DNA of 64,000 nucleotides from Mytilus galloprovincialis (Eukaryota > Mollusca > Bivalvia > Mytilida > Mytilidae): contig NC_134850.1 in assembly GCF_965363235.1 (NCBI RefSeq), positions 37,382,602 to 37,446,601 of the forward strand, read 5' to 3'. The notes beneath the pieces are model-generated. The model saw nothing but the letters and a program-made list of their open reading frames with translations, did no database searches and was not told the origin of the DNA. Both the position numbers and the translations under genes were made by a program. Below are positions 1 through 64,000 of the stretch, in pieces (within the stretch, counting starts at the first letter, position 1; every line of letters begins with the position of its first letter).

Positions 1-1060
1 ATGATATTGAAGAATTCGCGTGAACAATTCCCTTTTTACAATTGCAATTCTGATAAATATTACGACCAGCACGTTGAAATCTAGTGTCTGTCAACCCATA
101 AACTATTGGATTAATTACGTTGTTCACCATGTATAATCTCATTCCAATTTGATACAATGAAAGTTTAGGGTTCTTCAAATTCGCTGAAATTGACGAGTCC
201 AGACCAACGACGAAAGACAAGATCACAAACGGCGCATGTGCTAAGACGAACGTAACTGTTATGATAAATAGAGTTTTAGTTGTTCGCACGGAAGCTCTTT
301 TAGCAATGATTTCTTGATCAAAAGAAGTTTCTTGTTCATTGTTTTGGTCCGATGACCGTCTAATATTGGTCACGATTGTAGATAAATGTATGGAAGGCTG
401 TCCTCGAAACAAATTATTTTGTCTCTGAAAAATCGTTTTGATGATCGAACTATATGCAAACGTTAGAAAAACAGTGACTGAAACGTACATTAATCCGACA
501 ATAGAAAAATATATCACAAAGCTGACAGTTTCATATTGGTCCTCGTGGTCAACACCACAAGCTATTAACGTGACATTTTCAACTACTATCACGTGATTTC
601 CATTTGTAAAAATTCGAGGTAAAGCGGCTACAGCTGAAATCAAAATACCAAAAACTGACAGTTTATCGGAAAGTTTTGCTGAGATCTGCCACTTCGACAA
701 AGGTTTACAAATTTTCAAATAACGTTCAATTGCAATTAGAACTATTAATACAATTGATAAATAATTCAAACAATAATCCAAATAACGATATGTCTTGCAA
801 GCAGCCTCGTTATAAAACCAGGAAAGTTTTAATAGGTACATTATCTCAAGTGGCATGTGTGTCATACAAACCATCAAATCCACAAAAGACAAGCTACGGA
901 CAAATACTCTATACGTTGATTCTTTGTAGAACTTTGTAAATATGAACAAAGCAGTGGAATTACCTATCACACCGGTAATAATAAGAACAAGTATATAGAT
1001 AACTGTTGGTATTTGTTGATTCATGTCTGCCACTTTAATCGAACTATAATTGCTGTACAT
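1..1060 (-). CDS. Rhodopsin-family (class A) GPCR, orphan; 3' end beyond the window
   Basis: One open reading frame of 353 codons runs on the minus strand from an ATG at 1060 and leaves the window at position 1 without a stop. Seven hydrophobic segments are readable, with class A hallmarks: GN in TM1 (33-34), Asp61 in TM2, Cys88 at the top of TM3, ERY (112-114) ending TM3, a Cys in the second extracellular loop, basic stretches before TM6, and NPIVY (317-321) in TM7. The TM6 CWxP motif is replaced by AHAP. An NYS glycosylation site lies in the short N-terminus. A good 3' splice site (TTTTCAG, exon from 1069) precedes the ATG, so an upstream exon exists and the true start could be there. It is a paralogue of the GPCR at 56750-57832 (shared MPLEI in TM2, INPIVYG-TDTRFQR versus TNPFIYG-TDNRFQR). 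Ligand unknown; the family resembles orphan peptide or amine receptors expanded in bivalves. Confidence 0.85.
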   Translation of the reverse strand, partial: MYSNYSSIKVADMNQQIPTVIYILVLIITGVIGNSTALFIFTKFYKESTYRVFVRSLSFVDLMVCMTHMPLEIMYLLKLSWFYNEAACKTYRYLDYCLNYLSIVLIVLIAIERYLKICKPLSKWQISAKLSDKLSVFGILISAVAALPRIFTNGNHVIVVENVTLIACGVDHEDQYETVSFVIYFSIVGLMYVSVTVFLTFAYSSIIKTIFQRQNNLFRGQPSIHLSTIVTNIRRSSDQNNEQETSFDQEIIAKRASVRTTKTLFIITVTFVLAHAPFVILSFVVGLDSSISANLKNPKLSLYQIGMRLYMVNNVINPIVYGLTDTRFQRAGRNIYQNCNCKKGIVHANSSIS

Positions 1061-3586
1061 CAGTTGTTCCTGAAAAGATAAAAGCAGATATAAAAGATGG
1101 TGAAGTTGGCATTGAATATTTTTTGTTAAAAAGAACCAGCGAGAAATACTTTTTACACACATATATATCTATTTTTTCCACATTATGCCTGAAAAACAAA
1201 TGATGACTTATCATCCAGTAATCCTTCCGAATATGATTGATATCAACAGAAGAAACACATAATACGCATGTACGCAGAAAAAACTGTCAAATGGCCCCTT
1301 TGTCCCAAATTTCAGTGTATAAAATAAACGATTCTGCTATGATTGTGCTTTATAGTACGGTGACCGAGTAAGGTAAAGTCGCTTATTTAAGGAGTTTAAT
1401 TGTCATTTGGACTATACGGCTATAAATCACAGTAGTGGTAGTTCAAAGCTTAAACTCAACATTTTGACATGTCGTCAAAAAATCGAACGGTGCAATTTTT
1501 GTGAAATTGGCTTTTGAGTACGTTAGTTGACTAAAACGAAAAATCGACATAGAAAAGTTTTGAGGTCTACATTGTAAAATTACATCCGTGATATGATTTC
1601 TGTTATTATATGCATTGTTGTTACACCTTTTTTTAACGATTTCAATTAAAGTTTAGCAAAATTAATCCGTTATTAAAGAGTTTATGTAAAAGATTAACAC
1701 TACGAATACCTTACATTTAAGGGAGAACGTTTTCATTCAATTTCATCATGCTTTTTAGCCCAAAATGTTGAATAATTAACATTTATATGATATTTCATAT
1801 ATTTGTATCTTTATTAATTAATAATATCAAATTCATTTATCTCAGAAGCATTATTTCAGCTTACCAAGCCAGACACAAGTCTTTACGTTCATATGACGGA
1901 GCTATTCGAATATCAAATACAGCCTCTTATAGATACATATACGCAATAGGGCTGTGCTGTATCACTTACATTCAAATACTGGGATATGTTCCATGAAGCA
2001 GTAAGCATTTTGCTGTCACATGTAAGAGCAGAACGAGGGGGAAATTGGTCACTTACTAGAGATCGTCATCTCAAATGTAACCTTATGTTTTTGTAACCAA
2101 CAGTACCAATTACTGAAGGTGGATGCCAGTTTACATACTCGATATGCTTCAACTTTCTGAGAATATTCGATCACCTTTTATAGATGGCTACTTTGCTTTA
2201 AGACAGACTACTGGACATTTTAACAGTACATGGACCGACATGGCAGCATAAAATACCATTATAAAACCCTCTAGGGAAACAGGTGGCACTATAGGCATAA
2301 CAAATCAAAAGTCTGCGCTTGTTAGATGGACCCTTACTAGACATTTCCTTGAATCCCTTAGTCGTGTAATGCTGAAAAGGGCTGGAATTGCTGCAAATTA
2401 TGCAAATTCACAAGAGGAAACGAAACCAACAGCAATGAAAAGAGATGAAGAACATGGTATTGCCATTATGAACCATCTGAATGAACCATGATTGATCCCT
2501 TTGGTATGAAATCCCATCCTCCATGTCTTGTCAATATTTCTTCTGGAATGCATGCTACAAGTGATATTTGTGGTTCTTTGCTTACAGCTGTCGAGGTAGG
2601 CTTGAACATGTCTTAACATTTTATCACTAGTGTTCTTTCTTTAGATCAGTCAAGGAGTTTTTATAGTCCAATATCAAAGTCAAAACTAAAAACATTTGAA
2701 AACATGACCACAAAAACAAACCTTGAATATAAATCTGCGGAAATACTTTCGTGTCATATAAATCCATAACTTGTTTTTAGACGTGTACTGATATTGACAA
2801 ATTGTGGAGATGATGTTACCATAGAAAATGAGCTGTCGCAGCCTGTAGGTCCCATTCCAATTTCCCTTTTTCAAGATGACGGTATCATGAGAAAATCATG
2901 CAAGTCGGATTTGGTGAAGCAATTAGAATCTGAAGTCTCTTGTGCACTTTCCCTTCCTTCCTTTGTACCAATACTCACAACTTACATCAGAGATGATATG
3001 ATATTGGTTCAATGTATTGATGTTAAGAAAGGTCAAACATTCGGTGACCTTGCAGCTAACTATAAAAAAATATGTCCAAATGAATTTCTATAGCGCACAA
3101 AGTAGCAGATTTTTTTTTTACCTCTACGACATGAACAACTCTATAAAGTCTGCCGAAAGGGAACGCCGCACTACAGCTTCAACCAAAGTGTATCAGATTA
3201 TTGAGGGGGGAAGTATTCCTGATTGGAAAACTTTGACAAATCCGCTATGATTCCACCTGATGTGAGCTTTACATAGCCAAATATTCTAAATTCCAAAAGT
3301 TATTTATACCATCACTGTTAATGGCCGTCTTCACTTGTTTAGCACTCAAGAGGAGGCCGATTCTTAATGCCATAAACTTTGACACGAAGTTTAGGGAAAT
3401 GTGAAAGAGCGAAAGAACAATCATAACAACCTCTAATACAAATGTGATTGTTCTGTGTGTTCACTACAGTACTATAAATATATGACAAATACAAGCTAGT
3501 TGTTGGTGCAGATGGAGACCATTCACTAACTGTGTGTCTGTCTTTCCCTAAAAATTTGTTAACTATTGCCTGCTGTACATGCAATT

Positions 3587-3735
3587 TTGTTCCTCAATGC
3601 TCTTCAACTTCGTACTTTATTTGGCCTTTTTAACATTTTTTAATTCGAGCGTCACTGATGAGTCTTTTATAGACGAAACGCTCGTCTGGTGTATATGCCA
3701 AATTTAGTCCTGGTACCTATGATGAGTTTATTTAC
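3587..3735 (+). repeat. Hammerhead-bearing (retrozyme-like) repeat fragment
   Basis: This is a partial copy of the about 362-bp unit seen in tandem at 50050-50955, starting in its TTCCTCAATGCTCTTCAAC block and ending in the GATGAGTTTATTT block. It splits the decayed protein region exactly between the residues ...LPAVHA and TGCDTTS..., so its boundaries as an insertion can be read directly. It contains a complete ribozyme core. Confidence 0.75.
3649..3693 (+). ncRNA. Type I hammerhead ribozyme motif
   Basis: All conserved core elements are present in order: CTGATGA, a stem II hairpin (GTCT/AGAC), GAAA, a very short stem III with tetraloop, and the GTC cleavage triplet. Six base pairs (some G-U) form stem I between GCGTCA and TGGTGT. 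The 2-bp stem III is typical of hammerheads in metazoan retrozymes and Penelope-like elements, which cleave best as dimers; alone it is expected to be weak. Confidence 0.7.
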
Positions 3736-4881
3736 CGGATGCGACACAACTTCGTCTCTGTTTTGAGTAGGTATACAAACTGTCTACAAGACTTCGAAGG
3801 ACACGCACGACTATTTCAGTGGTTTTTTTTAGGGTTTCGGTTATATTGAAAAAGATGAAGCCCTTGTTTGGCCATGACATATAAGTTCAAAGTTTTCAGA
3901 TAAATCTCTTTAAAACCATTCCATCATAATAACTATTCAAGCTTGTCACCAGTTAAGATGTAAGTTTAGTCCGGTTACCTCCCTGTGAGACGGCACTAAA
4001 ACAGCATGTTATACGTACTTCGTTTCAAACTAAAGACCACATTACACATTGCTAAACCCCTATCCGGTCACCTTTAGAGTACGGTTGTCGGGAGTTAAAT
4101 GATTCATTACACCCCGTGTATTTAAAAGAGCTTTGTCAGCAGAATTCTTGTAGGATCTTGTGTTTTCATTGAAGGGAAAATCTCCATGTAAAAAAGTCAT
4201 TTGTTTGTTCACAACAAAACCTTACATGTAAAGGATCAGAATTATGTAGAAAATTCAAATCATGTTCCGTGACAGATGAACTAGAAGATACTCTTGGCAT
4301 AATTCTGTTGTATGGATCTCTTTGATTGGATTCTTGAATTGTAAACTGTTTTCGAGGTATTGAGTGCTTTTCAGTTTTACCGAATTACATGAATGAGCTT
4401 ATGCTAAAAACGCATTCATGATAGTAGGCTTCAGATAAAAATAATATTTATGATTTTATTGATGAGGTTGAATGTCAGCCGGCAAGGTAACTAGTGTACC
4501 TTTAACAGAATATGTGTTGATCTTGTATAACCGAACAAATGATTGAAAAACGCCTATTTCAAAAATAAATCGATTTATTCAAAACAAAAATAAATTTTCG
4601 AGATAATTCATTGTTAATTGATTTGAAAAAATGTCTGTATCTGAAATTCAACATAAATTGTTGTATATATCTTCAAATTTTGAAAGTATGGAAGAAAACA
4701 AATAAAAACAGAATTTGATTTTGACCTTATTTTATGCAAAACTTTTACCACATTTCTTTTTGACGACATTGATATTTCAATAGTACTCATTTTTCCGAAT
4801 CCAATGATATAAATTATATAGCCATATAGTATGTTTGACGATTAAATCTTAAAAATATTGGGTCTGGTCACCGTACTATTA

Positions 4882-7172
4882 TAGGGTGCTTATTAAAATA
4901 TCTTATTCTTTTTAGAATTTGTTAATCTTATTGCGTTTTATATTTTTGTAATTTATCGATAGACTATGGAGACTTTGAATATCAATAGATACATTATAGA
5001 AAAAAATGCGAAGAATTGTATCATAATACATTTTTGGTTTCATTTGGGAGATTTGGCCTAGAGATTTTTTTAATAAATCATCACTTGCATGCTGTATAAA
5101 ATATATTGTTAATAGAATATATACTGATGTCTTAGTATAAGATCGTCATCATCATATATCAGCCCCCTTTCCTCCACTGAAATCTCTACATAAAATGTAT
5201 AATACCATGCACATTTACACAAGAATACATTAAATAAATCATACCTGATGTATGTTGAAATTTTGAATGGTAACCATATACTCTTCCTCCATAGTAAAAT
5301 TCATGTATTCATCTACTGACCATCGGATGTGTATTCCATTCAATACCTTTTCGTGATACCCGGATTTGATTATAGTCAGGTAATTATTGTTTTGCTACTT
5401 ATTTCTAGTGGTTTAGATAAATTGCAATCACCTCCCACTATAACTACATAAATGATCACAAAGTTACTAGTTGAAGGTCAAGTTAAGATTTTGTTTTATA
5501 ATTCTTATCTTTATCAGTCACCTGTTCGAATAAAATTTTAATTAGTTGGTGATTGTTGACAGCTGTATTGACATGTTTTTGTGTCATGTCATCAGAGCAC
5601 CTTCTGTGTCATGTCATTGTTATCATTATAAGGCTTAATTTATAATTAAGCAGGACAAGTGATTTTATGTATTAAAAGTTCAATGTACTGATATCATACA
5701 CTTGAATTAATGACCACTACTAAAAAGTAAAATCACAAAAATACTGAACTTAGAGGAAAATCAATTCGGAAAGTCCATAATCACATGGCAAAATCAAATA
5801 ATAAAACGGATCAAAAACGAATGGACAAGAACTGTCATATTCCTGACTTGGTACAGGCATTTTCAAATGTTTTTTATAGCGCTAACCCTCTTACTTTGAT
5901 GACAGTCTCATCAATTTCCGTTATATGCGTTAACTAAACAGACACTTCTTAAGAATATTCATCTGCTTTATTGTTTAATTGATAAATAAAATTATCACTT
6001 GGTTGCAATGCATTACTGTGACTTTCCAGTGAAATAAAAACCAACAATTTCACACTTCACTCCTCTAAAGACATACAATAATGGTCTTGTCAACGTTGCA
6101 TTAAAGCAAAATGGGAATGCGTAGGTAAAATATAGTTCTTTACATTTTCTATATAACTGTTATTAAAAGCCCTTAACTTGTCAATGTAATAAAAAGAATA
6201 ACTAATCAAAGACTTTATCGAAAAATATTGAACTCGTGACCAAATAACACTGAAAGTTAACTCATGCGTTTCGCTCTTTCTTGAATTAATGTGTTGTTCG
6301 GTTACTCGTTGAATATATTTTTATATTTGAATTCTTTGATTATTAATTCTATAGATACCACTTGTTTCATGCAGGACTATGTTTTTTAATCAAAATTGCA
6401 AAGTCATATACAGTTAGGGTATGAAGTAAATGTTGGAAAGAGATGCATAATTCTATTTTTATAAAAATATTCATTTTAATACATTCAATTTTTAGGTTTA
6501 AGGGTTTATGATAAAAAGTTCACATCAAACAATTTTTTAGTCTTTAATTTTATGTTGTTTTTTTTACATGTACATAATGTATTACTAATTTTAGGAGCCC
6601 AGTCATGCACATTGATTCATAGTTTGTTCTTATAGTGATCTACGACTGTCCCAAATAAAAAAATGGGAATAGTTGGGGCTTTCAAACATGTTAAAACCAC
6701 TCAAGTCACATTTTGACATGCCTGTTCCAAGTAACCTGTAATCCTGTGGTATTCTTCTGCCATTACTGTTTTTCTCTCAATGTTTTAGTAAACATAAAAG
6801 TCACATTTTGACATGCCTGTTCCAAGTAACCTGTAATCCTGTGATATTCTTCTGCCATTACTGTTTTTCTCTCAATGTTTTAGTAAACATAAAGTCGCTG
6901 TCCTATGGTGGAAAACATTTGTACTTTTGTAAGGGTTGTTGTCATTTTGTCATTATACTTTATATCATTCTTTTATTTTAAACAAGAATGAATTCGTGAA
7001 AAAAAACCTCACATTCTCCTCTTTCAAATACTTTACATGATAATCGAAGAAGCGTTTGTATGGTTTATATTTCAGACAAGGTAATTTTAAATTAGGTTCG
7101 ACTTTATCTTATCATACTTACCACTTACATGTACCTGTTCATTTGTTGTTTAGGACAATATTGGACGCAACT
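4882..7172. other. Intergenic, repeats only
   Basis: No credible gene is seen. About 5725-5945 is a minus-strand copy of an interspersed repeat (the one running plus at 45880-46110 and 51800-52000, with the block GACTGTCATACAAGTG). A 95-bp tandem duplication lies at 6705-6894. The rest is AT-rich unique-looking sequence. Confidence 0.6.
6705..6894. repeat. 95-bp tandem duplication, two near-identical units
   Basis: The unit beginning GTCACATTTTGACATGCC at 6705 repeats at 6800 with essentially one substitution (GTGGTATTC versus GTGATATTC), indicating a recent duplication. No coding content. Confidence 0.9.
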
Positions 7173-9459
7173 ATGTCTAATTTTCTAATATTCCTTGGAG
7201 GTGTTATAATTTCATTAATAACCTTAAGCCATGCAGAAAATACTGCCGAAGAAATCGCTGAAATTTTGCGTCGTCTTGGTGAGTAAACTAAATTTATTGT
7301 TTTGATATTATACTCTAAATATTTGACTTTCGAATATATGATCTATTAATATGAAGATAAATGTAAATTAAACGTCCAGCGGTATATTAAATACATTGTC
7401 AGGACAGGGACATATCAATGTCTTGTCAACATTTGACCCTGATTTTTACCAAATTGTCATACTGAGTCGCATTTTAAGGTGATAGTTTACAAGGTAACTG
7501 ACAACTGGAAGACTTGTCACCCTACCAGGACACATTATTCGGACACTGAGTCGACCACTCTTTGCTCTTACTTTTTGATGCCACAAGCTTAGCGGAGAGG
7601 CAACAAATATCAATTTCAAAGTCTTTCGTTCGACATGGCCGGAATTCTAACCCACGACGCTTCTGCACTCGAGGCGACCCCACTAGCACAAGACCAAAAT
7701 GTACTATACTTTTCAAGATACATTTATTTTCTAAATGAATTGAAGAATTTGAAATAAAAATTACATAACCCTTAAATAATGCTCAAAGATTTTCACACAA
7801 ATTAAGTGTATTTTAACATTTTGTTTATCAGATGTGAATTGATCATTACAAAAATTCAAATGTTACTAAAAAATGAAATTGTCAAAGAGTTTTGTTTTAG
7901 ATATACAAAGAAAGAATTAAAAATAACATCGTTATGCAAATGAATTATTGAATTCAGTTGATGTGTGTTTGATTATTCTTTGATAACAATCTTCTAAGGC
8001 ATATGCTATACTTCGATAAACAGCAATTGTTCTTATAGCCATGCAAGTTGCTGTCACGTGTATTTGATAGACTTCCCGGACAAATACTCAAAGCCTTAAT
8101 AAAAAAATACACTTACAACAAAGTTATGTCAAATGCTGTATTTTTCTTATAGAATATGTTGAAAGCAAAGTTAAGACTCTTGAAGCAGAAAATGAAATAC
8201 TGAGGGATGAAAATATAAACATCAAACACATTATAAAGGAATATATTCTGCTACATGACCGGACAGATGGAGTTAGAGATAATTATGTTAATTTCCTTTC
8301 TTCAAATGACCAATCAAATCATACCGAAATCAATAAGGAAAATGCTACAAAAGACGAGACCAGTAATTATTATAGAACACAATTCGCTTCCAAGGAAACC
8401 GACAGAGCTTGGATCATCAAGCGATTGCTAATAGATAGTAAGTTTTAATGACAAATTGATTCTGTTAAAGTATGAAGTTTCGCAAAAAAGGTCACGGGAG
8501 ACATTGAATAAACTATGTTCGCAAAAAATTGTTTCCGATGAGTAACATTAAAAAAAACATACAGAGTATAAAATATCTTGTAAAATATTTCAACAGCCAA
8601 TAGAAACATATAACTTTCTTACAAACAGTGTTTACTTTCTTAAGGGTTGTATACAGATGTGTAATCAAAGACAGAAATACACGATCTATAAAAAATCTAA
8701 CAAAAGGTTATGAAATTACTTAAAGAAGCATCCATTACTATTATTAAATATTTTGCTACAATAATGAAAACACTATCACTATCAAGTTTTTATTTTATCT
8801 ACATGTGCACGTTAGAGTGGAAATAAAACGTATGTCATCATGAATGTTTAAATACAATTTGAAATAAAGGTTAATTTTAGAACGACGCGAGATTGCTGTT
8901 AGCCAATCAAAATATCGTATAATAATAAAACATACATCTTACATTATTTAATGACAATGAAATCTCTTTTGAAAATCATTTCAATACTTGCATTTAAAGA
9001 TTTATTTTTTGTATTGCCTCAGCACCGACACCACCAACACCACCAATGAAAGTCGCCTTTGCAGCTGGTCTTTCAACGACTATTAACAGTCTAGGATCAC
9101 ACCAAGCTATCGAATATGATGAAGTTATTACGAATGAAGGAAATGCATATGACGCCCGCCATGGACACTTCACTGCGCCAATGAAAGGGATGTATTTAAT
9201 ATCAGCTACCATAACAGCAGCAGAAGGAAAGTACGTTGCACTTGAGTTGGTAAAGAATGGGCAGAGAACTGCTATCATGTATGCTGATTCTCGATCAGCT
9301 GGTCATTATTCGTCACAAAGTAGAACATTGCCATACGTTCTTGAGCAGGGTGATATGGTTTGGTTACGTACGTTCCCTGGTTATAATGGTCATAAACTTG
9401 ATGGATCAACACACTCATTTTATAATTGTTTTGCAGCTGTTCTTCTTTTCCCGATGTGA
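7173..9459 (+). CDS. C1q-domain-containing protein (gene A), 3 exons, 275 aa
   Basis: Exons 7173-7278, 8153-8437 and 9023-9459, with GT..AG junctions (gtgagt, gtaagt; cttatag, gcctcag), all phase 1, joining into an uninterrupted 275-aa frame. Residues 1-21 (MSNFLIFLGGVIISL...SHA) are a signal peptide, followed by an acidic segment ending LRRLG. Exon 2 is Glu/Lys-rich with a coiled coil (about 36-60), a hydrophilic spacer and a terminal IIKRLL motif. Exon 3 starts with a Thr/Pro linker (TPTPPTPP) and encodes the C1q jelly-roll head: AFAAGLS, ITNEGNAYDARHGHFTAP, GMYLIS, LELVKNG, VLEQGDMVWLRT, FYNCFAAVLLFP. AATAAA follows at 9473-9478. It is a secreted, probably trimer-forming protein of the expanded bivalve C1qDC family (pattern recognition or lectin-like role by family). 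The upstream ATG at 7056 is less likely because gene A then loses the conserved 106-nt first exon. Confidence 0.9.
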
Positions 9460-9556
9460 ATGGTTAGGCAAAAATAAATATCTTTGTACTTTATTCTTCA
9501 TAACATTAGTATAGTTATGAAGCAATCGATGAAATATAATAACCTGAATAAATGTA

Positions 9557-10601
9557 CAGTTGGGTGCAGACCAAGCATTACATAAAGTAAACGCAAGTTA
9601 ACGTGGCGTGCACATATTTCGTTAGTTGACTTTAAATTTCGCGTTTACTAGTAAACGCCCGTTTACTTTATTTACGTTAACGCGGTCAAAATGGAAATTT
9701 ATAATGTCTACTCGAGTAAACGCGCGTTTACTCTGTGTCCGTTTAGTCAGTAGTAAACGGCCGTTTACTTCAGATTTCACTAGTTTAATTTTACGTGCAC
9801 GTAAAAGTAAACGGGCGTTTACTACAGATTTTTTAATTGTATTTTTACATGCACTTGAGAGTAGACGCGCGTTTACTTTTCGCGTTAACTAATTGTGTAT
9901 ATTATAAAATAATTGTCGGATGCATTTGTACATTTATTTACGTTGTTGAAATGACTTAATATTTTACGTATATGTGTTTTGAACCTTAACAATCAAAAAT
10001 ACTTTTTATTAGAAATAATAACAATTATTAATTGCAAAAAAAGTCAGTTTCAAAAACTTTCAACAGCGGATTTTCTATTTTTCTGTTCAAAATTTACATG
10101 TACAAATATCGACTCACAATTAAACTGGCATATTTAAAAAAAAAAATCAATAAATTAATTAAAGAAGTGTCATTTAATTAAATGCAATCGTCAATATGTT
10201 GATCGAAAATGGACAGATGGATATTTTGATGTACCTTATCATGTGATATATTAGGTCAGTGTATCAAGGATACGAGTACAATCTACGTTACGCGCGTTTA
10301 CTACAAACAGTAAACGGGCGTTTACTTTTTTTTACAAAAATAGAAGATACGCCTTTTTCGCGTTAACGCGACGAAACGAGAAAGTAAACGCCCGTTTACT
10401 TTTTACAAAATTAGAAGACACGCGGTTTTCGCGTTAACGCGGAGGTAAACGCGAAAGTAAACGCCCGTTTTCTATTTATGTCTACTAAAATTTCGTAGTT
10501 AACGCAGAGTTAACGCGGCGTTTACATGAAGTGCACGCGAGTAAACGCCGCGTCAACTTTTTAGGCCCGTTTACATGTAATGCTTGGTCTGCACCCAACT
10601 G
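9557..10601. mobile_element. Non-autonomous DNA element with palindrome arrays at both ends (1045 bp)
   Basis: Perfect 27-bp terminal inverted repeats begin CAGTTGGGTGCAGACC at 9557 and mirror this at 10601. TA lies immediately outside both ends (9555-9556, 10602-10603), as for Tc1/mariner-type insertion. The outer thirds are filled with 18-bp palindromes of the form AGTAAACG-SS-CGTTTACT (near 9650, 9714, 9753, 9806, 9864, 10312, 10383, 10455) mixed with GTTAACGCG blocks. The middle (about 9900-10270) is plain AT-rich DNA. There is no transposase; open frames here are by-products of the repeats. Confidence 0.85.
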
Positions 10602-10649
10602 TATCACAATTGTTGTTGGTTTGACCATTCAATAGTTAAATGGTATGAA

Positions 10650-11160
10650 TTCTTTCAATCTAGTACTGGATGATTAAACGCACGTATGGCGTACAAAATT
10701 TAAAGTCTGGTATGACTCGATGATGACCTTATTAGTTATCCGTTGTTATTCTGTGGTTAAAATATCGAAATGTACTTTATAAACTCATCATAGATACATT
10801 TGTACCAGGACAGAATTTGTATTTATGCCACACTATTATATTAATCATCTGTATTTCTGTATTTGGTATTTTTGCATTTTTAGTACTGTCATGTAATGTT
10901 GTCATTTTAGCGAATATATCTAACAAGCGTGGAGGTATGGTTAGTCATAAAACCAGGTTCAACCAACCATATAGTTTCTTTGATGTTGCACTTCGGTGTT
11001 CTGTTGTTTCGTTGTTTTTCTCTTGTGGTTTGGTTGGTGTGTTTCTCTCGGTTTTAGTTTGTAACGATGATTTGTTTTTTCTATCAATCTATTAATGACT
11101 TTTGAATAGCGGTATATAACTGTTGTCTTTATTTATCATCACCTGATGTGTGATAAGTTT
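10650..11160. repeat. Interspersed mussel repeats (hammerhead-family fragments plus a TAACCCGGATTTG family)
   Basis: About 10665-10740 matches the post-ribozyme part of the hammerhead repeat in plus orientation (GGCGTACAAAATTT) and about 10780-10835 matches it in minus, both truncated and without a ribozyme core. About 10860-11160 belongs to a family with blocks CGGTTTTAGTTTGTAAC and AACTGTTGTCTTTATTTAT, also present near 13560, 24200, 24655 and 32515. The 92-codon open frame here (10817-11095) lies inside the repeat. Confidence 0.7.
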
Positions 11161-11689
11161 TGACATGGTCTTCTGGAGGAAAATCTTCTATTTTGCATGT
11201 TTTAATTCAAATATAATATATCATTATTTTGGAAAAGATAAACTTCAATGAGATAGCAACCCAAACGAAAAGATATACTTGTAATTAAAAAGAAATGTCA
11301 AGGGGAACATCCAGTCTTCTTCGACGTCTTAAAAGGTGTCAATTTTACAGAAAATATTAAGAATTTGCAAGTAACAGCAAATTCTCGCGTGAACTCTAAA
11401 AAAAAGTAATTTTTCGCTTGTTTACATGACTTGTTGCCCATTTCGATAAAGCACTTGTGTCAAAGATGATCATAGATTATATATATATTTTTCTCTTCGT
11501 TGGCATATTTGCATCCTTTTGTGTTCGTTCATGTTGTTGCATTTACGCTTTTGAGCAAATCGAATGATATTCCGCAGAAAAAACGAAATACACCAATTAT
11601 TTTCAAATTGTAAGTAAATGTGTATGTTTCAATTAATTTTTTCTTGTCGTTCCTATGTCCAAAATTTCAAAAACGTATTTTAATTTCAA

Positions 11690-11870
11690 ACTTTTTTTTT
11701 ATCGTCATCAGAAAATGTGGAACATGAACCAATTGTTTAAACTCTTGGTTAAATCCAACTGATTGGGAAAACACACTTTCCAATCAGATATTGTTTACTG
11801 CATCTATAGAAGAAATGATGTTACTCGTCAAATCAGATGTCGTCAACAAGAAAACGTGGATCATTGAATT
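11690..11870 (-). pseudogene. Exon-like fragment, DLTKSLNNWF family, degenerate
   Basis: Minus-strand reading gives KQYLIGKCVF followed, after a frame change, by DLTKSLNNWFMF. It is homologous to the open copy at 13654-13890 and to 23150-23310. The protein family is not recognised. Confidence 0.4.
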
Positions 11871-11934
11871 AGATCTTAGATTTGACGAAAAAAAGATTAT
11901 ATGTTACATTATACTTTATCCTGCCAGGGGCGTA

Positions 11935-13279
11935 GCTAGGCCAAAATAATGTGTACGCAATGCCGGGGAAAGAAGTCATACAGCGAGGGATCTGGGGGCC
12001 GCTCAAGGCCCCAAGAAGCTCTAGAGAAAATGGTGCAAAATCCTGAATTCTCGCGATTTTCTGGGACTGAAAATGACCTCACAGAAATCTTATTTTCATG
12101 AGTAACAAGTCAACTTTTGAAAATAATTAAATTTGAAAAAAAAAAAAAAAAATTAGAGAAAAAAAAACTTCTAATGTGTAGTGGGTAGAGCTTATTTATA
12201 TAGCAAGTAACAATTAAAATATATAGTGCCACCACCATATATTTTAATTGCTACCTAATCAGTCTCAACCCACTATACATTCACTGAGAAAATACATAAA
12301 TAAATCGAACCACATTTCTCTGTTTTATTTTATAAGAGAACAAGCAGTCTTTCCTTTAGCTTTTAATTCTCAAAGTTAGTTCTGAAAGTCAATGACCATT
12401 TCCTTTCCAGTTATCAAAAACCGTGTCTGTTGAAATTTGTTTTTCGTGGTATATGTTCAATACAACAAGCCCAGATAAACGAATGGATTTCATTGTATTT
12501 CTTTAGTCGTCTCATGGTACTGAAGCCAGTGAGGGAGTGTTCTATCGTTGCCGTCCAGACCGACATACATGCATATTATATGTTAAGTATTTTAAAGATT
12601 CCCGGGTATAAATCCTTGTTTATAACATCATAGTTTGGAAACCTTTAATTATACATATGTATATAAATACTTTTGAAGTCCCAAAATCTACAAGGAAAAG
12701 CTTCAAACTAAATCTGAGTTCTTTTTATCAACTTCCAAAAACGAGTCTTTTATTTCTACAAAGCAAGGAAAACAAGCACTTTAAATTTTGCACATGGAGA
12801 ATAAGCACTTTTAATCTCGAGACATGTATAATTAAATGAACGAGGTGCCCATCTTGCACGACCGAACATAAAATAAAAAAGTAAAAAACATGTTGATCGT
12901 AAAAAAAAAACGGCGAATAGGTTGCAAAAATATTACCCTTAATAGAACATCACGATTTTTTTCATCAGTCATTTTGAAATCTTCAGAAAAAATGTCAGGG
13001 TAAGGAGGCATAGTAGACGCACTTATTGTATTCTGAAACCCCGAGGACTCAGCTATCGTTATTGTTTGCATCAGCAGCACAATCACGATGCTGAAAATAT
13101 AAAGAGATTTAAAACTAGTTTCCAGAACGGAATATAGTTACAAAGTGACTATTAACATATTTTTATAATTAATTCTATTACTTAAGTTTTATTCTAACTA
13201 GATTTATCAAAATTTTATTTTTGTCAAATTTTCGATGTGTACGCAACTGCGTTTTTGCGTACGGGTTGCTACGCGCCTG
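11935..13279. mobile_element. TIR DNA transposon insertion, 1345 bp, 5-bp target duplication
   Basis: The left end CAGGGGCGTAGCTAGG and right end (reverse complement) CAGGCGCGTAGCAACC form imperfect inverted repeats; both continue into GTACGCAA-like blocks. CCTGC flanks both sides (11930-11934, 13280-13284). The second duplication copy preserves the empty site (near 23388: TATCCTGCAATTGGGTG), which proves the boundaries. The ends resemble hAT-like elements but the 5-bp duplication is short for typical hAT. A poly-A/T stretch (about 12138-12170) and an imperfect hairpin (about 12175-12275) lie inside. Confidence 0.8.
12930..13086 (-). other. Possible exon with hydrophobic start inside the transposon
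   Basis: Minus strand: a 3' splice site (TATATTTTCAG) just above 13087, then IVIVLLMQTITIAESS (signal-peptide-like) and PPYPDIFSEDFKMTDEKNRDVLLR, followed by GTAATA that could serve as a donor. No partner exon was found and the frame is not recognised. It may be chance or cargo of the element. Confidence 0.25.
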
Positions 13280-13653
13280 CCTGCAATTGGGTGTCTTTTC
13301 ATACATTAACAACAGATATGCTAGCCTGTATATGTATATTATACAAATATTGTTTTAAAGCTCAGATCATTACTGGATATTGGATAATGCAACCACATTC
13401 CAATGACGTATTCTCCGTTTGTGAATGTTTCAGTCTCAAATTAGCAACCCACTGTCTGCTCATAGACAAACATAGCCGTAAAACGATGTTCAAAGCACCA
13501 TTTTTTCTTAAAATGTCCTGTACCAAGTCAGGTGCACTTCAGTGTTTATGTTGTTTCGTTTTTTCCCTCTTATAGCTGATGTTTTTACTTCAGTTTCAGA
13601 TTGTAACCCGGATTTGATTTCTCTCGATCGATTTGTGACTTTCGAACAGGCCT

Positions 13654-13890
13654 TTATTTATGAACAGCGGGAATAACTCCATTTCCTACAGTGCCAATTT
13701 TCATGTTCAGGAAAAACGAGTGATTAAGCATTTTTTCATTGGGGGTTCCTTTTTCCTTTTTAATCTCAAACTTGTTTGTATCGTCATCATAAAATTGGAT
13801 CATAAACCAATGGTTTAAACTCTTTATTAAATCCACAGGATAGGACAAGACACACTTTCCAGTCATATATTGTTTACTGTCTGTATCCAA
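13654..13890 (-). other. Open exon-like frame, KSLNHWF family, unrecognised
   Basis: A 78-codon open frame with KQYMTGKCVLSYPVDLIKS, LNHWFMIQFYDDDTNKFEI and a C-terminal MKIGTVGNGVIPAV. Two diverged copies exist in the window (11690-11870 and 23150-23310), and the C-terminal piece recurs inside the 454-bp repeat near 24310 and 24765. Conservation of reading frame across copies suggests coding ancestry. No function can be assigned. Confidence 0.35.
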
Positions 13891-14310
13891 AAAAAAAAGA
13901 CAAAGTGTTCATCAATTAAAACGAAAAAAAAATGAATTGATTTTCGACAAAAATAAAAACAAACCAAATATGACTGACAGCAACCATTGAATTACATGAT
14001 CGTGACTTAAGAAAAAAACATAAATTGAATTGACAGAATTTATCCTCCCTGGGGAATTTGTTCAATAGCTCAACATAAGAACAAGCCGTGACAAAAAATG
14101 AAAATATCTTGAGTGATCATGCAGATTGTTAAATTGTCACAGACCAAAACTAACAACCAGACAAGAAACCAAAGCTATACATTCGATACAACAAGTGTGG
14201 TCTTATCTATAAGTTCTGTAATCAACCACACATATGTATACATAAACACGCTACATTTTATCTCAAGGAATAGGGTTTAGATTTAATGTGTTACTGACCG
14301 ACATTAAATT

Positions 14311-17300
14311 ATGTTTGTCGCGCTACCAATTCTGGTACAAGGGTTGCTCATTCTAATTCCTCATTGCAAAGCAGAGACTAATGAAGACAAAATAGCTGCC
14401 ATGTTAAGCCGACTCGGTAAGATTTTCTAAAATTTATATAATATGATATATTCAGTGGCTTAATTAAAGGGAAACTCCGCAAAAAATTAAAAATTGATAT
14501 TTTGTTCTTGAAGCATGTTCATCAATATAAAAGTTTTATTCTGTATGTAAAAAGATCAAAATCGAGTTTTGAAATTAATTATCAGTTCTCGGAAATCGCC
14601 ATCTTGTCGGCATGTCCGATATAAAATGTCCCGTGACTTCTGGTGATATCTATAAACCACAAAGAAGAAACAGATTCGGGGATTACCGAACGTGCGTTAT
14701 CATCAATCGAGCGGGTATTGCCGTACACGTCATACAGTGTTAAAAAATCATTTTTTTTAAAATAAATGATTTATTAATATTAATAAATAAGGAAATTCTA
14801 CAACGGCTTGCCATAGAAAAGTTTCAATTATAAGAAAGACAAATGCAGTGTTCTTGTAACAATCAATGAAATATACAAAAGATTCATTAGTATGCCTCTT
14901 TTATTTAAAGTACATTGATTTATATCAAGAATAGTTCCGTATATAGACAAGGTTATTTTTCAAATCAATAAAGTTATACTTTTAAAAAAAAAATTATGCT
15001 ATTCAACGGCTATTGACCAGGAGCGATGTTAGGAAGAGCTTTAGCTTGGACATAATATGTTGATATACAAATGTTATATAATATTTCCACTGCCAGGTTA
15101 TAAAAATGTAAATATCGAAATATTGGACATTTCAATTTCTTTTTTAAAAGAGTTTTTTTTTTTTTTTACTAATCTTTGAATGATATACGGAATCAATTCA
15201 GAACGGTCATTTATAAAGACACTTTACAGTAAAATGTGTGACCCTATTTGGTATATTCGGTGAAAAATGTACAGGTTTTGTTTCCTTTTTAAATTTTATT
15301 TCGTTATCTCATTAAATATACATTTTGGCTTCCTCCCGAATTGACAAAAGGTATGTCATTATTATTGTTAGATGTAATGTCAGAGTGACAAATTCAGCTA
15401 GGTATTCCAATGACGTATATTCGATACATGTACCTGTGTATTCCAGTGACATCCTGTCGACTAAAATTCGTATTATACAATTAAACAATACAGGTTCATG
15501 CATGGTCTCTTTATTGATGTACCCGGTGTGCACAGGTAACATTTATTGAACCACATATTTGTGTCTGATAATAAGTTTAAAAAAATTCATACACATGATC
15601 TTTGAATTTTTTTTAGAAATAGATACTATTTGTCATGATTATGGAGCCCCATGCAAATACAAGCTTTTGTTGTTTGACAAAGATGCAGATATAAAGTAAT
15701 GCAAAACTTATATAGTCACTGTCAATATTGATTTATTGAAGATAAGAGAATCCCTTCTATGTCTGTCCGTTTATCTATATCTAATGTCCGGGCGAATGAC
15801 ATTTGCGCCGATTTTGAAAATTTTCATTCTTTCATTTGCGCCGATTTCATTTTTTCATTTGCGCCGATTTATATTTTCTCCTAATTGGATTTACAGGTAA
15901 GTTACAGGTTATACTTTTACATGTAAATTCCAGGGAATACAAAGAAAGCCACAACAAAAGACAGAATACTAACGTGGACCTACCTTTTACAGGCAACTAA
16001 AGCTATATCTAATATAGGAGGTACAGACCCAATTTGCCCGCTATGAAAACTTGAGGAAGAAAACCTTCAACATTTTCTCACTAGATGTTCATTTCTATGC
16101 CCATCAAATCAGCGGAAAACTAAATTGAATTCAAACTAGGGAAACAACAAGCCATTAATTGTTGACTGCAGAAAACTAGTGGGCTCTACACTTCCAAACG
16201 AGAGATATAAAGAGAGGCACATTGGGAAACAAATTTTTGCATGACAAAGTTCTTGCTTGCTTTGATATTTTTAGTTATACAAAATCACACATCGTGTTCC
16301 TATTGATTTTCACGTGCACTTACCTGCTTACTTGATGTCTGCATAGCATGGTTATAACTTAAAAAAAATAAAGTTTTCCATTTGTTATATCGTAGTGTTG
16401 CTGTGTTTCTCCATTAATGATTGTGTAAACTATATAAAAAAAAAATCTGCATACTCGTTTAGTTATTGCCTATAGACGTTTGACTATTGTTACATACGAT
16501 ATATATATAGAGAGAGAGACCCTTTTTATACATCTTAAAGTAAAAGATATGTGTCGGAGTCATACGACATAAGAACCCTGTAATACTAGCTACTCAATAT
16601 GGTTGTATTGGAATACAGATTGACAACTCATGGTCCGACACTATGTAATATTTGCCACATGACGCTCATATTTCTTTCTACCATCATCATTTTATCCATT
16701 AAATATTGCTGTAAACATCGATGTTTAACACCCAAACAAAATGGGAGTAGTATATACCTTCAGACCTTCTCCGTGGTATCTACTTGTGAAATATATAGAC
16801 AAAATTCGTGTGAATCTACATCTCACTAAAACAATTTTTAGATTACTATTTTGAGAGAACACTCACCAAACCAAAACGAATATATGGCAAGATATAACCA
16901 AGCAGGCATTTAGTTTTCGTCAGCCACAAGACAAATAATCACTCTCAAAAACATATATATGCATGCAGTTTGAAATATCAAGAACAATTAGCGGTCGATG
17001 TCTATAGGTCACTGTTAAGTCCGTTTACTAACTGTTTAGAGTCAGACATGTCACTTGTACATTCTTGGAAGCCTTCGTGTACCCCATTCGACGATGGAAC
17101 TCTTCTCTGAAAGTGTTGACAACATAAGCTTATATGGTAATTCTGTTTATCTGTATACAAGTGGTTGGCCTCGGCTGTCCCAACAATCAAATTAACGAAA
17201 CGCTACTAGTCTGCTTTGTCTGGTAAAAAGGACCTCTGGAACTCATCCTCAATGGCACTTACACGTCAGGAAACTTACAAGTATACAAGTAAAGATTGTA

Positions 17301-20300
17301 TTAAGAACAACGAGGTTGGGATGAATTATTCTATATAAAATCGTCAAAAGCAGTTATACACTACTAAGATATGCCTTTTATAACTACTACACTGTACTAC
17401 TAATTTGGATAATTGACCGCTATCCTGGTCAGCATTGCACTCAATTATCATGCATAGAATAAAAAAAAAATGTAAAAAAAGACCTCTAACAAAACAATGT
17501 ATTAGATTAGATTTATAATATGTCGAAAGTTGTCTATTGGCATTCTTTTCACAAATGACTGAGTTAGTGATTGTCAGATGAATTTAAATAAGTAAGAACG
17601 AAATGTTAAAAAGAAAATAAACAAAATCATGTCGATGATGTTGCACTGTTGGTTTTTTTCTCTCAATTAAACACTTTAAAATTGCTAAAGATTTGCGATA
17701 CTTAGCATTTAAAAATCGCCAGATTTAAACACAAGTTAAAAAATTCCGGAAAAGTAAATCAGATGTGCAATAATTTTTATTTGGGAAATGCAACATTAAA
17801 TTTTTAAGGTTAACACTACTGTTCTTTAAACTTAATATTTTAATTTTATGCTAATTGCATAGAACGTAATCGGAAATTGTACCATTTTTATGTTGTATAC
17901 AGTTCCGAAATTAAAAAATTATTTTACAATAAATTTATACAATTAAATTATTTTTTCTCTATTGTCATCTGTGTATTAAACTCGCTATATACCCTTTCTG
18001 TTAATTCATTCGAAATGACAACATTCACAGCTCTGTACGCGTACGCTTGAATTCACACCTGTGTACACCTGAGGCTAAATTGCTGCAAGGTAAAGTTCAA
18101 ACAAATTCTCCTCAAATTGAGAGATATACAATGACTTTACAAAATAATATACACACTCTCAGTCTGTTCACACATATTTTTCATTGAAATGGTTATCAAA
18201 GTTATAACGGTAAATAAAACGTAAAATATGTTCAGTTCAAGATTAGTAAAAATGTCAATAGATATTTTATGAAAAAATCCCAACAATAATTTTTGAAATT
18301 AATTCGAAAATATTTATATTTATAAAATTATATAGGAAGTTTTATTCAATAATACAAAACGGTACACGCACGTTCGTTTTGATATTGTGGTTATTAACTA
18401 CGACCAACGATCATCTGTGCGCTTTTAATTACGTAGTATTGTGATAAGAAATTAAGATTTTAACAGATTTTATTTTTTCCCAGGATTCAACAAATCGGGC
18501 TAAAACGTCACAACCCACTCTCATAGGTCAAGCAAAAAAGTTACAAATACTTGATTTTCTCCGTTATTAGAAGGAATATAAATTTAAAACTTTGTGATAG
18601 TGGTTTTTATATTAAGACGAACATATTTAGATGATAAGTAAAAAATCGCGGATTTCCCCTTTAATCTGGTTGTTATTTACACCTTCAGAAGAATTATGCC
18701 ATAATAGTGGCTACAATTATATTGAAATATACATGTGTATTGCTAATAGTCGTGGAAAACGATTATTAGGTTCTATCAACCTTAGCATACCTTATAAATG
18801 ACAGTTATTTCTCTTGCATACCATGGGGAAAACAGTACTTTTTGACAAATCATTTTGTAACACAATGTAATGAAGCAGGTCATGTTTAATTTAAATAAGA
18901 CATTTTAACCTTTTCTAGTTTCGTGTTATTAAGAAAGTACGTTAGGTTGAATCACTCTTATAGACGGATATATATTTCAATATTTTTACATAAATGAAGG
19001 AGGTTCAAAAGGAAGATTTGTCATTTTTCCTCCCGGCTTAAGCGTTTCATTATATACCAATACAGATATGTATTATAATAAATAAAGATATGTATTTACT
19101 GTATTTACATATAGAAATAACAACACTAAAACTCAAAGCTGCAATATTCTTTTCTTTCTAATTCCTTATTGACCTAAATTATGACTTTAAAAGGCATATT
19201 TAGCTTATATATACATATAATTATTTTGAAGGGTCGGTCGGTCGTAAAGAAGGAAGGGTGGTCAATTTAATCTACTACAGGACAGTTGGGGTAGAGTTTG
19301 GAAGATACTCAAATATTTCCTTCCAACATGCTACCTAAATATAGCATTTTGCAAAGATTGTCAAGATAATGTTGCACTCTTCCTTCTTTATGAGATATTA
19401 CATTGAACGTTCTCCACAATGGCTGATTGCCTCGCAGGGTTTTGATAAGGATTTGTTCGGCTAAAGATTCGTTTGTTTGGTCCTTTTTTATTTTCACCAG
19501 GAGGTTTTTCTCACCGGGTGTTGGTTTTATTACCTCCTTCGTATATTCATATTTGTTTAAACTAAAATACACTACCACCATACTTTATAATAATAATGAT
19601 AATTCAACGTTTTAATGGTACATTTTAATTGAGAACCTACAGTTAGTTTAGAAAGGCCAGATAATTGCTGTCATATTTACTGGTTCTTGATCAGTTTGTC
19701 ACTTTTCGTCATAAAGCAGAACATTCCCATACGTTCTTGATCAATGCGATATGATTTGGTTACGAACACACCCTGGTTATAACGATCGTGAACTTCTTGG
19801 AAGGACTAACTCACTTTATAATTGTTTTTGAGTTGTTCTTTTCCCGATGTGATATTATAATTCTCAAGGGTAAAAATAAAATAAAGAACAGACGCTGATT
19901 TTAAAGAATATAGACAATATCCTCTAACTGCATAATTAGTTTTGTTTGTAGAAGTTGTAGAAAAGAAGGTTGAACAAGTTGAAAAGGAAAATGAGGCACT
20001 TAAGAAAGAAAACAAAAGAATAAGCGAGAAGCTGGAGACTTGTGAGTGTGCAAACTCCCAAACCGATATCGACGTTAAAGGACCTGGTGAGACAGCGCAA
20101 GTCAAGTACAATAATAAAAATAAATTAAATGGAACAACTAGTCTGAGACCACCATCATCTCAAATCCAAAACGTGAAGACGTTGAATTCGGAAGCCCATA
20201 AAAGGCATTATAGAAAGCGTTTATCACTTGGAAGTAAGTAGGATCTAAATTACGTTAATTATTACAAAAAAATCAAAACGTTTAACTTGTCTGTAAATAT

Positions 20301-21683
20301 TTTGGTTTGTTTTTTTTTTCGCAAATTTTAATGGTAACAAATAGGAATCGTTTCTTTGTTTTGGCGCCATATCACATATTGACTCCCTGATTGCTCCTTG
20401 AATTAGAAATGACTCATATAATTATGGATTTTGATGTGCTAAAAAAAGATTAAAGCATGCTTGCTTATTTTATTTGAAAATTTCTGTACAAAGTTGAGAC
20501 TTTGACGATCATTTGAAAATTGTTCACATTTGTAAACGAGTTTTTCCTAAGCCTTGCCACTTTACTCATATTTAGTAAATACCTCAACGCATTATAAAAA
20601 AAACAAGATGTGGTATGATTGCAAATGAGACAATTATCCACCGGAATCAGATGACGTAAATAAAATAAACTATGCTTAATTATATGGAAGAAATAGTGCA
20701 CAGAATAAGCTTTACTCGCAATATATATAAAGCTATTCACGACCCCGAAATGACGAATTTTGAAATTATTAAAACAAAAACAAAAACCTGATTTACTTTA
20801 AAATCAGTAAATGAAAAACTGATATGATAGACGACAACGATGTTCTAACAGAAACGTTACATTACAGACACACACACACACACATGTTGCGGACAAAAAC
20901 ATAATATTGTGCGCATAATACCCACCCTTAAATTTACACAATGGTGTAACAACACAATTTAAGATCAAAGTACGTTGAGTAGTATTTGTAATTTCTCATT
21001 CTTGAATATATCAAATACATGAAAACAAATATGTTTTATAACCGAACATACGAATAGTATTTATTAAACTTCATCACCTACAAAATAAAAATTGTAATGT
21101 GCAGGTAACAACTATTCCGATGCAATAATTGGGAAATTATGATGTCGATATACACTTTAAAATATAAAAAAATAATGTACGTCATATAACGTGTCAATAT
21201 CTACACATAAAAATTGAGTAACACAATTTAACTTTTGTCTTTTAAGCACCATCGACTACAGTTGCAACTGCTACACGTATGGCTTTTTTGGCAGGACTTT
21301 CTAAACCTATAACCAGTTTGGGGTTGCACCAAGCTATAGACTACGACTTAGTTTTAACCAATGAAGGACAAGCATACGATTCTCTCCGTGGCCATATGGT
21401 GGCCCCTGTAAGAGGTTTATACCTCGTGTCAGCATGTGTATTTGTTGATCCTAACAGTTATCTTGCACTTGATTTATTTAAAAATGGTCAGTTAATTGCA
21501 AACTTTTTCCCCGACGGACGAGGAGGTCATTATGATTCTGAAAGTAAAACATTACCTTTAGTCCTGGAGAAAGGAGATATTGTATGGATGCGTACGCATC
21601 CTGGTTTTGAAGGTCGTGAACTGTCTGCTCATGGTGGTTCTTTATATAACTCATTTTCAGGTGTTCTTCTGTATGAAATGTAA
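14311..21683 (+). CDS. C1q-domain-containing protein (gene B), 3 exons, 274 aa
   Basis: Exons 14311-14416, 19952-20233 and 21247-21683, phase-1 junctions (gtaaga/tttgtag, gtaagt/ttttaag), uninterrupted frame. Residues 1-21 are a signal peptide (MFVALPILVQ...CKA); exon 1 ends MLSRLG. Exon 2 begins EVVEKKVEQVEKENEALKK, a strong coiled coil (about 37-62), then a CEC motif, a polar spacer and YRKRLSLGS. Exon 3 encodes the C1q head with a Thr-rich linker: MAFLAGLSKPI, TNEGQAYDSLRGHMVAP, LDLFKNGQLI, VLEKGDIVWMRTHPG, LYNSFSGVLLYE. AATAAA is close downstream (about 21696). The exon 3 length (437 nt) equals that of gene A. Intron 1 is 5.5 kb because of a 4.2-kb transposon and also holds a C1q fossil. 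The gene is expected to encode a secreted multimeric recognition protein; it looks intact. Confidence 0.88.
15792..15875. repeat. Short tandem repeat, CATTTGCGCCGATTT units
   Basis: Three imperfect copies of CATTTGCGCCGATTT separated by T-rich spacers, inside the 4.2-kb insertion. Confidence 0.7.
15948..16270 (+). pseudogene. LINE remnant: zinc-knuckle-like end of a non-LTR reverse transcriptase
   Basis: The plus strand reads DRILTWTYLLQATKAISN, GGTDPICPL, a stop, then LEEENLQHFLTRCSF. The spacing C-P-L...E-x-x-x-H-F-L-x-x-C is that of the RVT zinc-binding tail of LINE ORF2 proteins. Only this C-terminal scrap survives, with an in-frame TGA after ICPL; the upstream reverse transcriptase is absent. 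Clade cannot be decided. Confidence 0.5.
19628..19852 (+). pseudogene. C1q-head exon fossil in gene B intron 1
   Basis: Similar to the second half of gene A exon 3: SRTFPYVLDQCDMIWLRTHP, LLGRTNSLYNCF, followed by an in-frame stop where other heads read SAVLF, plus further stops upstream. It lies only 100 bp before the coiled-coil exon. The homologous fossil in gene C (26613-26834) is still open, so this copy decayed after the duplication. Confidence 0.8.
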
Positions 21684-22261
21684 ATGGGAAAGTTAAAATA
21701 AAAAAAGTCAATGTTATACTTCAAACCCTTGTTATTTCGAACTACAACGACTGAGTTTAGAAACAAACGTGAAAAATGCAACATCCAATGATTTCTGTCG
21801 AGTAATTATGGCACGTTTATGACTTAATTCTGATGTGTCACATTAAACAAGGAACAATCATTCAATGAAGCCATCTTGCAGGTTTTGTCATATCTTAATT
21901 TTCGTTGTCGTAGACTGTATTAAATCACTTCGAAAATGGTTTTGAATTAAAACAATGCATATAGCAAATTGGGAACAGATTTTGGTTTGCAAATAGTGTT
22001 GTTATTCTTCAATTTTCAGATTTATGTTCTCGACAAATAACTAACATTACCACATAATTTAAGCAATAAGTAGCTATGTATAACATTTGAATGTCGTTCT
22101 AAATAACCTTCTTTAGAACATTTGTCCATCTTCTGTTAAAATCTGCTGCATATGACAGTTTGCCACTTCAATAGTTATGATTAATCCATGCAGACACTGA
22201 CTTGAACGTTTGTAATATGAAGTGTAATATATGATGTTGGTTTTCACTATGCAAGTTTAAC

Positions 22262-22700
22262 AGATATAGGAAGATGTGGTGTGAGTGTCAATGAGACAAC
22301 TCTCCATCCAAATAACAATTTAAAAAGTAAACCATTATAGGTCAATGTACGGCCTTCAACACGGAGCCTTGGCTCACACCGAACAACAAGCTATAAAGGG
22401 CCCCAAAATTACTAGTGTAAAACCATTCAAACGGGAAAAGCAACGGTCTAATCTATATAAAAAAAAGAGAAACGAGAAAGTCGTATAAATTACATAAACA
22501 AACGACAACTACTGTACATCAGATTCCTGACTTAGCACAGGTGCAAACATTTGCAGCGGGATCAAACGTTTTAATGGAACCAAACTTCTCCCTTTTTCTG
22601 AAACAATAGCATAACATCACAACATAGAAAAACACACGATAAAATATCAATTGGCAGGCTTAACTCAATCTAAAAACGTAAATTAATATACTATGAAATC
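22262..22700 (+). repeat. Interspersed repeat (GAAGATGTGG...GAGACAACTCTCC family), long copy
   Basis: Blocks AGGAAGATGTGGTGTGAG, AATGAGACAACTCTCCATCC, GGCCTTCAACACGGAGCC and CACCGAACAACAAGCTATAA recur at 51073-51440 and 62665-62880, with shorter pieces near 20606, 30728, 40755 and 58548. I recognise it as extremely common in Mytilus sequence; element class unknown. Confidence 0.7.
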
Positions 22701-23149
22701 CAGTTTGATTATAACCTGTCAATCTTTTTTTATTTTCTTTATCACCTACGAAAAAAAACGGCAATTCTATCTTTAAACAGTATAGTGCTCATGTGAGGGG
22801 AAACGTTTCTTTGGTAAAGCAGAGAAAATGTGGCAGGTTTGGCACATGTGTGTTTAACTAATTTATTGTTCTTTCTTTTTATTGAACTTTTATAGTATCA
22901 ACTGGGAAAACATCGCAGAGATTTCTCTTTTCTTTGTTAAAACGACGCAATATTAAACTTGTCGGATTACAATAGGATACAAACCAAGCAAAGCAAATAC
23001 TATTCTGCAGGGAAAAACGAAAAACACCATTTATTTTCAAAGCGTTAAACAATTTTGTGTTGCATATACACATGTGTATGTCTTTTTTTTCGTTGGGGAT
23101 TAATTTTTTATTGTCGTTCCTATGTCCAAAAGTTCAAAAACGTATTTTA

Positions 23150-23310
23150 ATTTCAAACTTGTTTTTATCGTCATCAGAAAATGTGAAACTGAACCAATGG
23201 TTTAAACTCTTGGTTAAATCCGTAAGATTGGGAAAACACACTTTCCAATCAAATATGGTTTACTGCATGTGTAGAAGGAATGATGTTACTCGTCAGGTGA
23301 GATGTCGACA
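23150..23310 (-). pseudogene. Exon-like fragment, KSLNHWF family, degenerate
   Basis: The minus strand reads KPYLIGKCVF and, in another frame, DLTKSLNHWFSFTFSDDDKN. It is homologous to 13654-13890 and 11690-11870 and interrupted. Product unknown. Confidence 0.4.
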
Positions 23311-23639
23311 ACAAGAAAACATGGATCAATGAAGTAGATTTTAGATTTGACGAAAAAAGATTATATGTTATATTATACTTTATCCTGCAATTGGGTGTCT
23401 TTTCATACGTATACATTAACAGCTAAACATATATGCTAGCCTGTATTTGTATACTAAACAGATATTGCTTTAATGCTCAGATCAATGCTGGAATTTTTTT
23501 GTATTGCTGTTGATGAGTCTTGCATTAAAATTCGTGACCTCAGAATGAGTATTGCAATCGCATTCCCATGACGTCTGTGAATGTTTCAGTCTCCGATTAG
23601 CCACCCATTTTCTGCTCATATACAAATAGTTATCATAGG

Positions 23640-24055
23640 TACCAAGATTATGATTTAATACGCCAGACGCGCGTTTCGTCTACATAAGACTCATCAGTGA
23701 CGCTCAGATCAAAAAATTTATAAAGCCAAACAAGTACAAAGTTGAAGAGCATTGAGGATCTATAATTCCAAAAAGTTGTGCAAAATACGGCTAAGGTAAT
23801 TTCTTCCTAGGATAAGAAAATCCTTAGTTTAAAAAAAAATCAAAGTTTTGTAACAGGAAATTTATAAAAATGACCATATAATTGATATTCATGTCAACAC
23901 CAAAGTGCTGACTACTGGGCTGGTGATACTCTCGGGAACGAAACGTCCACAATCAGTGGCAAAGACCCTCAGTGGTGTAAATAGTTATCAAAAGGTCCCA
24001 GGATTAAAATTTTATATGCCAGACGCGCGTTTCGTCTACATAAAACTATGTTAAA
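23640..24055 (-). repeat. Hammerhead-bearing repeat, just over one unit, minus strand
   Basis: One full-length diverged unit plus the start of a next one: the two predicted cleavage sites (near 23666 and 24022) are 356 nt apart, the same spacing as in the tandem array at 50 kb. The unit also contains the block complementary to CACCAGCCCAGTAGTCAGCAC. The second ribozyme lacks its CTGATGA half. Confidence 0.75.
23659..23703 (-). ncRNA. Type I hammerhead ribozyme motif
   Basis: Read on the minus strand: GCGTCA, CTGATGA, stem II hairpin (GTCT/AGAC), GAAA, GCGC loop closed by a 2-bp stem III, GTC and TGGCGTA. The core is complete and the six-bp stem I pairs. Confidence 0.75.
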
Positions 24056-24159
24056 CAAAGCCACAAAACGAGGTTCAAACCACCCATTTTCTTGAAATGT
24101 CCTATACCAAGTTAAGGAAATGGCAGTTTTTCTATTTGTTGCATTGTCGTCTCCTTTGT

Positions 24160-25070
24160 TGCACTTTAGTGATTATCTTGTTTTGTTGTTTCCTCTTGTA
24201 GTTGATGTGTTTAGCTCAATTTTAGTTTGTAACCCGGATTTGTTTCTCTCAATCGATTTATAACTTTTCGAACAGCAATATACTACTGTTGCCTTTGTTT
24301 ATAAACAGCTGGAATTACTCCATTTCCTACGGAGCCAATTTTCATATTTAGAATTTGAATATGTAAATTTGTAATATTCAAAATGGACCATGCAACAAAG
24401 TTAACATTTCAGACAGAAATACTGAAGAGTAGGACAAATCCCACACTTTTGTCCTATATCCACAATAAATAGTCAATAAAGCGGACAAAACCAAACGCTC
24501 AAGAATATTAACAAATGAACGAATTGATAAACAAACCTGCAAAAAAATCCAAACACAAGAGGTTAAAAGCTTTTTGATTTTGAAAATTATAAAATTGATT
24601 AGATAACTCCCTTTTTAATATAGTGATTCTTTTGTTTTGTTGTTTCTTCTTGTAGTTGATGTGTTTAGCTCAATTTTAGTTTGTAACCCGGATTTGTTTT
24701 CTCTCAATCTATTTATGACTTTTCGAACAGCAGTATACTACTGTTGCCTTTATTTATAAACAGCTGGAATAACTCCATTTCCTACGGAGCCAATTTTCAT
24801 ATTTAGAATTTGAATATGTAAATTTGTAATATTCAAAATGGACCATGCAACAAAGTTAATATTTTAGACAGAAATACTGAAGAGTAGGACAAATCCCACA
24901 CTTTTGTCCTATATCCACAATGAATAGTCAACAAAACGGACAAAACCAAACGCTCAAGAATATCAACAAACGAACGAATTGATAAACAAACCTGCAAAAA
25001 ATCCAAACACGAGAGGTTAAAAGCTTTTTGATTTGAAAATTATAAAATTAATTAGATAACACCCTTTTTT
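24160..25070. repeat. 454-bp tandem duplication
   Basis: Two adjacent, highly similar units (GTTGATGTGTTTAGC at 24201 and 24655). Each includes the TAACCCGGATTTG repeat family and the MKIGxVGNGVIPAV coding-like piece (minus strand). Copy 1 of the segmental duplication has a single unit, so this doubling is recent. Confidence 0.85.
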
Positions 25071-25475
25071 TTACTATTGCAAATAATGTACACCGTTTAA
25101 CTGACAATGCAAAACCCATCTACAAAAATAAATGCAAACCAAATATGACTGACCTCAACCATTTAAATACAGTATCGAGACTCAAGAAAAACATAAAATT
25201 CATTGACAAGATTAAATCTCCCAGGTATAGTGGTTTAATAGCCCAACATAAAAACAAACTGTAAAATAAAGTTTGATATGGTCTCACTCAACATATTGTT
25301 AAATTATCACAGACCAAAACTAACATAAAGACAGGAAACTAAAGTTTTAAGTCGATACAACAAGTGTGGTCTTATCTATAGGTTCTGTAATCAACCACAC
25401 GTATGCATATACATGCTACATCTTATCTTAAGGAATAGGATTTGGATTTAATGTGTCACTGAACGACATTTAATT

Positions 25476-27215
25476 ATGTTTGTCGTGCTACCAGTTCTGG
25501 TACAAGGATTGCTCATCCTAATTTCTCATTGCAAAGCAGAGACTAATGAAGACAAAATAGCTGCCATGTTAAGCCGACTCGGTAAGATTTTCTACAATGT
25601 ATAATGTGATATATTCAGTTGCTTAATTAATCTTCTTGTTATTGCACCTTCAGAAGAATAATGTCATAATAGTGGCTATAATTTTATTGAAATATACATG
25701 TATATTGCTTATAGTCGTAGAAAACGAATAGTAGGTTGTATCGACCTTAGCATACCTTAAAAATGACAGTTATTTCTCTTGCATGTCATTGGGAAAACAG
25801 TTTTTTAGCATCCATGTGATAATTCAGTACTTTTTCACAAACCATTGTGTAACACAATGTAATGAAGCAGGTCATGTTTAATTCAAATAAGACATTTAAA
25901 CCTTTTCTAGTTTCATGTTATTAAGAAATGACTTTATGTTGAATCACTTTTATAGACGGATGTATATATCAATATTTATACATAAATGAAGGAGGTTAAA
26001 AAAAAGCATTGTCGTTTTCCTGCCGACTTCAGCGTTATAATATACCAATAAAGATATTAATTATAATAGATGCAGACAAGTTATTTACATATAGAAATAA
26101 CGTTAACAAAACTAAAACATAATTCAAAACTGCAATATTTGTCTTTTTAATTCTTAATTGACATAAATAAAATATGACTTAAAGGAAAAATCGAGCTAAA
26201 ATATGTTTTCTGAAAGGTCAGTCGTTTGATCGGGAGGAAGGGTGGTCAATTTAAACTATTGCAGGGCAGATAAAGTAGTTTGGAAGATACACAAATGTTA
26301 CCTTCCAACAGGCTACCGAAATATAGATTTTGTAAAGATCGTCAAGAGAATGTTGCACTCTTCCTACTTTATGAGATATTACATTGAACGTCCTCCACAA
26401 TGGCTGAGTGCCGTGCAGGGTTTTGATAGGATTTGTTCGGCTTAAATTTCGTTTGTTTGATTTTTTAAAATTTTTATCAGGAGGTGTTTTCTCACCGAGT
26501 TTTGGTTTTTATAACCTCCTTCGTATATTCATATTTGTTTAAACCAAAATATACTACATCCATACTTGAAATATACAATGATAATTCAACGTTTTAACGG
26601 TACATTTTAATTGAGAACCTAGAGTTAGTTAAGAAAGGACAGATAATTGCTTTCATGTTTACTGGTTCTCGATCAGTTTGTCACTTTACGTCACAAAGCA
26701 GAACATTCCCATACGTTCTTGATCAAGGTGATATGATTTGGTTACGAACACACCCTGGTTATAACGGTCGTGAACTTCTTGGAAGGACTCACACACTTTA
26801 TAATTGTTTTTCAGCTGTTCTTTTCCCGATGTGATATGATAATTCTCAAGGGTAAAAATAAAATAAAGAACAGATGCTGATTTGAAAGAATATCGACGAT
26901 GTGCTCTAACTGCATAATAAGTTTTGTTTGTAGAAGTTGTAGAGAAGAAAGTTGAACAAGTTGAAAAAGAAAATGAGGCACTTAAAAAAGAAAACAAAAG
27001 AATAAACGAGAAGCTGGAAACTTGTGAGTGTGCAAACTCCCAAACGGATATCGACGTTAAAGGTCCTGGTGAGACAGCTCAAGTCAAATACACTAATCAA
27101 AAGAACTTGAATCGAACAACCAGTCTGAGTTCACCGTCTTCTCTAATCCAACACGTTAAGACTTTGCATTTGGGAGACCATAAAAGAAATTCTAGAAAGC
27201 GGTTATTACTTGGAA
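25476..27215 (+). pseudogene. C1qDC gene C: signal-peptide and coiled-coil exons without a C1q head
   Basis: Exon 1 25476-25581 (MFVVLPVLVQ signal peptide, ending MLSRLG) and exon 2 26934-27215 (EVVEKKVEQVEKENEALKK coiled coil, CECANSQTDID, SRKRLLLGS) are open, keep phase-1 splice sites (gtaaga, tttgtag, gtaagt) and are about 90% identical to gene B. No C1q exon lies near by, because the segmental duplication stops inside intron 2 and a Crypton-like element sits there. The next compatible acceptor on this strand is gene D exon 3 (36873), 9.7 kb away. It is either a truncated gene or the 5' part of a chimeric transcription unit. The intact frames argue that loss was recent or that the exons are still used. 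Confidence 0.75.
26613..26834 (+). pseudogene. C1q-head exon fossil in gene C intron 1, 73 open codons
   Basis: An open frame with ENLELVKKGQIIAFMF, SRTFPYVLDQGDMIWLRTHP, LYNCFSAVLFPM and a stop, matching the C-terminal half of C1q heads such as gene A (LELVKNG, VLEQGDMVWLRT). The N-terminal half of the domain is missing and no acceptor precedes it. It is shared with the decayed copy in gene B, so it predates the duplication. Confidence 0.8.
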
Positions 27216-27920
27216 GTAAGTGGGATAGAAACAACGGTCGTTAATGTAAAATTATAAAAACGTTTTAAAATACTCGCAAATGTTTCGCTATGTTGTTATT
27301 CCCAAATATTAATGATAACACATAGGTATCATTTTTCCGTTTTGGCCCCATAGCACATATTGACTACCTGATTCCTCCTTGAGTTCGAATTCTAATATGA
27401 CGTCCCTATTACGCTTTGTAAACAAAGTTGTGTACTAATTAGCACAAAAAATATGTTTGACACATGCGCATAAATTATAATTTGCATTCTCGTTGTTTTC
27501 ATTTTTATCTTCATAAAATTCATATATTTTCACTGCTTACATAAAATCTATTAGTTATTGATAGAAAACATCATATAATTTCCCTCTAGTAGTTTTTAAA
27601 AGCTTGTTTAATATGAAAATGCCTGCAAATGGCTGCAACCGACAGCTTTGTTATGGCTGTTCCGCCCATTTAGCAAACCTCCCATGTAAATGCACATGTT
27701 CGATGACTTATCGTCTGCTGTCAAAATGAATAGATACACAGTATCGCCGTTGAAATTTGGACTCGGAGTAGATTATAAAGGGGCATCTTATAAAATAACA
27801 GACCACTTCATGGAACAAAATGCTGTTAGGCAATCTACGGCTGATAGAGGAACAAAAAGGGTTTTCAGACACGAGATATGTGATGCCAGAGTTAGTTCGG
27901 TTTTCTCAAATTTGACATAG

Positions 27921-30058
27921 GACACCATATTCAATTTTGAAAATAATGAACAGTCACAGTCAGATGAGGAACTATCTCAGATTGATGAAGACTTAACTGC
28001 TAACTTTATACACCAAGAACTACCTGCCAAAAAGCCATGATTTAAGGAGCTGCCTAGCAAAGAAGAAATTGAAAAGTTAGCGCTGGCAAGAACTGAGCCA
28101 AGAACCAACCAGCAGACATTATGGGGTGTAAAACTTTTAAGAGGTAAAAACCATAAAATGCAAAAATTTACATTAGAGGGGAAATACAATCATAAGTTGA
28201 TGGTAAATTGGTCTCAAATAAAAACATTTTAATGATAAATATAGAAAATCGTGAGGTAATGGTATTTGGCAATGAGTCAGCAACCTAGTAATATTTTTTT
28301 TACCGTTTTTAAACATAAAATTTACAATTCAGTGTTAGGGACTATAACGTAAATAAATGAAACGTACTTCGATTGTCACTGTCAAGATGTAGAATTAAAA
28401 TAAAAATATTCCTTGATATTTGTTTTTTTCTGTACTTAAGGTAGGGTTATTTATCATATATGCAAGCATACTTAAAACAAAATATATTAAATAAATTATT
28501 ATAACAGTTACGAGCATGCTGAAGTAGTAAACAAAACACCCCAGTGGGGAATCGAACCCCATCCTCCTACTGATAGGTGTACTTCCAAAATACTACCAGG
28601 GTTTAATGTTTTGTTAAGTATTACAACAGCAAAAGCATAACTTAATTTCACTACAAAATTTTGAATGACACGAACATGTTGGTACATGAAAAGAAGCTGA
28701 ATATTATGTTTTAGTCTAAATAAAAAGATTGATAGAATACTGTACATGTATACGTAGGTCGCTCTAGTCTACATACACAAAGTATGCACAAACACCGACA
28801 TGCTTTTAACATAAAACCCTAAATTAAAACATGCAGTCCTCTGTTATTTATTTATATGAATCATGTCTTTGAAATAAATTATACCCATATAAAATTCATC
28901 ACAATTAAATAAAATATTTATAAGAATTACTTGAATACATAAAAAAATGGTACAAATAATTTCAGGTTGGCTAACTGAAAACAAGTACACCAGCAGTTTT
29001 GAAGAACTAGATGAAACTATCCTAAATGACAGATTGTGCTACTTGTATGCAAGTTTGCAGACCAAACAAGGCAATGATTATTCAAAGTCAGCACTCGTCG
29101 GAATTCGATCTGCTATTTCTAGGCATATAACTGGTCCTCCTTATAATCGTGACAATAACATAATTAGTGACAAATCATTTATGCCATCAAATCATGTAAT
29201 CACGGGTATGATGAAAAACTTGAAAAGGGAAGGGAAAGATATAACAGTACATTAAAAGGCTGTAGCTGAGGGTGATATTCAAAAGCTGTATTCCAGTGGA
29301 ATCTTCAGTACTAAACACCCAGTAACTCTCCAAAATAAAGTTTCCTGTGATATTATGCTCAATTTTGGAAAGATGGGAAAGGAGGGGCTTGCTGATTTAA
29401 AGAAAAAATCTTATGACAAATCTAAAGATGACAAAGGTCAAGAATACAACAAAATGACTTACAATGAATGTGACAAAACACACCATGGTGTAGATTCAAA
29501 AGAAAACTCAAGGGACGTAAGAATGTACGCTAAACCTGGGGACAGCTTAGTCCAATGTGTACAGCATTTTTCAGCAAGCACTCCATTACACCTAACTTAC
29601 TCTATGGATGCTGCTCAACCTATTGGCAAAAACAAATTGGCCAGAATGATGTCAAGAATACCTGAAGAAGCTGGTCTATCTATCAGATACACAAACCACT
29701 GCTTAAAGCCACTGTGACAACAGGATTGAAAAGAGCGGGGGTCGATGACCAGGCTATAATGTCTGTAACGGGACACCAAAATGTCAAATCTTTGGACAGC
29801 TACATTGAAGGTCCAACTGACAAGCAACGCAGAGAGCTTTCCAATACACTACAGTGGGTTGCAACCGTAAATTCTGATTCAGATTTAATTGAAAACAAAA
29901 CAGAATCAAATGCCCTCGCCACATCTGCACAGAACAACTCATGCCAGATCGCTGTTTCTTCCTCTTTAGCGAGAAATCCACTGTCTGATTTAAATTTTTT
30001 TACCAATGCTACAATCACTGGGGGAACAATACATATTAACGTGATAAATAATGAATAA
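27921..30058 (+). pseudogene. Crypton/DUF3504-type tyrosine recombinase, interrupted
   Basis: Exon 1 (to 28143): FNFENNEQSQSDEELSQ, PSKEEIEKLALARTEPR, TLWGVKLLRG with donor gtaaaa. Exon 2 from 28966 (acceptor TTTCAG): GWLTENKYTSSFEELDET, ALVGIRSAISRHI, GKMGKEGLADLKKKSY, then the catalytic tail NHCL, ATVTTGLKRAGVDDQAIM, TGHQNVKSLDSYIE, ending at 30058. This H-xx-R ... TGHxxxxSLxxY pattern is that of Crypton recombinases and their domesticated relatives (QRICH1, ZMYM2/3/4, KCTD1). It has in-frame stops in exon 1 (28038) and near 29252, and a frame change at the HxxR box (about 29705). The expected box I and HxxR arginines read as Lys or are lost, so activity is unlikely. The open frame 27690-27920 just upstream is unrecognised and may be its 5' part. 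Confidence 0.7.
28538..28602 (-). other. tRNA-like fold in the recombinase intron
   Basis: The minus strand folds by eye into a 7-bp acceptor stem (ACCCTGG with CTGGGGT, two wobbles), a 4-bp D stem with GG in its loop, a shrunken 4-bp middle arm (CCTA/TAGG), and a perfect 5-bp T arm with loop TTCGATT. At 65 nt with a 4-nt anticodon loop it is not a normal tRNA; it looks like a tRNA-derived pseudogene or a SINE head. Confidence 0.4.
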
Positions 30059-30373
30059 ATATGTCTTACCTTCATTTGCAACCGTCAACCGCCATTTCAA
30101 CCATCGTTATGAACTGCGACGTAAATAAATCTCTGAACAGAAACAAAAACTTGTTGTTTGATATCTAATTGTTCTATTTTAGAATGATAAATGTTAAAAT
30201 TGTTTAATATCAAAAGTTTTTTAAATCTGTTTCTTTCATAATTCCATTGCGTAACCCTTTTTTCCGGTATTTTCTGTACACGTTTATTTGGGAGGAAATT
30301 GTAACAGCCAAACATTCCTAAGGATATTTGTACGTTTCGACCTATAAAAATACCGTATTTGTCCTATTAGAAT

Positions 30374-30518
30374 CGAAATAACACCTTCATGTCATGCTCT
30401 ATGCTCATTTTAACATGGGAAGGCATTATATTTGTCGATATTTTACACCTCGCTCGACAAATATAATGCCTTCCCATGTTAAAATGAGCATAGAGCATGA
30501 CATGAAGGAATTATTTCT
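30374..30518. repeat. Long near-perfect palindrome (55-bp arms, 15-nt loop)
   Basis: Arms 30384-30438 and 30454-30508 are perfectly complementary, starting CCTTCATGTCATGCTC and ending TATTTGTCGA. Weaker pairing (GAAATAA/TTATTTC) extends to about 30374 and 30518. It lies at the right edge of the Crypton-like insertion. Confidence 0.9.
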
Positions 30519-31859
30519 TAAACAACTCATACAATTATGGATTTTGATGCGCTTGAAAAATGGTTTAAGCATGCTTGCTTATTTTATTTGAAAGTTTCTT
30601 TACAAAGGTGAGACTTTGACGATCATTCGAAAAATGTTAACATTCGTAAACGAGATTTACCTAATCCTTGCTATTTTACTCATACTGAGTAAATACCTCG
30701 AAGTATTATAAATATAATTAAAAAAAACAAGATGTGGTATAATTGCAAATGAGACAACAATCCAACCAAAACTAGATGACGTAAGTAAGATAAACTATGC
30801 TTAATTATATGGAAAAAATAGTGCGCAAAATACGCAAAAATTGCACTCATAACTTCATGTAGGTAACGGAAGGGGAAAACATGTATTTTAATATATATCC
30901 TGCAATCAGCAAACTTTATTTGTTTTTACAAAGAACAGGTACAAAAATAACATTTTGTTTTTGTGTACTTGACACATATAATATTTATTATTATGCTTCT
31001 ATGTTGAGCGACCGATAATTATAATTTTGAAATTGTTCTTTACGTCACATTACATTTGTGAGGATAGCTTCAGCTCAATGGTTAAAGTTTGGGTATTTGA
31101 ATGATTTATAAAACACCTTATCGTAACTTTAGTTCTCCGTTGACACATACATGTATATTAATTATCATGAAACTAACATTTCAATATTTAGGAACGGAGA
31201 ATAATACAAAGCATGTCAGTACCAAAGCTTCCTACTGAATTAATGGTAGTATATTACCCCCATGCTGAGGAATGAAGCCCATAACAGCTAACAAAAACAA
31301 CACTTAATAAATAGGCTTCGTCCGAAGCGGTTTTCCTTGATTAATATGAAAGCAAAAAAAAAAAAAATTGAATGCACAGAATGTATAAATACTGAAAAGA
31401 CTAGGAGCTACATGAAACAACATTATCATCAAAGAACAAAAATATATTAAAGTGTCAACTTTGTCTTCTGGAGTTGGGACCGTAGAATTTTAATAATTTC
31501 TACATTTCTGAACAAAAAATTTAAATCAGGAACTATATCGCTGGAACAAAACGATTACTTTTAGTTGAAAATTAAGTCTAAGATACATATTTGTTGTTCT
31601 TTTGCAATTGCTTAGAAACTTTCCGTATTGAATTTTCCTCGGAGTTAAGTATTTTAATGAATTTACCTATTGCACCATGGGACGGACTGAGAGTACACAT
31701 ACCCGTTCATATCCTATGATTTGTTAACACTATTTAAATCCTATGTATGTCTTATAATTTGTGTTCGATTAGGTTGGTTTATGTAATGTATCCAGTTTTT
31801 TTCTGTAATTAGTTAATACTTCAGTTTTATCATATATATCTTTAAAGTCATTTTATGAA

Positions 31860-32610
31860 ATTTAGTGTTTCCAAAAGTATAAATTATTCTAAATAATAGG
31901 GATGTTCTTGTCCCGAGCAGGAAACCCTAGCCGTATTGGGGACAGCTTTTTGAACGTTTGGTCCTCGGTGCTGTTCAACTTTGTACTTGTTTTGGCTTTC
32001 GAACTTTTGTATCTGGGCGTCACTGGTTGGTCTTTTGTGGACGAGACTCACTTCTGGCGTATTGAATTTTAAACCTGGTGCCTTTTGTTAGCTATTATTT
32101 GTGCATTTCTTTGTCCAATATGTTCTCCTATTTATTTGTATTGTAGTCCTGTGATGTTATGTTATCATTTAAATGTTGTGTTTAACATTGCCATTAAGGA
32201 GGGAGGTTCGGCATGTCTTTAAGAAATGTCCTGTACCAAGTCAGTAATATGGCCATTGTTGTATTGTGGTTCGTTTCTGTGTGTGTTGCATTTTAGCGTT
32301 GTGTTACTGTTGTGTCGTTTGTTTCCTCTTATGTTTGAGTGTGAATTCACATTACTATAAGACGTGGCACGGTACTTTTCTATCCAAAATTCATGTATTT
32401 AGATTTGATGTGATATTTGCTATTCATATCGGATTTTGTCTAACGCTTAGTTCGTTTCTGTGTGTGTTACATTTTATTGTTGCGTCGTTGTTCACTTGTA
32501 TTTAATGCGTTTCCCTCGGTTTTAGTTTGTAACCCGGATTTTGTGTTTTTTCTATCGATTTATGAGTTTCGAACAGCGGTAAACTACTGTTGCCTTTATT
32601 TATAAGTTGA
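31860..32610 (+). repeat. Composite interspersed repeat with a degenerate hammerhead and the TAACCCGGATTTG family
   Basis: 31905-32085 is a diverged hammerhead-repeat piece (GGTCCTCGGTGCTGTTC, then a ribozyme site at 32016-32061 whose core no longer matches). It continues into GTCCTGTGATGTTATGTTAT, AATGTCCTGTACCAAGTCAG, CACGGTACTTTTCTATCC and the TAACCCGGATTTTG / CTACTGTTGCC terminus at 32530-32600. The order seems fixed in mussel genomes, suggesting one long element. No coding frame. Confidence 0.6.
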
Positions 32611-32780
32611 TGATAACATAGACGGGGATAATACGATATTAGACGATACAAGACTCAGCAATATTGAGTTGGAAATTAATGTACACGGGTACCCGGTAGA
32701 GGAACGGAATCGTTGGGGTGTTTGATTTCAGGTGAATTACTTTTACTAATTACCCAATGTCATGCTTTCATGGATATATA

Positions 32781-33557
32781 TGTTCCAGACCATACGAGTA
32801 TTTGGACCGTACGCGTACGGTCCGGACCGTATACGTATACTCGTACGGTCCGACCATACGCGTACGGTCGGACCGTATGAGTATACTCGTACGGTCCAGC
32901 TGACCATACATGTTTTGGTATCATATGGGTTAAATTAAAATAAATAAACAATAACCAAAAATTTGTAGCTTTAGTTCTCCAAGATGCTATTTTTACATCA
33001 GATGGGTAAGTGAATAAGCGTACAATTGAAATTAAATGTTTGTTTAATTCTATATCTGAATCCCATTTTTGTACTCTCGCTCCAGTTGACACTAACTACC
33101 ACAAGGAATGTTATGTTTTTTTTATTAATTTACATTTACATGTTTGCGTTCCATTCATGTTCCTTTGCATATGCATTTTTTTTTAAAGTTTACAAATATT
33201 ATAAAACAATTGTCCTTGTACGTTTTGTTTACATCCGTTAACCTCAATTTCAATGAGCATACTGGCCTTTAATTAATTACTGACATGCTAATTACAGGAG
33301 ATTAACAGATTAAACTAGCGTGACCTTTTTAAAAAGTTAGAATATTAAGTTTTCATTTCAATATCAATTGAACTTTTTATATTTGAGATATAAGATTTTT
33401 TTATCTGTTATTTACATTTGTATCTGATAAACTTGACCATCTTCTTATTATTAGTTGGACCGTACGCGTACGGTCCGACCGTATCCGTATTTTGAAAAAG
33501 TACGCATACGGTCCAGACCGTACGCGTACGGTCCAAATACTCATACGGTCTGGAACA
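32781..33557. mobile_element. Non-autonomous DNA element with GACCGTACGCGTACGGTC arrays (777 bp)
   Basis: Inverted ends TGTTCCAGACC[A/G]TA..GAGTATTTGG start at 32781 and end at 33557, flanked by TATA or TA. Both ends carry clustered palindromes GACCGTACGCGTACGGTC and variants (32800-32900, 33455-33550), with an AT-rich centre of 550 bp. No transposase. The layout mirrors 9557-10601 with unrelated sequence. Confidence 0.85.
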
Positions 33558-34424
33558 TATACATATCTATACGTCAAACATTTTATATTCATTTATTATC
33601 TCACATTGCAGTTACTAATGGAACCATGGTCTAGTCGAATATGAAATTGCAGTGAGACTGCTTAGTGTAGTGAAGGGTGGATAATATATATCTGGCACGA
33701 TCTGCATAGGATTAACAATGTACAGGTGTAATAGTATGACCAGACAAAAAAAATGAATCTAATTTATGTTTACAGAACAATCTAGTAAGTGATAATCAAC
33801 GATGCTTTTATTTGTTATACATAAAACCTTATATATGCAATTTACTCAGGTGTCTAATTTTTTGTATAAGCGACACTCATTACGCAAATAACTGTACAAG
33901 AATATATCACTGTTAATTTGAATGCATTGTACAAGGCTGTGAAACACACACACATCCAAGATTTAACCAGTCCAAGTCTGGATCATAACCCTTTACGAAA
34001 TGATCGTGAATTTCGGTAGCTGTTTCAAATTGTAGATTTGTAGATTTTGACTACCTTCAAATAAACATCTGGTTTTACCAGTTTAAAAGCTATCAGTAAG
34101 ACCTTAACTTTGTTATTAAAGATAAGATATAAAGAAAACTCTGTAGTATTCTAGTTCAATCGACAAGTAATCTTAAAGAAGAAAACATGGTCGCATTGAC
34201 GGTAATTTTCTTTGTAGGATTTCTCCTTCAAGGTAACAACTGTCAATGTACTGTCAGAGACGAACACATATCTCAAATTCTGCAACGCCTTGGTAAGCAT
34301 AGTTTAGGTTGTACCTTAATTAAAATTAGTGATTGGTTGATATTCATAAGTGATGCCTATAAAAGTTTTAATATATTTACAGAACCCTCAACAACATAGA
34401 TAATTGAGTGAATAAGCAAGTTAA

Positions 34425-35147
34425 GGTAGCACAATACAAAGATTTTATAACTCCAACTCCCAAGTTTTAAAATGCTGTAACTTTCTTAATAATGCTTGAA
34501 AATTTATAAAAGTGGTAGTTTTGGATAGCTAACAGATTACTCTTTCAAATTAATGCAATGTTAGTATTATGCAACAATTATGTAACCAATTATAATATAA
34601 ACTGTGTCTAAAATATTTTTCACCAAATTTCCACTTTCAAATGAAATTAGCTTCTTCATAGGTATCCCTAGAGGGTCGATTTTATTATATGTTGTTCTTA
34701 TGGCCATTATCTACAAAAGGGTGTCTCAGATTTCAGATAGAATGTATAGAACAAATTTTACACCTAATTAAACATTATCTTCTTTTATGTGGTTAGGATG
34801 TTTACACTAATTAGAGATTTATGAGAGAATGGAATACCATAGAGACAATCTGAGACACCCTTTTGAAGCCCATGATGTGTTGATTAAGATTTCGTTAAAA
34901 TTTTTTGTATAGTTAAAAAGATGATAGAGCTAAATTCATTCAAGTGAACTTATCCACATTTTGCCACTAATTACATAACAATTGATTACATAATGATTGC
35001 ATAATAAAAATATTGCATTCATTTAAAAGAATTATCTTTTATCTATCTATATATACCTCTTTTGTTATTTTCTATGCATTCATAAGAAAGTTACAGCATT
35101 TCAAAGGTTAGTGATTGGGAGTAAAAAAATCTTTGTATTGTGCTACC
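34425..35147. mobile_element. Fold-back TIR element in gene D intron 1 (723 bp)
   Basis: Long imperfect inverted repeats: GGTAGCACAATACAAAGATTT at 34425 mirrors AAATCTTTGTATTGTGCTACC at 35147 (about 65 bp), with further inverted matches inside (GGGTGTCTCAGA near 34720, TGAGACACCC near 34851). TTAA flanks both ends (34421-34424, 35148-35151). There is no coding capacity. Confidence 0.85.
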
Positions 35148-36259
35148 TTAAGTCATAGATACACCTTCGAAATAAAGATGTCTTATTAACTGGCATGTTA
35201 TTGATATATAAATTCCCACAAAATCAGAAGTACGTAATTTATATCTTGTTCTTAAATTTTCGATAACCTTAAACTATTGTATAAATTGGTCGTCTTTTTC
35301 AACACTGAAGTTCTTATCTATCGATATGCAATTCAATTGTAAAAGACTGTCATACGGACACAATTTATAATCACAACGCATACAATGTTGTCTTAGTCAG
35401 AAGGATCTTCGACACTGATTTTCTAGTCGTGTGGACTATTCAATAGTTTGACAAACAGATAATTTCTTCTTACCTATAAAGTGCACATTAATTTATGATA
35501 TTAGTAGTTAAGATTTAATTTGTTTTAGTTAAACCTAACAAATCATAATTATTTAAAAAAACAAGACATACCTTAATTTACATATGATGATTTTGGTCAG
35601 GAATTATGTTCAAAAGTGGAAGGTTCATCTATAATTCTAAATTTTACAGATAGTCTTGAAAAGAACGTTGAACATCTCCAAAAAGAAAACATAGTTTTAA
35701 AGGACGAAAACCGAAAACTAAGATGTTCTTCCAAGCCTGTAAATACACAGAAATTTAAAAAGCTTGATGACCCTGCAGGACAGACCATGAATAGTTATCT
35801 AAAATTAATGACAGAGAGTGAAATTCCACACAGACAAGAAGAACGGAACTTTATCTCGAGATAATAACACTGAAATAGCCAATACAATTCAGTTGGTAGA
35901 GGATAAACGTGTTTACAAACGACTATTACTAAGCAATACTTGTGAGTATACTCAAAAGAGTAATAAATTTAAGTGTAAACAACAAAAAGCTGCTACAGTG
36001 CTTTCGCTGAAAATGTGGACACATATGCATAGCATAATGAGGCTTATAGTGGAAGGAGGTTGTGTTTTACCAGAACAATATTAACATTGTCGACCAATTC
36101 GGCTTAGAAATTTTCCAATATCGATTTCTGTTAATCAGTTGTAAGATTTTTCGCTCGGCCCAAAGTCATACCAATACATTGAACATTGATCGTCCATTAA
36201 TCATCTGGAAGAATAATAGAGATTTGTATGAATTTCGCTCTATAAAAAGTACATAAAAA

Positions 36260-36490
36260 ATATCGAACTCTGAAGAATATTTAAAACGGATAGTCCCTAA
36301 TCACATGACAAATTAAAAAGCTCAAACGCACCAAACGCATGGATAACAACTGTCTTATACCCGACTTGATACAAGCATTTATTATGTAGAAAATGGTGGA
36401 GTGAACCTCGTTTTATAGCTAACTAAACATCTCACTTGAATGACAGTCGCATACAATGCAATTATAACGACAATGATGGTAAAGCAAAAC
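36260..36490 (-). repeat. Interspersed repeat (GACTGTCATACAAGTG family), minus copy
   Basis: The reverse complement matches 45880-46110 and 51800-52000: GACTGTCATTCAAGTG, a TATAAAACGAGGTTCA-like block and AAGTCGGGTATAAGACA. It sits inside gene D intron 2. Confidence 0.65.
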
Positions 36491-37654
36491 AAACAATCAT
36501 AATAGGTCACATATGCTGAAAAGGGTTAATTGCAAATTTACTCCGTTAATCGATTAGACTTTACCTTTCGATGAGAGCTGAATATTGGAAGTTATTGTTT
36601 TATCCATTCGGTAGCTAGCTTTTAATTGTTCGAAGTTAAATCTTTGTACATATACTCTTTTAATTGCACTAACTCAACTTATCTTTAATTGACCACTGCT
36701 TCCCTTTTATACAAATTAAAAATATTGACACAAAGATAATAAAAAAAATCTATTTAAATAACCATGCATAAGGATATAAGACCTTCTTTTCAGAAACATT
36801 TCTTACAGAATGAAAAAAATCAAAATGACTTATGATTTTTTTTTGGATGGCTTCATATTTATATTTTTATAGTACCAACACCTATGACTACATCGACAAA
36901 GATTGCCTTTCTTGCATATCTGTCCAAAACTATTGGTAGCCTTGGAAGTCATCAACCTATAGAATACTACCAAGTGTTGTTGAATGACGGGAATGGTTTC
37001 GATGTACGCCATGGACATTTTACTGCTCCAACTACTGGAGTATATGTCTTATCAGTCAGCATTTACACAGAGAGTCATGTCGAAATATTTTTAGATCTGC
37101 TTAGCAATGGTAATCTTGTAATTTCTTTCTATGCGGATGGCAGAACTGACCATGCTTCTCAAACCAATACGTTTCCGATGCTTCTTAAAGAAGGAGATAT
37201 GGTTTGGTTACGCGCTACACAAGGAACGGAAGGTCGCCAGTTGTATGGAATTAAAAGCTATCTTCTTAACTCGTTTTGTGAATATCTACTTTATTCAACA
37301 TAACACGTCATTAAAAAATATTTAAAAATATAGCGTCTTCATTGACAGTGATTGTTTTAGTATATTCATAAATATGATTGCTATATCGCATTATTTATTG
37401 TGTTGTGATGGAGTGATTTGATGGATTGAATGATTTTGATTTTACTAACAAAAAAGAAAAATTTCCCTCAAAATGAACTTACATTGTATTTTGCGATTTA
37501 TCCAGTTTGTCATCATCTACGGTCGGTCATGCTTATCTTACAATGAAATATGTAATCAAAATCATAAAGGAGACACACACAAGATTTTTTCGGGGCTACA
37601 CAATATACATCGAATGATTTCTTATTTATAATAGATAATCGATGAATATCCCAT

Positions 37655-38290
37655 TTCCTTTCTTTGTATGTTATGGTGGATACCCCATATCCTTGATTTG
37701 TGTGTTATGGATGGATACCCCGTATTCTTTCTTTGTTTGTCATGGACGGATACCCTATCTATATTCTTTCTTTATGTGTCATGGATGGATACCCATATTC
37801 TTTCTTTGTGTGTTATGGACGGATACCCCATATCCTTGATTTGTGTGTTATGGATGGATACCCCGTATTCTTTCTTTGTTTGTCATGGACGGATACCCTA
37901 TCTATATTCTTTCTTTATGTGTCATGGATGGATACCCATATTCTTTCTTTGTGTGTTATGGACGGATACCCCATATCCTTGATTTGTGTGTTATGGATGG
38001 ATACCCCATATTCTTTCTTTGTGTGTTATGGACGGATACCCCATATCCTTGATTTGTGTGTTATGGATGGATACCCCATATTCTTTCTTTGTGTGTTATG
38101 GACGGATACCCCATATCCTTTCTAAGTGTGTTATGGGTGGATACCCCATATCCTTTCTTTGTGTGTTATGGACGGATACCCCATATCCTTTCTAAGTGTG
38201 TTATGGGTGGATACCCCATATCCTTTCTAAGCGTGTTATGGGTGGATACCCCATATTATTTCTTTTTGTGTTATGGATGGATAAACCATT
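37655..38290. repeat. Minisatellite, about 35-bp unit with a 143-bp higher-order repeat
   Basis: About 18 imperfect copies of a unit around GGATACCCCATATCC, TTTCTTTGTG, TGTTATGGA. A block of four units repeats with 143-bp spacing (37700, 37843, 37986). Because 35 is not a multiple of 3, the array is open in several frames, which produces stacked false ORFs (YGWIPHILSLCVMDGYP). Not coding. Confidence 0.95.
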
Positions 38291-38654
38291 TCCAATGATT
38301 AATTTTACCATTCCAAATCCATGGTTTAAAAGCAAAGAGAGAAACTCTAGTCAAGGTTTAAGATTAGCTACCCTGATGACGCAAACTAATATATATCTGG
38401 GGGTTTTAACAAAACTTTTAAGTTTGATATCTTTCACCTCTTCATCGTAATTATGAATTGGGTCACAGGTCAGAAAAAAGATGTGTTTACGAATTAATAA
38501 AAACACTGGAGGAAAAGCGAAGACTTTAAAAAGAACGAACAAGAACGTCACGTTTTAAATCTAGGCGACACTGTAACATAAAACAACTGATGTAATGGTC
38601 AACTTTTTAATGATCTTTGATACGACGAAACAGTTTCACTAGTGGAATAACAGA

Positions 38655-38800
38655 ACAATGGTAAAGCGGCAAACATATTATGCCTGACTTCAGGATATCC
38701 ATACACATATTAACCTTTGAGTCAAAAACGTGTTCTTATCTCCCTGTGTAGAAGAACTAGAGAAACTTTGGTATATGACGTATAGATATTGAGACCTTGT
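38655..38800 (-). pseudogene. C1q-head exon fossil, 3' part
   Basis: Minus-strand similarity to the 3' part of gene E exon 3 (39460-39600): both contain GCGGCAAACAT-TTATGC, a CCATACA-ATATT block, GTGTTCT and AGAACAACTGGAA-like sequence. It carries changes incompatible with coding and represents a lost neighbour or partial duplication of gene E. Confidence 0.7.
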
Positions 38801-39444
38801 TCATCAGCAAAATAACATCAATGTAGTTACCATTTAGAGCCTTTTATTAAGATGGCATTTATAAAGAGTCAAATAACAAAAATATCAAACTACAAATAAA
38901 ATTAAAAACGGAAATCCCTGTATCAAATGGAAAAAATCAAAAGTTCAAATACGTCAAACTAATGGAGAAATATCGTAAAGCACGAGTTAAAGTGGCGGAT
39001 TGAATCTGTTTCTTGAATAGATTTTTATCCTTTCTTTTCAAACTTTTGCAGAAAGTTGTGATGTTTATATGTGAAGTCATCAGACATGACGTTACAATAG
39101 GTAATTTCAAAAAGGAACTAAGTAAAATTTTACGTCTTAATTAAATTTTGACCAATCATTTGCAGAGAACAGATATTTCACAAGCGAGAAGACACATTTT
39201 TCTCACACCGATCCAAAAATGTGAAAATAACACAACAATTAGAGAAACCTGGATTTTTAGAAACCTCTTACTTGTATGACGCATAAAATTCCATTATATT
39301 GAAAACAATGTATAAACAAAACAAACAGCATTGCCATTGGGGTAAATGACAAAAGATACAAGAAAAACGGGAAAATACTGGCATAAATATAACAGAGCCA
39401 ATTTAATGGCCTATTATCGAAGAAAAAATGTTTTATTTCTGGAA

Positions 39445-42400
39445 TTACAGTGAATACAAGAGTACAGCGGCAAACATGTTATGCTGGATTTTAGGGCTTC
39501 CATACAAATATTCACTTTCGAATCCAGGATGTGTTCTAACCCAAACCATATCTCCTTTCTGTAGAACAACTGGAAAAACTTTGGTCTGTGATGTATACAT
39601 ATTGCCACCATGCCCATCCGCATGTAGAACGTCAATCTGGATACCATTTACCACAATATCTAGTCCAATCTGTTTAGATGGCACTGCAAACCCACTGAAT
39701 GAAAACAGATACAACCCATTAAGTGGAGATATGAAATGTCCATGTCGGGCGTCATACGCATTGCCTTCGTTTAATGGAACATTGTCATATTCAACTATCT
39801 GGTGTACTCCTAGGCTACTAATGGGTTTAGACGTGTATGCTCTGAATGCAACGTGTTGTACAGCATCTGGAGCTGGACCTGAAACATAACAATATTTGTA
39901 AACAAAATATCGTCCTATTAAGTGTAAAGAATAATCGTGCAATTTGTTTCAACGTACAAATTTTAAAAAACACACCTATTTTGTATTAAATATTTACTAC
40001 TTTCTGGTATGTCGTTTCAGACCGGGTGCGAATAAGCGGTGTATCACAACGAGAAACGATATTTACTTTTTTCATTGTAGCTTAGGTAGCCAATACAAAG
40101 TTCAGAGGAAAACTAGTCTGAGTTGTTGTAATGAATATGATTGTTTTCCCCAAAGCATAATATTCGAATATCAACAATATCCTTACATTTAAACAGATTT
40201 AGACTAAATGAGCTGGCATTGGAATAACAGCCAAAATATATAATTAATGCTAAACATACTGCCCAACAAAAGCCTCTTTTTGAAATCTTTCCCAATTGAG
40301 TCAATCCCTGATTTTATATTGACATCTTGTTTGATATCTCTCGGTTTGACCATCCTTAAACTCTGGTTTGGTGTTGGTACCAAAGTGTTATTACTGGATG
40401 AACGTTTTTGATTTCCTTGCATTTTGAAATTTGTTTTACCATCTGCACCACAGACGGTACTCAAACACATGTGTAAAACTGTTCTGGTGTGGTCGTTTTC
40501 CTTTTTAAGATCGTAATTTTCCTTCTCTAAACGCTCCATCCTCTTTTCAAGAAAATCTATTAAACAATAAAAAATAAACCGATTATTCATCATGTATCTC
40601 AAAATACATACTTATCTTCGCTGATAGTAAAATAATTTCAAAAAAGTTTTGTATCACTTTACAGGGGCCTTGTTCTTCTTAAATGCTTGAAATTAATTTG
40701 AGTATATCATTATATCATTAGTTGGAGCAAAGTGTTTTGCAGAATTGGTATAATGATATAGGAAGATGTGGTATGAGTGCTAAATATTAACCATAGCACA
40801 ATAACGGGATGTATAAGTACCAAGCACATAACATAGATATAACCAACAAATGTACAGAAACGACATCAAGTTTTTTTATATTCCAATGTGTACTTTAATA
40901 ATGTACCCATTTTATAATGGATTTGTTTCTTCGACATTAAGAATCTCTATTATGTCTAAATATAACTTTTTAATAATTTTTAAATATTAACTAACGTTTC
41001 CGCCCAAAATCAAACCTTGAAATATATAACAATGTGTTTGTGTATTTGTATTTCCACTTATAAGATAATTACTAAACTCAATCTCGAAAATGTGCTATCT
41101 TCTTCCCTAGAACTTGATATACCGGTAATATTTTTTTGCATGCACTAGGTTGATGCCGCTGCTGTTGGAGGTTTCGACCCGACAGTTTCACCAGTCCAGT
41201 TGTCAGTACTTTTGTGTTGACACGAATTGTCATAGATTTGGTCATAATTATAAATCAACTGTTTAAAAAAAATCTTTCAATTGTTCTAAATACTAAGGAT
41301 GTTCTACCCTAGACATAGACCACTTTAGCTGTATTGTGCAATACTTCTCAATGTTCTTCATTTTGGTACAGTTGTTTTGCATTTTTTACATTTTTTATTT
41401 CGAGCATCACATGGTGAGGCTTTTGTAAACGAAACGCCGTCTGGTGTATAAAATTTGAATCTTGGTATTTATTGATATATGTATATTTCTTGGTACTTGA
41501 TACAAATGACCTACGGAAGAACAATTTATATAATTTATATGTTTGTTTTTTTTAAATAACTTGCGTGTAATGTACATGTACGTACAGTGATGTGTTTTGT
41601 GTTATGAAGAACGTTATTGGTAGTTAAGGTCGTTACAAACCTTCCTCGTCGTGTTAACAAATTATTCGCAAAATTAAGGAATGGAGGTCAGTCTGAGAAC
41701 TACATGTAAATAAACTCAGACGCATCTTATGTTAGGACGTCCTAAACATATCCTATGTGCGAAATCCTAAATAGTTAAAGTAATTGTTTGATAAAACATT
41801 TATTAGAGATGAAAACAATTAATAAATTTGTTTACCAAATTTTGTAATAACAAGTATTTAATGAAAATAAAATGCATGATTTCAAATGTAGTTATAAAAT
41901 AAAATCAAAATAGGATTTTGATATTAACTGTAAAACAAGTTGCTTTCTTTAAAAAAAGAAATGCAATCGTAAACCCAAATGCTTGTTTGGCATTATATAA
42001 GAAAATTGTTTAATAAAGACGTATATTGTTTTATATTACTTTTGTTGTATAAGAATTAGAAACTGACATTGATTGTTTACTTAATGTAACACCGGCGTCA
42101 CACATCAACGTATAGCTCCGACGTACGTCGGCCGTGGTAAAAAAATCATGCACGCTACCAATACGCTAGTAATTTTGGATGCATTCAACCTGTCAATCAT
42201 ATCTGTATCGTGTGCACAACGAGCTTAAAGCGTGTATTGGGCGTGCGAAAAGCGTACCTACGCGTTTATCTGGCGTTCAGGTGACGAGTGTTGGCGTATG
42301 TCAGGCGTATGTCTAACGTAGATGGAATGGACGCTACGAAGGAAAAAAGTATATTGAACGTATTTGAGACGTGTCCCGGTCATATCTGGAACGATAATCT

Positions 42401-44068
42401 ATGCTTTCGGAGTTTCTGGGACATGATGGGGTGTTTGTTTTAGTTAAAGTCTAACGATTTTGAAGCGTATACAACGTGCCCTTACCGTGTCTCAAACTTA
42501 TCTGTAGCGTTTTCAAAGCCCTTATAGTGTGTATATTTTGTGCGTGTATCGTACAGGTGTACGCTTGACACACGCTTGAGCTGAATGAGTTTTTTATGCT
42601 CCATAAAAATTTGCTGGAGTAAAAGCGTTCACCAAGCGTATACCTTTGCATTTCGACGTACTTCAAACTTATGCAACGCACGTTTAACGCTTGCTTAAGC
42701 GTTCCTCTGGCGAGCAACTAAGTTACGTATACGGACTTTACGCCGACCATGTTAAGTCTGCTAAAATTGCATGCATGATTAATTTTAAGGTTATCAGTCT
42801 TAATTAAAGTGGCACATTTAATTCGTTGTTTAATTGCTTGAAGTGTTATTTCTTACATCTGCATGGTCAAAAGTATTTTTTTAAATATATTTTAGATTTA
42901 GATTTCAGGTTGTCTTTTTCATCTTGAATACCAACTTATCAGTCACATTTTAATGACGAAAAGGATCCAGAGGTTATGTGACCTCATAGTTTTAATAAAA
43001 AGTAGAAAATGTTGCAATATTTAAACAAATCCGCGTTTTTTACACCTATTCGAGACACGTATTTTAGATTATGTATACACGTCTTCGTCTATCATAGACG
43101 TAAAATTTCAAGAAAGTGCAAGAAAGACTTCCTTTTAATTTCAGTATGAAAAAAAAATAGCCTGCTTTGTACATCATGCACATATTCCCTAGACCCGTAA
43201 TCTTAAATGAAATGATAATGATTATTAATATTTCTTTTAAAGATTTTAGTTAATAAATCTCGTTTCGAATATAAATCATATTGCTTACATGAAATCTTAT
43301 CTCATATCACCTTAACACAGCTGGTTTCAACGATTGATATTATAAATTATGATTCATATGTAACATATCTCTATAGCAACTTTAAGATGTTCATGCTTCT
43401 TCAACAGGTCAATTAATAAGCTATTGTGCATGTATATGCAAGGTGGCCATGGAAAGAACAGATGTATTCAGAATAATATCCGGTGTTCCGAAAGACTACG
43501 GACATCGTCCAATATATACTTTTTGTTTTAAAATGAGAATATTGAATTCGTAGTGTCATCGTATCGTAAACACACGAAGGTCAAAGTTTAAAATCATGCA
43601 CAATTTTCTTTATACGAGTTAATAACCGATGGTGCGTCTCTTTTCACGTTCATCTTAACGTAAACAAATGAGAAAAAAGCATGCACAAAGTTAGGATGAA
43701 GATAAGATGATCTTAAGACACCTAATTAGGTGTCCTAAAGTTAGGACGAACATGTGATATATCCTAAGTTAACAGAGCTTCGATAACACGACTTAGGACA
43801 AAGACTTGTCATAAGATGGTCTTAGGACACGTCCTAATCCTAAGATAGCTTCCAGGACTATTTTTTTTATATACGCCAGACGCGCGTTTCGTCTACAAAA
43901 GATTCATCAGTGACGCTCGAATCCAATAAAGTTTAAAAGGCCAAATTAAGTATGTAACTTACCAAGTCGTTGTAAAATAACATCATTCGCAGTATCTGTA
44001 GTAAGTGCATTACAGCATTTATGCCATATTTGGAAAACACACACAAGAACAACAAACAATTTAATCAT
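39445..44068 (-). CDS. C1q-domain-containing protein (gene E), 3 exons, 278 aa
   Basis: Minus-strand exons 44068-43963, 40556-40260 and 39878-39445, phase-1 junctions (gtaagt/tttaatag, gtatgt/tgtttcag), uninterrupted frame. Exon 1: signal peptide MIKLFVVLVCVFQIWHKCCN and VILQRLG, again 106 nt. Exon 2: DFLEKRMERLEKENYDLKK coiled coil (about 37-62), a Cys-containing loop (CLSTVCG), and a basic end FKKRLLLGS. Exon 3: linker PAPDAVQ, then the C1q head VAFRAYTSKPISSLG, NEGNAYDARHGHFISP, GLYLFSFS, VVLQKGDMVWVRTHPG, MFAAVLLYS. A minus-strand AATAAA lies just downstream (about 39433). Secreted and likely oligomeric. Intron 1 (3.4 kb) is filled with repeats. The alternative ATG at 44149 would add 27 residues before the signal peptide and is rejected. 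Confidence 0.9.
41138..41500 (+). repeat. Diverged hammerhead-repeat unit in gene E intron 1
   Basis: Approximately one whole unit: CACTAGGTTGATGCCGCTGC, TTTCACCAGTCCAGTTGTCAG, TAGCTGTATTGTGCAA, then a ribozyme-derived site (41404-41449) that keeps GAAAC and GTCTGG but no longer has a proper CTGATGA half. Confidence 0.65.
41700..43855. repeat. Candidate composite element: TTAGGAC palindromes around a CGT-rich block
   Basis: 41710-41775 carries TTAGGACGTCCTAA and 43690-43855 a cluster of CCTAA/TTAGG inverted motifs (GGTCTTAGGACACGTCC, TCCTAAGATAG). Between them 42087-42755 is strikingly CpG-rich for the region, full of ACGT/GCGT words, with weakly inverted ends (TAACACCGGCGTCA and TAACATGGTCGGCGTAA). 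No clear terminal repeats or target duplication for the outer element. Confidence 0.4.
43872..43916 (-). ncRNA. Hammerhead ribozyme motif in a truncated repeat
   Basis: The minus strand has CTGATGA, a stem II hairpin with its first pair weakened, GAAA, the CGCGC loop region, GTC and TGGCGTA, with stem I to GCGTCA. The flanking repeat ends about 25 bp beyond on both sides, so it is an orphaned fragment just downstream of gene E exon 1. Confidence 0.65.
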
Positions 44069-44535
44069 GTAAGTATGTCTGATCGTCTTCCAATTTTCAG
44101 AGATAACCGAATAACTGATTTCAGTTGATAAGGAAGACAAGGTAAACAAGACCGAAATAAAATTTCCGAATGTTGTATGTGATTATCCATAATTTCCGCA
44201 GCGTTGGTGAACCGTCCACCCCCTCATTCAAAAAAACAAAGTATAAATCAAAACAATAGTTACACAAAGAAGAAAACCCAAAATAACAAAACTACAAGGA
44301 CAATTTAAAACAGAAAGTCCTTCCTACATTGTATGGCAGAAAAAAAAACCAAAATCAAACGAATAGAAAACATCTGTTTTAATTTTGAGTGCGATTCTAC
44401 ACCAGAGTTGATGTTAATCTAGCCATTCGGTCACATGACTTAAAATATTTCAATCCTTTATTGATTGAATTAACACACATAAATAAAATACAAAAAAAAG
44501 TAAGCAATGAACGTGGTTGTTAAATTTGATATATA

Positions 44536-45831
44536 CACATGGAAAAAAGTATTGCAACACCTTGATTTTTTAAAACTTGAAAAATCAGCCTTTTATTTTG
44601 GATTGAATTTGATGAAATATTTGTAAAATAATATTGAAACATACTTTATGATCACATTGGCATTTTAACGAACAAAAAAATTTTGAAAAAAAAATGATTT
44701 ATTTAACCACAATCTTAATAACAAAATGAAGTGTTTTTTGTACAAAAAACTGCATTTTACAACTTTTACTGTAGTCGAACTTTACAATGTCAGACATTTC
44801 AAAATTAATCTTAAGATGATTGTTCACATCATGGTTGATCGTTATACGCCAAAGAATTAGTACTTTGTGCGCAGCCTCCATTCAAACGGTTAACCGCCAC
44901 TTAACGTCTTCTGATTCCTGGCATAAATCGACTAATTTGTTGCTAAGGTAGCAGCAACCATTTCTGATGAAGGGCATTGTTAATTTCATCACGTGTTTGG
45001 ACTGGGGTGTCCATTCGAGCACATTACGCCCAAACGTGTCCCATATATGCTCGATATGGGTCAAATCCGGGCTACGATCGGGCCAAGGAAGATAAACCGA
45101 ATTCCATTGGAACAATGTATCTTCCTCCACGATGCTTATTTCCAACTTTGGCGAGCTATGCACTACATTGGATACGGACAACTGTGTGTCTGTTCGTAAG
45201 CAAAGGTCCCCGAAATGGTCTTATCGCACGATAACCAGTAGCGATGAGTCGATCTCGAACAATTTTTGTTAAAAGGCTCCTGTATGCCCACCAATCTCTT
45301 TTTTATGATTGAATTGTATGCAATGGGTTTCTTTCTGACCAACCTTCATTATGCTTGATTTTCCCCAGCAGATGGCATAAGGGGTCTTTTTGATCTCGGA
45401 TAATCTTTAACATCGTTTATTGCCTGATTTTTATTCTCAAAACGACTAATAATGGGATGGTGATGACAAACAAAACGTGTGGTTATCACAGCAACATTCC
45501 TGCTTCTCTCGTGCTGATAATCTGCCATCTTGCTGCGGTTAAGAGTGGTGGAGAACCCATTACAAGGTGTCAATCACCTAAATTTATAAACTTGGTTATT
45601 TAAAGTGTTGAAAACAATGAGGATAAAAACACCTGTTTTGCTGTTTACGATCCATACAGTAGCTGCATGTGCAGATAAGAACTTATCGAGTCGATAATTA
45701 TTGATCAAACTCAGGTGATATTTAAATAATGTTTAACTGGTTCTATTTTAACAAATTATATCACAAAAAAAATAAAGAGTGTTTTTTTAATTTCACTTTC
45801 AATTTGGTGTTGCAATACTTCTTTCCATATG
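44536..45831 (-). mobile_element. Tc1/mariner-like transposon, 1296 bp, degenerate
   Basis: Terminal inverted repeats begin CACATGGAAAAAAGTATTGC (44536) and CATATGGAAAGAAGTATTGC (from 45831), about 26 bp, with TA on both sides. Minus-strand transposase remnants: an N-terminal part (45573-45349) with ISRFENKNQAINDVKDYPRS (linker ending in a GRP-box-like RSKRP) and a C-terminal part (45181-44882) with LPWPDRSPDLTHIEHIWD, the typical DDE block around the second Asp and the third acid. The two parts are in different frames with several interruptions, so the element is inactive. Confidence 0.9.
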
Positions 45832-45879
45832 TATATATGATTTATTTGTGTTTCTTTGTTAAATATTTTGTTCATGAGT

Positions 45880-46110
45880 CGTTGTCAATATAATGGATTT
45901 TGATTCGACTGTCATACAAGTGAGAGGTTTAGTGCTTTAAAACCAGGTTCAAGTCACAATTTTCTATATAAGAAAATGCATGTACCAGTCAGGAATAAGA
46001 CAATTGTTGTCCATTCACTTGATGTGTTTTATCAGTTGATTAGGGCCTTTTCGTTTGAATTTTCTTCAAAGTACAGTATTTTGGTGATTTTACTTTTTGG
46101 TATAGGCATC
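45880..46110 (+). repeat. Interspersed repeat (GACTGTCATACAAGTG family)
   Basis: AATATAATGGATTTTGATTCG, GACTGTCATACAAGTGAGAG, CTTTAAAACCAGGTTC, CATGTACCAGTCAGGAA and GTACAGTATTTTGGTGA, paralleled at 51800-52000 and, reversed, at 5725-5945 and 36260-36490. Class unknown. Confidence 0.7.
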
Positions 46111-46286
46111 TCCTAACGTAGAAAATGGAAACGACTATATAGAAAGCTGTCAAGATCTTTTCATTACAAATGTACCTCTGATATCATATTTTCAGCTTTT
46201 TATTGGAATTGGCTCTTGGGTTACCTCTTTTTTTTCTTCGGGGAAATGACTCATACCTCTCTATGGGTTTCGCTTTACAATCTTAA

Positions 46287-47842
46287 CCCTCTCCCTTTCA
46301 CACCGGTACAGCATACCGGTGAGACCACTTTCAAGATTTTTTTGGGGACATTTAGACATGTTTAATCGCCATTTGCTGACGTACAGATGTGGTTAAGGGC
46401 TCAAATTAATCCTCAGATAACCAGCAATGCGATTTAATGTGCATCAAACCTCTATCATTAATAGTTAATAAACAAGTCGCCCCTTACTGATGTGTAATTT
46501 TTCTGTAAAAACCATTTATTTTTCTTCGAATTTTGAGGGATATTCTCAAATAGAAGTGCAAAGAAAACTGCTCTTTTAAGCGGATTTATGTCTTTTTTTA
46601 ATAACTGTGCAGTGAATAGTATTAAACTAATAGTTCTAACTTGTACACTAGTTGCAAATGTAATTTTTAGTGTAGCAGTGCAATCACAAACTTGAATTAC
46701 GCTAAAAATCTGAAGTCATTTCTTAAAGATATTATGAGAAAAGAGACAAAAACCGCTAAAATATTCTGAATTTTTTTTGGCAAAGTTGAAATAGATGTTA
46801 CAAAACATGGTTTCGTAAGTGTTGCGGTATACTAAAGTTGAAAACACTTTTGTTTGATTAAAGAAACATGTATATTTCAATGAAAAAATGACAGTTTAAA
46901 GAGTGGATTCCTTCTAAATTTGCGTAAAAATCATGCACTTGGCAACAAAAAATTATCATCTGAACACATAATTCCAAAAAGAAAACAAACTGGGTGAGAA
47001 TCTTTATATTATTTTTTTTTTTCATTTCTTTCGTAGTAGTAGAGTTAAGTACTTAAATTTCGATAAATTCACTACAATGTCAATGGCGCAGGGGTACGCT
47101 GATCTATTCCAAGGCGCTAAGATTGAGAGTTCGATTCTCACTGCCGGAGTTGGAAAAATACTTTCCTATATTAAATGTAACTTAACTTCAATTTCAAAAA
47201 GGAAACCTACGAATTTTTTTTTAAAGAATGTGTGTGCAAAGTTACCCCCCCCCCTCCTTTTTACCCCCTTTGTTCCATCGGGCTCGGTCAAGGGTGTCCC
47301 AGATCGAGCTAGCATTGGTAATTCAATGAATTTTCCCTTGTAAAAACAAAGTTTAGGTTGCTGATTGATTGAAAACGAATTAGACAAATAACTAGGGTCC
47401 AAGTTTGAAATCGGACAAAAAGAGCGTCTAAAATCAATTATTTTGAATGTTACGGACATCGATATTTCAAGGCCTATAGCACGTTATGCGTCTATTTATA
47501 TCACTATGACAACTTATATGGCTTCAACAGACTCGAGGCATTGTGTTTCCATCAAAACCTGACCCTATTATTCCACCAATATGTCTCTGCACGACTTTTT
47601 GCCCAAGGATTTCGTATTTTTTCACTTTTTCTCCAACAGTCACGTGACTTTTGGAAATATACCACGTGACCAAAATTGACAAATTATCGTCAAACTTAAT
47701 TTTTTGAAATATTTTACCAATTATCTTTCATTTGAGCCCAACATGGCATGTGTATGACCATTGATGCGAATTCTGTATTCATTTAAACTTCGATAATGTA
47801 TTTTCGATAAGTAAAGGTCTAAAATGCATGAAAGGGAAAGGG
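46287..47842. mobile_element. piggyBac-like non-autonomous element (1556 bp)
   Basis: Ends CCCTCTCCCTTTCA (46287) and TGAAAGGGAAAGGG (to 47842) are inverted repeats directly flanked by TTAA on both sides (46283-46286, 47843-47846). TTAA plus CCC termini is the piggyBac signature. No transposase frame. A tRNA-like stretch with A-box and B-box resemblance is carried at about 47080-47155. Confidence 0.75.
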
Positions 47843-50045
47843 TTAATAAATTAGAACTGACAGTTTTCCTGTCGATTGCCGTAGGTTCTCTTCAGATAAT
47901 TCCTTCGTATTCCACAAATAAAAACTTGCAACCACACAATAGTCAGTATTGCCGAAGGTGGGGTTTAACACCAAAAAAAGATATCAATCAATCGATGTAA
48001 AGAAGACTGTTGTCTGCTCTATGGTTGGGATGTTGTCGCTTTGACACATTCCCCATTTCCTTTCTCAATTTTATGCGTTGATTTCCAAAAAAAAAAATAG
48101 TTGTTTGCATTTTTGAATGATAATTTCACAAATCGTTCAGTTTTAAATTATTTTTAGTTCAATGAACCATTTCAACCATATAAATGGTTTCTCGTTACTG
48201 ACAGTAAGAAACCATTGATCAGCAAGTAAGAAACATATATAAATAATGTCAAAACACCAATATTGAGTGCGAGATATATGCATACGTTTGATATCTTTTT
48301 TTTTTTTCGTTTGAACAGATTTTTGTGGATTGAGAGAATATTGTATTTTCGTAGATATTTGATTTCGTTGTTTTGTACCCGTCTGTTTACAAGCTTAATT
48401 TAAATGTCTACCTCGTTGAACATCTATATTCATGGTTAACATCTAACTGAAATTTACGAAAATTGGTATCCAGCAAAATAAAGTTAATCCATAGAAATAA
48501 ATTAAAAATGTCTATAACAGAAAGGTAAGCATAAGTATGCGAACCAGGGTCATATTTTTCCATCAACCAGGAATAGGGTTTTATCCGCCATTTAATGGAA
48601 AAGTTATTCAGACTTTGTAACAAGATGGATAGATACTTAATAAAAACACAAGGTAGTCGAGACACAAAGAGACACAAAGAGAACGCCGAATCGATTAGAA
48701 AACTGAAAATGCAGACGGAGAAAAACAAGTAGTTGTAAAAAATCGACAATTCTCTTACTACAATTTTATACTTGACATTCAATACAACGTGATATGAAAC
48801 TAGGCAAGGACCAGCTTGAATGAAATATTAATTTCTTAAAAACCATGTCTGTAGTTCTTTCAGACAAAATTGAAGAACATATGAAGCTGGCAATATTCGT
48901 ATCTAGTGTTAAAAAAAGAAATGATTCGTATTCATATTGACAGACAGCAGTACAGATACATCAGTAACAGAACAAGAAAGTGTTTTGATCAGATATGTTC
49001 ACCCTGAGACACACGAACTAGTTAAGGAATGACAACTTAACTTCAAAGGAAGGAGGTATGGGTTTTTTTTGTCTAAAAAGATATGATTCCCAGTTTGATG
49101 AAGAAACAAGTGTGGGGGGCAGGCAGATGACAAACGAATTTATTTGAAACCAGATTTTCCAAATAAATCAAAGTCTTAACTATTGGGGGAAATTATTTTA
49201 CTGAGAGGGTGGAATTTTCGCAAAAATATTTCAGACTCATCCGAGAAACATTACACTCATTCCCACTGTGAACTTAAATGGTTGCTCCCTTACTTCGTCT
49301 GCTAGTATTGAAAATATGGGAAATGTAAATGCAGATGGTGTATATACTACAATAAAGTCAGGTGTGTAAAAGTGTGTCTGACATTGGGTAATAATGAGGT
49401 TGAAGGTCACCAAACAATTATCTGTGTAAACATAGCTGGTGTAGATGTCAATTAATTATTTGTTAAAATCAGGAAACAGACATGCAACTCACAAAAGAGG
49501 GACAAAAGATACTAGAGGGACAGTCAGACTCTTAGATTGAAAATAAACTGACAACGCTAAAAAAAAAAAAAAGACAAACAGACAAATAATAGTACAGAAG
49601 ACTCAACATAGAAACCTAGAAACTAAGCAACACGAACTCCACCAAAACCTGGGGGTGATCTCAGGTGCTCCGGAAGGGTAAACAAATCCTGCTCCGTATG
49701 TGGCACCAGTCGTGTTGCTTATGCTATTAAAAATCCGATAAATAGTCTAATTCGGTAGGTCACATTGGTGACAACGGAAGGGTATTGTAGTTCTGGCATA
49801 AGGAATATATCCGATATCATCTGTAAAACGGTTATTCCATAACGGTCAACAAACTCGTGATGGAGTCCGTTAAATTTAGGAAGGGATGATTTCTCTTGGT
49901 TGAATGGCGTCTGTGTGAGCAGCAATCCTCTATCAAGGAAATAATGATAGAAAATACAAGCGCTGGAATATCGTATCAAATGGGGGACATATACTCCGTA
50001 GTCAACATAGTCACCAATTTTTGCGTTATTTAGTGAGAGAACATC
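47843..50045. other. Intergenic, no supported gene
   Basis: About 48000-48080 is a piece of a common mussel repeat (GTTGTCTGCTCTATGGTTGG, TTGACACATTCCCCATTTCC). A 124-codon minus frame (48782-48408) is hydrophobic and AT-driven with no recognisable domain. A poly-A run lies at 49559-49572. Nothing else stands out. Confidence 0.55.
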
Positions 50046-50140
50046 ATCTATATAGCAAAACGTAAAGTTTTAGGAATTTTGGTCCTCAATGCTCTTCAAC
50101 TTCGTACTTTATTTGGCCTTTTTAACTTTTTTGGATTCGA

Positions 50141-50186
50141 GCGTCACCGATGAGTCTTTTGTAGACGAAACGCGCGTCTGGCGTAT
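50141..50186 (+). ncRNA. Hammerhead ribozyme, array copy 1 (core altered)
   Basis: Same fold as the middle copy, with stem I GCGTCA/TGGCGT, stem II GTCT/AGAC and GTC cleavage triplet, but the CTGATGA box is altered, so activity is doubtful. Confidence 0.65.
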
Positions 50187-50501
50187 ATACAAAATTTAGT
50201 GCTGGTATCTATATGAGTTTATTTACAACCACTGGGTCGATGCCACTGCTTGTGGAGATTTATTTCCCCGAGGGTATCACCAGCCCAGTAGTCAGCACTT
50301 TTGTGCTAAATTGAGTTATCATTGATATGGTTAAATTTATAAATTAACTGTTTAAAAAATTTTGAATTTTTGAAATACTAAGGCTTTTCTACCTCAGGCA
50401 TAGATTACCTAAGCTGTATGTGGCAAAACTTTTAGGAATTTTGGTCCTCAATGCTCTCCACCTTGTACTTTATTTGGCCTTTTTAACTGTTTTGTATTCG
50501 A

Positions 50502-50547
50502 GCGTCACTGATGAGTCTTTTGTAGACGAAACGTGCGTCTGGCGTAT
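50502..50547 (+). ncRNA. Hammerhead ribozyme, array copy 2 (core intact)
   Basis: GCGTCA, CTGATGA, GTCT-TTTGT-AGAC hairpin, GAAA, C-GTGC-G stem-loop, GTC, TGGCGT. All catalytic-core positions match the consensus; stem III has only two pairs (A-U, C-G). Confidence 0.8.
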
Positions 50548-50863
50548 ATACAAAATTTAGTCCTGGTATCTATGATGAGTTTATTTACAACCACTGGGTC
50601 GATGCCACTGCTTGTGGAGATTTATTTCCCTGAGGGTATCACCAGCCCAGTAGTCAGCACTTTTGTGCTGACATGAATTATCATTGATATGGTTATATTT
50701 AAAAATGAACTGTTTACAAAATTTTGAATTTTTGAAATACTTAGGCTTTTCTACCTCAGGTATAGATTACCTTAGCTGTATTTGGCAAAACTTTTGGGAA
50801 TTTTGGTCCTCAATGCTCTTCAACCTCGTACTTTATCTGGCCTTTTTAACTTTTTTTGATTCG

Positions 50864-50909
50864 AGCGTCACTGATAGGTCTTTTGTAGACGAAACGTGCG
50901 TCTGGCGTA
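50864..50909 (+). ncRNA. Hammerhead ribozyme, array copy 3 (core altered)
   Basis: Stems and the GAAA and GTC elements are kept; the CTGATGA box is changed, so this site is probably inactive. Confidence 0.65.
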
Positions 50910-51072
50910 TATACAAAATTTAGTCCTGGTATCTATGATGAGTTTATTTATAGGATATTGCTAACTTCTTATTTTTTTTCCTAAGAAGTTCCTGTATGAA
51001 GCCAGCCTCATACATTTTTTTTCTAATAACAAAGAAACAATTAGGCAAGAAGAGGGGCACAATTTTATCTAT

Positions 51073-51440
51073 TATAAAAAAAGAAGATGAGGTATAATTG
51101 CCAATGAGACAACTCTCCACAAGACACCAAAATGACACAGAAATTAACAACTATATGTCACCGGACGGCCTTCAACAGTTAACAAAGCCCATACCGCAAA
51201 GTCAGCTATGAAAGGCCCCGAAATGACAATGTTAAATATTTCTAACGAGAATACTAACGGCCTTATTCATGTACAAAAAAATGATCGAAAAACAAATATG
51301 TAATACATAAACAAACGACAACCACTGAATTACAGGCGCCTGACTTAGGACAGACACATACATACTTAATGTGGCGGGTTTAAACATGTAAGCGGGATCC
51401 CAACACTCCCCCTAATCTGGGACAGTGCCTGTATTGTTTT
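51073..51440 (+). repeat. Interspersed repeat (GAAGATG...GAGACAACTCTCC family)
   Basis: Blocks AAGAAGATGAGGTATAATTG, CAATGAGACAACTCTCCAC, GGCCTTCAACAGT, CTATGAAAGGCCCCGAAATG and ACTTAGGACAGACACATACA parallel 22262-22700. No coding content. Confidence 0.7.
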
Positions 51441-51799
51441 GTTTGCACATCGTTGACACAAACTTCATGTAATAGCAACTGACGACGCTGTTGTTGGTCA
51501 TCCTTGAGAAAGAGATGTAAGGCAACTTTTGCAGGTCTGAGTTAAGTCACTTGAATGAGTAGAAGCTGCAATTTAAGAGACAAACTAAAAGAAATTGCTA
51601 ATAAACGATCTCACTGGATCAGATCAGTGATGATCGATTGAAAAAGCTTTATATTTTCATGACTCTTAAAGAAACAAAATAGAAATTATATTGACATTTT
51701 AGTGTATTCAATAAAATGTGTTGATTTATTTCAAATAACATTATTCCAAATGTCTCATTATCACTGGACTAGTATATATTTTGCTTTATTCAAACATCG

Positions 51800-52000
51800 T
51801 TGTCAATATAATGGAGTTTTAATGCGACTGTCATATAAGTGGTAGGTTTAGCTAGCTTTAAAATCAGGTTTTATCAACCATTTTTACACAATAAAAAGGC
51901 CTGTACCAAGTCATGAATATTAAAGTTGTTATTCATTCATTTGATATGTTTTGAGCTTCTAATTTGCCGTTTGATTAAGGAATCTTCCTCGTAGTTTTTT
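51800..52000 (+). repeat. Interspersed repeat (GACTGTCATACAAGTG family)
   Basis: TCAATATAATGGAGTTTTAA, GCGACTGTCATATAAGTGG, TAAAATCAGGTTTTATC and GCCTGTACCAAGTCATGAAT match 45880-46110. Confidence 0.7.
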
Positions 52001-52538
52001 TTTAAATGTTCGAACATCTTCTTGTACAAACAGATATAGCCTCCATAGTATTTCGTTAAAGTTAAAGTTGCTAGCCATAAAAAAAAGCCGATAATACACC
52101 AAAAAAAATTAGGAATAGCCGAATAAATTGGATAATAAATGAGGCCAACCCAACAAGCAACACATAACTAGACGTACAACAAACAACTACGAAACACACA
52201 CGTTTCAATTAGCTGCATTTGGTACTGGTATGAATCTGATTTACTCATAAACATGACATTGTAGATCTCATTTAAAATGAATTGGTTTAGAATAGTATTT
52301 ATTGAAATAAACACACCATCAACAAGTTATTTGTACTTTCAGTATTATCTTTTTATTGTTATTTTGTTTACATAAGTTCTTTAGATGACTTTTCATGCAA
52401 AGTTCTAAATCAATATCATTTGACTAAATTCGTTTTATATTTTGTCAATACTGTGAATCAGGAAAAATAAGCATTTTTAATTATCTTTAAAAAAAAACCA
52501 TTTCAAAACTTATAGAAAAATTTCGGTGGATTCCGGTT

Positions 52539-53428
52539 TTACTCAACATTTTTGATACAGTATCCAGAGAATGTATTGTACACTCCTGTTGGTTGTCCAG
52601 CTGATCCGGAAAGTTTGGCAGCGTCCGTTTTACTTCTGACCCAAACAGAATCACCCTTATTTAACATTAGAATTAAAGTTTGTGTCATCGCTGAATTCTG
52701 ATGTCCACTTCCATCAAGATACAAGTCTACCAGCGAAATGTTATTTTGTACAATTTCCAGAGTAGGTGACACATGATAAAAATTAAAGGCAGTAGCAGTA
52801 ATCAGATATAATCCTTTTACCGATGCAGTAAATTTTCCGCTTTGTAAACTGTAACCATTTCCGACATTGGTCAAAACCTTATCAAACACTAGGGTCTGTT
52901 GCGCATCAATAGTCAAGGTCTTTTGTAATGCCGTTGAAAAGGCCGCCGGAAGATTGGATGGTGTTGAATTTTCTACAATACAAATCATTTAAATGCGTCA
53001 GATATTAATCATGCAACCAAATTCATGCGTTTTCTTGTGCTGAAAAAGATCATGGCCATATTTGAAATACTACATTTCTAAAGTTTTTTTTTATTGAGTC
53101 GTCTCTATATTTTGTCAATTCATTACATATTGGGTAGTGCGTAGGATGAAATAATTATGGTGTACACCTATAACAGTTACCGCTCCGACTATTAGTACTT
53201 CAAAGCATATCTGTTCAATTGAACTCACAAAACGCGAAAAAAAAATTAAAATAGCAAGTATTCTACCTGGGGAATAAATATGTAATTAAACTATGAATTA
53301 AACCTGCCAGCTGAGCCTAAGTTTTTTTTTGCTGTGCAAAACACTCATGCCATAACATTTTATTAATATAGAAAGTCAAAAGGTTTCACATTTATTTTGT
53401 ATTTCAAATTAAGATGAGATTAGATCAA

Positions 53429-53476
<48 letters not shown>

Positions 53477-54172
53477 ATACTAGTAGAGAGAAAATCAAAA
53501 GTAAAAGCTATACTGAATAGCTTTAAAGATTTTATATTTTTATTTCAATTTTTTGATATTAAGTGGTTAGTTTGTGCTAATATATAAGTTTGACATTTGT
53601 TTATGTACCTGTCCCAAAGTCAAGAAACTTGTCGGTGAATGTTTTCCTTATTTAGGAAATCGGTGATATGGCGGATCTGCTTGGTCTCGGTTTGAGTTTG
53701 GATTCCTCCCCCATTTTGTCAAATTATCAGAACTAAATACAGGTTGCATACGAGTTGGCGGATTAGCTAGCTAAAAAAGTTTTCCCATAAAATGGCATAA
53801 TTTCTGGGACAAGCTCTGCCCTAAATCAGCAATGACAGTTGTTTTCTCTTCGTTTGGCTGATATAGTCGAGCGTTTGATTGTGACCTGTTTTAATGGACT
53901 TCCACTTTTTTTGTCTGGGATTCAGTTATTGGCTATACAGAAAACCAGTTAGGGATAGGGACACATATTCTTTATCAATAAACAAATAAATGAAAAGCAT
54001 TCGTGGTTGTGTCCTTTTACTATTTATCAAAAAAACAAATTCCACAATCATTGTTTTACATTCTACCGGTAATTATTAAATTCTACTATATCTTACCAGA
54101 ATTTAGCTCCAAGAAAGCCTGGCCATAATTCAACATGCAAATTACAACAAGCGGTACATGAAAGATTGACAT
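52539..54172 (-). CDS. C1q-domain-containing protein (gene F), head-only, 2 exons, 169 aa
   Basis: Minus-strand exons 54172-54097 and 52972-52539, phase-1 junction (gtaaga / TTGTAG). Residues 1-20 (MSIFHVPLVVICMLNYGQAF) form a signal peptide. Exon 2 starts with ENSTPSNLP (one N-glycosylation site) and continues as a C1q head: PAAFSTALQKTLTI, VFDKVLTNVGNGYSLQSGKF, GLYLITATAF, LEIVQNNISLVDLY, LMLNKGDSVWVRS, YNTFSGYCIKN. It has no coiled-coil exon, unlike genes A, B, D and E, and is clearly diverged from them: a secreted globular-head C1q. The unusual C-terminus YCIKNVE replaces the common LLY ending. Intron 1 contains a GA microsatellite. Confidence 0.88.
53432..53474. repeat. (GA)n microsatellite
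   Basis: Uninterrupted GA dinucleotides over 43 bp in the intron of gene F. Confidence 0.98.
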
Positions 54173-56749
54173 GATGAAAGAAATTTAAAAAAAGTTCCTA
54201 ATAGGTTTAACTTTATACTAATTTTATCTCAACACCTGTCAACAGAAATACGTACAGATAAAAGTGACAAAAAGTTATCAACTTACAAGTAAGAAAATAT
54301 TTTATCTTTCAGTGTTAGAATAAATAAAATCGTGGCAAAAACATCTGTCTTGTCAATCAATTTAAAAATAAATTATTTGGAATGATTGTCAATGTGAAAA
54401 CTTCCAACAAGAGACCAATTGACAGTAATAATTTAGAAACTATATGTGTATTGGTACAGCAACCAACCCAATGTTGAAAAATCTTACGTTTCAATTGCAT
54501 GATAGAAAATAAATTACATCCATATCTTTTAGTACCTGTGAACAAATTCTCTATATTCTCATCGGTCAATTTTTTATATAAATTTTGGTCTCCGAAACTG
54601 CAATTTCCAACCAGTTCAAACTCTTTCCGAATGATGATAGGAACATTATGTATCAAGAAATGTTAAAACTGATCGAGAATCATACCTTTTACATGTAGAA
54701 GCTTACCTTTTAAGAATATTTGAATTCACAAACCTTTCTCTTCAATGTACCGTTAAGAACATTTGAATCGAATACGGTAGCACTAATGTGTGGAAGATCC
54801 TTGATACAAATGATGATTATAAGAATCATCTCTATTAACAATTCCCCTTTCAAATTGTCAAATAGCGTTCATAGAAGCTGCAGTGGCACGCATTGTTTTT
54901 TAAAGACTATTAGTAATCAAATTTTTATCATTTCCACTTAATGCATTTGATAGTGGATATATGAGTTTGAATGTCCATTTAGTATCATTCGCTTCTCTCA
55001 TATGCTTTGAAATTCCTTACAAACAGTAATTATTTCTTCCAAATAAATGACCAAATTTTACCACAAAGTTGTTTCTTTTTTAATTTTAATTGGTCATTTT
55101 ACAAATATTTGAACCTTAGAACGAAATCAATGCCTTAATCCTTTCAAACTTTGTTTATCTTGTGAAATTTTGATTGTTGTCATTGTATCATTGGTATCAA
55201 CTATATAATTTTCAATATGAAGCGATTTTTTTCATCAAAACGCTGAACTTATTTTCTCAAATCAAATCTTCTTTGTCATGGGAATGTCTTTTTCTGAATG
55301 AAACTTCTTTCCTCGTCCTTATGAATTTTAGTGAAATGTTGTGTCATTGAAAGGCATTTTTGAATTCAGCTTAGTCATGTTGGAAGAAAATGAAGTCTGA
55401 TTTCACAATCTGTTCAAGAACCAGGAATGTTCTCAGTTCGTTTTCATGACAAATATTAAATATTGATATACTAGGTGTGAAAAATAATGGCAAAAGATAT
55501 GTACAGATAATTTATCTTTTATTCGACATTTTCAAAATTTGACAAAATGATAAAAATAAAAAAGGCATCCAGCCTAGGGTGCACAAATTGTTCTCTACAC
55601 CAAGGCAGATCGGACTGCGCTTGTGTACCGATTACAATAAACCCAACCAAGTCACGTTGAAAGCTAATTTTTAATAATTGCAGATTGATAAGTCGTTGGA
55701 TGCAATTTTGGGAGAACAGTATTTCTGTACCGCCGACCTTGAGAATAGTTTTCTTCAGAACTCGGTTCGGGAAAAGACTGCTGTTGTCAACCACAAGGGT
55801 TTATTTCATGTAAAATAGATTCTGTTTTGTCAAGTTAACACTCTGACAACTTTTAAGAGATCAATGCGAGATATTTTTGTCCTGACATTACGAAACATGT
55901 CTCGTCTATCAAGAAGACTTATTCCTATTTGCAAAACCTTCTCACAGAAATTAGAAAGCCAAAGATATATATTTTGTAGAATCAGAAAAGCAAATGAAAC
56001 TAGAATTGACATTGCAATAGCGGATGTCACCCTGGTCCGCCTATTGCCACTAAACGGCAGCCGATATGAAATTTATCAACTTACATTGATTGCACATTAA
56101 TGTAATACATTATTCCGTTGTTTTTCAAATTTTTAGAAAGTTTTAGGCTTTTTGCAAATTTCTCATTTGAACCGTTTCTATGGCAACGGTGGCCGTTTTG
56201 AAAATTCAAAAAATGGATGGCATGTCTTCACATGCCAAGTATAGTAACATTTCTTCAAAGTTTGATTCAATTTGGCAGACTTTCTGATTTTCCCCATTTT
56301 TTCTGTTTCCATGACAACGACAGCCATCTTGGAAATGCCAACCCCCGATTGCACATCTACAAATGGGGGTTAACATTATGGTAAAGTTTGGTCCATAAAA
56401 TTCCGAGAAATAGTCTGACCTCCGTCAGGGTGACATAAAAAACCAACATACATTTATCTCCTTTCACTATACCAAACAGGTTGGTAAACGGTGTTGTTCT
56501 GTGATAAAATAATTGCTATAAATTTCTGGTATATAACAATCAATGATATATAAAATTGTTTGATTGATTGATTGTTGGTTGCTTTACGCCCAGTTGTAAA
56601 TATATCATAGAAATTTTGGACGAGAACAATTTGATAATAAATACAAAACTACGTGAGTGCTGCAATAAATGACGAATATCATTCACAAAAAATACGGAAA
56701 CAGATGATGATCATGTATCCCTTTCATTAGCAATTATGATTCCATAATG
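54173..56749. other. Intergenic, no supported gene
   Basis: Several frames of 60-99 codons occur (54656-54357 minus, 55794-55519 minus, 55864-56100 plus) but none shows a recognisable domain, start context or splice partner. About 56110-56450 (CTATGGCAACGGTGGCCG, CCATGACAACGACAGCCATC) resembles a repeated non-coding motif seen in bivalve sequence, and 56560-56610 is a common mollusc repeat (TGATTGTTGGTTGCTTTACG). Confidence 0.5.
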
Positions 56750-57832
56750 TTATTTGCGTATTTGCTTGCAAAATTGGCCGCATTTGTTAAACTTTTGACG
56801 TAAACAACACGATCCATAAAGTACCTTCAGATTTCGTTGGAATCGGTTATCAGTGAAACCATAGATAAAAGGATTAGTTACATTATTGATCAAGATCAAT
56901 CGAATCCCAAAATGATACAGGATTTGTTCATGATCACTCATTTTCGTTTTGAATGAAGGTTGGCTGCTAATATAGGCAGTGAGAATGACAAATGGGAGGA
57001 ATACTATTACAAAAAGAAATGAAATAATCAAAAGTGTTTTAGTAGTCTTCAAACTTCCCTTAAACGAAGACGGAATATTTGATAACCTCAAACTTGAATT
57101 TGATTTCATTTCTGACGACGTCACCGTTGATGTTATCCTATCGGAATCGAATCTCATAATACTATTACGTCGCTTTAAAATTGTTCTAGTAATCAAAGCA
57201 TATGCAACGCTGATAATGGCGGCAGACATGACGAATCCGAAACATAACATTGCATATGTAGCGAGGAGAAAAGACGAATCCCTGTATTTGTCGGCAATGA
57301 AACAATCCACACCGGTCACATTGTGTTCAAATTGTATCTTATGGTTGCCGTTCAACATTAACATCGGTATTGAGAAAATGATGGAAACAAGTATCGCATA
57401 TGAAATTATCCATTTGGCCTTACTTGTTGTCATTTGTAGGGTTAACGGTCGACATATTCTATTATATCTTTCAATAGCTATTAACACTAGAACTGCTATA
57501 GAAATTGTTAGTAATACTATTTGATTAAATCTAAATACTCTACAACCATTTGTTATGAACCAAGAGTAGGGTACCAGCAAGTCAACAATTTCTAATGGCA
57601 TATGAACAACACATGTCACTAAATCTACTACTGCTAATATTTTTACGAAAAGCGGGTAAGTTGAATTCCTATCTGACATATTCCGAAAGACAACCAGTAC
57701 ATGAAGGTTACCAACGATTCCGACTATGCCACAAATATTACAACAGGCATACGCCGCTGTATCATCTTCTCGATCACAAAATTCATGATGTCGGTTGAAT
57801 TTGTCATGGTAACAAATAGCCAGAACAGCACA
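56750..57832 (-). CDS. Rhodopsin-family (class A) GPCR, orphan; N-terminus suspect
   Basis: A large minus-strand exon from a 3' splice site (CCTTTTTTCAG, exon from 57832) to a TAA at 56750-56752. Numbering from the frame's nominal start (57853): GN in TM1 (48-49), Asp77 in TM2, Cys104, ERY (128-130), ECL2 Cys in VDCFIADKY, a long basic third intracellular loop, TM6 with VFLPFVIL (no CWxP), NPFIY (327-331), and a Cys-rich basic tail. It is a paralogue of the receptor at 1-1060. Oddity: a better receptor start, MTNSTDIMNFVIEKM at 57807 with an NST glycosylation site, lies in a different frame, which runs to a stop at 57724-57726 just as TM1 begins. This suggests a one-base indel near 57740 or a null or erroneous allele. 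The same-frame N-terminus (CYHDKFNRHHEF) looks unlike a receptor. Confidence 0.8.
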   Translation of the reverse strand, partial: CAVLAICYHDKFNRHHEFCDREDDTAAYACCNICGIVGIVGNLHVLVVFRNMSDRNSTYPLFVKILAVVDLVTCVVHMPLEIVDLLVPYSWFITNGCRVFRFNQIVLLTISIAVLVLIAIERYNRICRPLTLQMTTSKAKWIISYAILVSIIFSIPMLMLNGNHKIQFEHNVTGVDCFIADKYRDSSFLLATYAMLCFGFVMSAAIISVAYALITRTILKRRNSIMRFDSDRITSTVTSSEMKSNSSLRLSNIPSSFKGSLKTTKTLLIISFLFVIVFLPFVILTAYISSQPSFKTKMSDHEQILYHFGIRLILINNVTNPFIYGFTDNRFQRNLKVLYGSCCLRQKFNKCGQFCKQIRK

Positions 57833-58539
57833 CTGAAAAAAGGAAATAAACATTCGTATCTCGATTTTTTAACAATAATGTTTATCATAGAGAGCGTAAA
57901 CGTATTTGTTCTTCAATTACGATAGAAAAAAAATCACTTCATAGTAAGTAATTATTAAAAACTGGAATTAAGGTCATACAAATTGGGGGACAAATCTTTT
58001 CACTCTCAATAAAAAAAACATTTACGAAAAAAAAGGATCCAGGTTATGCAGAAAATTTCTTCTGTATTTTTTCCTCTGGAGATTTGTAAAAAATATTTTT
58101 TGGTTCATCTATTTTCATTCATAAGTGCGTGTACCAAGCCAGAACTATGAGCGGAAATAGCCACTAATAATGAGCAGCTTTTCAAAAGATTTAAATGTAC
58201 ATATTCTTTAAACTGTCAAAACAAATAGAATCCTCAAAATGATGATATGTATCGTATTATATGAAAATAATAGTTTAGCTCATTATTGAAAGCCAGATGG
58301 TGGCACATCCGAAACGTTTGTCTGGATTCACTTTCATCAGGACACTCAAACCTGAAAATTAGTTAATTTATCAACGAAGAATTTATTGGAAAATATGATA
58401 TATACGTCATGTCAGTACTGAATATACTACTGAGCTGATAATACAACCGTGGAATAACAGTCCCACTATCAAAGTATCTACTTACTGCTAGTAAATGAAA
58501 TTTACACTTTATATATTGTATGTGTCTAACGTACAAAGT

Positions 58540-58625
58540 TAACAAAAATAGGCCAAAGTACGGCTTTCAACGTGGAACATTGGCTCCCAACGAACAATAA
58601 GCTATACAGAGTCCTTAAAGGTCCG
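58540..58625 (+). repeat. Fragment of the GAAGATG...GAGACAACTCTCC repeat family
   Basis: GGCCAAAGTACGGCTTTCAAC, GTGGAACATTGGCTCCCAAC and GAACAATAAGCTATA match the central part of 22262-22700. Confidence 0.6.
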
Positions 58626-59205
58626 TGTATATCTGCGTCCATTCGTTTTTCGTTTTGAAATATCATAAACAAAAAACAAAAAACGAAAGTGTTTTCATTT
58701 TTTGTTTTTGATTTCTTAAAAACCAAAATGAAAAACGAAAATGTTTTCGTTTTTCATTTTTGATTTCACAAAACAAAACTGAAAAACAAAAGTATTTTCA
58801 TTTTTCATTTTTGATTCTCAAAATCTAAAATCGAAAAATGAAAGTGTTTCCATTTTTCATTTTTGCTTGTATATCTGCGTCCATTCGTTTTTCGTTTTGA
58901 AATATCAAAAACAAAAAACAAAAAAACGAAAGTGTTTTCATTTTTCGTTTTTGATTTCATAAAAACCAAAATGAAAAACGAAAGTGTTTTCATTTTTCGT
59001 TTTTGATTTCTTAAAAATTAAAATGAAAAATAAAAGTGTTTTCGTTTTTCGTTTTTGATTTCACAAACAAAAAACGAAAAACAAAAGTATTTTCATTTTT
59101 AAATTTTGATTTCTCAAAAACTAAAATCGAAAAATGAAAGTGTTTTCATTTTTCATTTTTGATTTCACAAAAACAAAAAACGAAAAACGAAAGTGTATTT
59201 ATGTT
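58625..59205. repeat. A/T-rich palindromic satellite
   Basis: About ten imperfect units, each with GAAAAACGAAAGTGTTTTC and CATTTTTCGTTTTTGATTTC, which are inverted relative to one another so each unit can fold on itself. A larger block starting TGTATATCTGCGTCCATTCG repeats at about 58628 and 58869 (241 bp). Low-complexity frames here are not genes. Confidence 0.9.
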
Positions 59206-60039
59206 ATCTTTCCAACACAGTTTAATTGTCATTCAAAAAATGACAATGTTGTCATTTGTCATTCATTTAAAGGTCGTTAAAGTATACATGCACAGCGGTT
59301 GTCAGATCAATACTACTTTAATCGAAGATACTGTCGACGGATGCAAAAGGCTTTACGTTAGCAATCGGAACAATATGGATGCGTGAACTTTATTACTTTT
59401 AAGTTTAGAAAGGTCGATCCAAGATTATTAGAATTGATGACCAAGATCCATCTGCCAGTATTTTACGAACTACGAGGACGATAATGTATTTTGCTTGATT
59501 TAATTTTCAAAATTTCCGCAATTTCACAATTCAAACTGGGATATTAAATTGGTTTGTCATTAGGAGCCTATAAGGTATTAATTTTGCTTATTTGTGAAGA
59601 CTATAAGGTGACAATTAACTAGAGGTCGTTGATGGGGGATTATGAAATTGGGAATAGTGGACAAAAATATAAATAAAAGAGACAATGGACCAAGAAATAA
59701 ATAAAATAACTAGAATAATGGTGTTAAAATGTAATGATAAGAGAATAATTGTCAAAAAGTATAAAAAGTAGAGAAATATGGCATAAAATATCACATAATA
59801 CAGAAATTAAGAACCCCGAATCCAGACCATCATACTAGTTGCCTTAATGAACGTTAGTTTGTCTCTGGGAGATTGCTATTGGTTATCATATGGTTTCTTT
59901 TTATTTCTATGTCTATTAATTCAGAAGCATGCTTTCATTGTTTACCAACATTTTACATATCACATTATAAAAAAAAGACTATTATTTTGCAAACTACCAT
60001 AGATTTCCGGTAATTGTTCTGCATAGACCACACCACATT

Positions 60040-60510
60040 GGAGTCCCTGTAAATTTTTTTTCAAGTGGACCGCAGTTACCCACCCTACCCCATCATTACA
60101 TAAAAGTTAATAAACAAATGTCTACGGAAATACTTCTGTCCGAACAATGTGTAAAGGGGAGCTTGGTAGCTGATGTCTGCTGGAGAAAAAAATCAAGGTT
60201 GCTGTTTAGCTTATTTTTTTTCAAAGATAGGTCCAAAGTTGGGGTCGAACACCGAACCCCATCCTTATCGAAAATGTAATAAAAATTGTCCTCACTAGGT
60301 GCAAAGGGAAGCTGGGTAGCTGGGGTCTACAGTAGAAAAATCCAGGGTTTTGTTCTGCTTAGTTTTTTTTCTAAAGTAGGTCTAAAGTTGAGGTCGTATA
60401 CCCTACAAAAACCCTTACCAGACAGTTAATAAAAAAATTCTGCGGTAATACTTTTATCTGCTCTAGGTGAGAACGTAAGCTAGAGATCTAGGGCCTACTT
60501 GATCAAAATT
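60040..60510. repeat. Three degenerate tandem units of about 145-165 bp
   Basis: The block GGTGCAAAGGGAAGCTGGGTAG (here in short form) recurs around 60155, 60300 and 60466, each followed by CTGGGGTCTAC, TTAGTTTTTTTTC and AGGTC[C/T]AAAGTTG. Diverged, non-coding. Confidence 0.75.
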
Positions 60511-61467
60511 ACAAGTTAATTTATAGCACGGATCAATCTTTTTTAAGGTAATAAATAATTTACTTGCCCACCATACTTTGAATACAAAAAATAAATCTTT
60601 TGTCCAGTCATATTTAAGCGAAATCCACTAGTTCAGAGGTAGAATGTTTTGTAAAAACAGTTTTGTGTGGCAAAAAAAAAGTTAAAGCACGAGTGCAACT
60701 TTCTTTTCTTTTAATGCAGAATCATTATTACTTTTCATGAACTATTTGACAGGATGCCGATAATAAGGAAAGCTATTTCACCCAATAGTGCAATTTTGCC
60801 ATCATTAAAAAAAATCATAATTATTTACGATTCTATAAACACTCCAAGTGTTGACTATTTAAAATGTAAAGCGGGCAGTACGCTGTGTAATATATCGAAA
60901 GCGATTGATTTTGGCTTTATATAACTAATAATAACATAAGATGTATGTTTCATTATAAATCGTTATTCTGATTGGCTAACTGCACATCTCATGTTACATT
61001 ACACAACGAAAATCATTATTCATGATGACACGAGGTCCAACAATAAAGTGCAAAGGTGAATTTAATAAAAACTTGATAAAAATCGTGTTTTCATGATCCA
61101 AGCTATAAAACATGTAATTATAAATATTGAATGCTTCTTTTTGTTGCGTTGACCGTGCGTACATTTTCAGAATGAAGCGCTTCCGCTTTTCATACAAAAT
61201 CTATTTCGGTCATCGCTTTACACCTCAATGAAGTAACAAAAAAAAGCATTCAATTCTTAAATAAACCAGAAATGAAATTTTAAAATTCATTGAAAAGTGT
61301 CTTTGACTGCTTAATTATATTTTAAAAACTGATGATATAGTGGTTATATATTAATAAAAACATTTTAAGTACGTTTGAGTCTTATGCAATATTTGATTTT
61401 ATATATTTGAAAACTGACTGCTACCGACTGGTTGCTTGAGCCTGGTCTCACAAACTGCTCATTTTCA

Positions 61468-61721
61468 TTACAGCCGATTACATTGAGTGTGTAGACAAAG
61501 GTAATATCTTTGGATCGCTTGTTTGTTAGCTGAACTATGAAGTAACTAGGTAAGGTATACCACCCTCCTGTAGAAGGAGCCTAGTCCTACAAACAGATTG
61601 ATTGGTTATTTGTCGAACTAGTCTACTCTTAAAGGAGGGTAGTTTACCTAAGCTAATAATACAAGCAAGCTAACCAAGGATAGGCTACCTTTGCCTACAC
61701 ACTCAGTGCAATCGGCTGTAA
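61468..61721. mobile_element. Small fold-back MITE (254 bp)
   Basis: Ends TTACAGCCGATTACATTGAG and, reversed, TTACAGCCGATTGCACTGAG are inverted repeats. Pairing extends imperfectly through most of the element (ACCCTCCT and AGGAGGGT flank the loop). No target duplication is obvious. Confidence 0.75.
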
Positions 61722-62101
61722 CTTTTTTACATTACAGGTTGCAACACCTTGCCAAATCATTAGGTTCCAATAAATGTTTGGAAAATTTAGTTAATGTGCT
61801 TTCCCATAGGGTTTTATGCAGAACAATTACCGGAAATCTATTATGGAAACTTGCAAAAACAATATCAAAATCGAAATCTAAGTGAACAATGAAGTTACTC
61901 ACATTAAAAAAGGTTGAGACATTGAAGGCCAAATATTTTTTTATTCTTGCGTGTCTTATTATAATCAGACGGTAATTTTAGAGTTTACAAAGAAATTTAA
62001 TATTAAGACAAACATTAATGTCGAGTTTCATTGGTGAAATTAACACTACAATACAAATAAAGGATTCTCAAATGATCATGACTTTTGCTTGTAGTAAAAT
62101 G

Positions 62102-62102
<1 letters not shown>

Positions 62103-62155
<53 letters not shown>
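62103..62155. repeat. (CAAT)n microsatellite
   Basis: Thirteen tandem TCAA/CAAT tetranucleotides. Confidence 0.97.
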
Positions 62156-62156
<1 letters not shown>

Positions 62157-62194
62157 TATCAATTGATCAATCAATAAAATTGAGAATGGAAATA

Positions 62195-62880
62195 AAAAAT
62201 GTGTCAAAGAAACCACAATCAGCCTAACCAAAGAGCACAGCCGAAGGCCACCAATGAGTCTTCAACACAACGAGAAAATCCGGGCTTCAGCTGGTCTCTA
62301 AATAAAAATGTATACCAGTAATGTGAAAATGAACGTCACACTTAACTTAGACAAAAAAAAACATAAAAAAACTAACAAAGATCAGAGTCTACTGTCTTGG
62401 GACAGGCGCAAAAATACGGCGGGGCTAAACATGCTTTGTTAGATCTCAACCCTCCCGCTATACAATTATATCTAGCTCATGTAGAATAAACAAACACACA
62501 ACAATATGCACAGAGAAACTCAGTTTAAAAGAAATCCGAGTCCGATGACAAAATAGTAAACAAAAGAAACTACACAAAACGAATATGATTCATAAATTAA
62601 CAAAGAACTACTAGCAGTAACTGACATGCCAGCTCCAGACCCCAATCAAAAATATCGAAAGAATATATAGATATAAGAAGATGTGCATGGTATGAGTGCC
62701 AATGAGACAACTCTCCACCCAAGTCACAGTGTGTAGAAGGAAACTATTATAGGTTAAAGTACCCTCTTCAACACGAATCCTTGGCTCACACCGAATAGCA
62801 AGTTATAAGGATCCTCCAAAATGACTAGTGTAAAACGGGAAAACCAAAGGTCTAAACTCTATATATAACTAGAGGCTCTG
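62195..62880 (+). repeat. Interspersed repeat (GAAGATG...GAGACAACTCTCC family), two pieces
   Basis: 62200-62480 matches the downstream part (CAACCAATGAG, GTCTTGGGACAGGCGCA, GGCGGGGCTAAACATG) and 62665-62880 the upstream part (AAGAAGATGTGCATGG, GAGACAACTCTCCACCC, CACACCGAATAGCAAG). The two are out of the usual order, suggesting separate insertions. Confidence 0.65.
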
Positions 62881-63430
62881 AAGAGCCTGTGTCGCTCACC
62901 TTGGTCTATGTGTTTTTGGTGATGGTGATGTGTTCGTAGATCTTACTCTACAAAACATTGTTGATGCTTACAATTATCTCTATCTATAATGAACTTAGCC
63001 TAGTAGTTTCAGTGGAAAATATTTTGTAAAAATGTACAAAATTATGAAAATTGTTAAAAATTGACTATAAAGGGCAATTACACCTTAAGGGGTCAATTGA
63101 CCATTTTCGTCATGTTGACTTATTTGTAGGTCTTAGGTCCGTGTAACACTTATCAATTCAAAGTTTTAAAAAGTTTTGAAACTTTGGATTTTTGGAATTT
63201 TGATCAAAGTTTTAAAATATCAAAATTTCAAATTGTGTAAAAGTTTCCAAATTTTGAAATTTTAACCAAATTATTAAAATATTAAAATTCTAAATATCGT
63301 TTATAAATTTGATAGTTTACGAATTTGATCAAACTTTGAAAATATTAAACATAACGTGCAATTTTGATTATTTCACTTTTTGAAAGTTTGATTTTTTAAT
63401 TTTTGATTAAAATATCAAAAATAGAAAAGG
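62870..63430 (+). repeat. Common bivalve repeat followed by AT-rich short-period repeat
   Basis: 62875-63160 carries GAGCCTGTGTCGCTCACC, AATTGACTATAAAGGGCAA and AAGGGGTCAATTGACCATTT, which I recognise as abundant in bivalve transcripts and genomes. 63170-63430 is a loose array around TTTTGATCAAAGTTTTAAAATAT words. Confidence 0.65.
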
Positions 63431-63689
63431 GGCTAAAAGAGGGGTACCTGTAAACACTGATGTAAACACGACTCTGATAACAATAATTCTTAGTTATAAA
63501 TAAATAACACGAAACATATCAAATCATTTTTAATTACAAAATAAATACTGGAAAGAAGAAGCCCTTTTTTATATATATAAAACAAATTAGACATCACATT
63601 GGATAACAGTATCCTGAAATTTTAAGGTTGTGCATCTATCAAAAAAAATTTGTAGAACCTATTTAAACCGTAATTAAATAAGTTGATTT

Positions 63690-63964
63690 AAATCTCTTAT
63701 ATAAGGTTAGCGTTTGAGATAAATAATTCAGAGCTATTTGGTGTTCCCAGTGCCCAACATTTAAAAGTAACAGTGAAAACTGACCAACTCAAGAGTAAAC
63801 CAAATAGTATTATTCGCCTTTTTGACGTTCCTGATGAAGGTAGATCTAGAAAAAGCGCTTCGGTCGCATGCAACTTTAAACGTTTTGTTTTCTTTTTTGT
63901 CGATTGCACGACGATAATATATTGCCTTTTATGATTTACTTCAGTTCCAAGAAATAACACGGAA
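63690..63964. repeat. Interspersed repeat with CCTGATGAAGG and GCGCTTCGG blocks
   Basis: TTCCTGATGAAGGTAGATC, AAAAAGCGCTTCGGTCGCA and TTTTTGTCGATTGCACG resemble another common bivalve repeat. The minus 87-codon frame (63960-63697) lies within it and is not considered a gene. Confidence 0.45.
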
Positions 63965-64000
63965 GGAATACTTTTAAAATGTATAGCTTCGCAATGAACG

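What the first reader, a model, noticed from the sequence alone, without database searches (positions are those of the whole stretch)
50050..50955. Retrozyme-like array: 362-bp non-coding units punctuated by hammerhead ribozymes
Three ribozyme sites in the same orientation sit 361 and 363 nt apart. The middle one has a complete core (CTGATGA, GAAA, GTC) with pairing stems I and II and a 2-bp stem III, the form that works as a dimer. This is the expected layout of a metazoan retrozyme, whose transcripts self-cleave to unit-length RNA and circularise. A single-unit circRNA of about 362 nt is predicted.
Basis: partly seen in the sequence, partly recalled or inferred. Interest (0 to 1): 0.85.

Follow-up and report, generated by a model that had tools for sequence, protein, structure and literature searches.

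The report
Decayed mussel-type retrozyme array
This is a worn-out copy of a small self-cutting RNA element of a kind already described in mussels; the useful extra is that most of its relatives in this stretch of DNA stop at the same point just past the ribozyme, which hints at how such elements are copied into the genome.

Summary
In detail: 2.4 units of about 362 bp lie at 50064-50950, with three same-strand hammerhead sites 361 and 363 nt apart. Only the middle ribozyme has an intact core; the first carries U4C, the third has G8 and A9 changed. This locus alone is therefore unlikely to release the predicted 362-nt circle. Rfam type I hits exist but lie below gathering score. Type I hammerhead retrozymes of about 350-390 bp, expressed as circRNA, are published for Mytilus galloprovincialis (PMC7229834), so this is a degenerate member of a known kind. 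What I add: the window holds six more clear dispersed copies and one marginal one. In 6 of 7 clear loci the similarity stops 45-49 nt past the cleavage site; the seventh stops at 30-39. Their 5' ends are scattered. One of 8 loci has a perfect 13-bp flanking repeat. A fixed 3' end with variable 5' ends, up to 2.4 turns, fits target-primed reverse transcription from one internal point on a circular or concatemeric RNA, resembling the internal start shown for a Penelope-like element (PMC11167929). Template form and helper enzyme are inferred, not shown.

The parts
50064..50950 (+). whole retrozyme array, 2.4 units; the first about 6-12 bases may belong to the target (5' edge perhaps 50070-50076)
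   Evidence: TRF, the repeat finder; flank reading
50141..50184 (+). hammerhead copy 1, core CCGATGA (U4C), cleavage site after 50178
   Evidence: RF00163 29.4 bits, below gathering 34
50179..50539 (+). unit 1, 361 nt
   Evidence: cleavage-site positions
50502..50545 (+). hammerhead copy 2, intact core, cleavage site after 50539
   Evidence: RF00163 29.8 bits, below gathering 34; pattern hit
50540..50902 (+). unit 2, 363 nt
   Evidence: cleavage-site positions
50864..50909 (+). hammerhead copy 3, core CTGATAG (G8, A9 changed), probably dead
   Evidence: sequence; no Rfam hit
50903..50950 (+). last 48 nt after the third cleavage site; its end point is shared with most dispersed copies
3583..3735 (+). 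dispersed copy, 5'-truncated, intact hammerhead core (3655-3679)
23614..24079 (-). dispersed copy, about 1.2 units, between perfect 13-bp direct repeats AGAAAATGGGTGG (24080-24092 and 23601-23613); first hammerhead partly missing, second with intact core (23673-23697)
41131..41485 (+). dispersed copy, about one turn; hammerhead core broken
43845..43952 (-). dispersed copy, 5'-truncated, core CTGATGA (43886-43910); its 3' match stops early (phase 30-39)
31827..32100 (+). dispersed copy, divergent, core broken
10779..10833 (-). dispersed copy, only the 3' terminal part; starts near the cleavage-site phase
10676..10737 (+). marginal eighth copy, 3' terminal part only
   Evidence: nhmmer 17.8 bits, E 9.3e-5, against a best of 6.4 in 10 random windows; pairwise score 23.5 against a maximum of 22.5 in 400 control stretches
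49719..50069 (-). probable C-terminal part of a decayed reverse-transcriptase ORF (motif NFTFCYIDDVLSLNN) abutting the array's 5' edge
   Evidence: no Pfam, NCBIfam or PDB support
50947..51060 (-). probable upstream part of the same RT pseudogene, abutting the array's 3' edge
   Evidence: reading frames, sequence; motif-level inference and recall only

Best explanation
The array is one old insertion of a non-autonomous metazoan retrozyme with type I hammerheads, of the kind published for mussels. Proposed life cycle: some intact genomic copy is transcribed, the hammerheads cut the RNA into units, and a host ligase closes the circle (cleavage and circles shown by others for Mytilus, not here). 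A reverse transcriptase supplied in trans then starts at one internal point 45-49 nt downstream of the hammerhead cut, primed on broken target DNA, and runs around the circular (or uncut concatemeric) RNA for a variable distance. This leaves insertions with a common 3' end, ragged 5' ends and lengths from about 0.13 to 2.4 turns. Shown here: the repeat, the ribozyme motifs, the dispersed copies, the clustered 3' ends, one 13-bp target-site duplication. Inferred: the circular template, target priming, and a Penelope-like helper. This particular copy is decayed and probably cannot make its own unit circle.
For: Array and ribozymes. Stems hold in 95.2% of 104 cells over 8 hammerhead sites, against 16-52% when slid. 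Copies. 3' ends at phases 45, 49, 48, 47, 34, 47, 45 in 7 clear loci, uniformity rejected (0 of 200000 draws as concentrated); 5' ends at 246, 260, 335, 41, 290, 139, 361, compatible with uniform (82594 of 200000). With three templates and three of the four schemes, 46 of 63 end points fall at 43-49. Perfect 13-bp direct repeat around the 23616 copy, with no other occurrence in the window. Published mussel retrozymes of about 350-390 bp with circRNA. A Penelope-like enzyme starts reverse transcription internally, at sites that match genomic 3' ends.
Against: No Rfam hit at gathering. Isolated 61-nt folds do not give the hammerhead as MFE and are no better than shuffles: 132, 55 and 165 of 200 shuffles fold at least as well. 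Circular folds of the units (-73.5 and -76.3 kcal/mol) are not clearly more stable than 60 mononucleotide shuffles each (means -73.6 and -73.2, sd about 5). Covariation is weak: one compensatory change, reached by 127 of 500 shuffles. Only 1 of 8 loci has a clear target-site duplication; its control frequency of 0.0026 is for one locus, so about 0.02 over 8. The 43840 copy ends early (30-39), and end points shift with template and scheme: 17 of 63 lie outside 43-49. A weak partial relative at 58402-58500 covers phases 38-139 and does not share the 3' end. In the array 2 of 17 variable columns group copies 2 and 3 against copy 1 and the relatives, and one groups copies 1 and 2 against copy 3 and the one relative present, which copies of one circle would not predict. 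No helper RT was identified by any library.
Confidence: 0.76

Rival explanations
1. Same retrozyme family, but the inserted template is an uncleaved linear concatemer transcript rather than a circle; the hammerhead is not needed for the insertion step. (A variant within the best explanation, so the odds overlap.)
For: In the Penelope-like element PAc, ribozyme mutants insert normally and unprocessed RNA appears to be the dominant substrate in vitro. Two of 17 variable columns in the array group copies 2 and 3.
Against: Mussel retrozyme RNA is mostly circular in the tissues tested by others. The window data do not separate the two.
Confidence: 0.35
2. The helper is a LINE-type reverse transcriptase, with the last tens of nt acting as a LINE-like 3' tail, rather than a Penelope-like enzyme. 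(Also overlaps with the best explanation.)
For: The 13-bp direct repeat and 5' truncation are LINE-like; 15-bp TSDs of Nematostella hammerhead repeats were compared with LINEs by Cervera and others (passage).
Against: By eye no poly-A or microsatellite tail at the 3' ends. The start lies inside the circle, as in a Penelope-like element. Above the level of random windows the tail model matches only the retrozyme copies; but no LINE or PLE was identified in the window to compare with.
Confidence: 0.25
3. Ordinary satellite-type tandem repeat, or tandem repeats inside a Helitron-type element, expanded by DNA recombination; the hammerhead is a relic.
For: The array is a short tandem repeat with decayed ribozymes.
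Against: Dispersed single and partial units with a mostly common 3' end, in both orientations, with unrelated junctions, and a 13-bp target-site duplication in one. Helitron ends were not searched for.
Confidence: 0.07
4. This exact locus is active and yields a 362-nt circRNA.
For: Middle ribozyme core intact; copy 1 differs by one core base.
Against: Copy 1 U4C and copy 3 G8/A9 changes; units 6-7% diverged, so probably old.
Confidence: 0.07

Closest known systems
Mytilus galloprovincialis non-LTR retrozymes (Cervera and de la Pena 2020, PMC7229834)
   Same: type I hammerhead, about 350-390 bp units in short tandem repeats, low GC; about 5000 hammerhead copies reported
   Different: sequence identity could not be tested (supplement not available); this copy has 2 of 3 ribozymes damaged. 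What I read (abstract, sections 13, 14, 17, other passages) does not describe a fixed 3' end
Penelope-like elements with minimal hammerheads (PAc of Anolis, PMC11167929; Adineta Penelope, PMC3846280)
   Same: hammerhead near the reverse-transcription start, internal start downstream of the ribozyme cut (PAc), partial tandem copies, 5' truncation, TSDs of 8-10 bp in some Adineta copies
   Different: PLEs are autonomous and code for RT, mostly with an endonuclease; the hammerhead is minimal. In PAc the most common start is 85-92 nt past the cut by my arithmetic (111-118 minus 26), with a second start separated by a 30-40 bp tail, so perhaps 45-62 nt; here 45-49 nt
Plant LTR retrozymes (PMC4918200, passages)
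   Same: non-coding retroelement with hammerheads and circRNA intermediate
   Different: type III hammerheads, LTRs, PBS and PPT, 4-bp TSDs; here type I and no LTRs seen

Membership tests
metazoan non-LTR retrozyme | type I hammerhead in each repeat unit | tested here: met
   Hammerhead_1 hit for 2 of 3 sites, both below gathering score; the third is recognisable by eye but broken and not hit
metazoan non-LTR retrozyme | short direct tandem repeat of about 150-450 bp, from dimers upward | tested here: met
   361 and 363 bp
metazoan non-LTR retrozyme | low GC (below 45-50%), no coding capacity | tested here: met
   array GC 36.8%, window 32.8%; no stop-to-stop ORF of 100 aa or more lies within 50070-50950
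metazoan non-LTR retrozyme | no LTR, PBS or PPT | tested here: inconclusive
   no LTR-like pair in 49000-52000 beyond the units themselves; PBS and PPT not searched for
metazoan non-LTR retrozyme | mobile: dispersed copies, with TSDs longer than 4 bp when present | tested here: met
   six further clear copies; 13-bp TSD in 1 of 8 loci; only an ambiguous 5-bp TAGGA at the array itself
metazoan non-LTR retrozyme | expressed as unit-length linear and circular RNA | not testable with these tools
   no RNA-seq available
metazoan non-LTR retrozyme | self-cleavage in vitro | not testable with these tools
   published for another Mytilus copy, about 0.1 per min
Penelope-like element | RT plus (mostly) GIY-YIG ORF | tested here: not met
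   the array is non-coding; all 35 stop-to-stop ORFs of 100 aa or more in the window scanned with Pfam at E 0.01, no RT or GIY-YIG family among the hits; shorter ORFs not scanned with Pfam apart from the 38-aa piece
plant LTR retrozyme | type III hammerhead in LTRs | tested here: not met
   type I fits the array copies best; no LTRs seen. One dispersed copy, 3646-3684, scores best with the type III model, below its gathering score

The most novel reading that the evidence does not exclude
Metazoan retrozymes carry a fixed reverse-transcription entry point 45-49 nt past the hammerhead cut, just before an ACAACCAC stretch and a possible stem-loop. A Penelope-like enzyme primes there on target DNA and rolls around the circular RNA, so genomic tandem arrays are direct records of the number of turns. 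The hammerhead's role would be to make the circle that lets a short RNA yield full and multi-unit copies.
Probability: 0.33. Interest if true: 0.62.

Novelty: new member of a known kind. Interest (0 to 1): 0.4.

Why it matters
The retrozyme itself adds little to what is published. The shared 3' end matters because a 2020 review says that metazoan retrozyme repeats show no conserved motif that would help deduce which autonomous element moves them. A fixed start point would be such a signature, and it turns an open question (which enzyme, and circle or concatemer) into a countable prediction for any mussel genome.

Tried and rejected
Whole-genome search was not possible: no genome is held for this window. 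Scans for more copies elsewhere failed: exact motif patterns found 0 in viral contigs (4 pattern scans) and 0 in genome contigs (2 scans). A protein scan for relatives of the RT-like ORF in viral contigs confirmed none (2 stretches matched a pattern, neither a relative). Identification of that ORF by Pfam, NCBIfam, PDB and phage tblastn gave nothing useful: a CATSPERE hit at E 0.003, below its cutoff, and 3 phage records at E 2-7. The RT reading rests on motifs and recall. Text searches for literal nucleotide or peptide strings found 0 papers.

Alignment schemes: of six distinct ones, two lenient ones (5,-4,-10,-4 and 1,-1,-2,-0.5) ran on into unrelated flanks for most loci and were not used for end points. 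One strict scheme (2,-3,-6,-2) put the 3' ends at 25, 49, 37, 34, 34, 8 and 45, i.e. cut several tails short; I read this as divergence, but it is a result less favourable to a single end point. In the other three schemes the 23616 copy gave 37 to 59 and the 31827 copy 28 to 47 depending on template, and the 10779 copy did not align sensibly to the divergent 23616 unit. The first hammerhead alignment misplaced the 41131 copy and was redone; the truncated first site of the 23616 copy and the two tail-only copies were left out of it. The stem-loop just 3' of the start point holds in 86.8% of 76 cells against 27-41% when slid, but no compensatory change, no gain over shuffles (500 of 500 as high) and only 4 sequences, so it is a suggestion only. 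The 5' end of the 10779 copy near the cleavage phase could mean run-off on a cleaved linear unit, but it is one case and I did not test it.

Papers. PMC7229834: abstract, sections 13, 14, 17 and passages. PMC7761336: section 9 and passages. PMC11167929: abstract, whole main-text section and passages. PMC3846280, PMC6155905, PMC10886601, PMC4918200: passages only. PMC4209133 is not held. All other papers: search listings only. I saw no description of a fixed 3' end of metazoan retrozymes in what I read, nor in the titles and abstract openings listed; most subscription papers and all supplements were out of reach, so absence from print is not established.

Full report
Observation. The array is real. 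TRF gives 50064-50950, period 362, 2.4 copies, 93% matches, and the repeat finder gives spacings of 361 and 363. Cleavage-site cytosines are at 50178, 50539 and 50902. Rfam at gathering finds nothing in the window; at relaxed threshold the type I model hits copies 1 and 2 with 29.4 and 29.8 bits against a gathering score of 34. The window's other hammerhead hits are 23660-23703 (33 bits, type I), 43873-43916 (28.1, type I) and 3646-3684 (34.5, type III model, gathering 48.5), all below gathering. The pattern CTGATGA-N4..24-GAAAC is found 4 times against 0.26 expected.

State of the ribozymes. Copy 2 has the intact core CTGATGA, stem II, GAAA, a short stem III and GTC. Copy 1 has U4 changed to C. 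Copy 3 reads CTGATAG, with G8 and A9 changed. That such core changes cripple hammerheads is recalled knowledge. To release a unit two working sites are needed, so this locus probably cannot do it alone. Across 8 hammerhead sites in the window (3 in the array, 5 dispersed) the three stems hold in 95.2% of 104 cells, against 16-52% for slid partners; one pair in stem I shows a compensatory change, G-C to A-U in the 41131 copy, a level that 127 of 500 shuffles reach. Single-strand folds of 61 nt around each array site do not return the hammerhead as the best fold and are not better than shuffles. Circular folds of the two units are 63-64% paired and not clearly more stable than mononucleotide shuffles.

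Dispersed copies. BLAST and nhmmer inside the window find six other clear loci: 3583-3735 (+), 23614-24079 (-), 41131-41485 (+), 43845-43952 (-), 31827-32100 (+), 10779-10833 (-). Five of them stand far above chance; the 55-bp 10779 fragment scores 18.4 bits (E 6.4e-5) with a tail model that included it in training. A marginal eighth at 10676-10737 (+), not in the training set, scores 17.8 bits, E 9.3e-5, against a best of 6.4 in 10 random windows, but only just above 400 control stretches by pairwise score, 23.5 against 22.5. It lies 41 bp from the 10779 copy in the opposite orientation, in a region with inverted similarity, so the two may not be independent. A weak partial relative at 58402-58500 (-), 11.5 bits against a best of 5.0 in 12 random windows, covers only phases 38-139. 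Other nhmmer hits with E above 0.4 that fall outside these loci were dropped as chance-level.

End points. Counting phase from the first base after the cleavage site, the 3' ends are 45 (array), 49, 48, 47, 34, 47 and 45. With three templates and three of the four schemes, 46 of 63 end points (8 loci, each template's own source left out) lie at 43-49. The 43840 copy gives 30-39 throughout; the 23616 and 31827 copies give 37-59 and 28-47 with some choices; the 10779 and 10676 copies are unstable when the divergent 23616 unit is the template. A strict scheme shortens several tails (25, 49, 37, 34, 34, 8, 45), and two lenient schemes run into the flanks and say nothing. For the seven values, no equally concentrated set arose in 200000 uniform draws; the 5' ends (246, 260, 335, 41, 290, 139, 361) are compatible with uniform. 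In a same-strand comparison of 300-base flanks, only three pairs match, all at 60 or more bases from the junctions, so these look like separate insertions. The 58402 relative, if it is one, does not fit.

Target sites. The 23616 copy lies between perfect 13-bp repeats, 24080-24092 and 23601-23613, with no other occurrence in the window; a random-flank control reached 13 in 0.26% of 5000 draws, about 2% when eight loci are tested. The stretch between the upstream repeat and the first match can be aligned to the unit with a deletion across the first ribozyme. The other seven loci show no significant repeat; the best is 8 bp at 41131, reached in 7% of control draws. The array has an ambiguous 5-bp TAGGA at 50071-50075 and 50951-50955, which may be chance.

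Where the array sits. On the minus strand, sequence abutting the array's left edge reads NFTFCYIDDVLSLNN, and sequence abutting its right edge reads NCAPLLA.LFLCY and, in another frame, YEAGFIQELLRKKNKKLAIS. These look to me like the motif B and motif C regions of a retroelement reverse transcriptase, split by the array. No library confirms it, so this is a motif-level inference supported by recall; which class of retroelement is not known.

Mechanism. A common 3' end and ragged 5' ends are the mark of reverse transcription that starts at one template point and stops anywhere (established knowledge of target-primed retroelements). Because the start lies 45-49 nt past the ribozyme cut, a cut linear unit could give at most about 49 nt; six of the seven clear loci are longer and cross the cut site, so their template was joined there: a circle or an uncut concatemer. 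The seventh (10779) starts about at the cut. The three array copies differ mostly one at a time (odd one out: copy 1 six, copy 2 six, copy 3 five of 17 columns), as expected for copies of one template that diverged later; but at 2 columns copies 2 and 3 share a state against copy 1 and the relatives, and at 1 column copies 1 and 2 share a state against copy 3 and the one relative present.

Known work. Cervera and de la Pena report about 5000 copies of a type I hammerhead in M. galloprovincialis, usually in repeats of about 350-390 bp, cleavage at about 0.1 per min, and abundant circRNA. They suggest that circles, target-primed or primed by a small RNA, are copied by the enzyme of an autonomous element, with Penelope-like elements as a strong candidate; a later review says no motif helps deduce the helper. 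Frangieh and co-workers show that a Penelope-like protein starts reverse transcription internally at two adjacent sites matching genomic 3' ends, most commonly 111-118 nt into the ORF, with the hammerhead cut at 26 nt, and that ribozyme mutants still insert. The layout here is similar: a start point a few tens of nt past the cut. This is analogy, not proof.

Organism. No tool named the species. Five stop-to-stop ORFs in the window match the C1q domain, which suits a bivalve (recalled), and the retrozyme fits the mussel description.

Mended: the number of alignment schemes, the strict-scheme values, the spread of end points (now 46 of 63), the array's own GC, the TSD figure over eight loci, and the palindrome's identity. 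Confidence in the best explanation was lowered from 0.78 to 0.76 because of the spread of end points.

Noticed in passing
8998-9459 (+), 21246-21683 (+), 36836-37303 (+), 39445-39948 (-), 52539-52988 (-): Five C1q-domain ORFs, a C1q gene cluster of the kind expanded in bivalves (recalled).
   Followed up: no
56750-57868 (-): 372-aa ORF matching the rhodopsin-family 7-transmembrane receptor domain.
   Followed up: no
58300-58500 (-): Weak relative of the retrozyme's central domain (phases 38-139), followed about 60 nt later by a CTGATGA (58340-58334) that is hammerhead-like but degenerate. Possibly a second retrozyme family; it does not share the 3' end.
   Followed up: partly
10676-10737 (+) and 10779-10833 (-): Two 3'-terminal-only retrozyme fragments facing each other 41 bp apart.
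   Followed up: partly
30375-30517: 143-bp palindrome, arms 88% alike, MITE-like; it gives sub-threshold mir-302 hits on both strands.
   Followed up: no
37641-38283: Minisatellite with 35-bp unit and 143-bp higher-order unit.
   Followed up: no
18661-20408 and 25627-27389; 24167-24616 and 24621-25069: Duplicated stretches (84% over about 1.8 kb; 95% over about 450 bp in tandem).
   Followed up: no
58626-59205: Array of about 52-bp units that also shows inverted similarity to itself.
   Followed up: no
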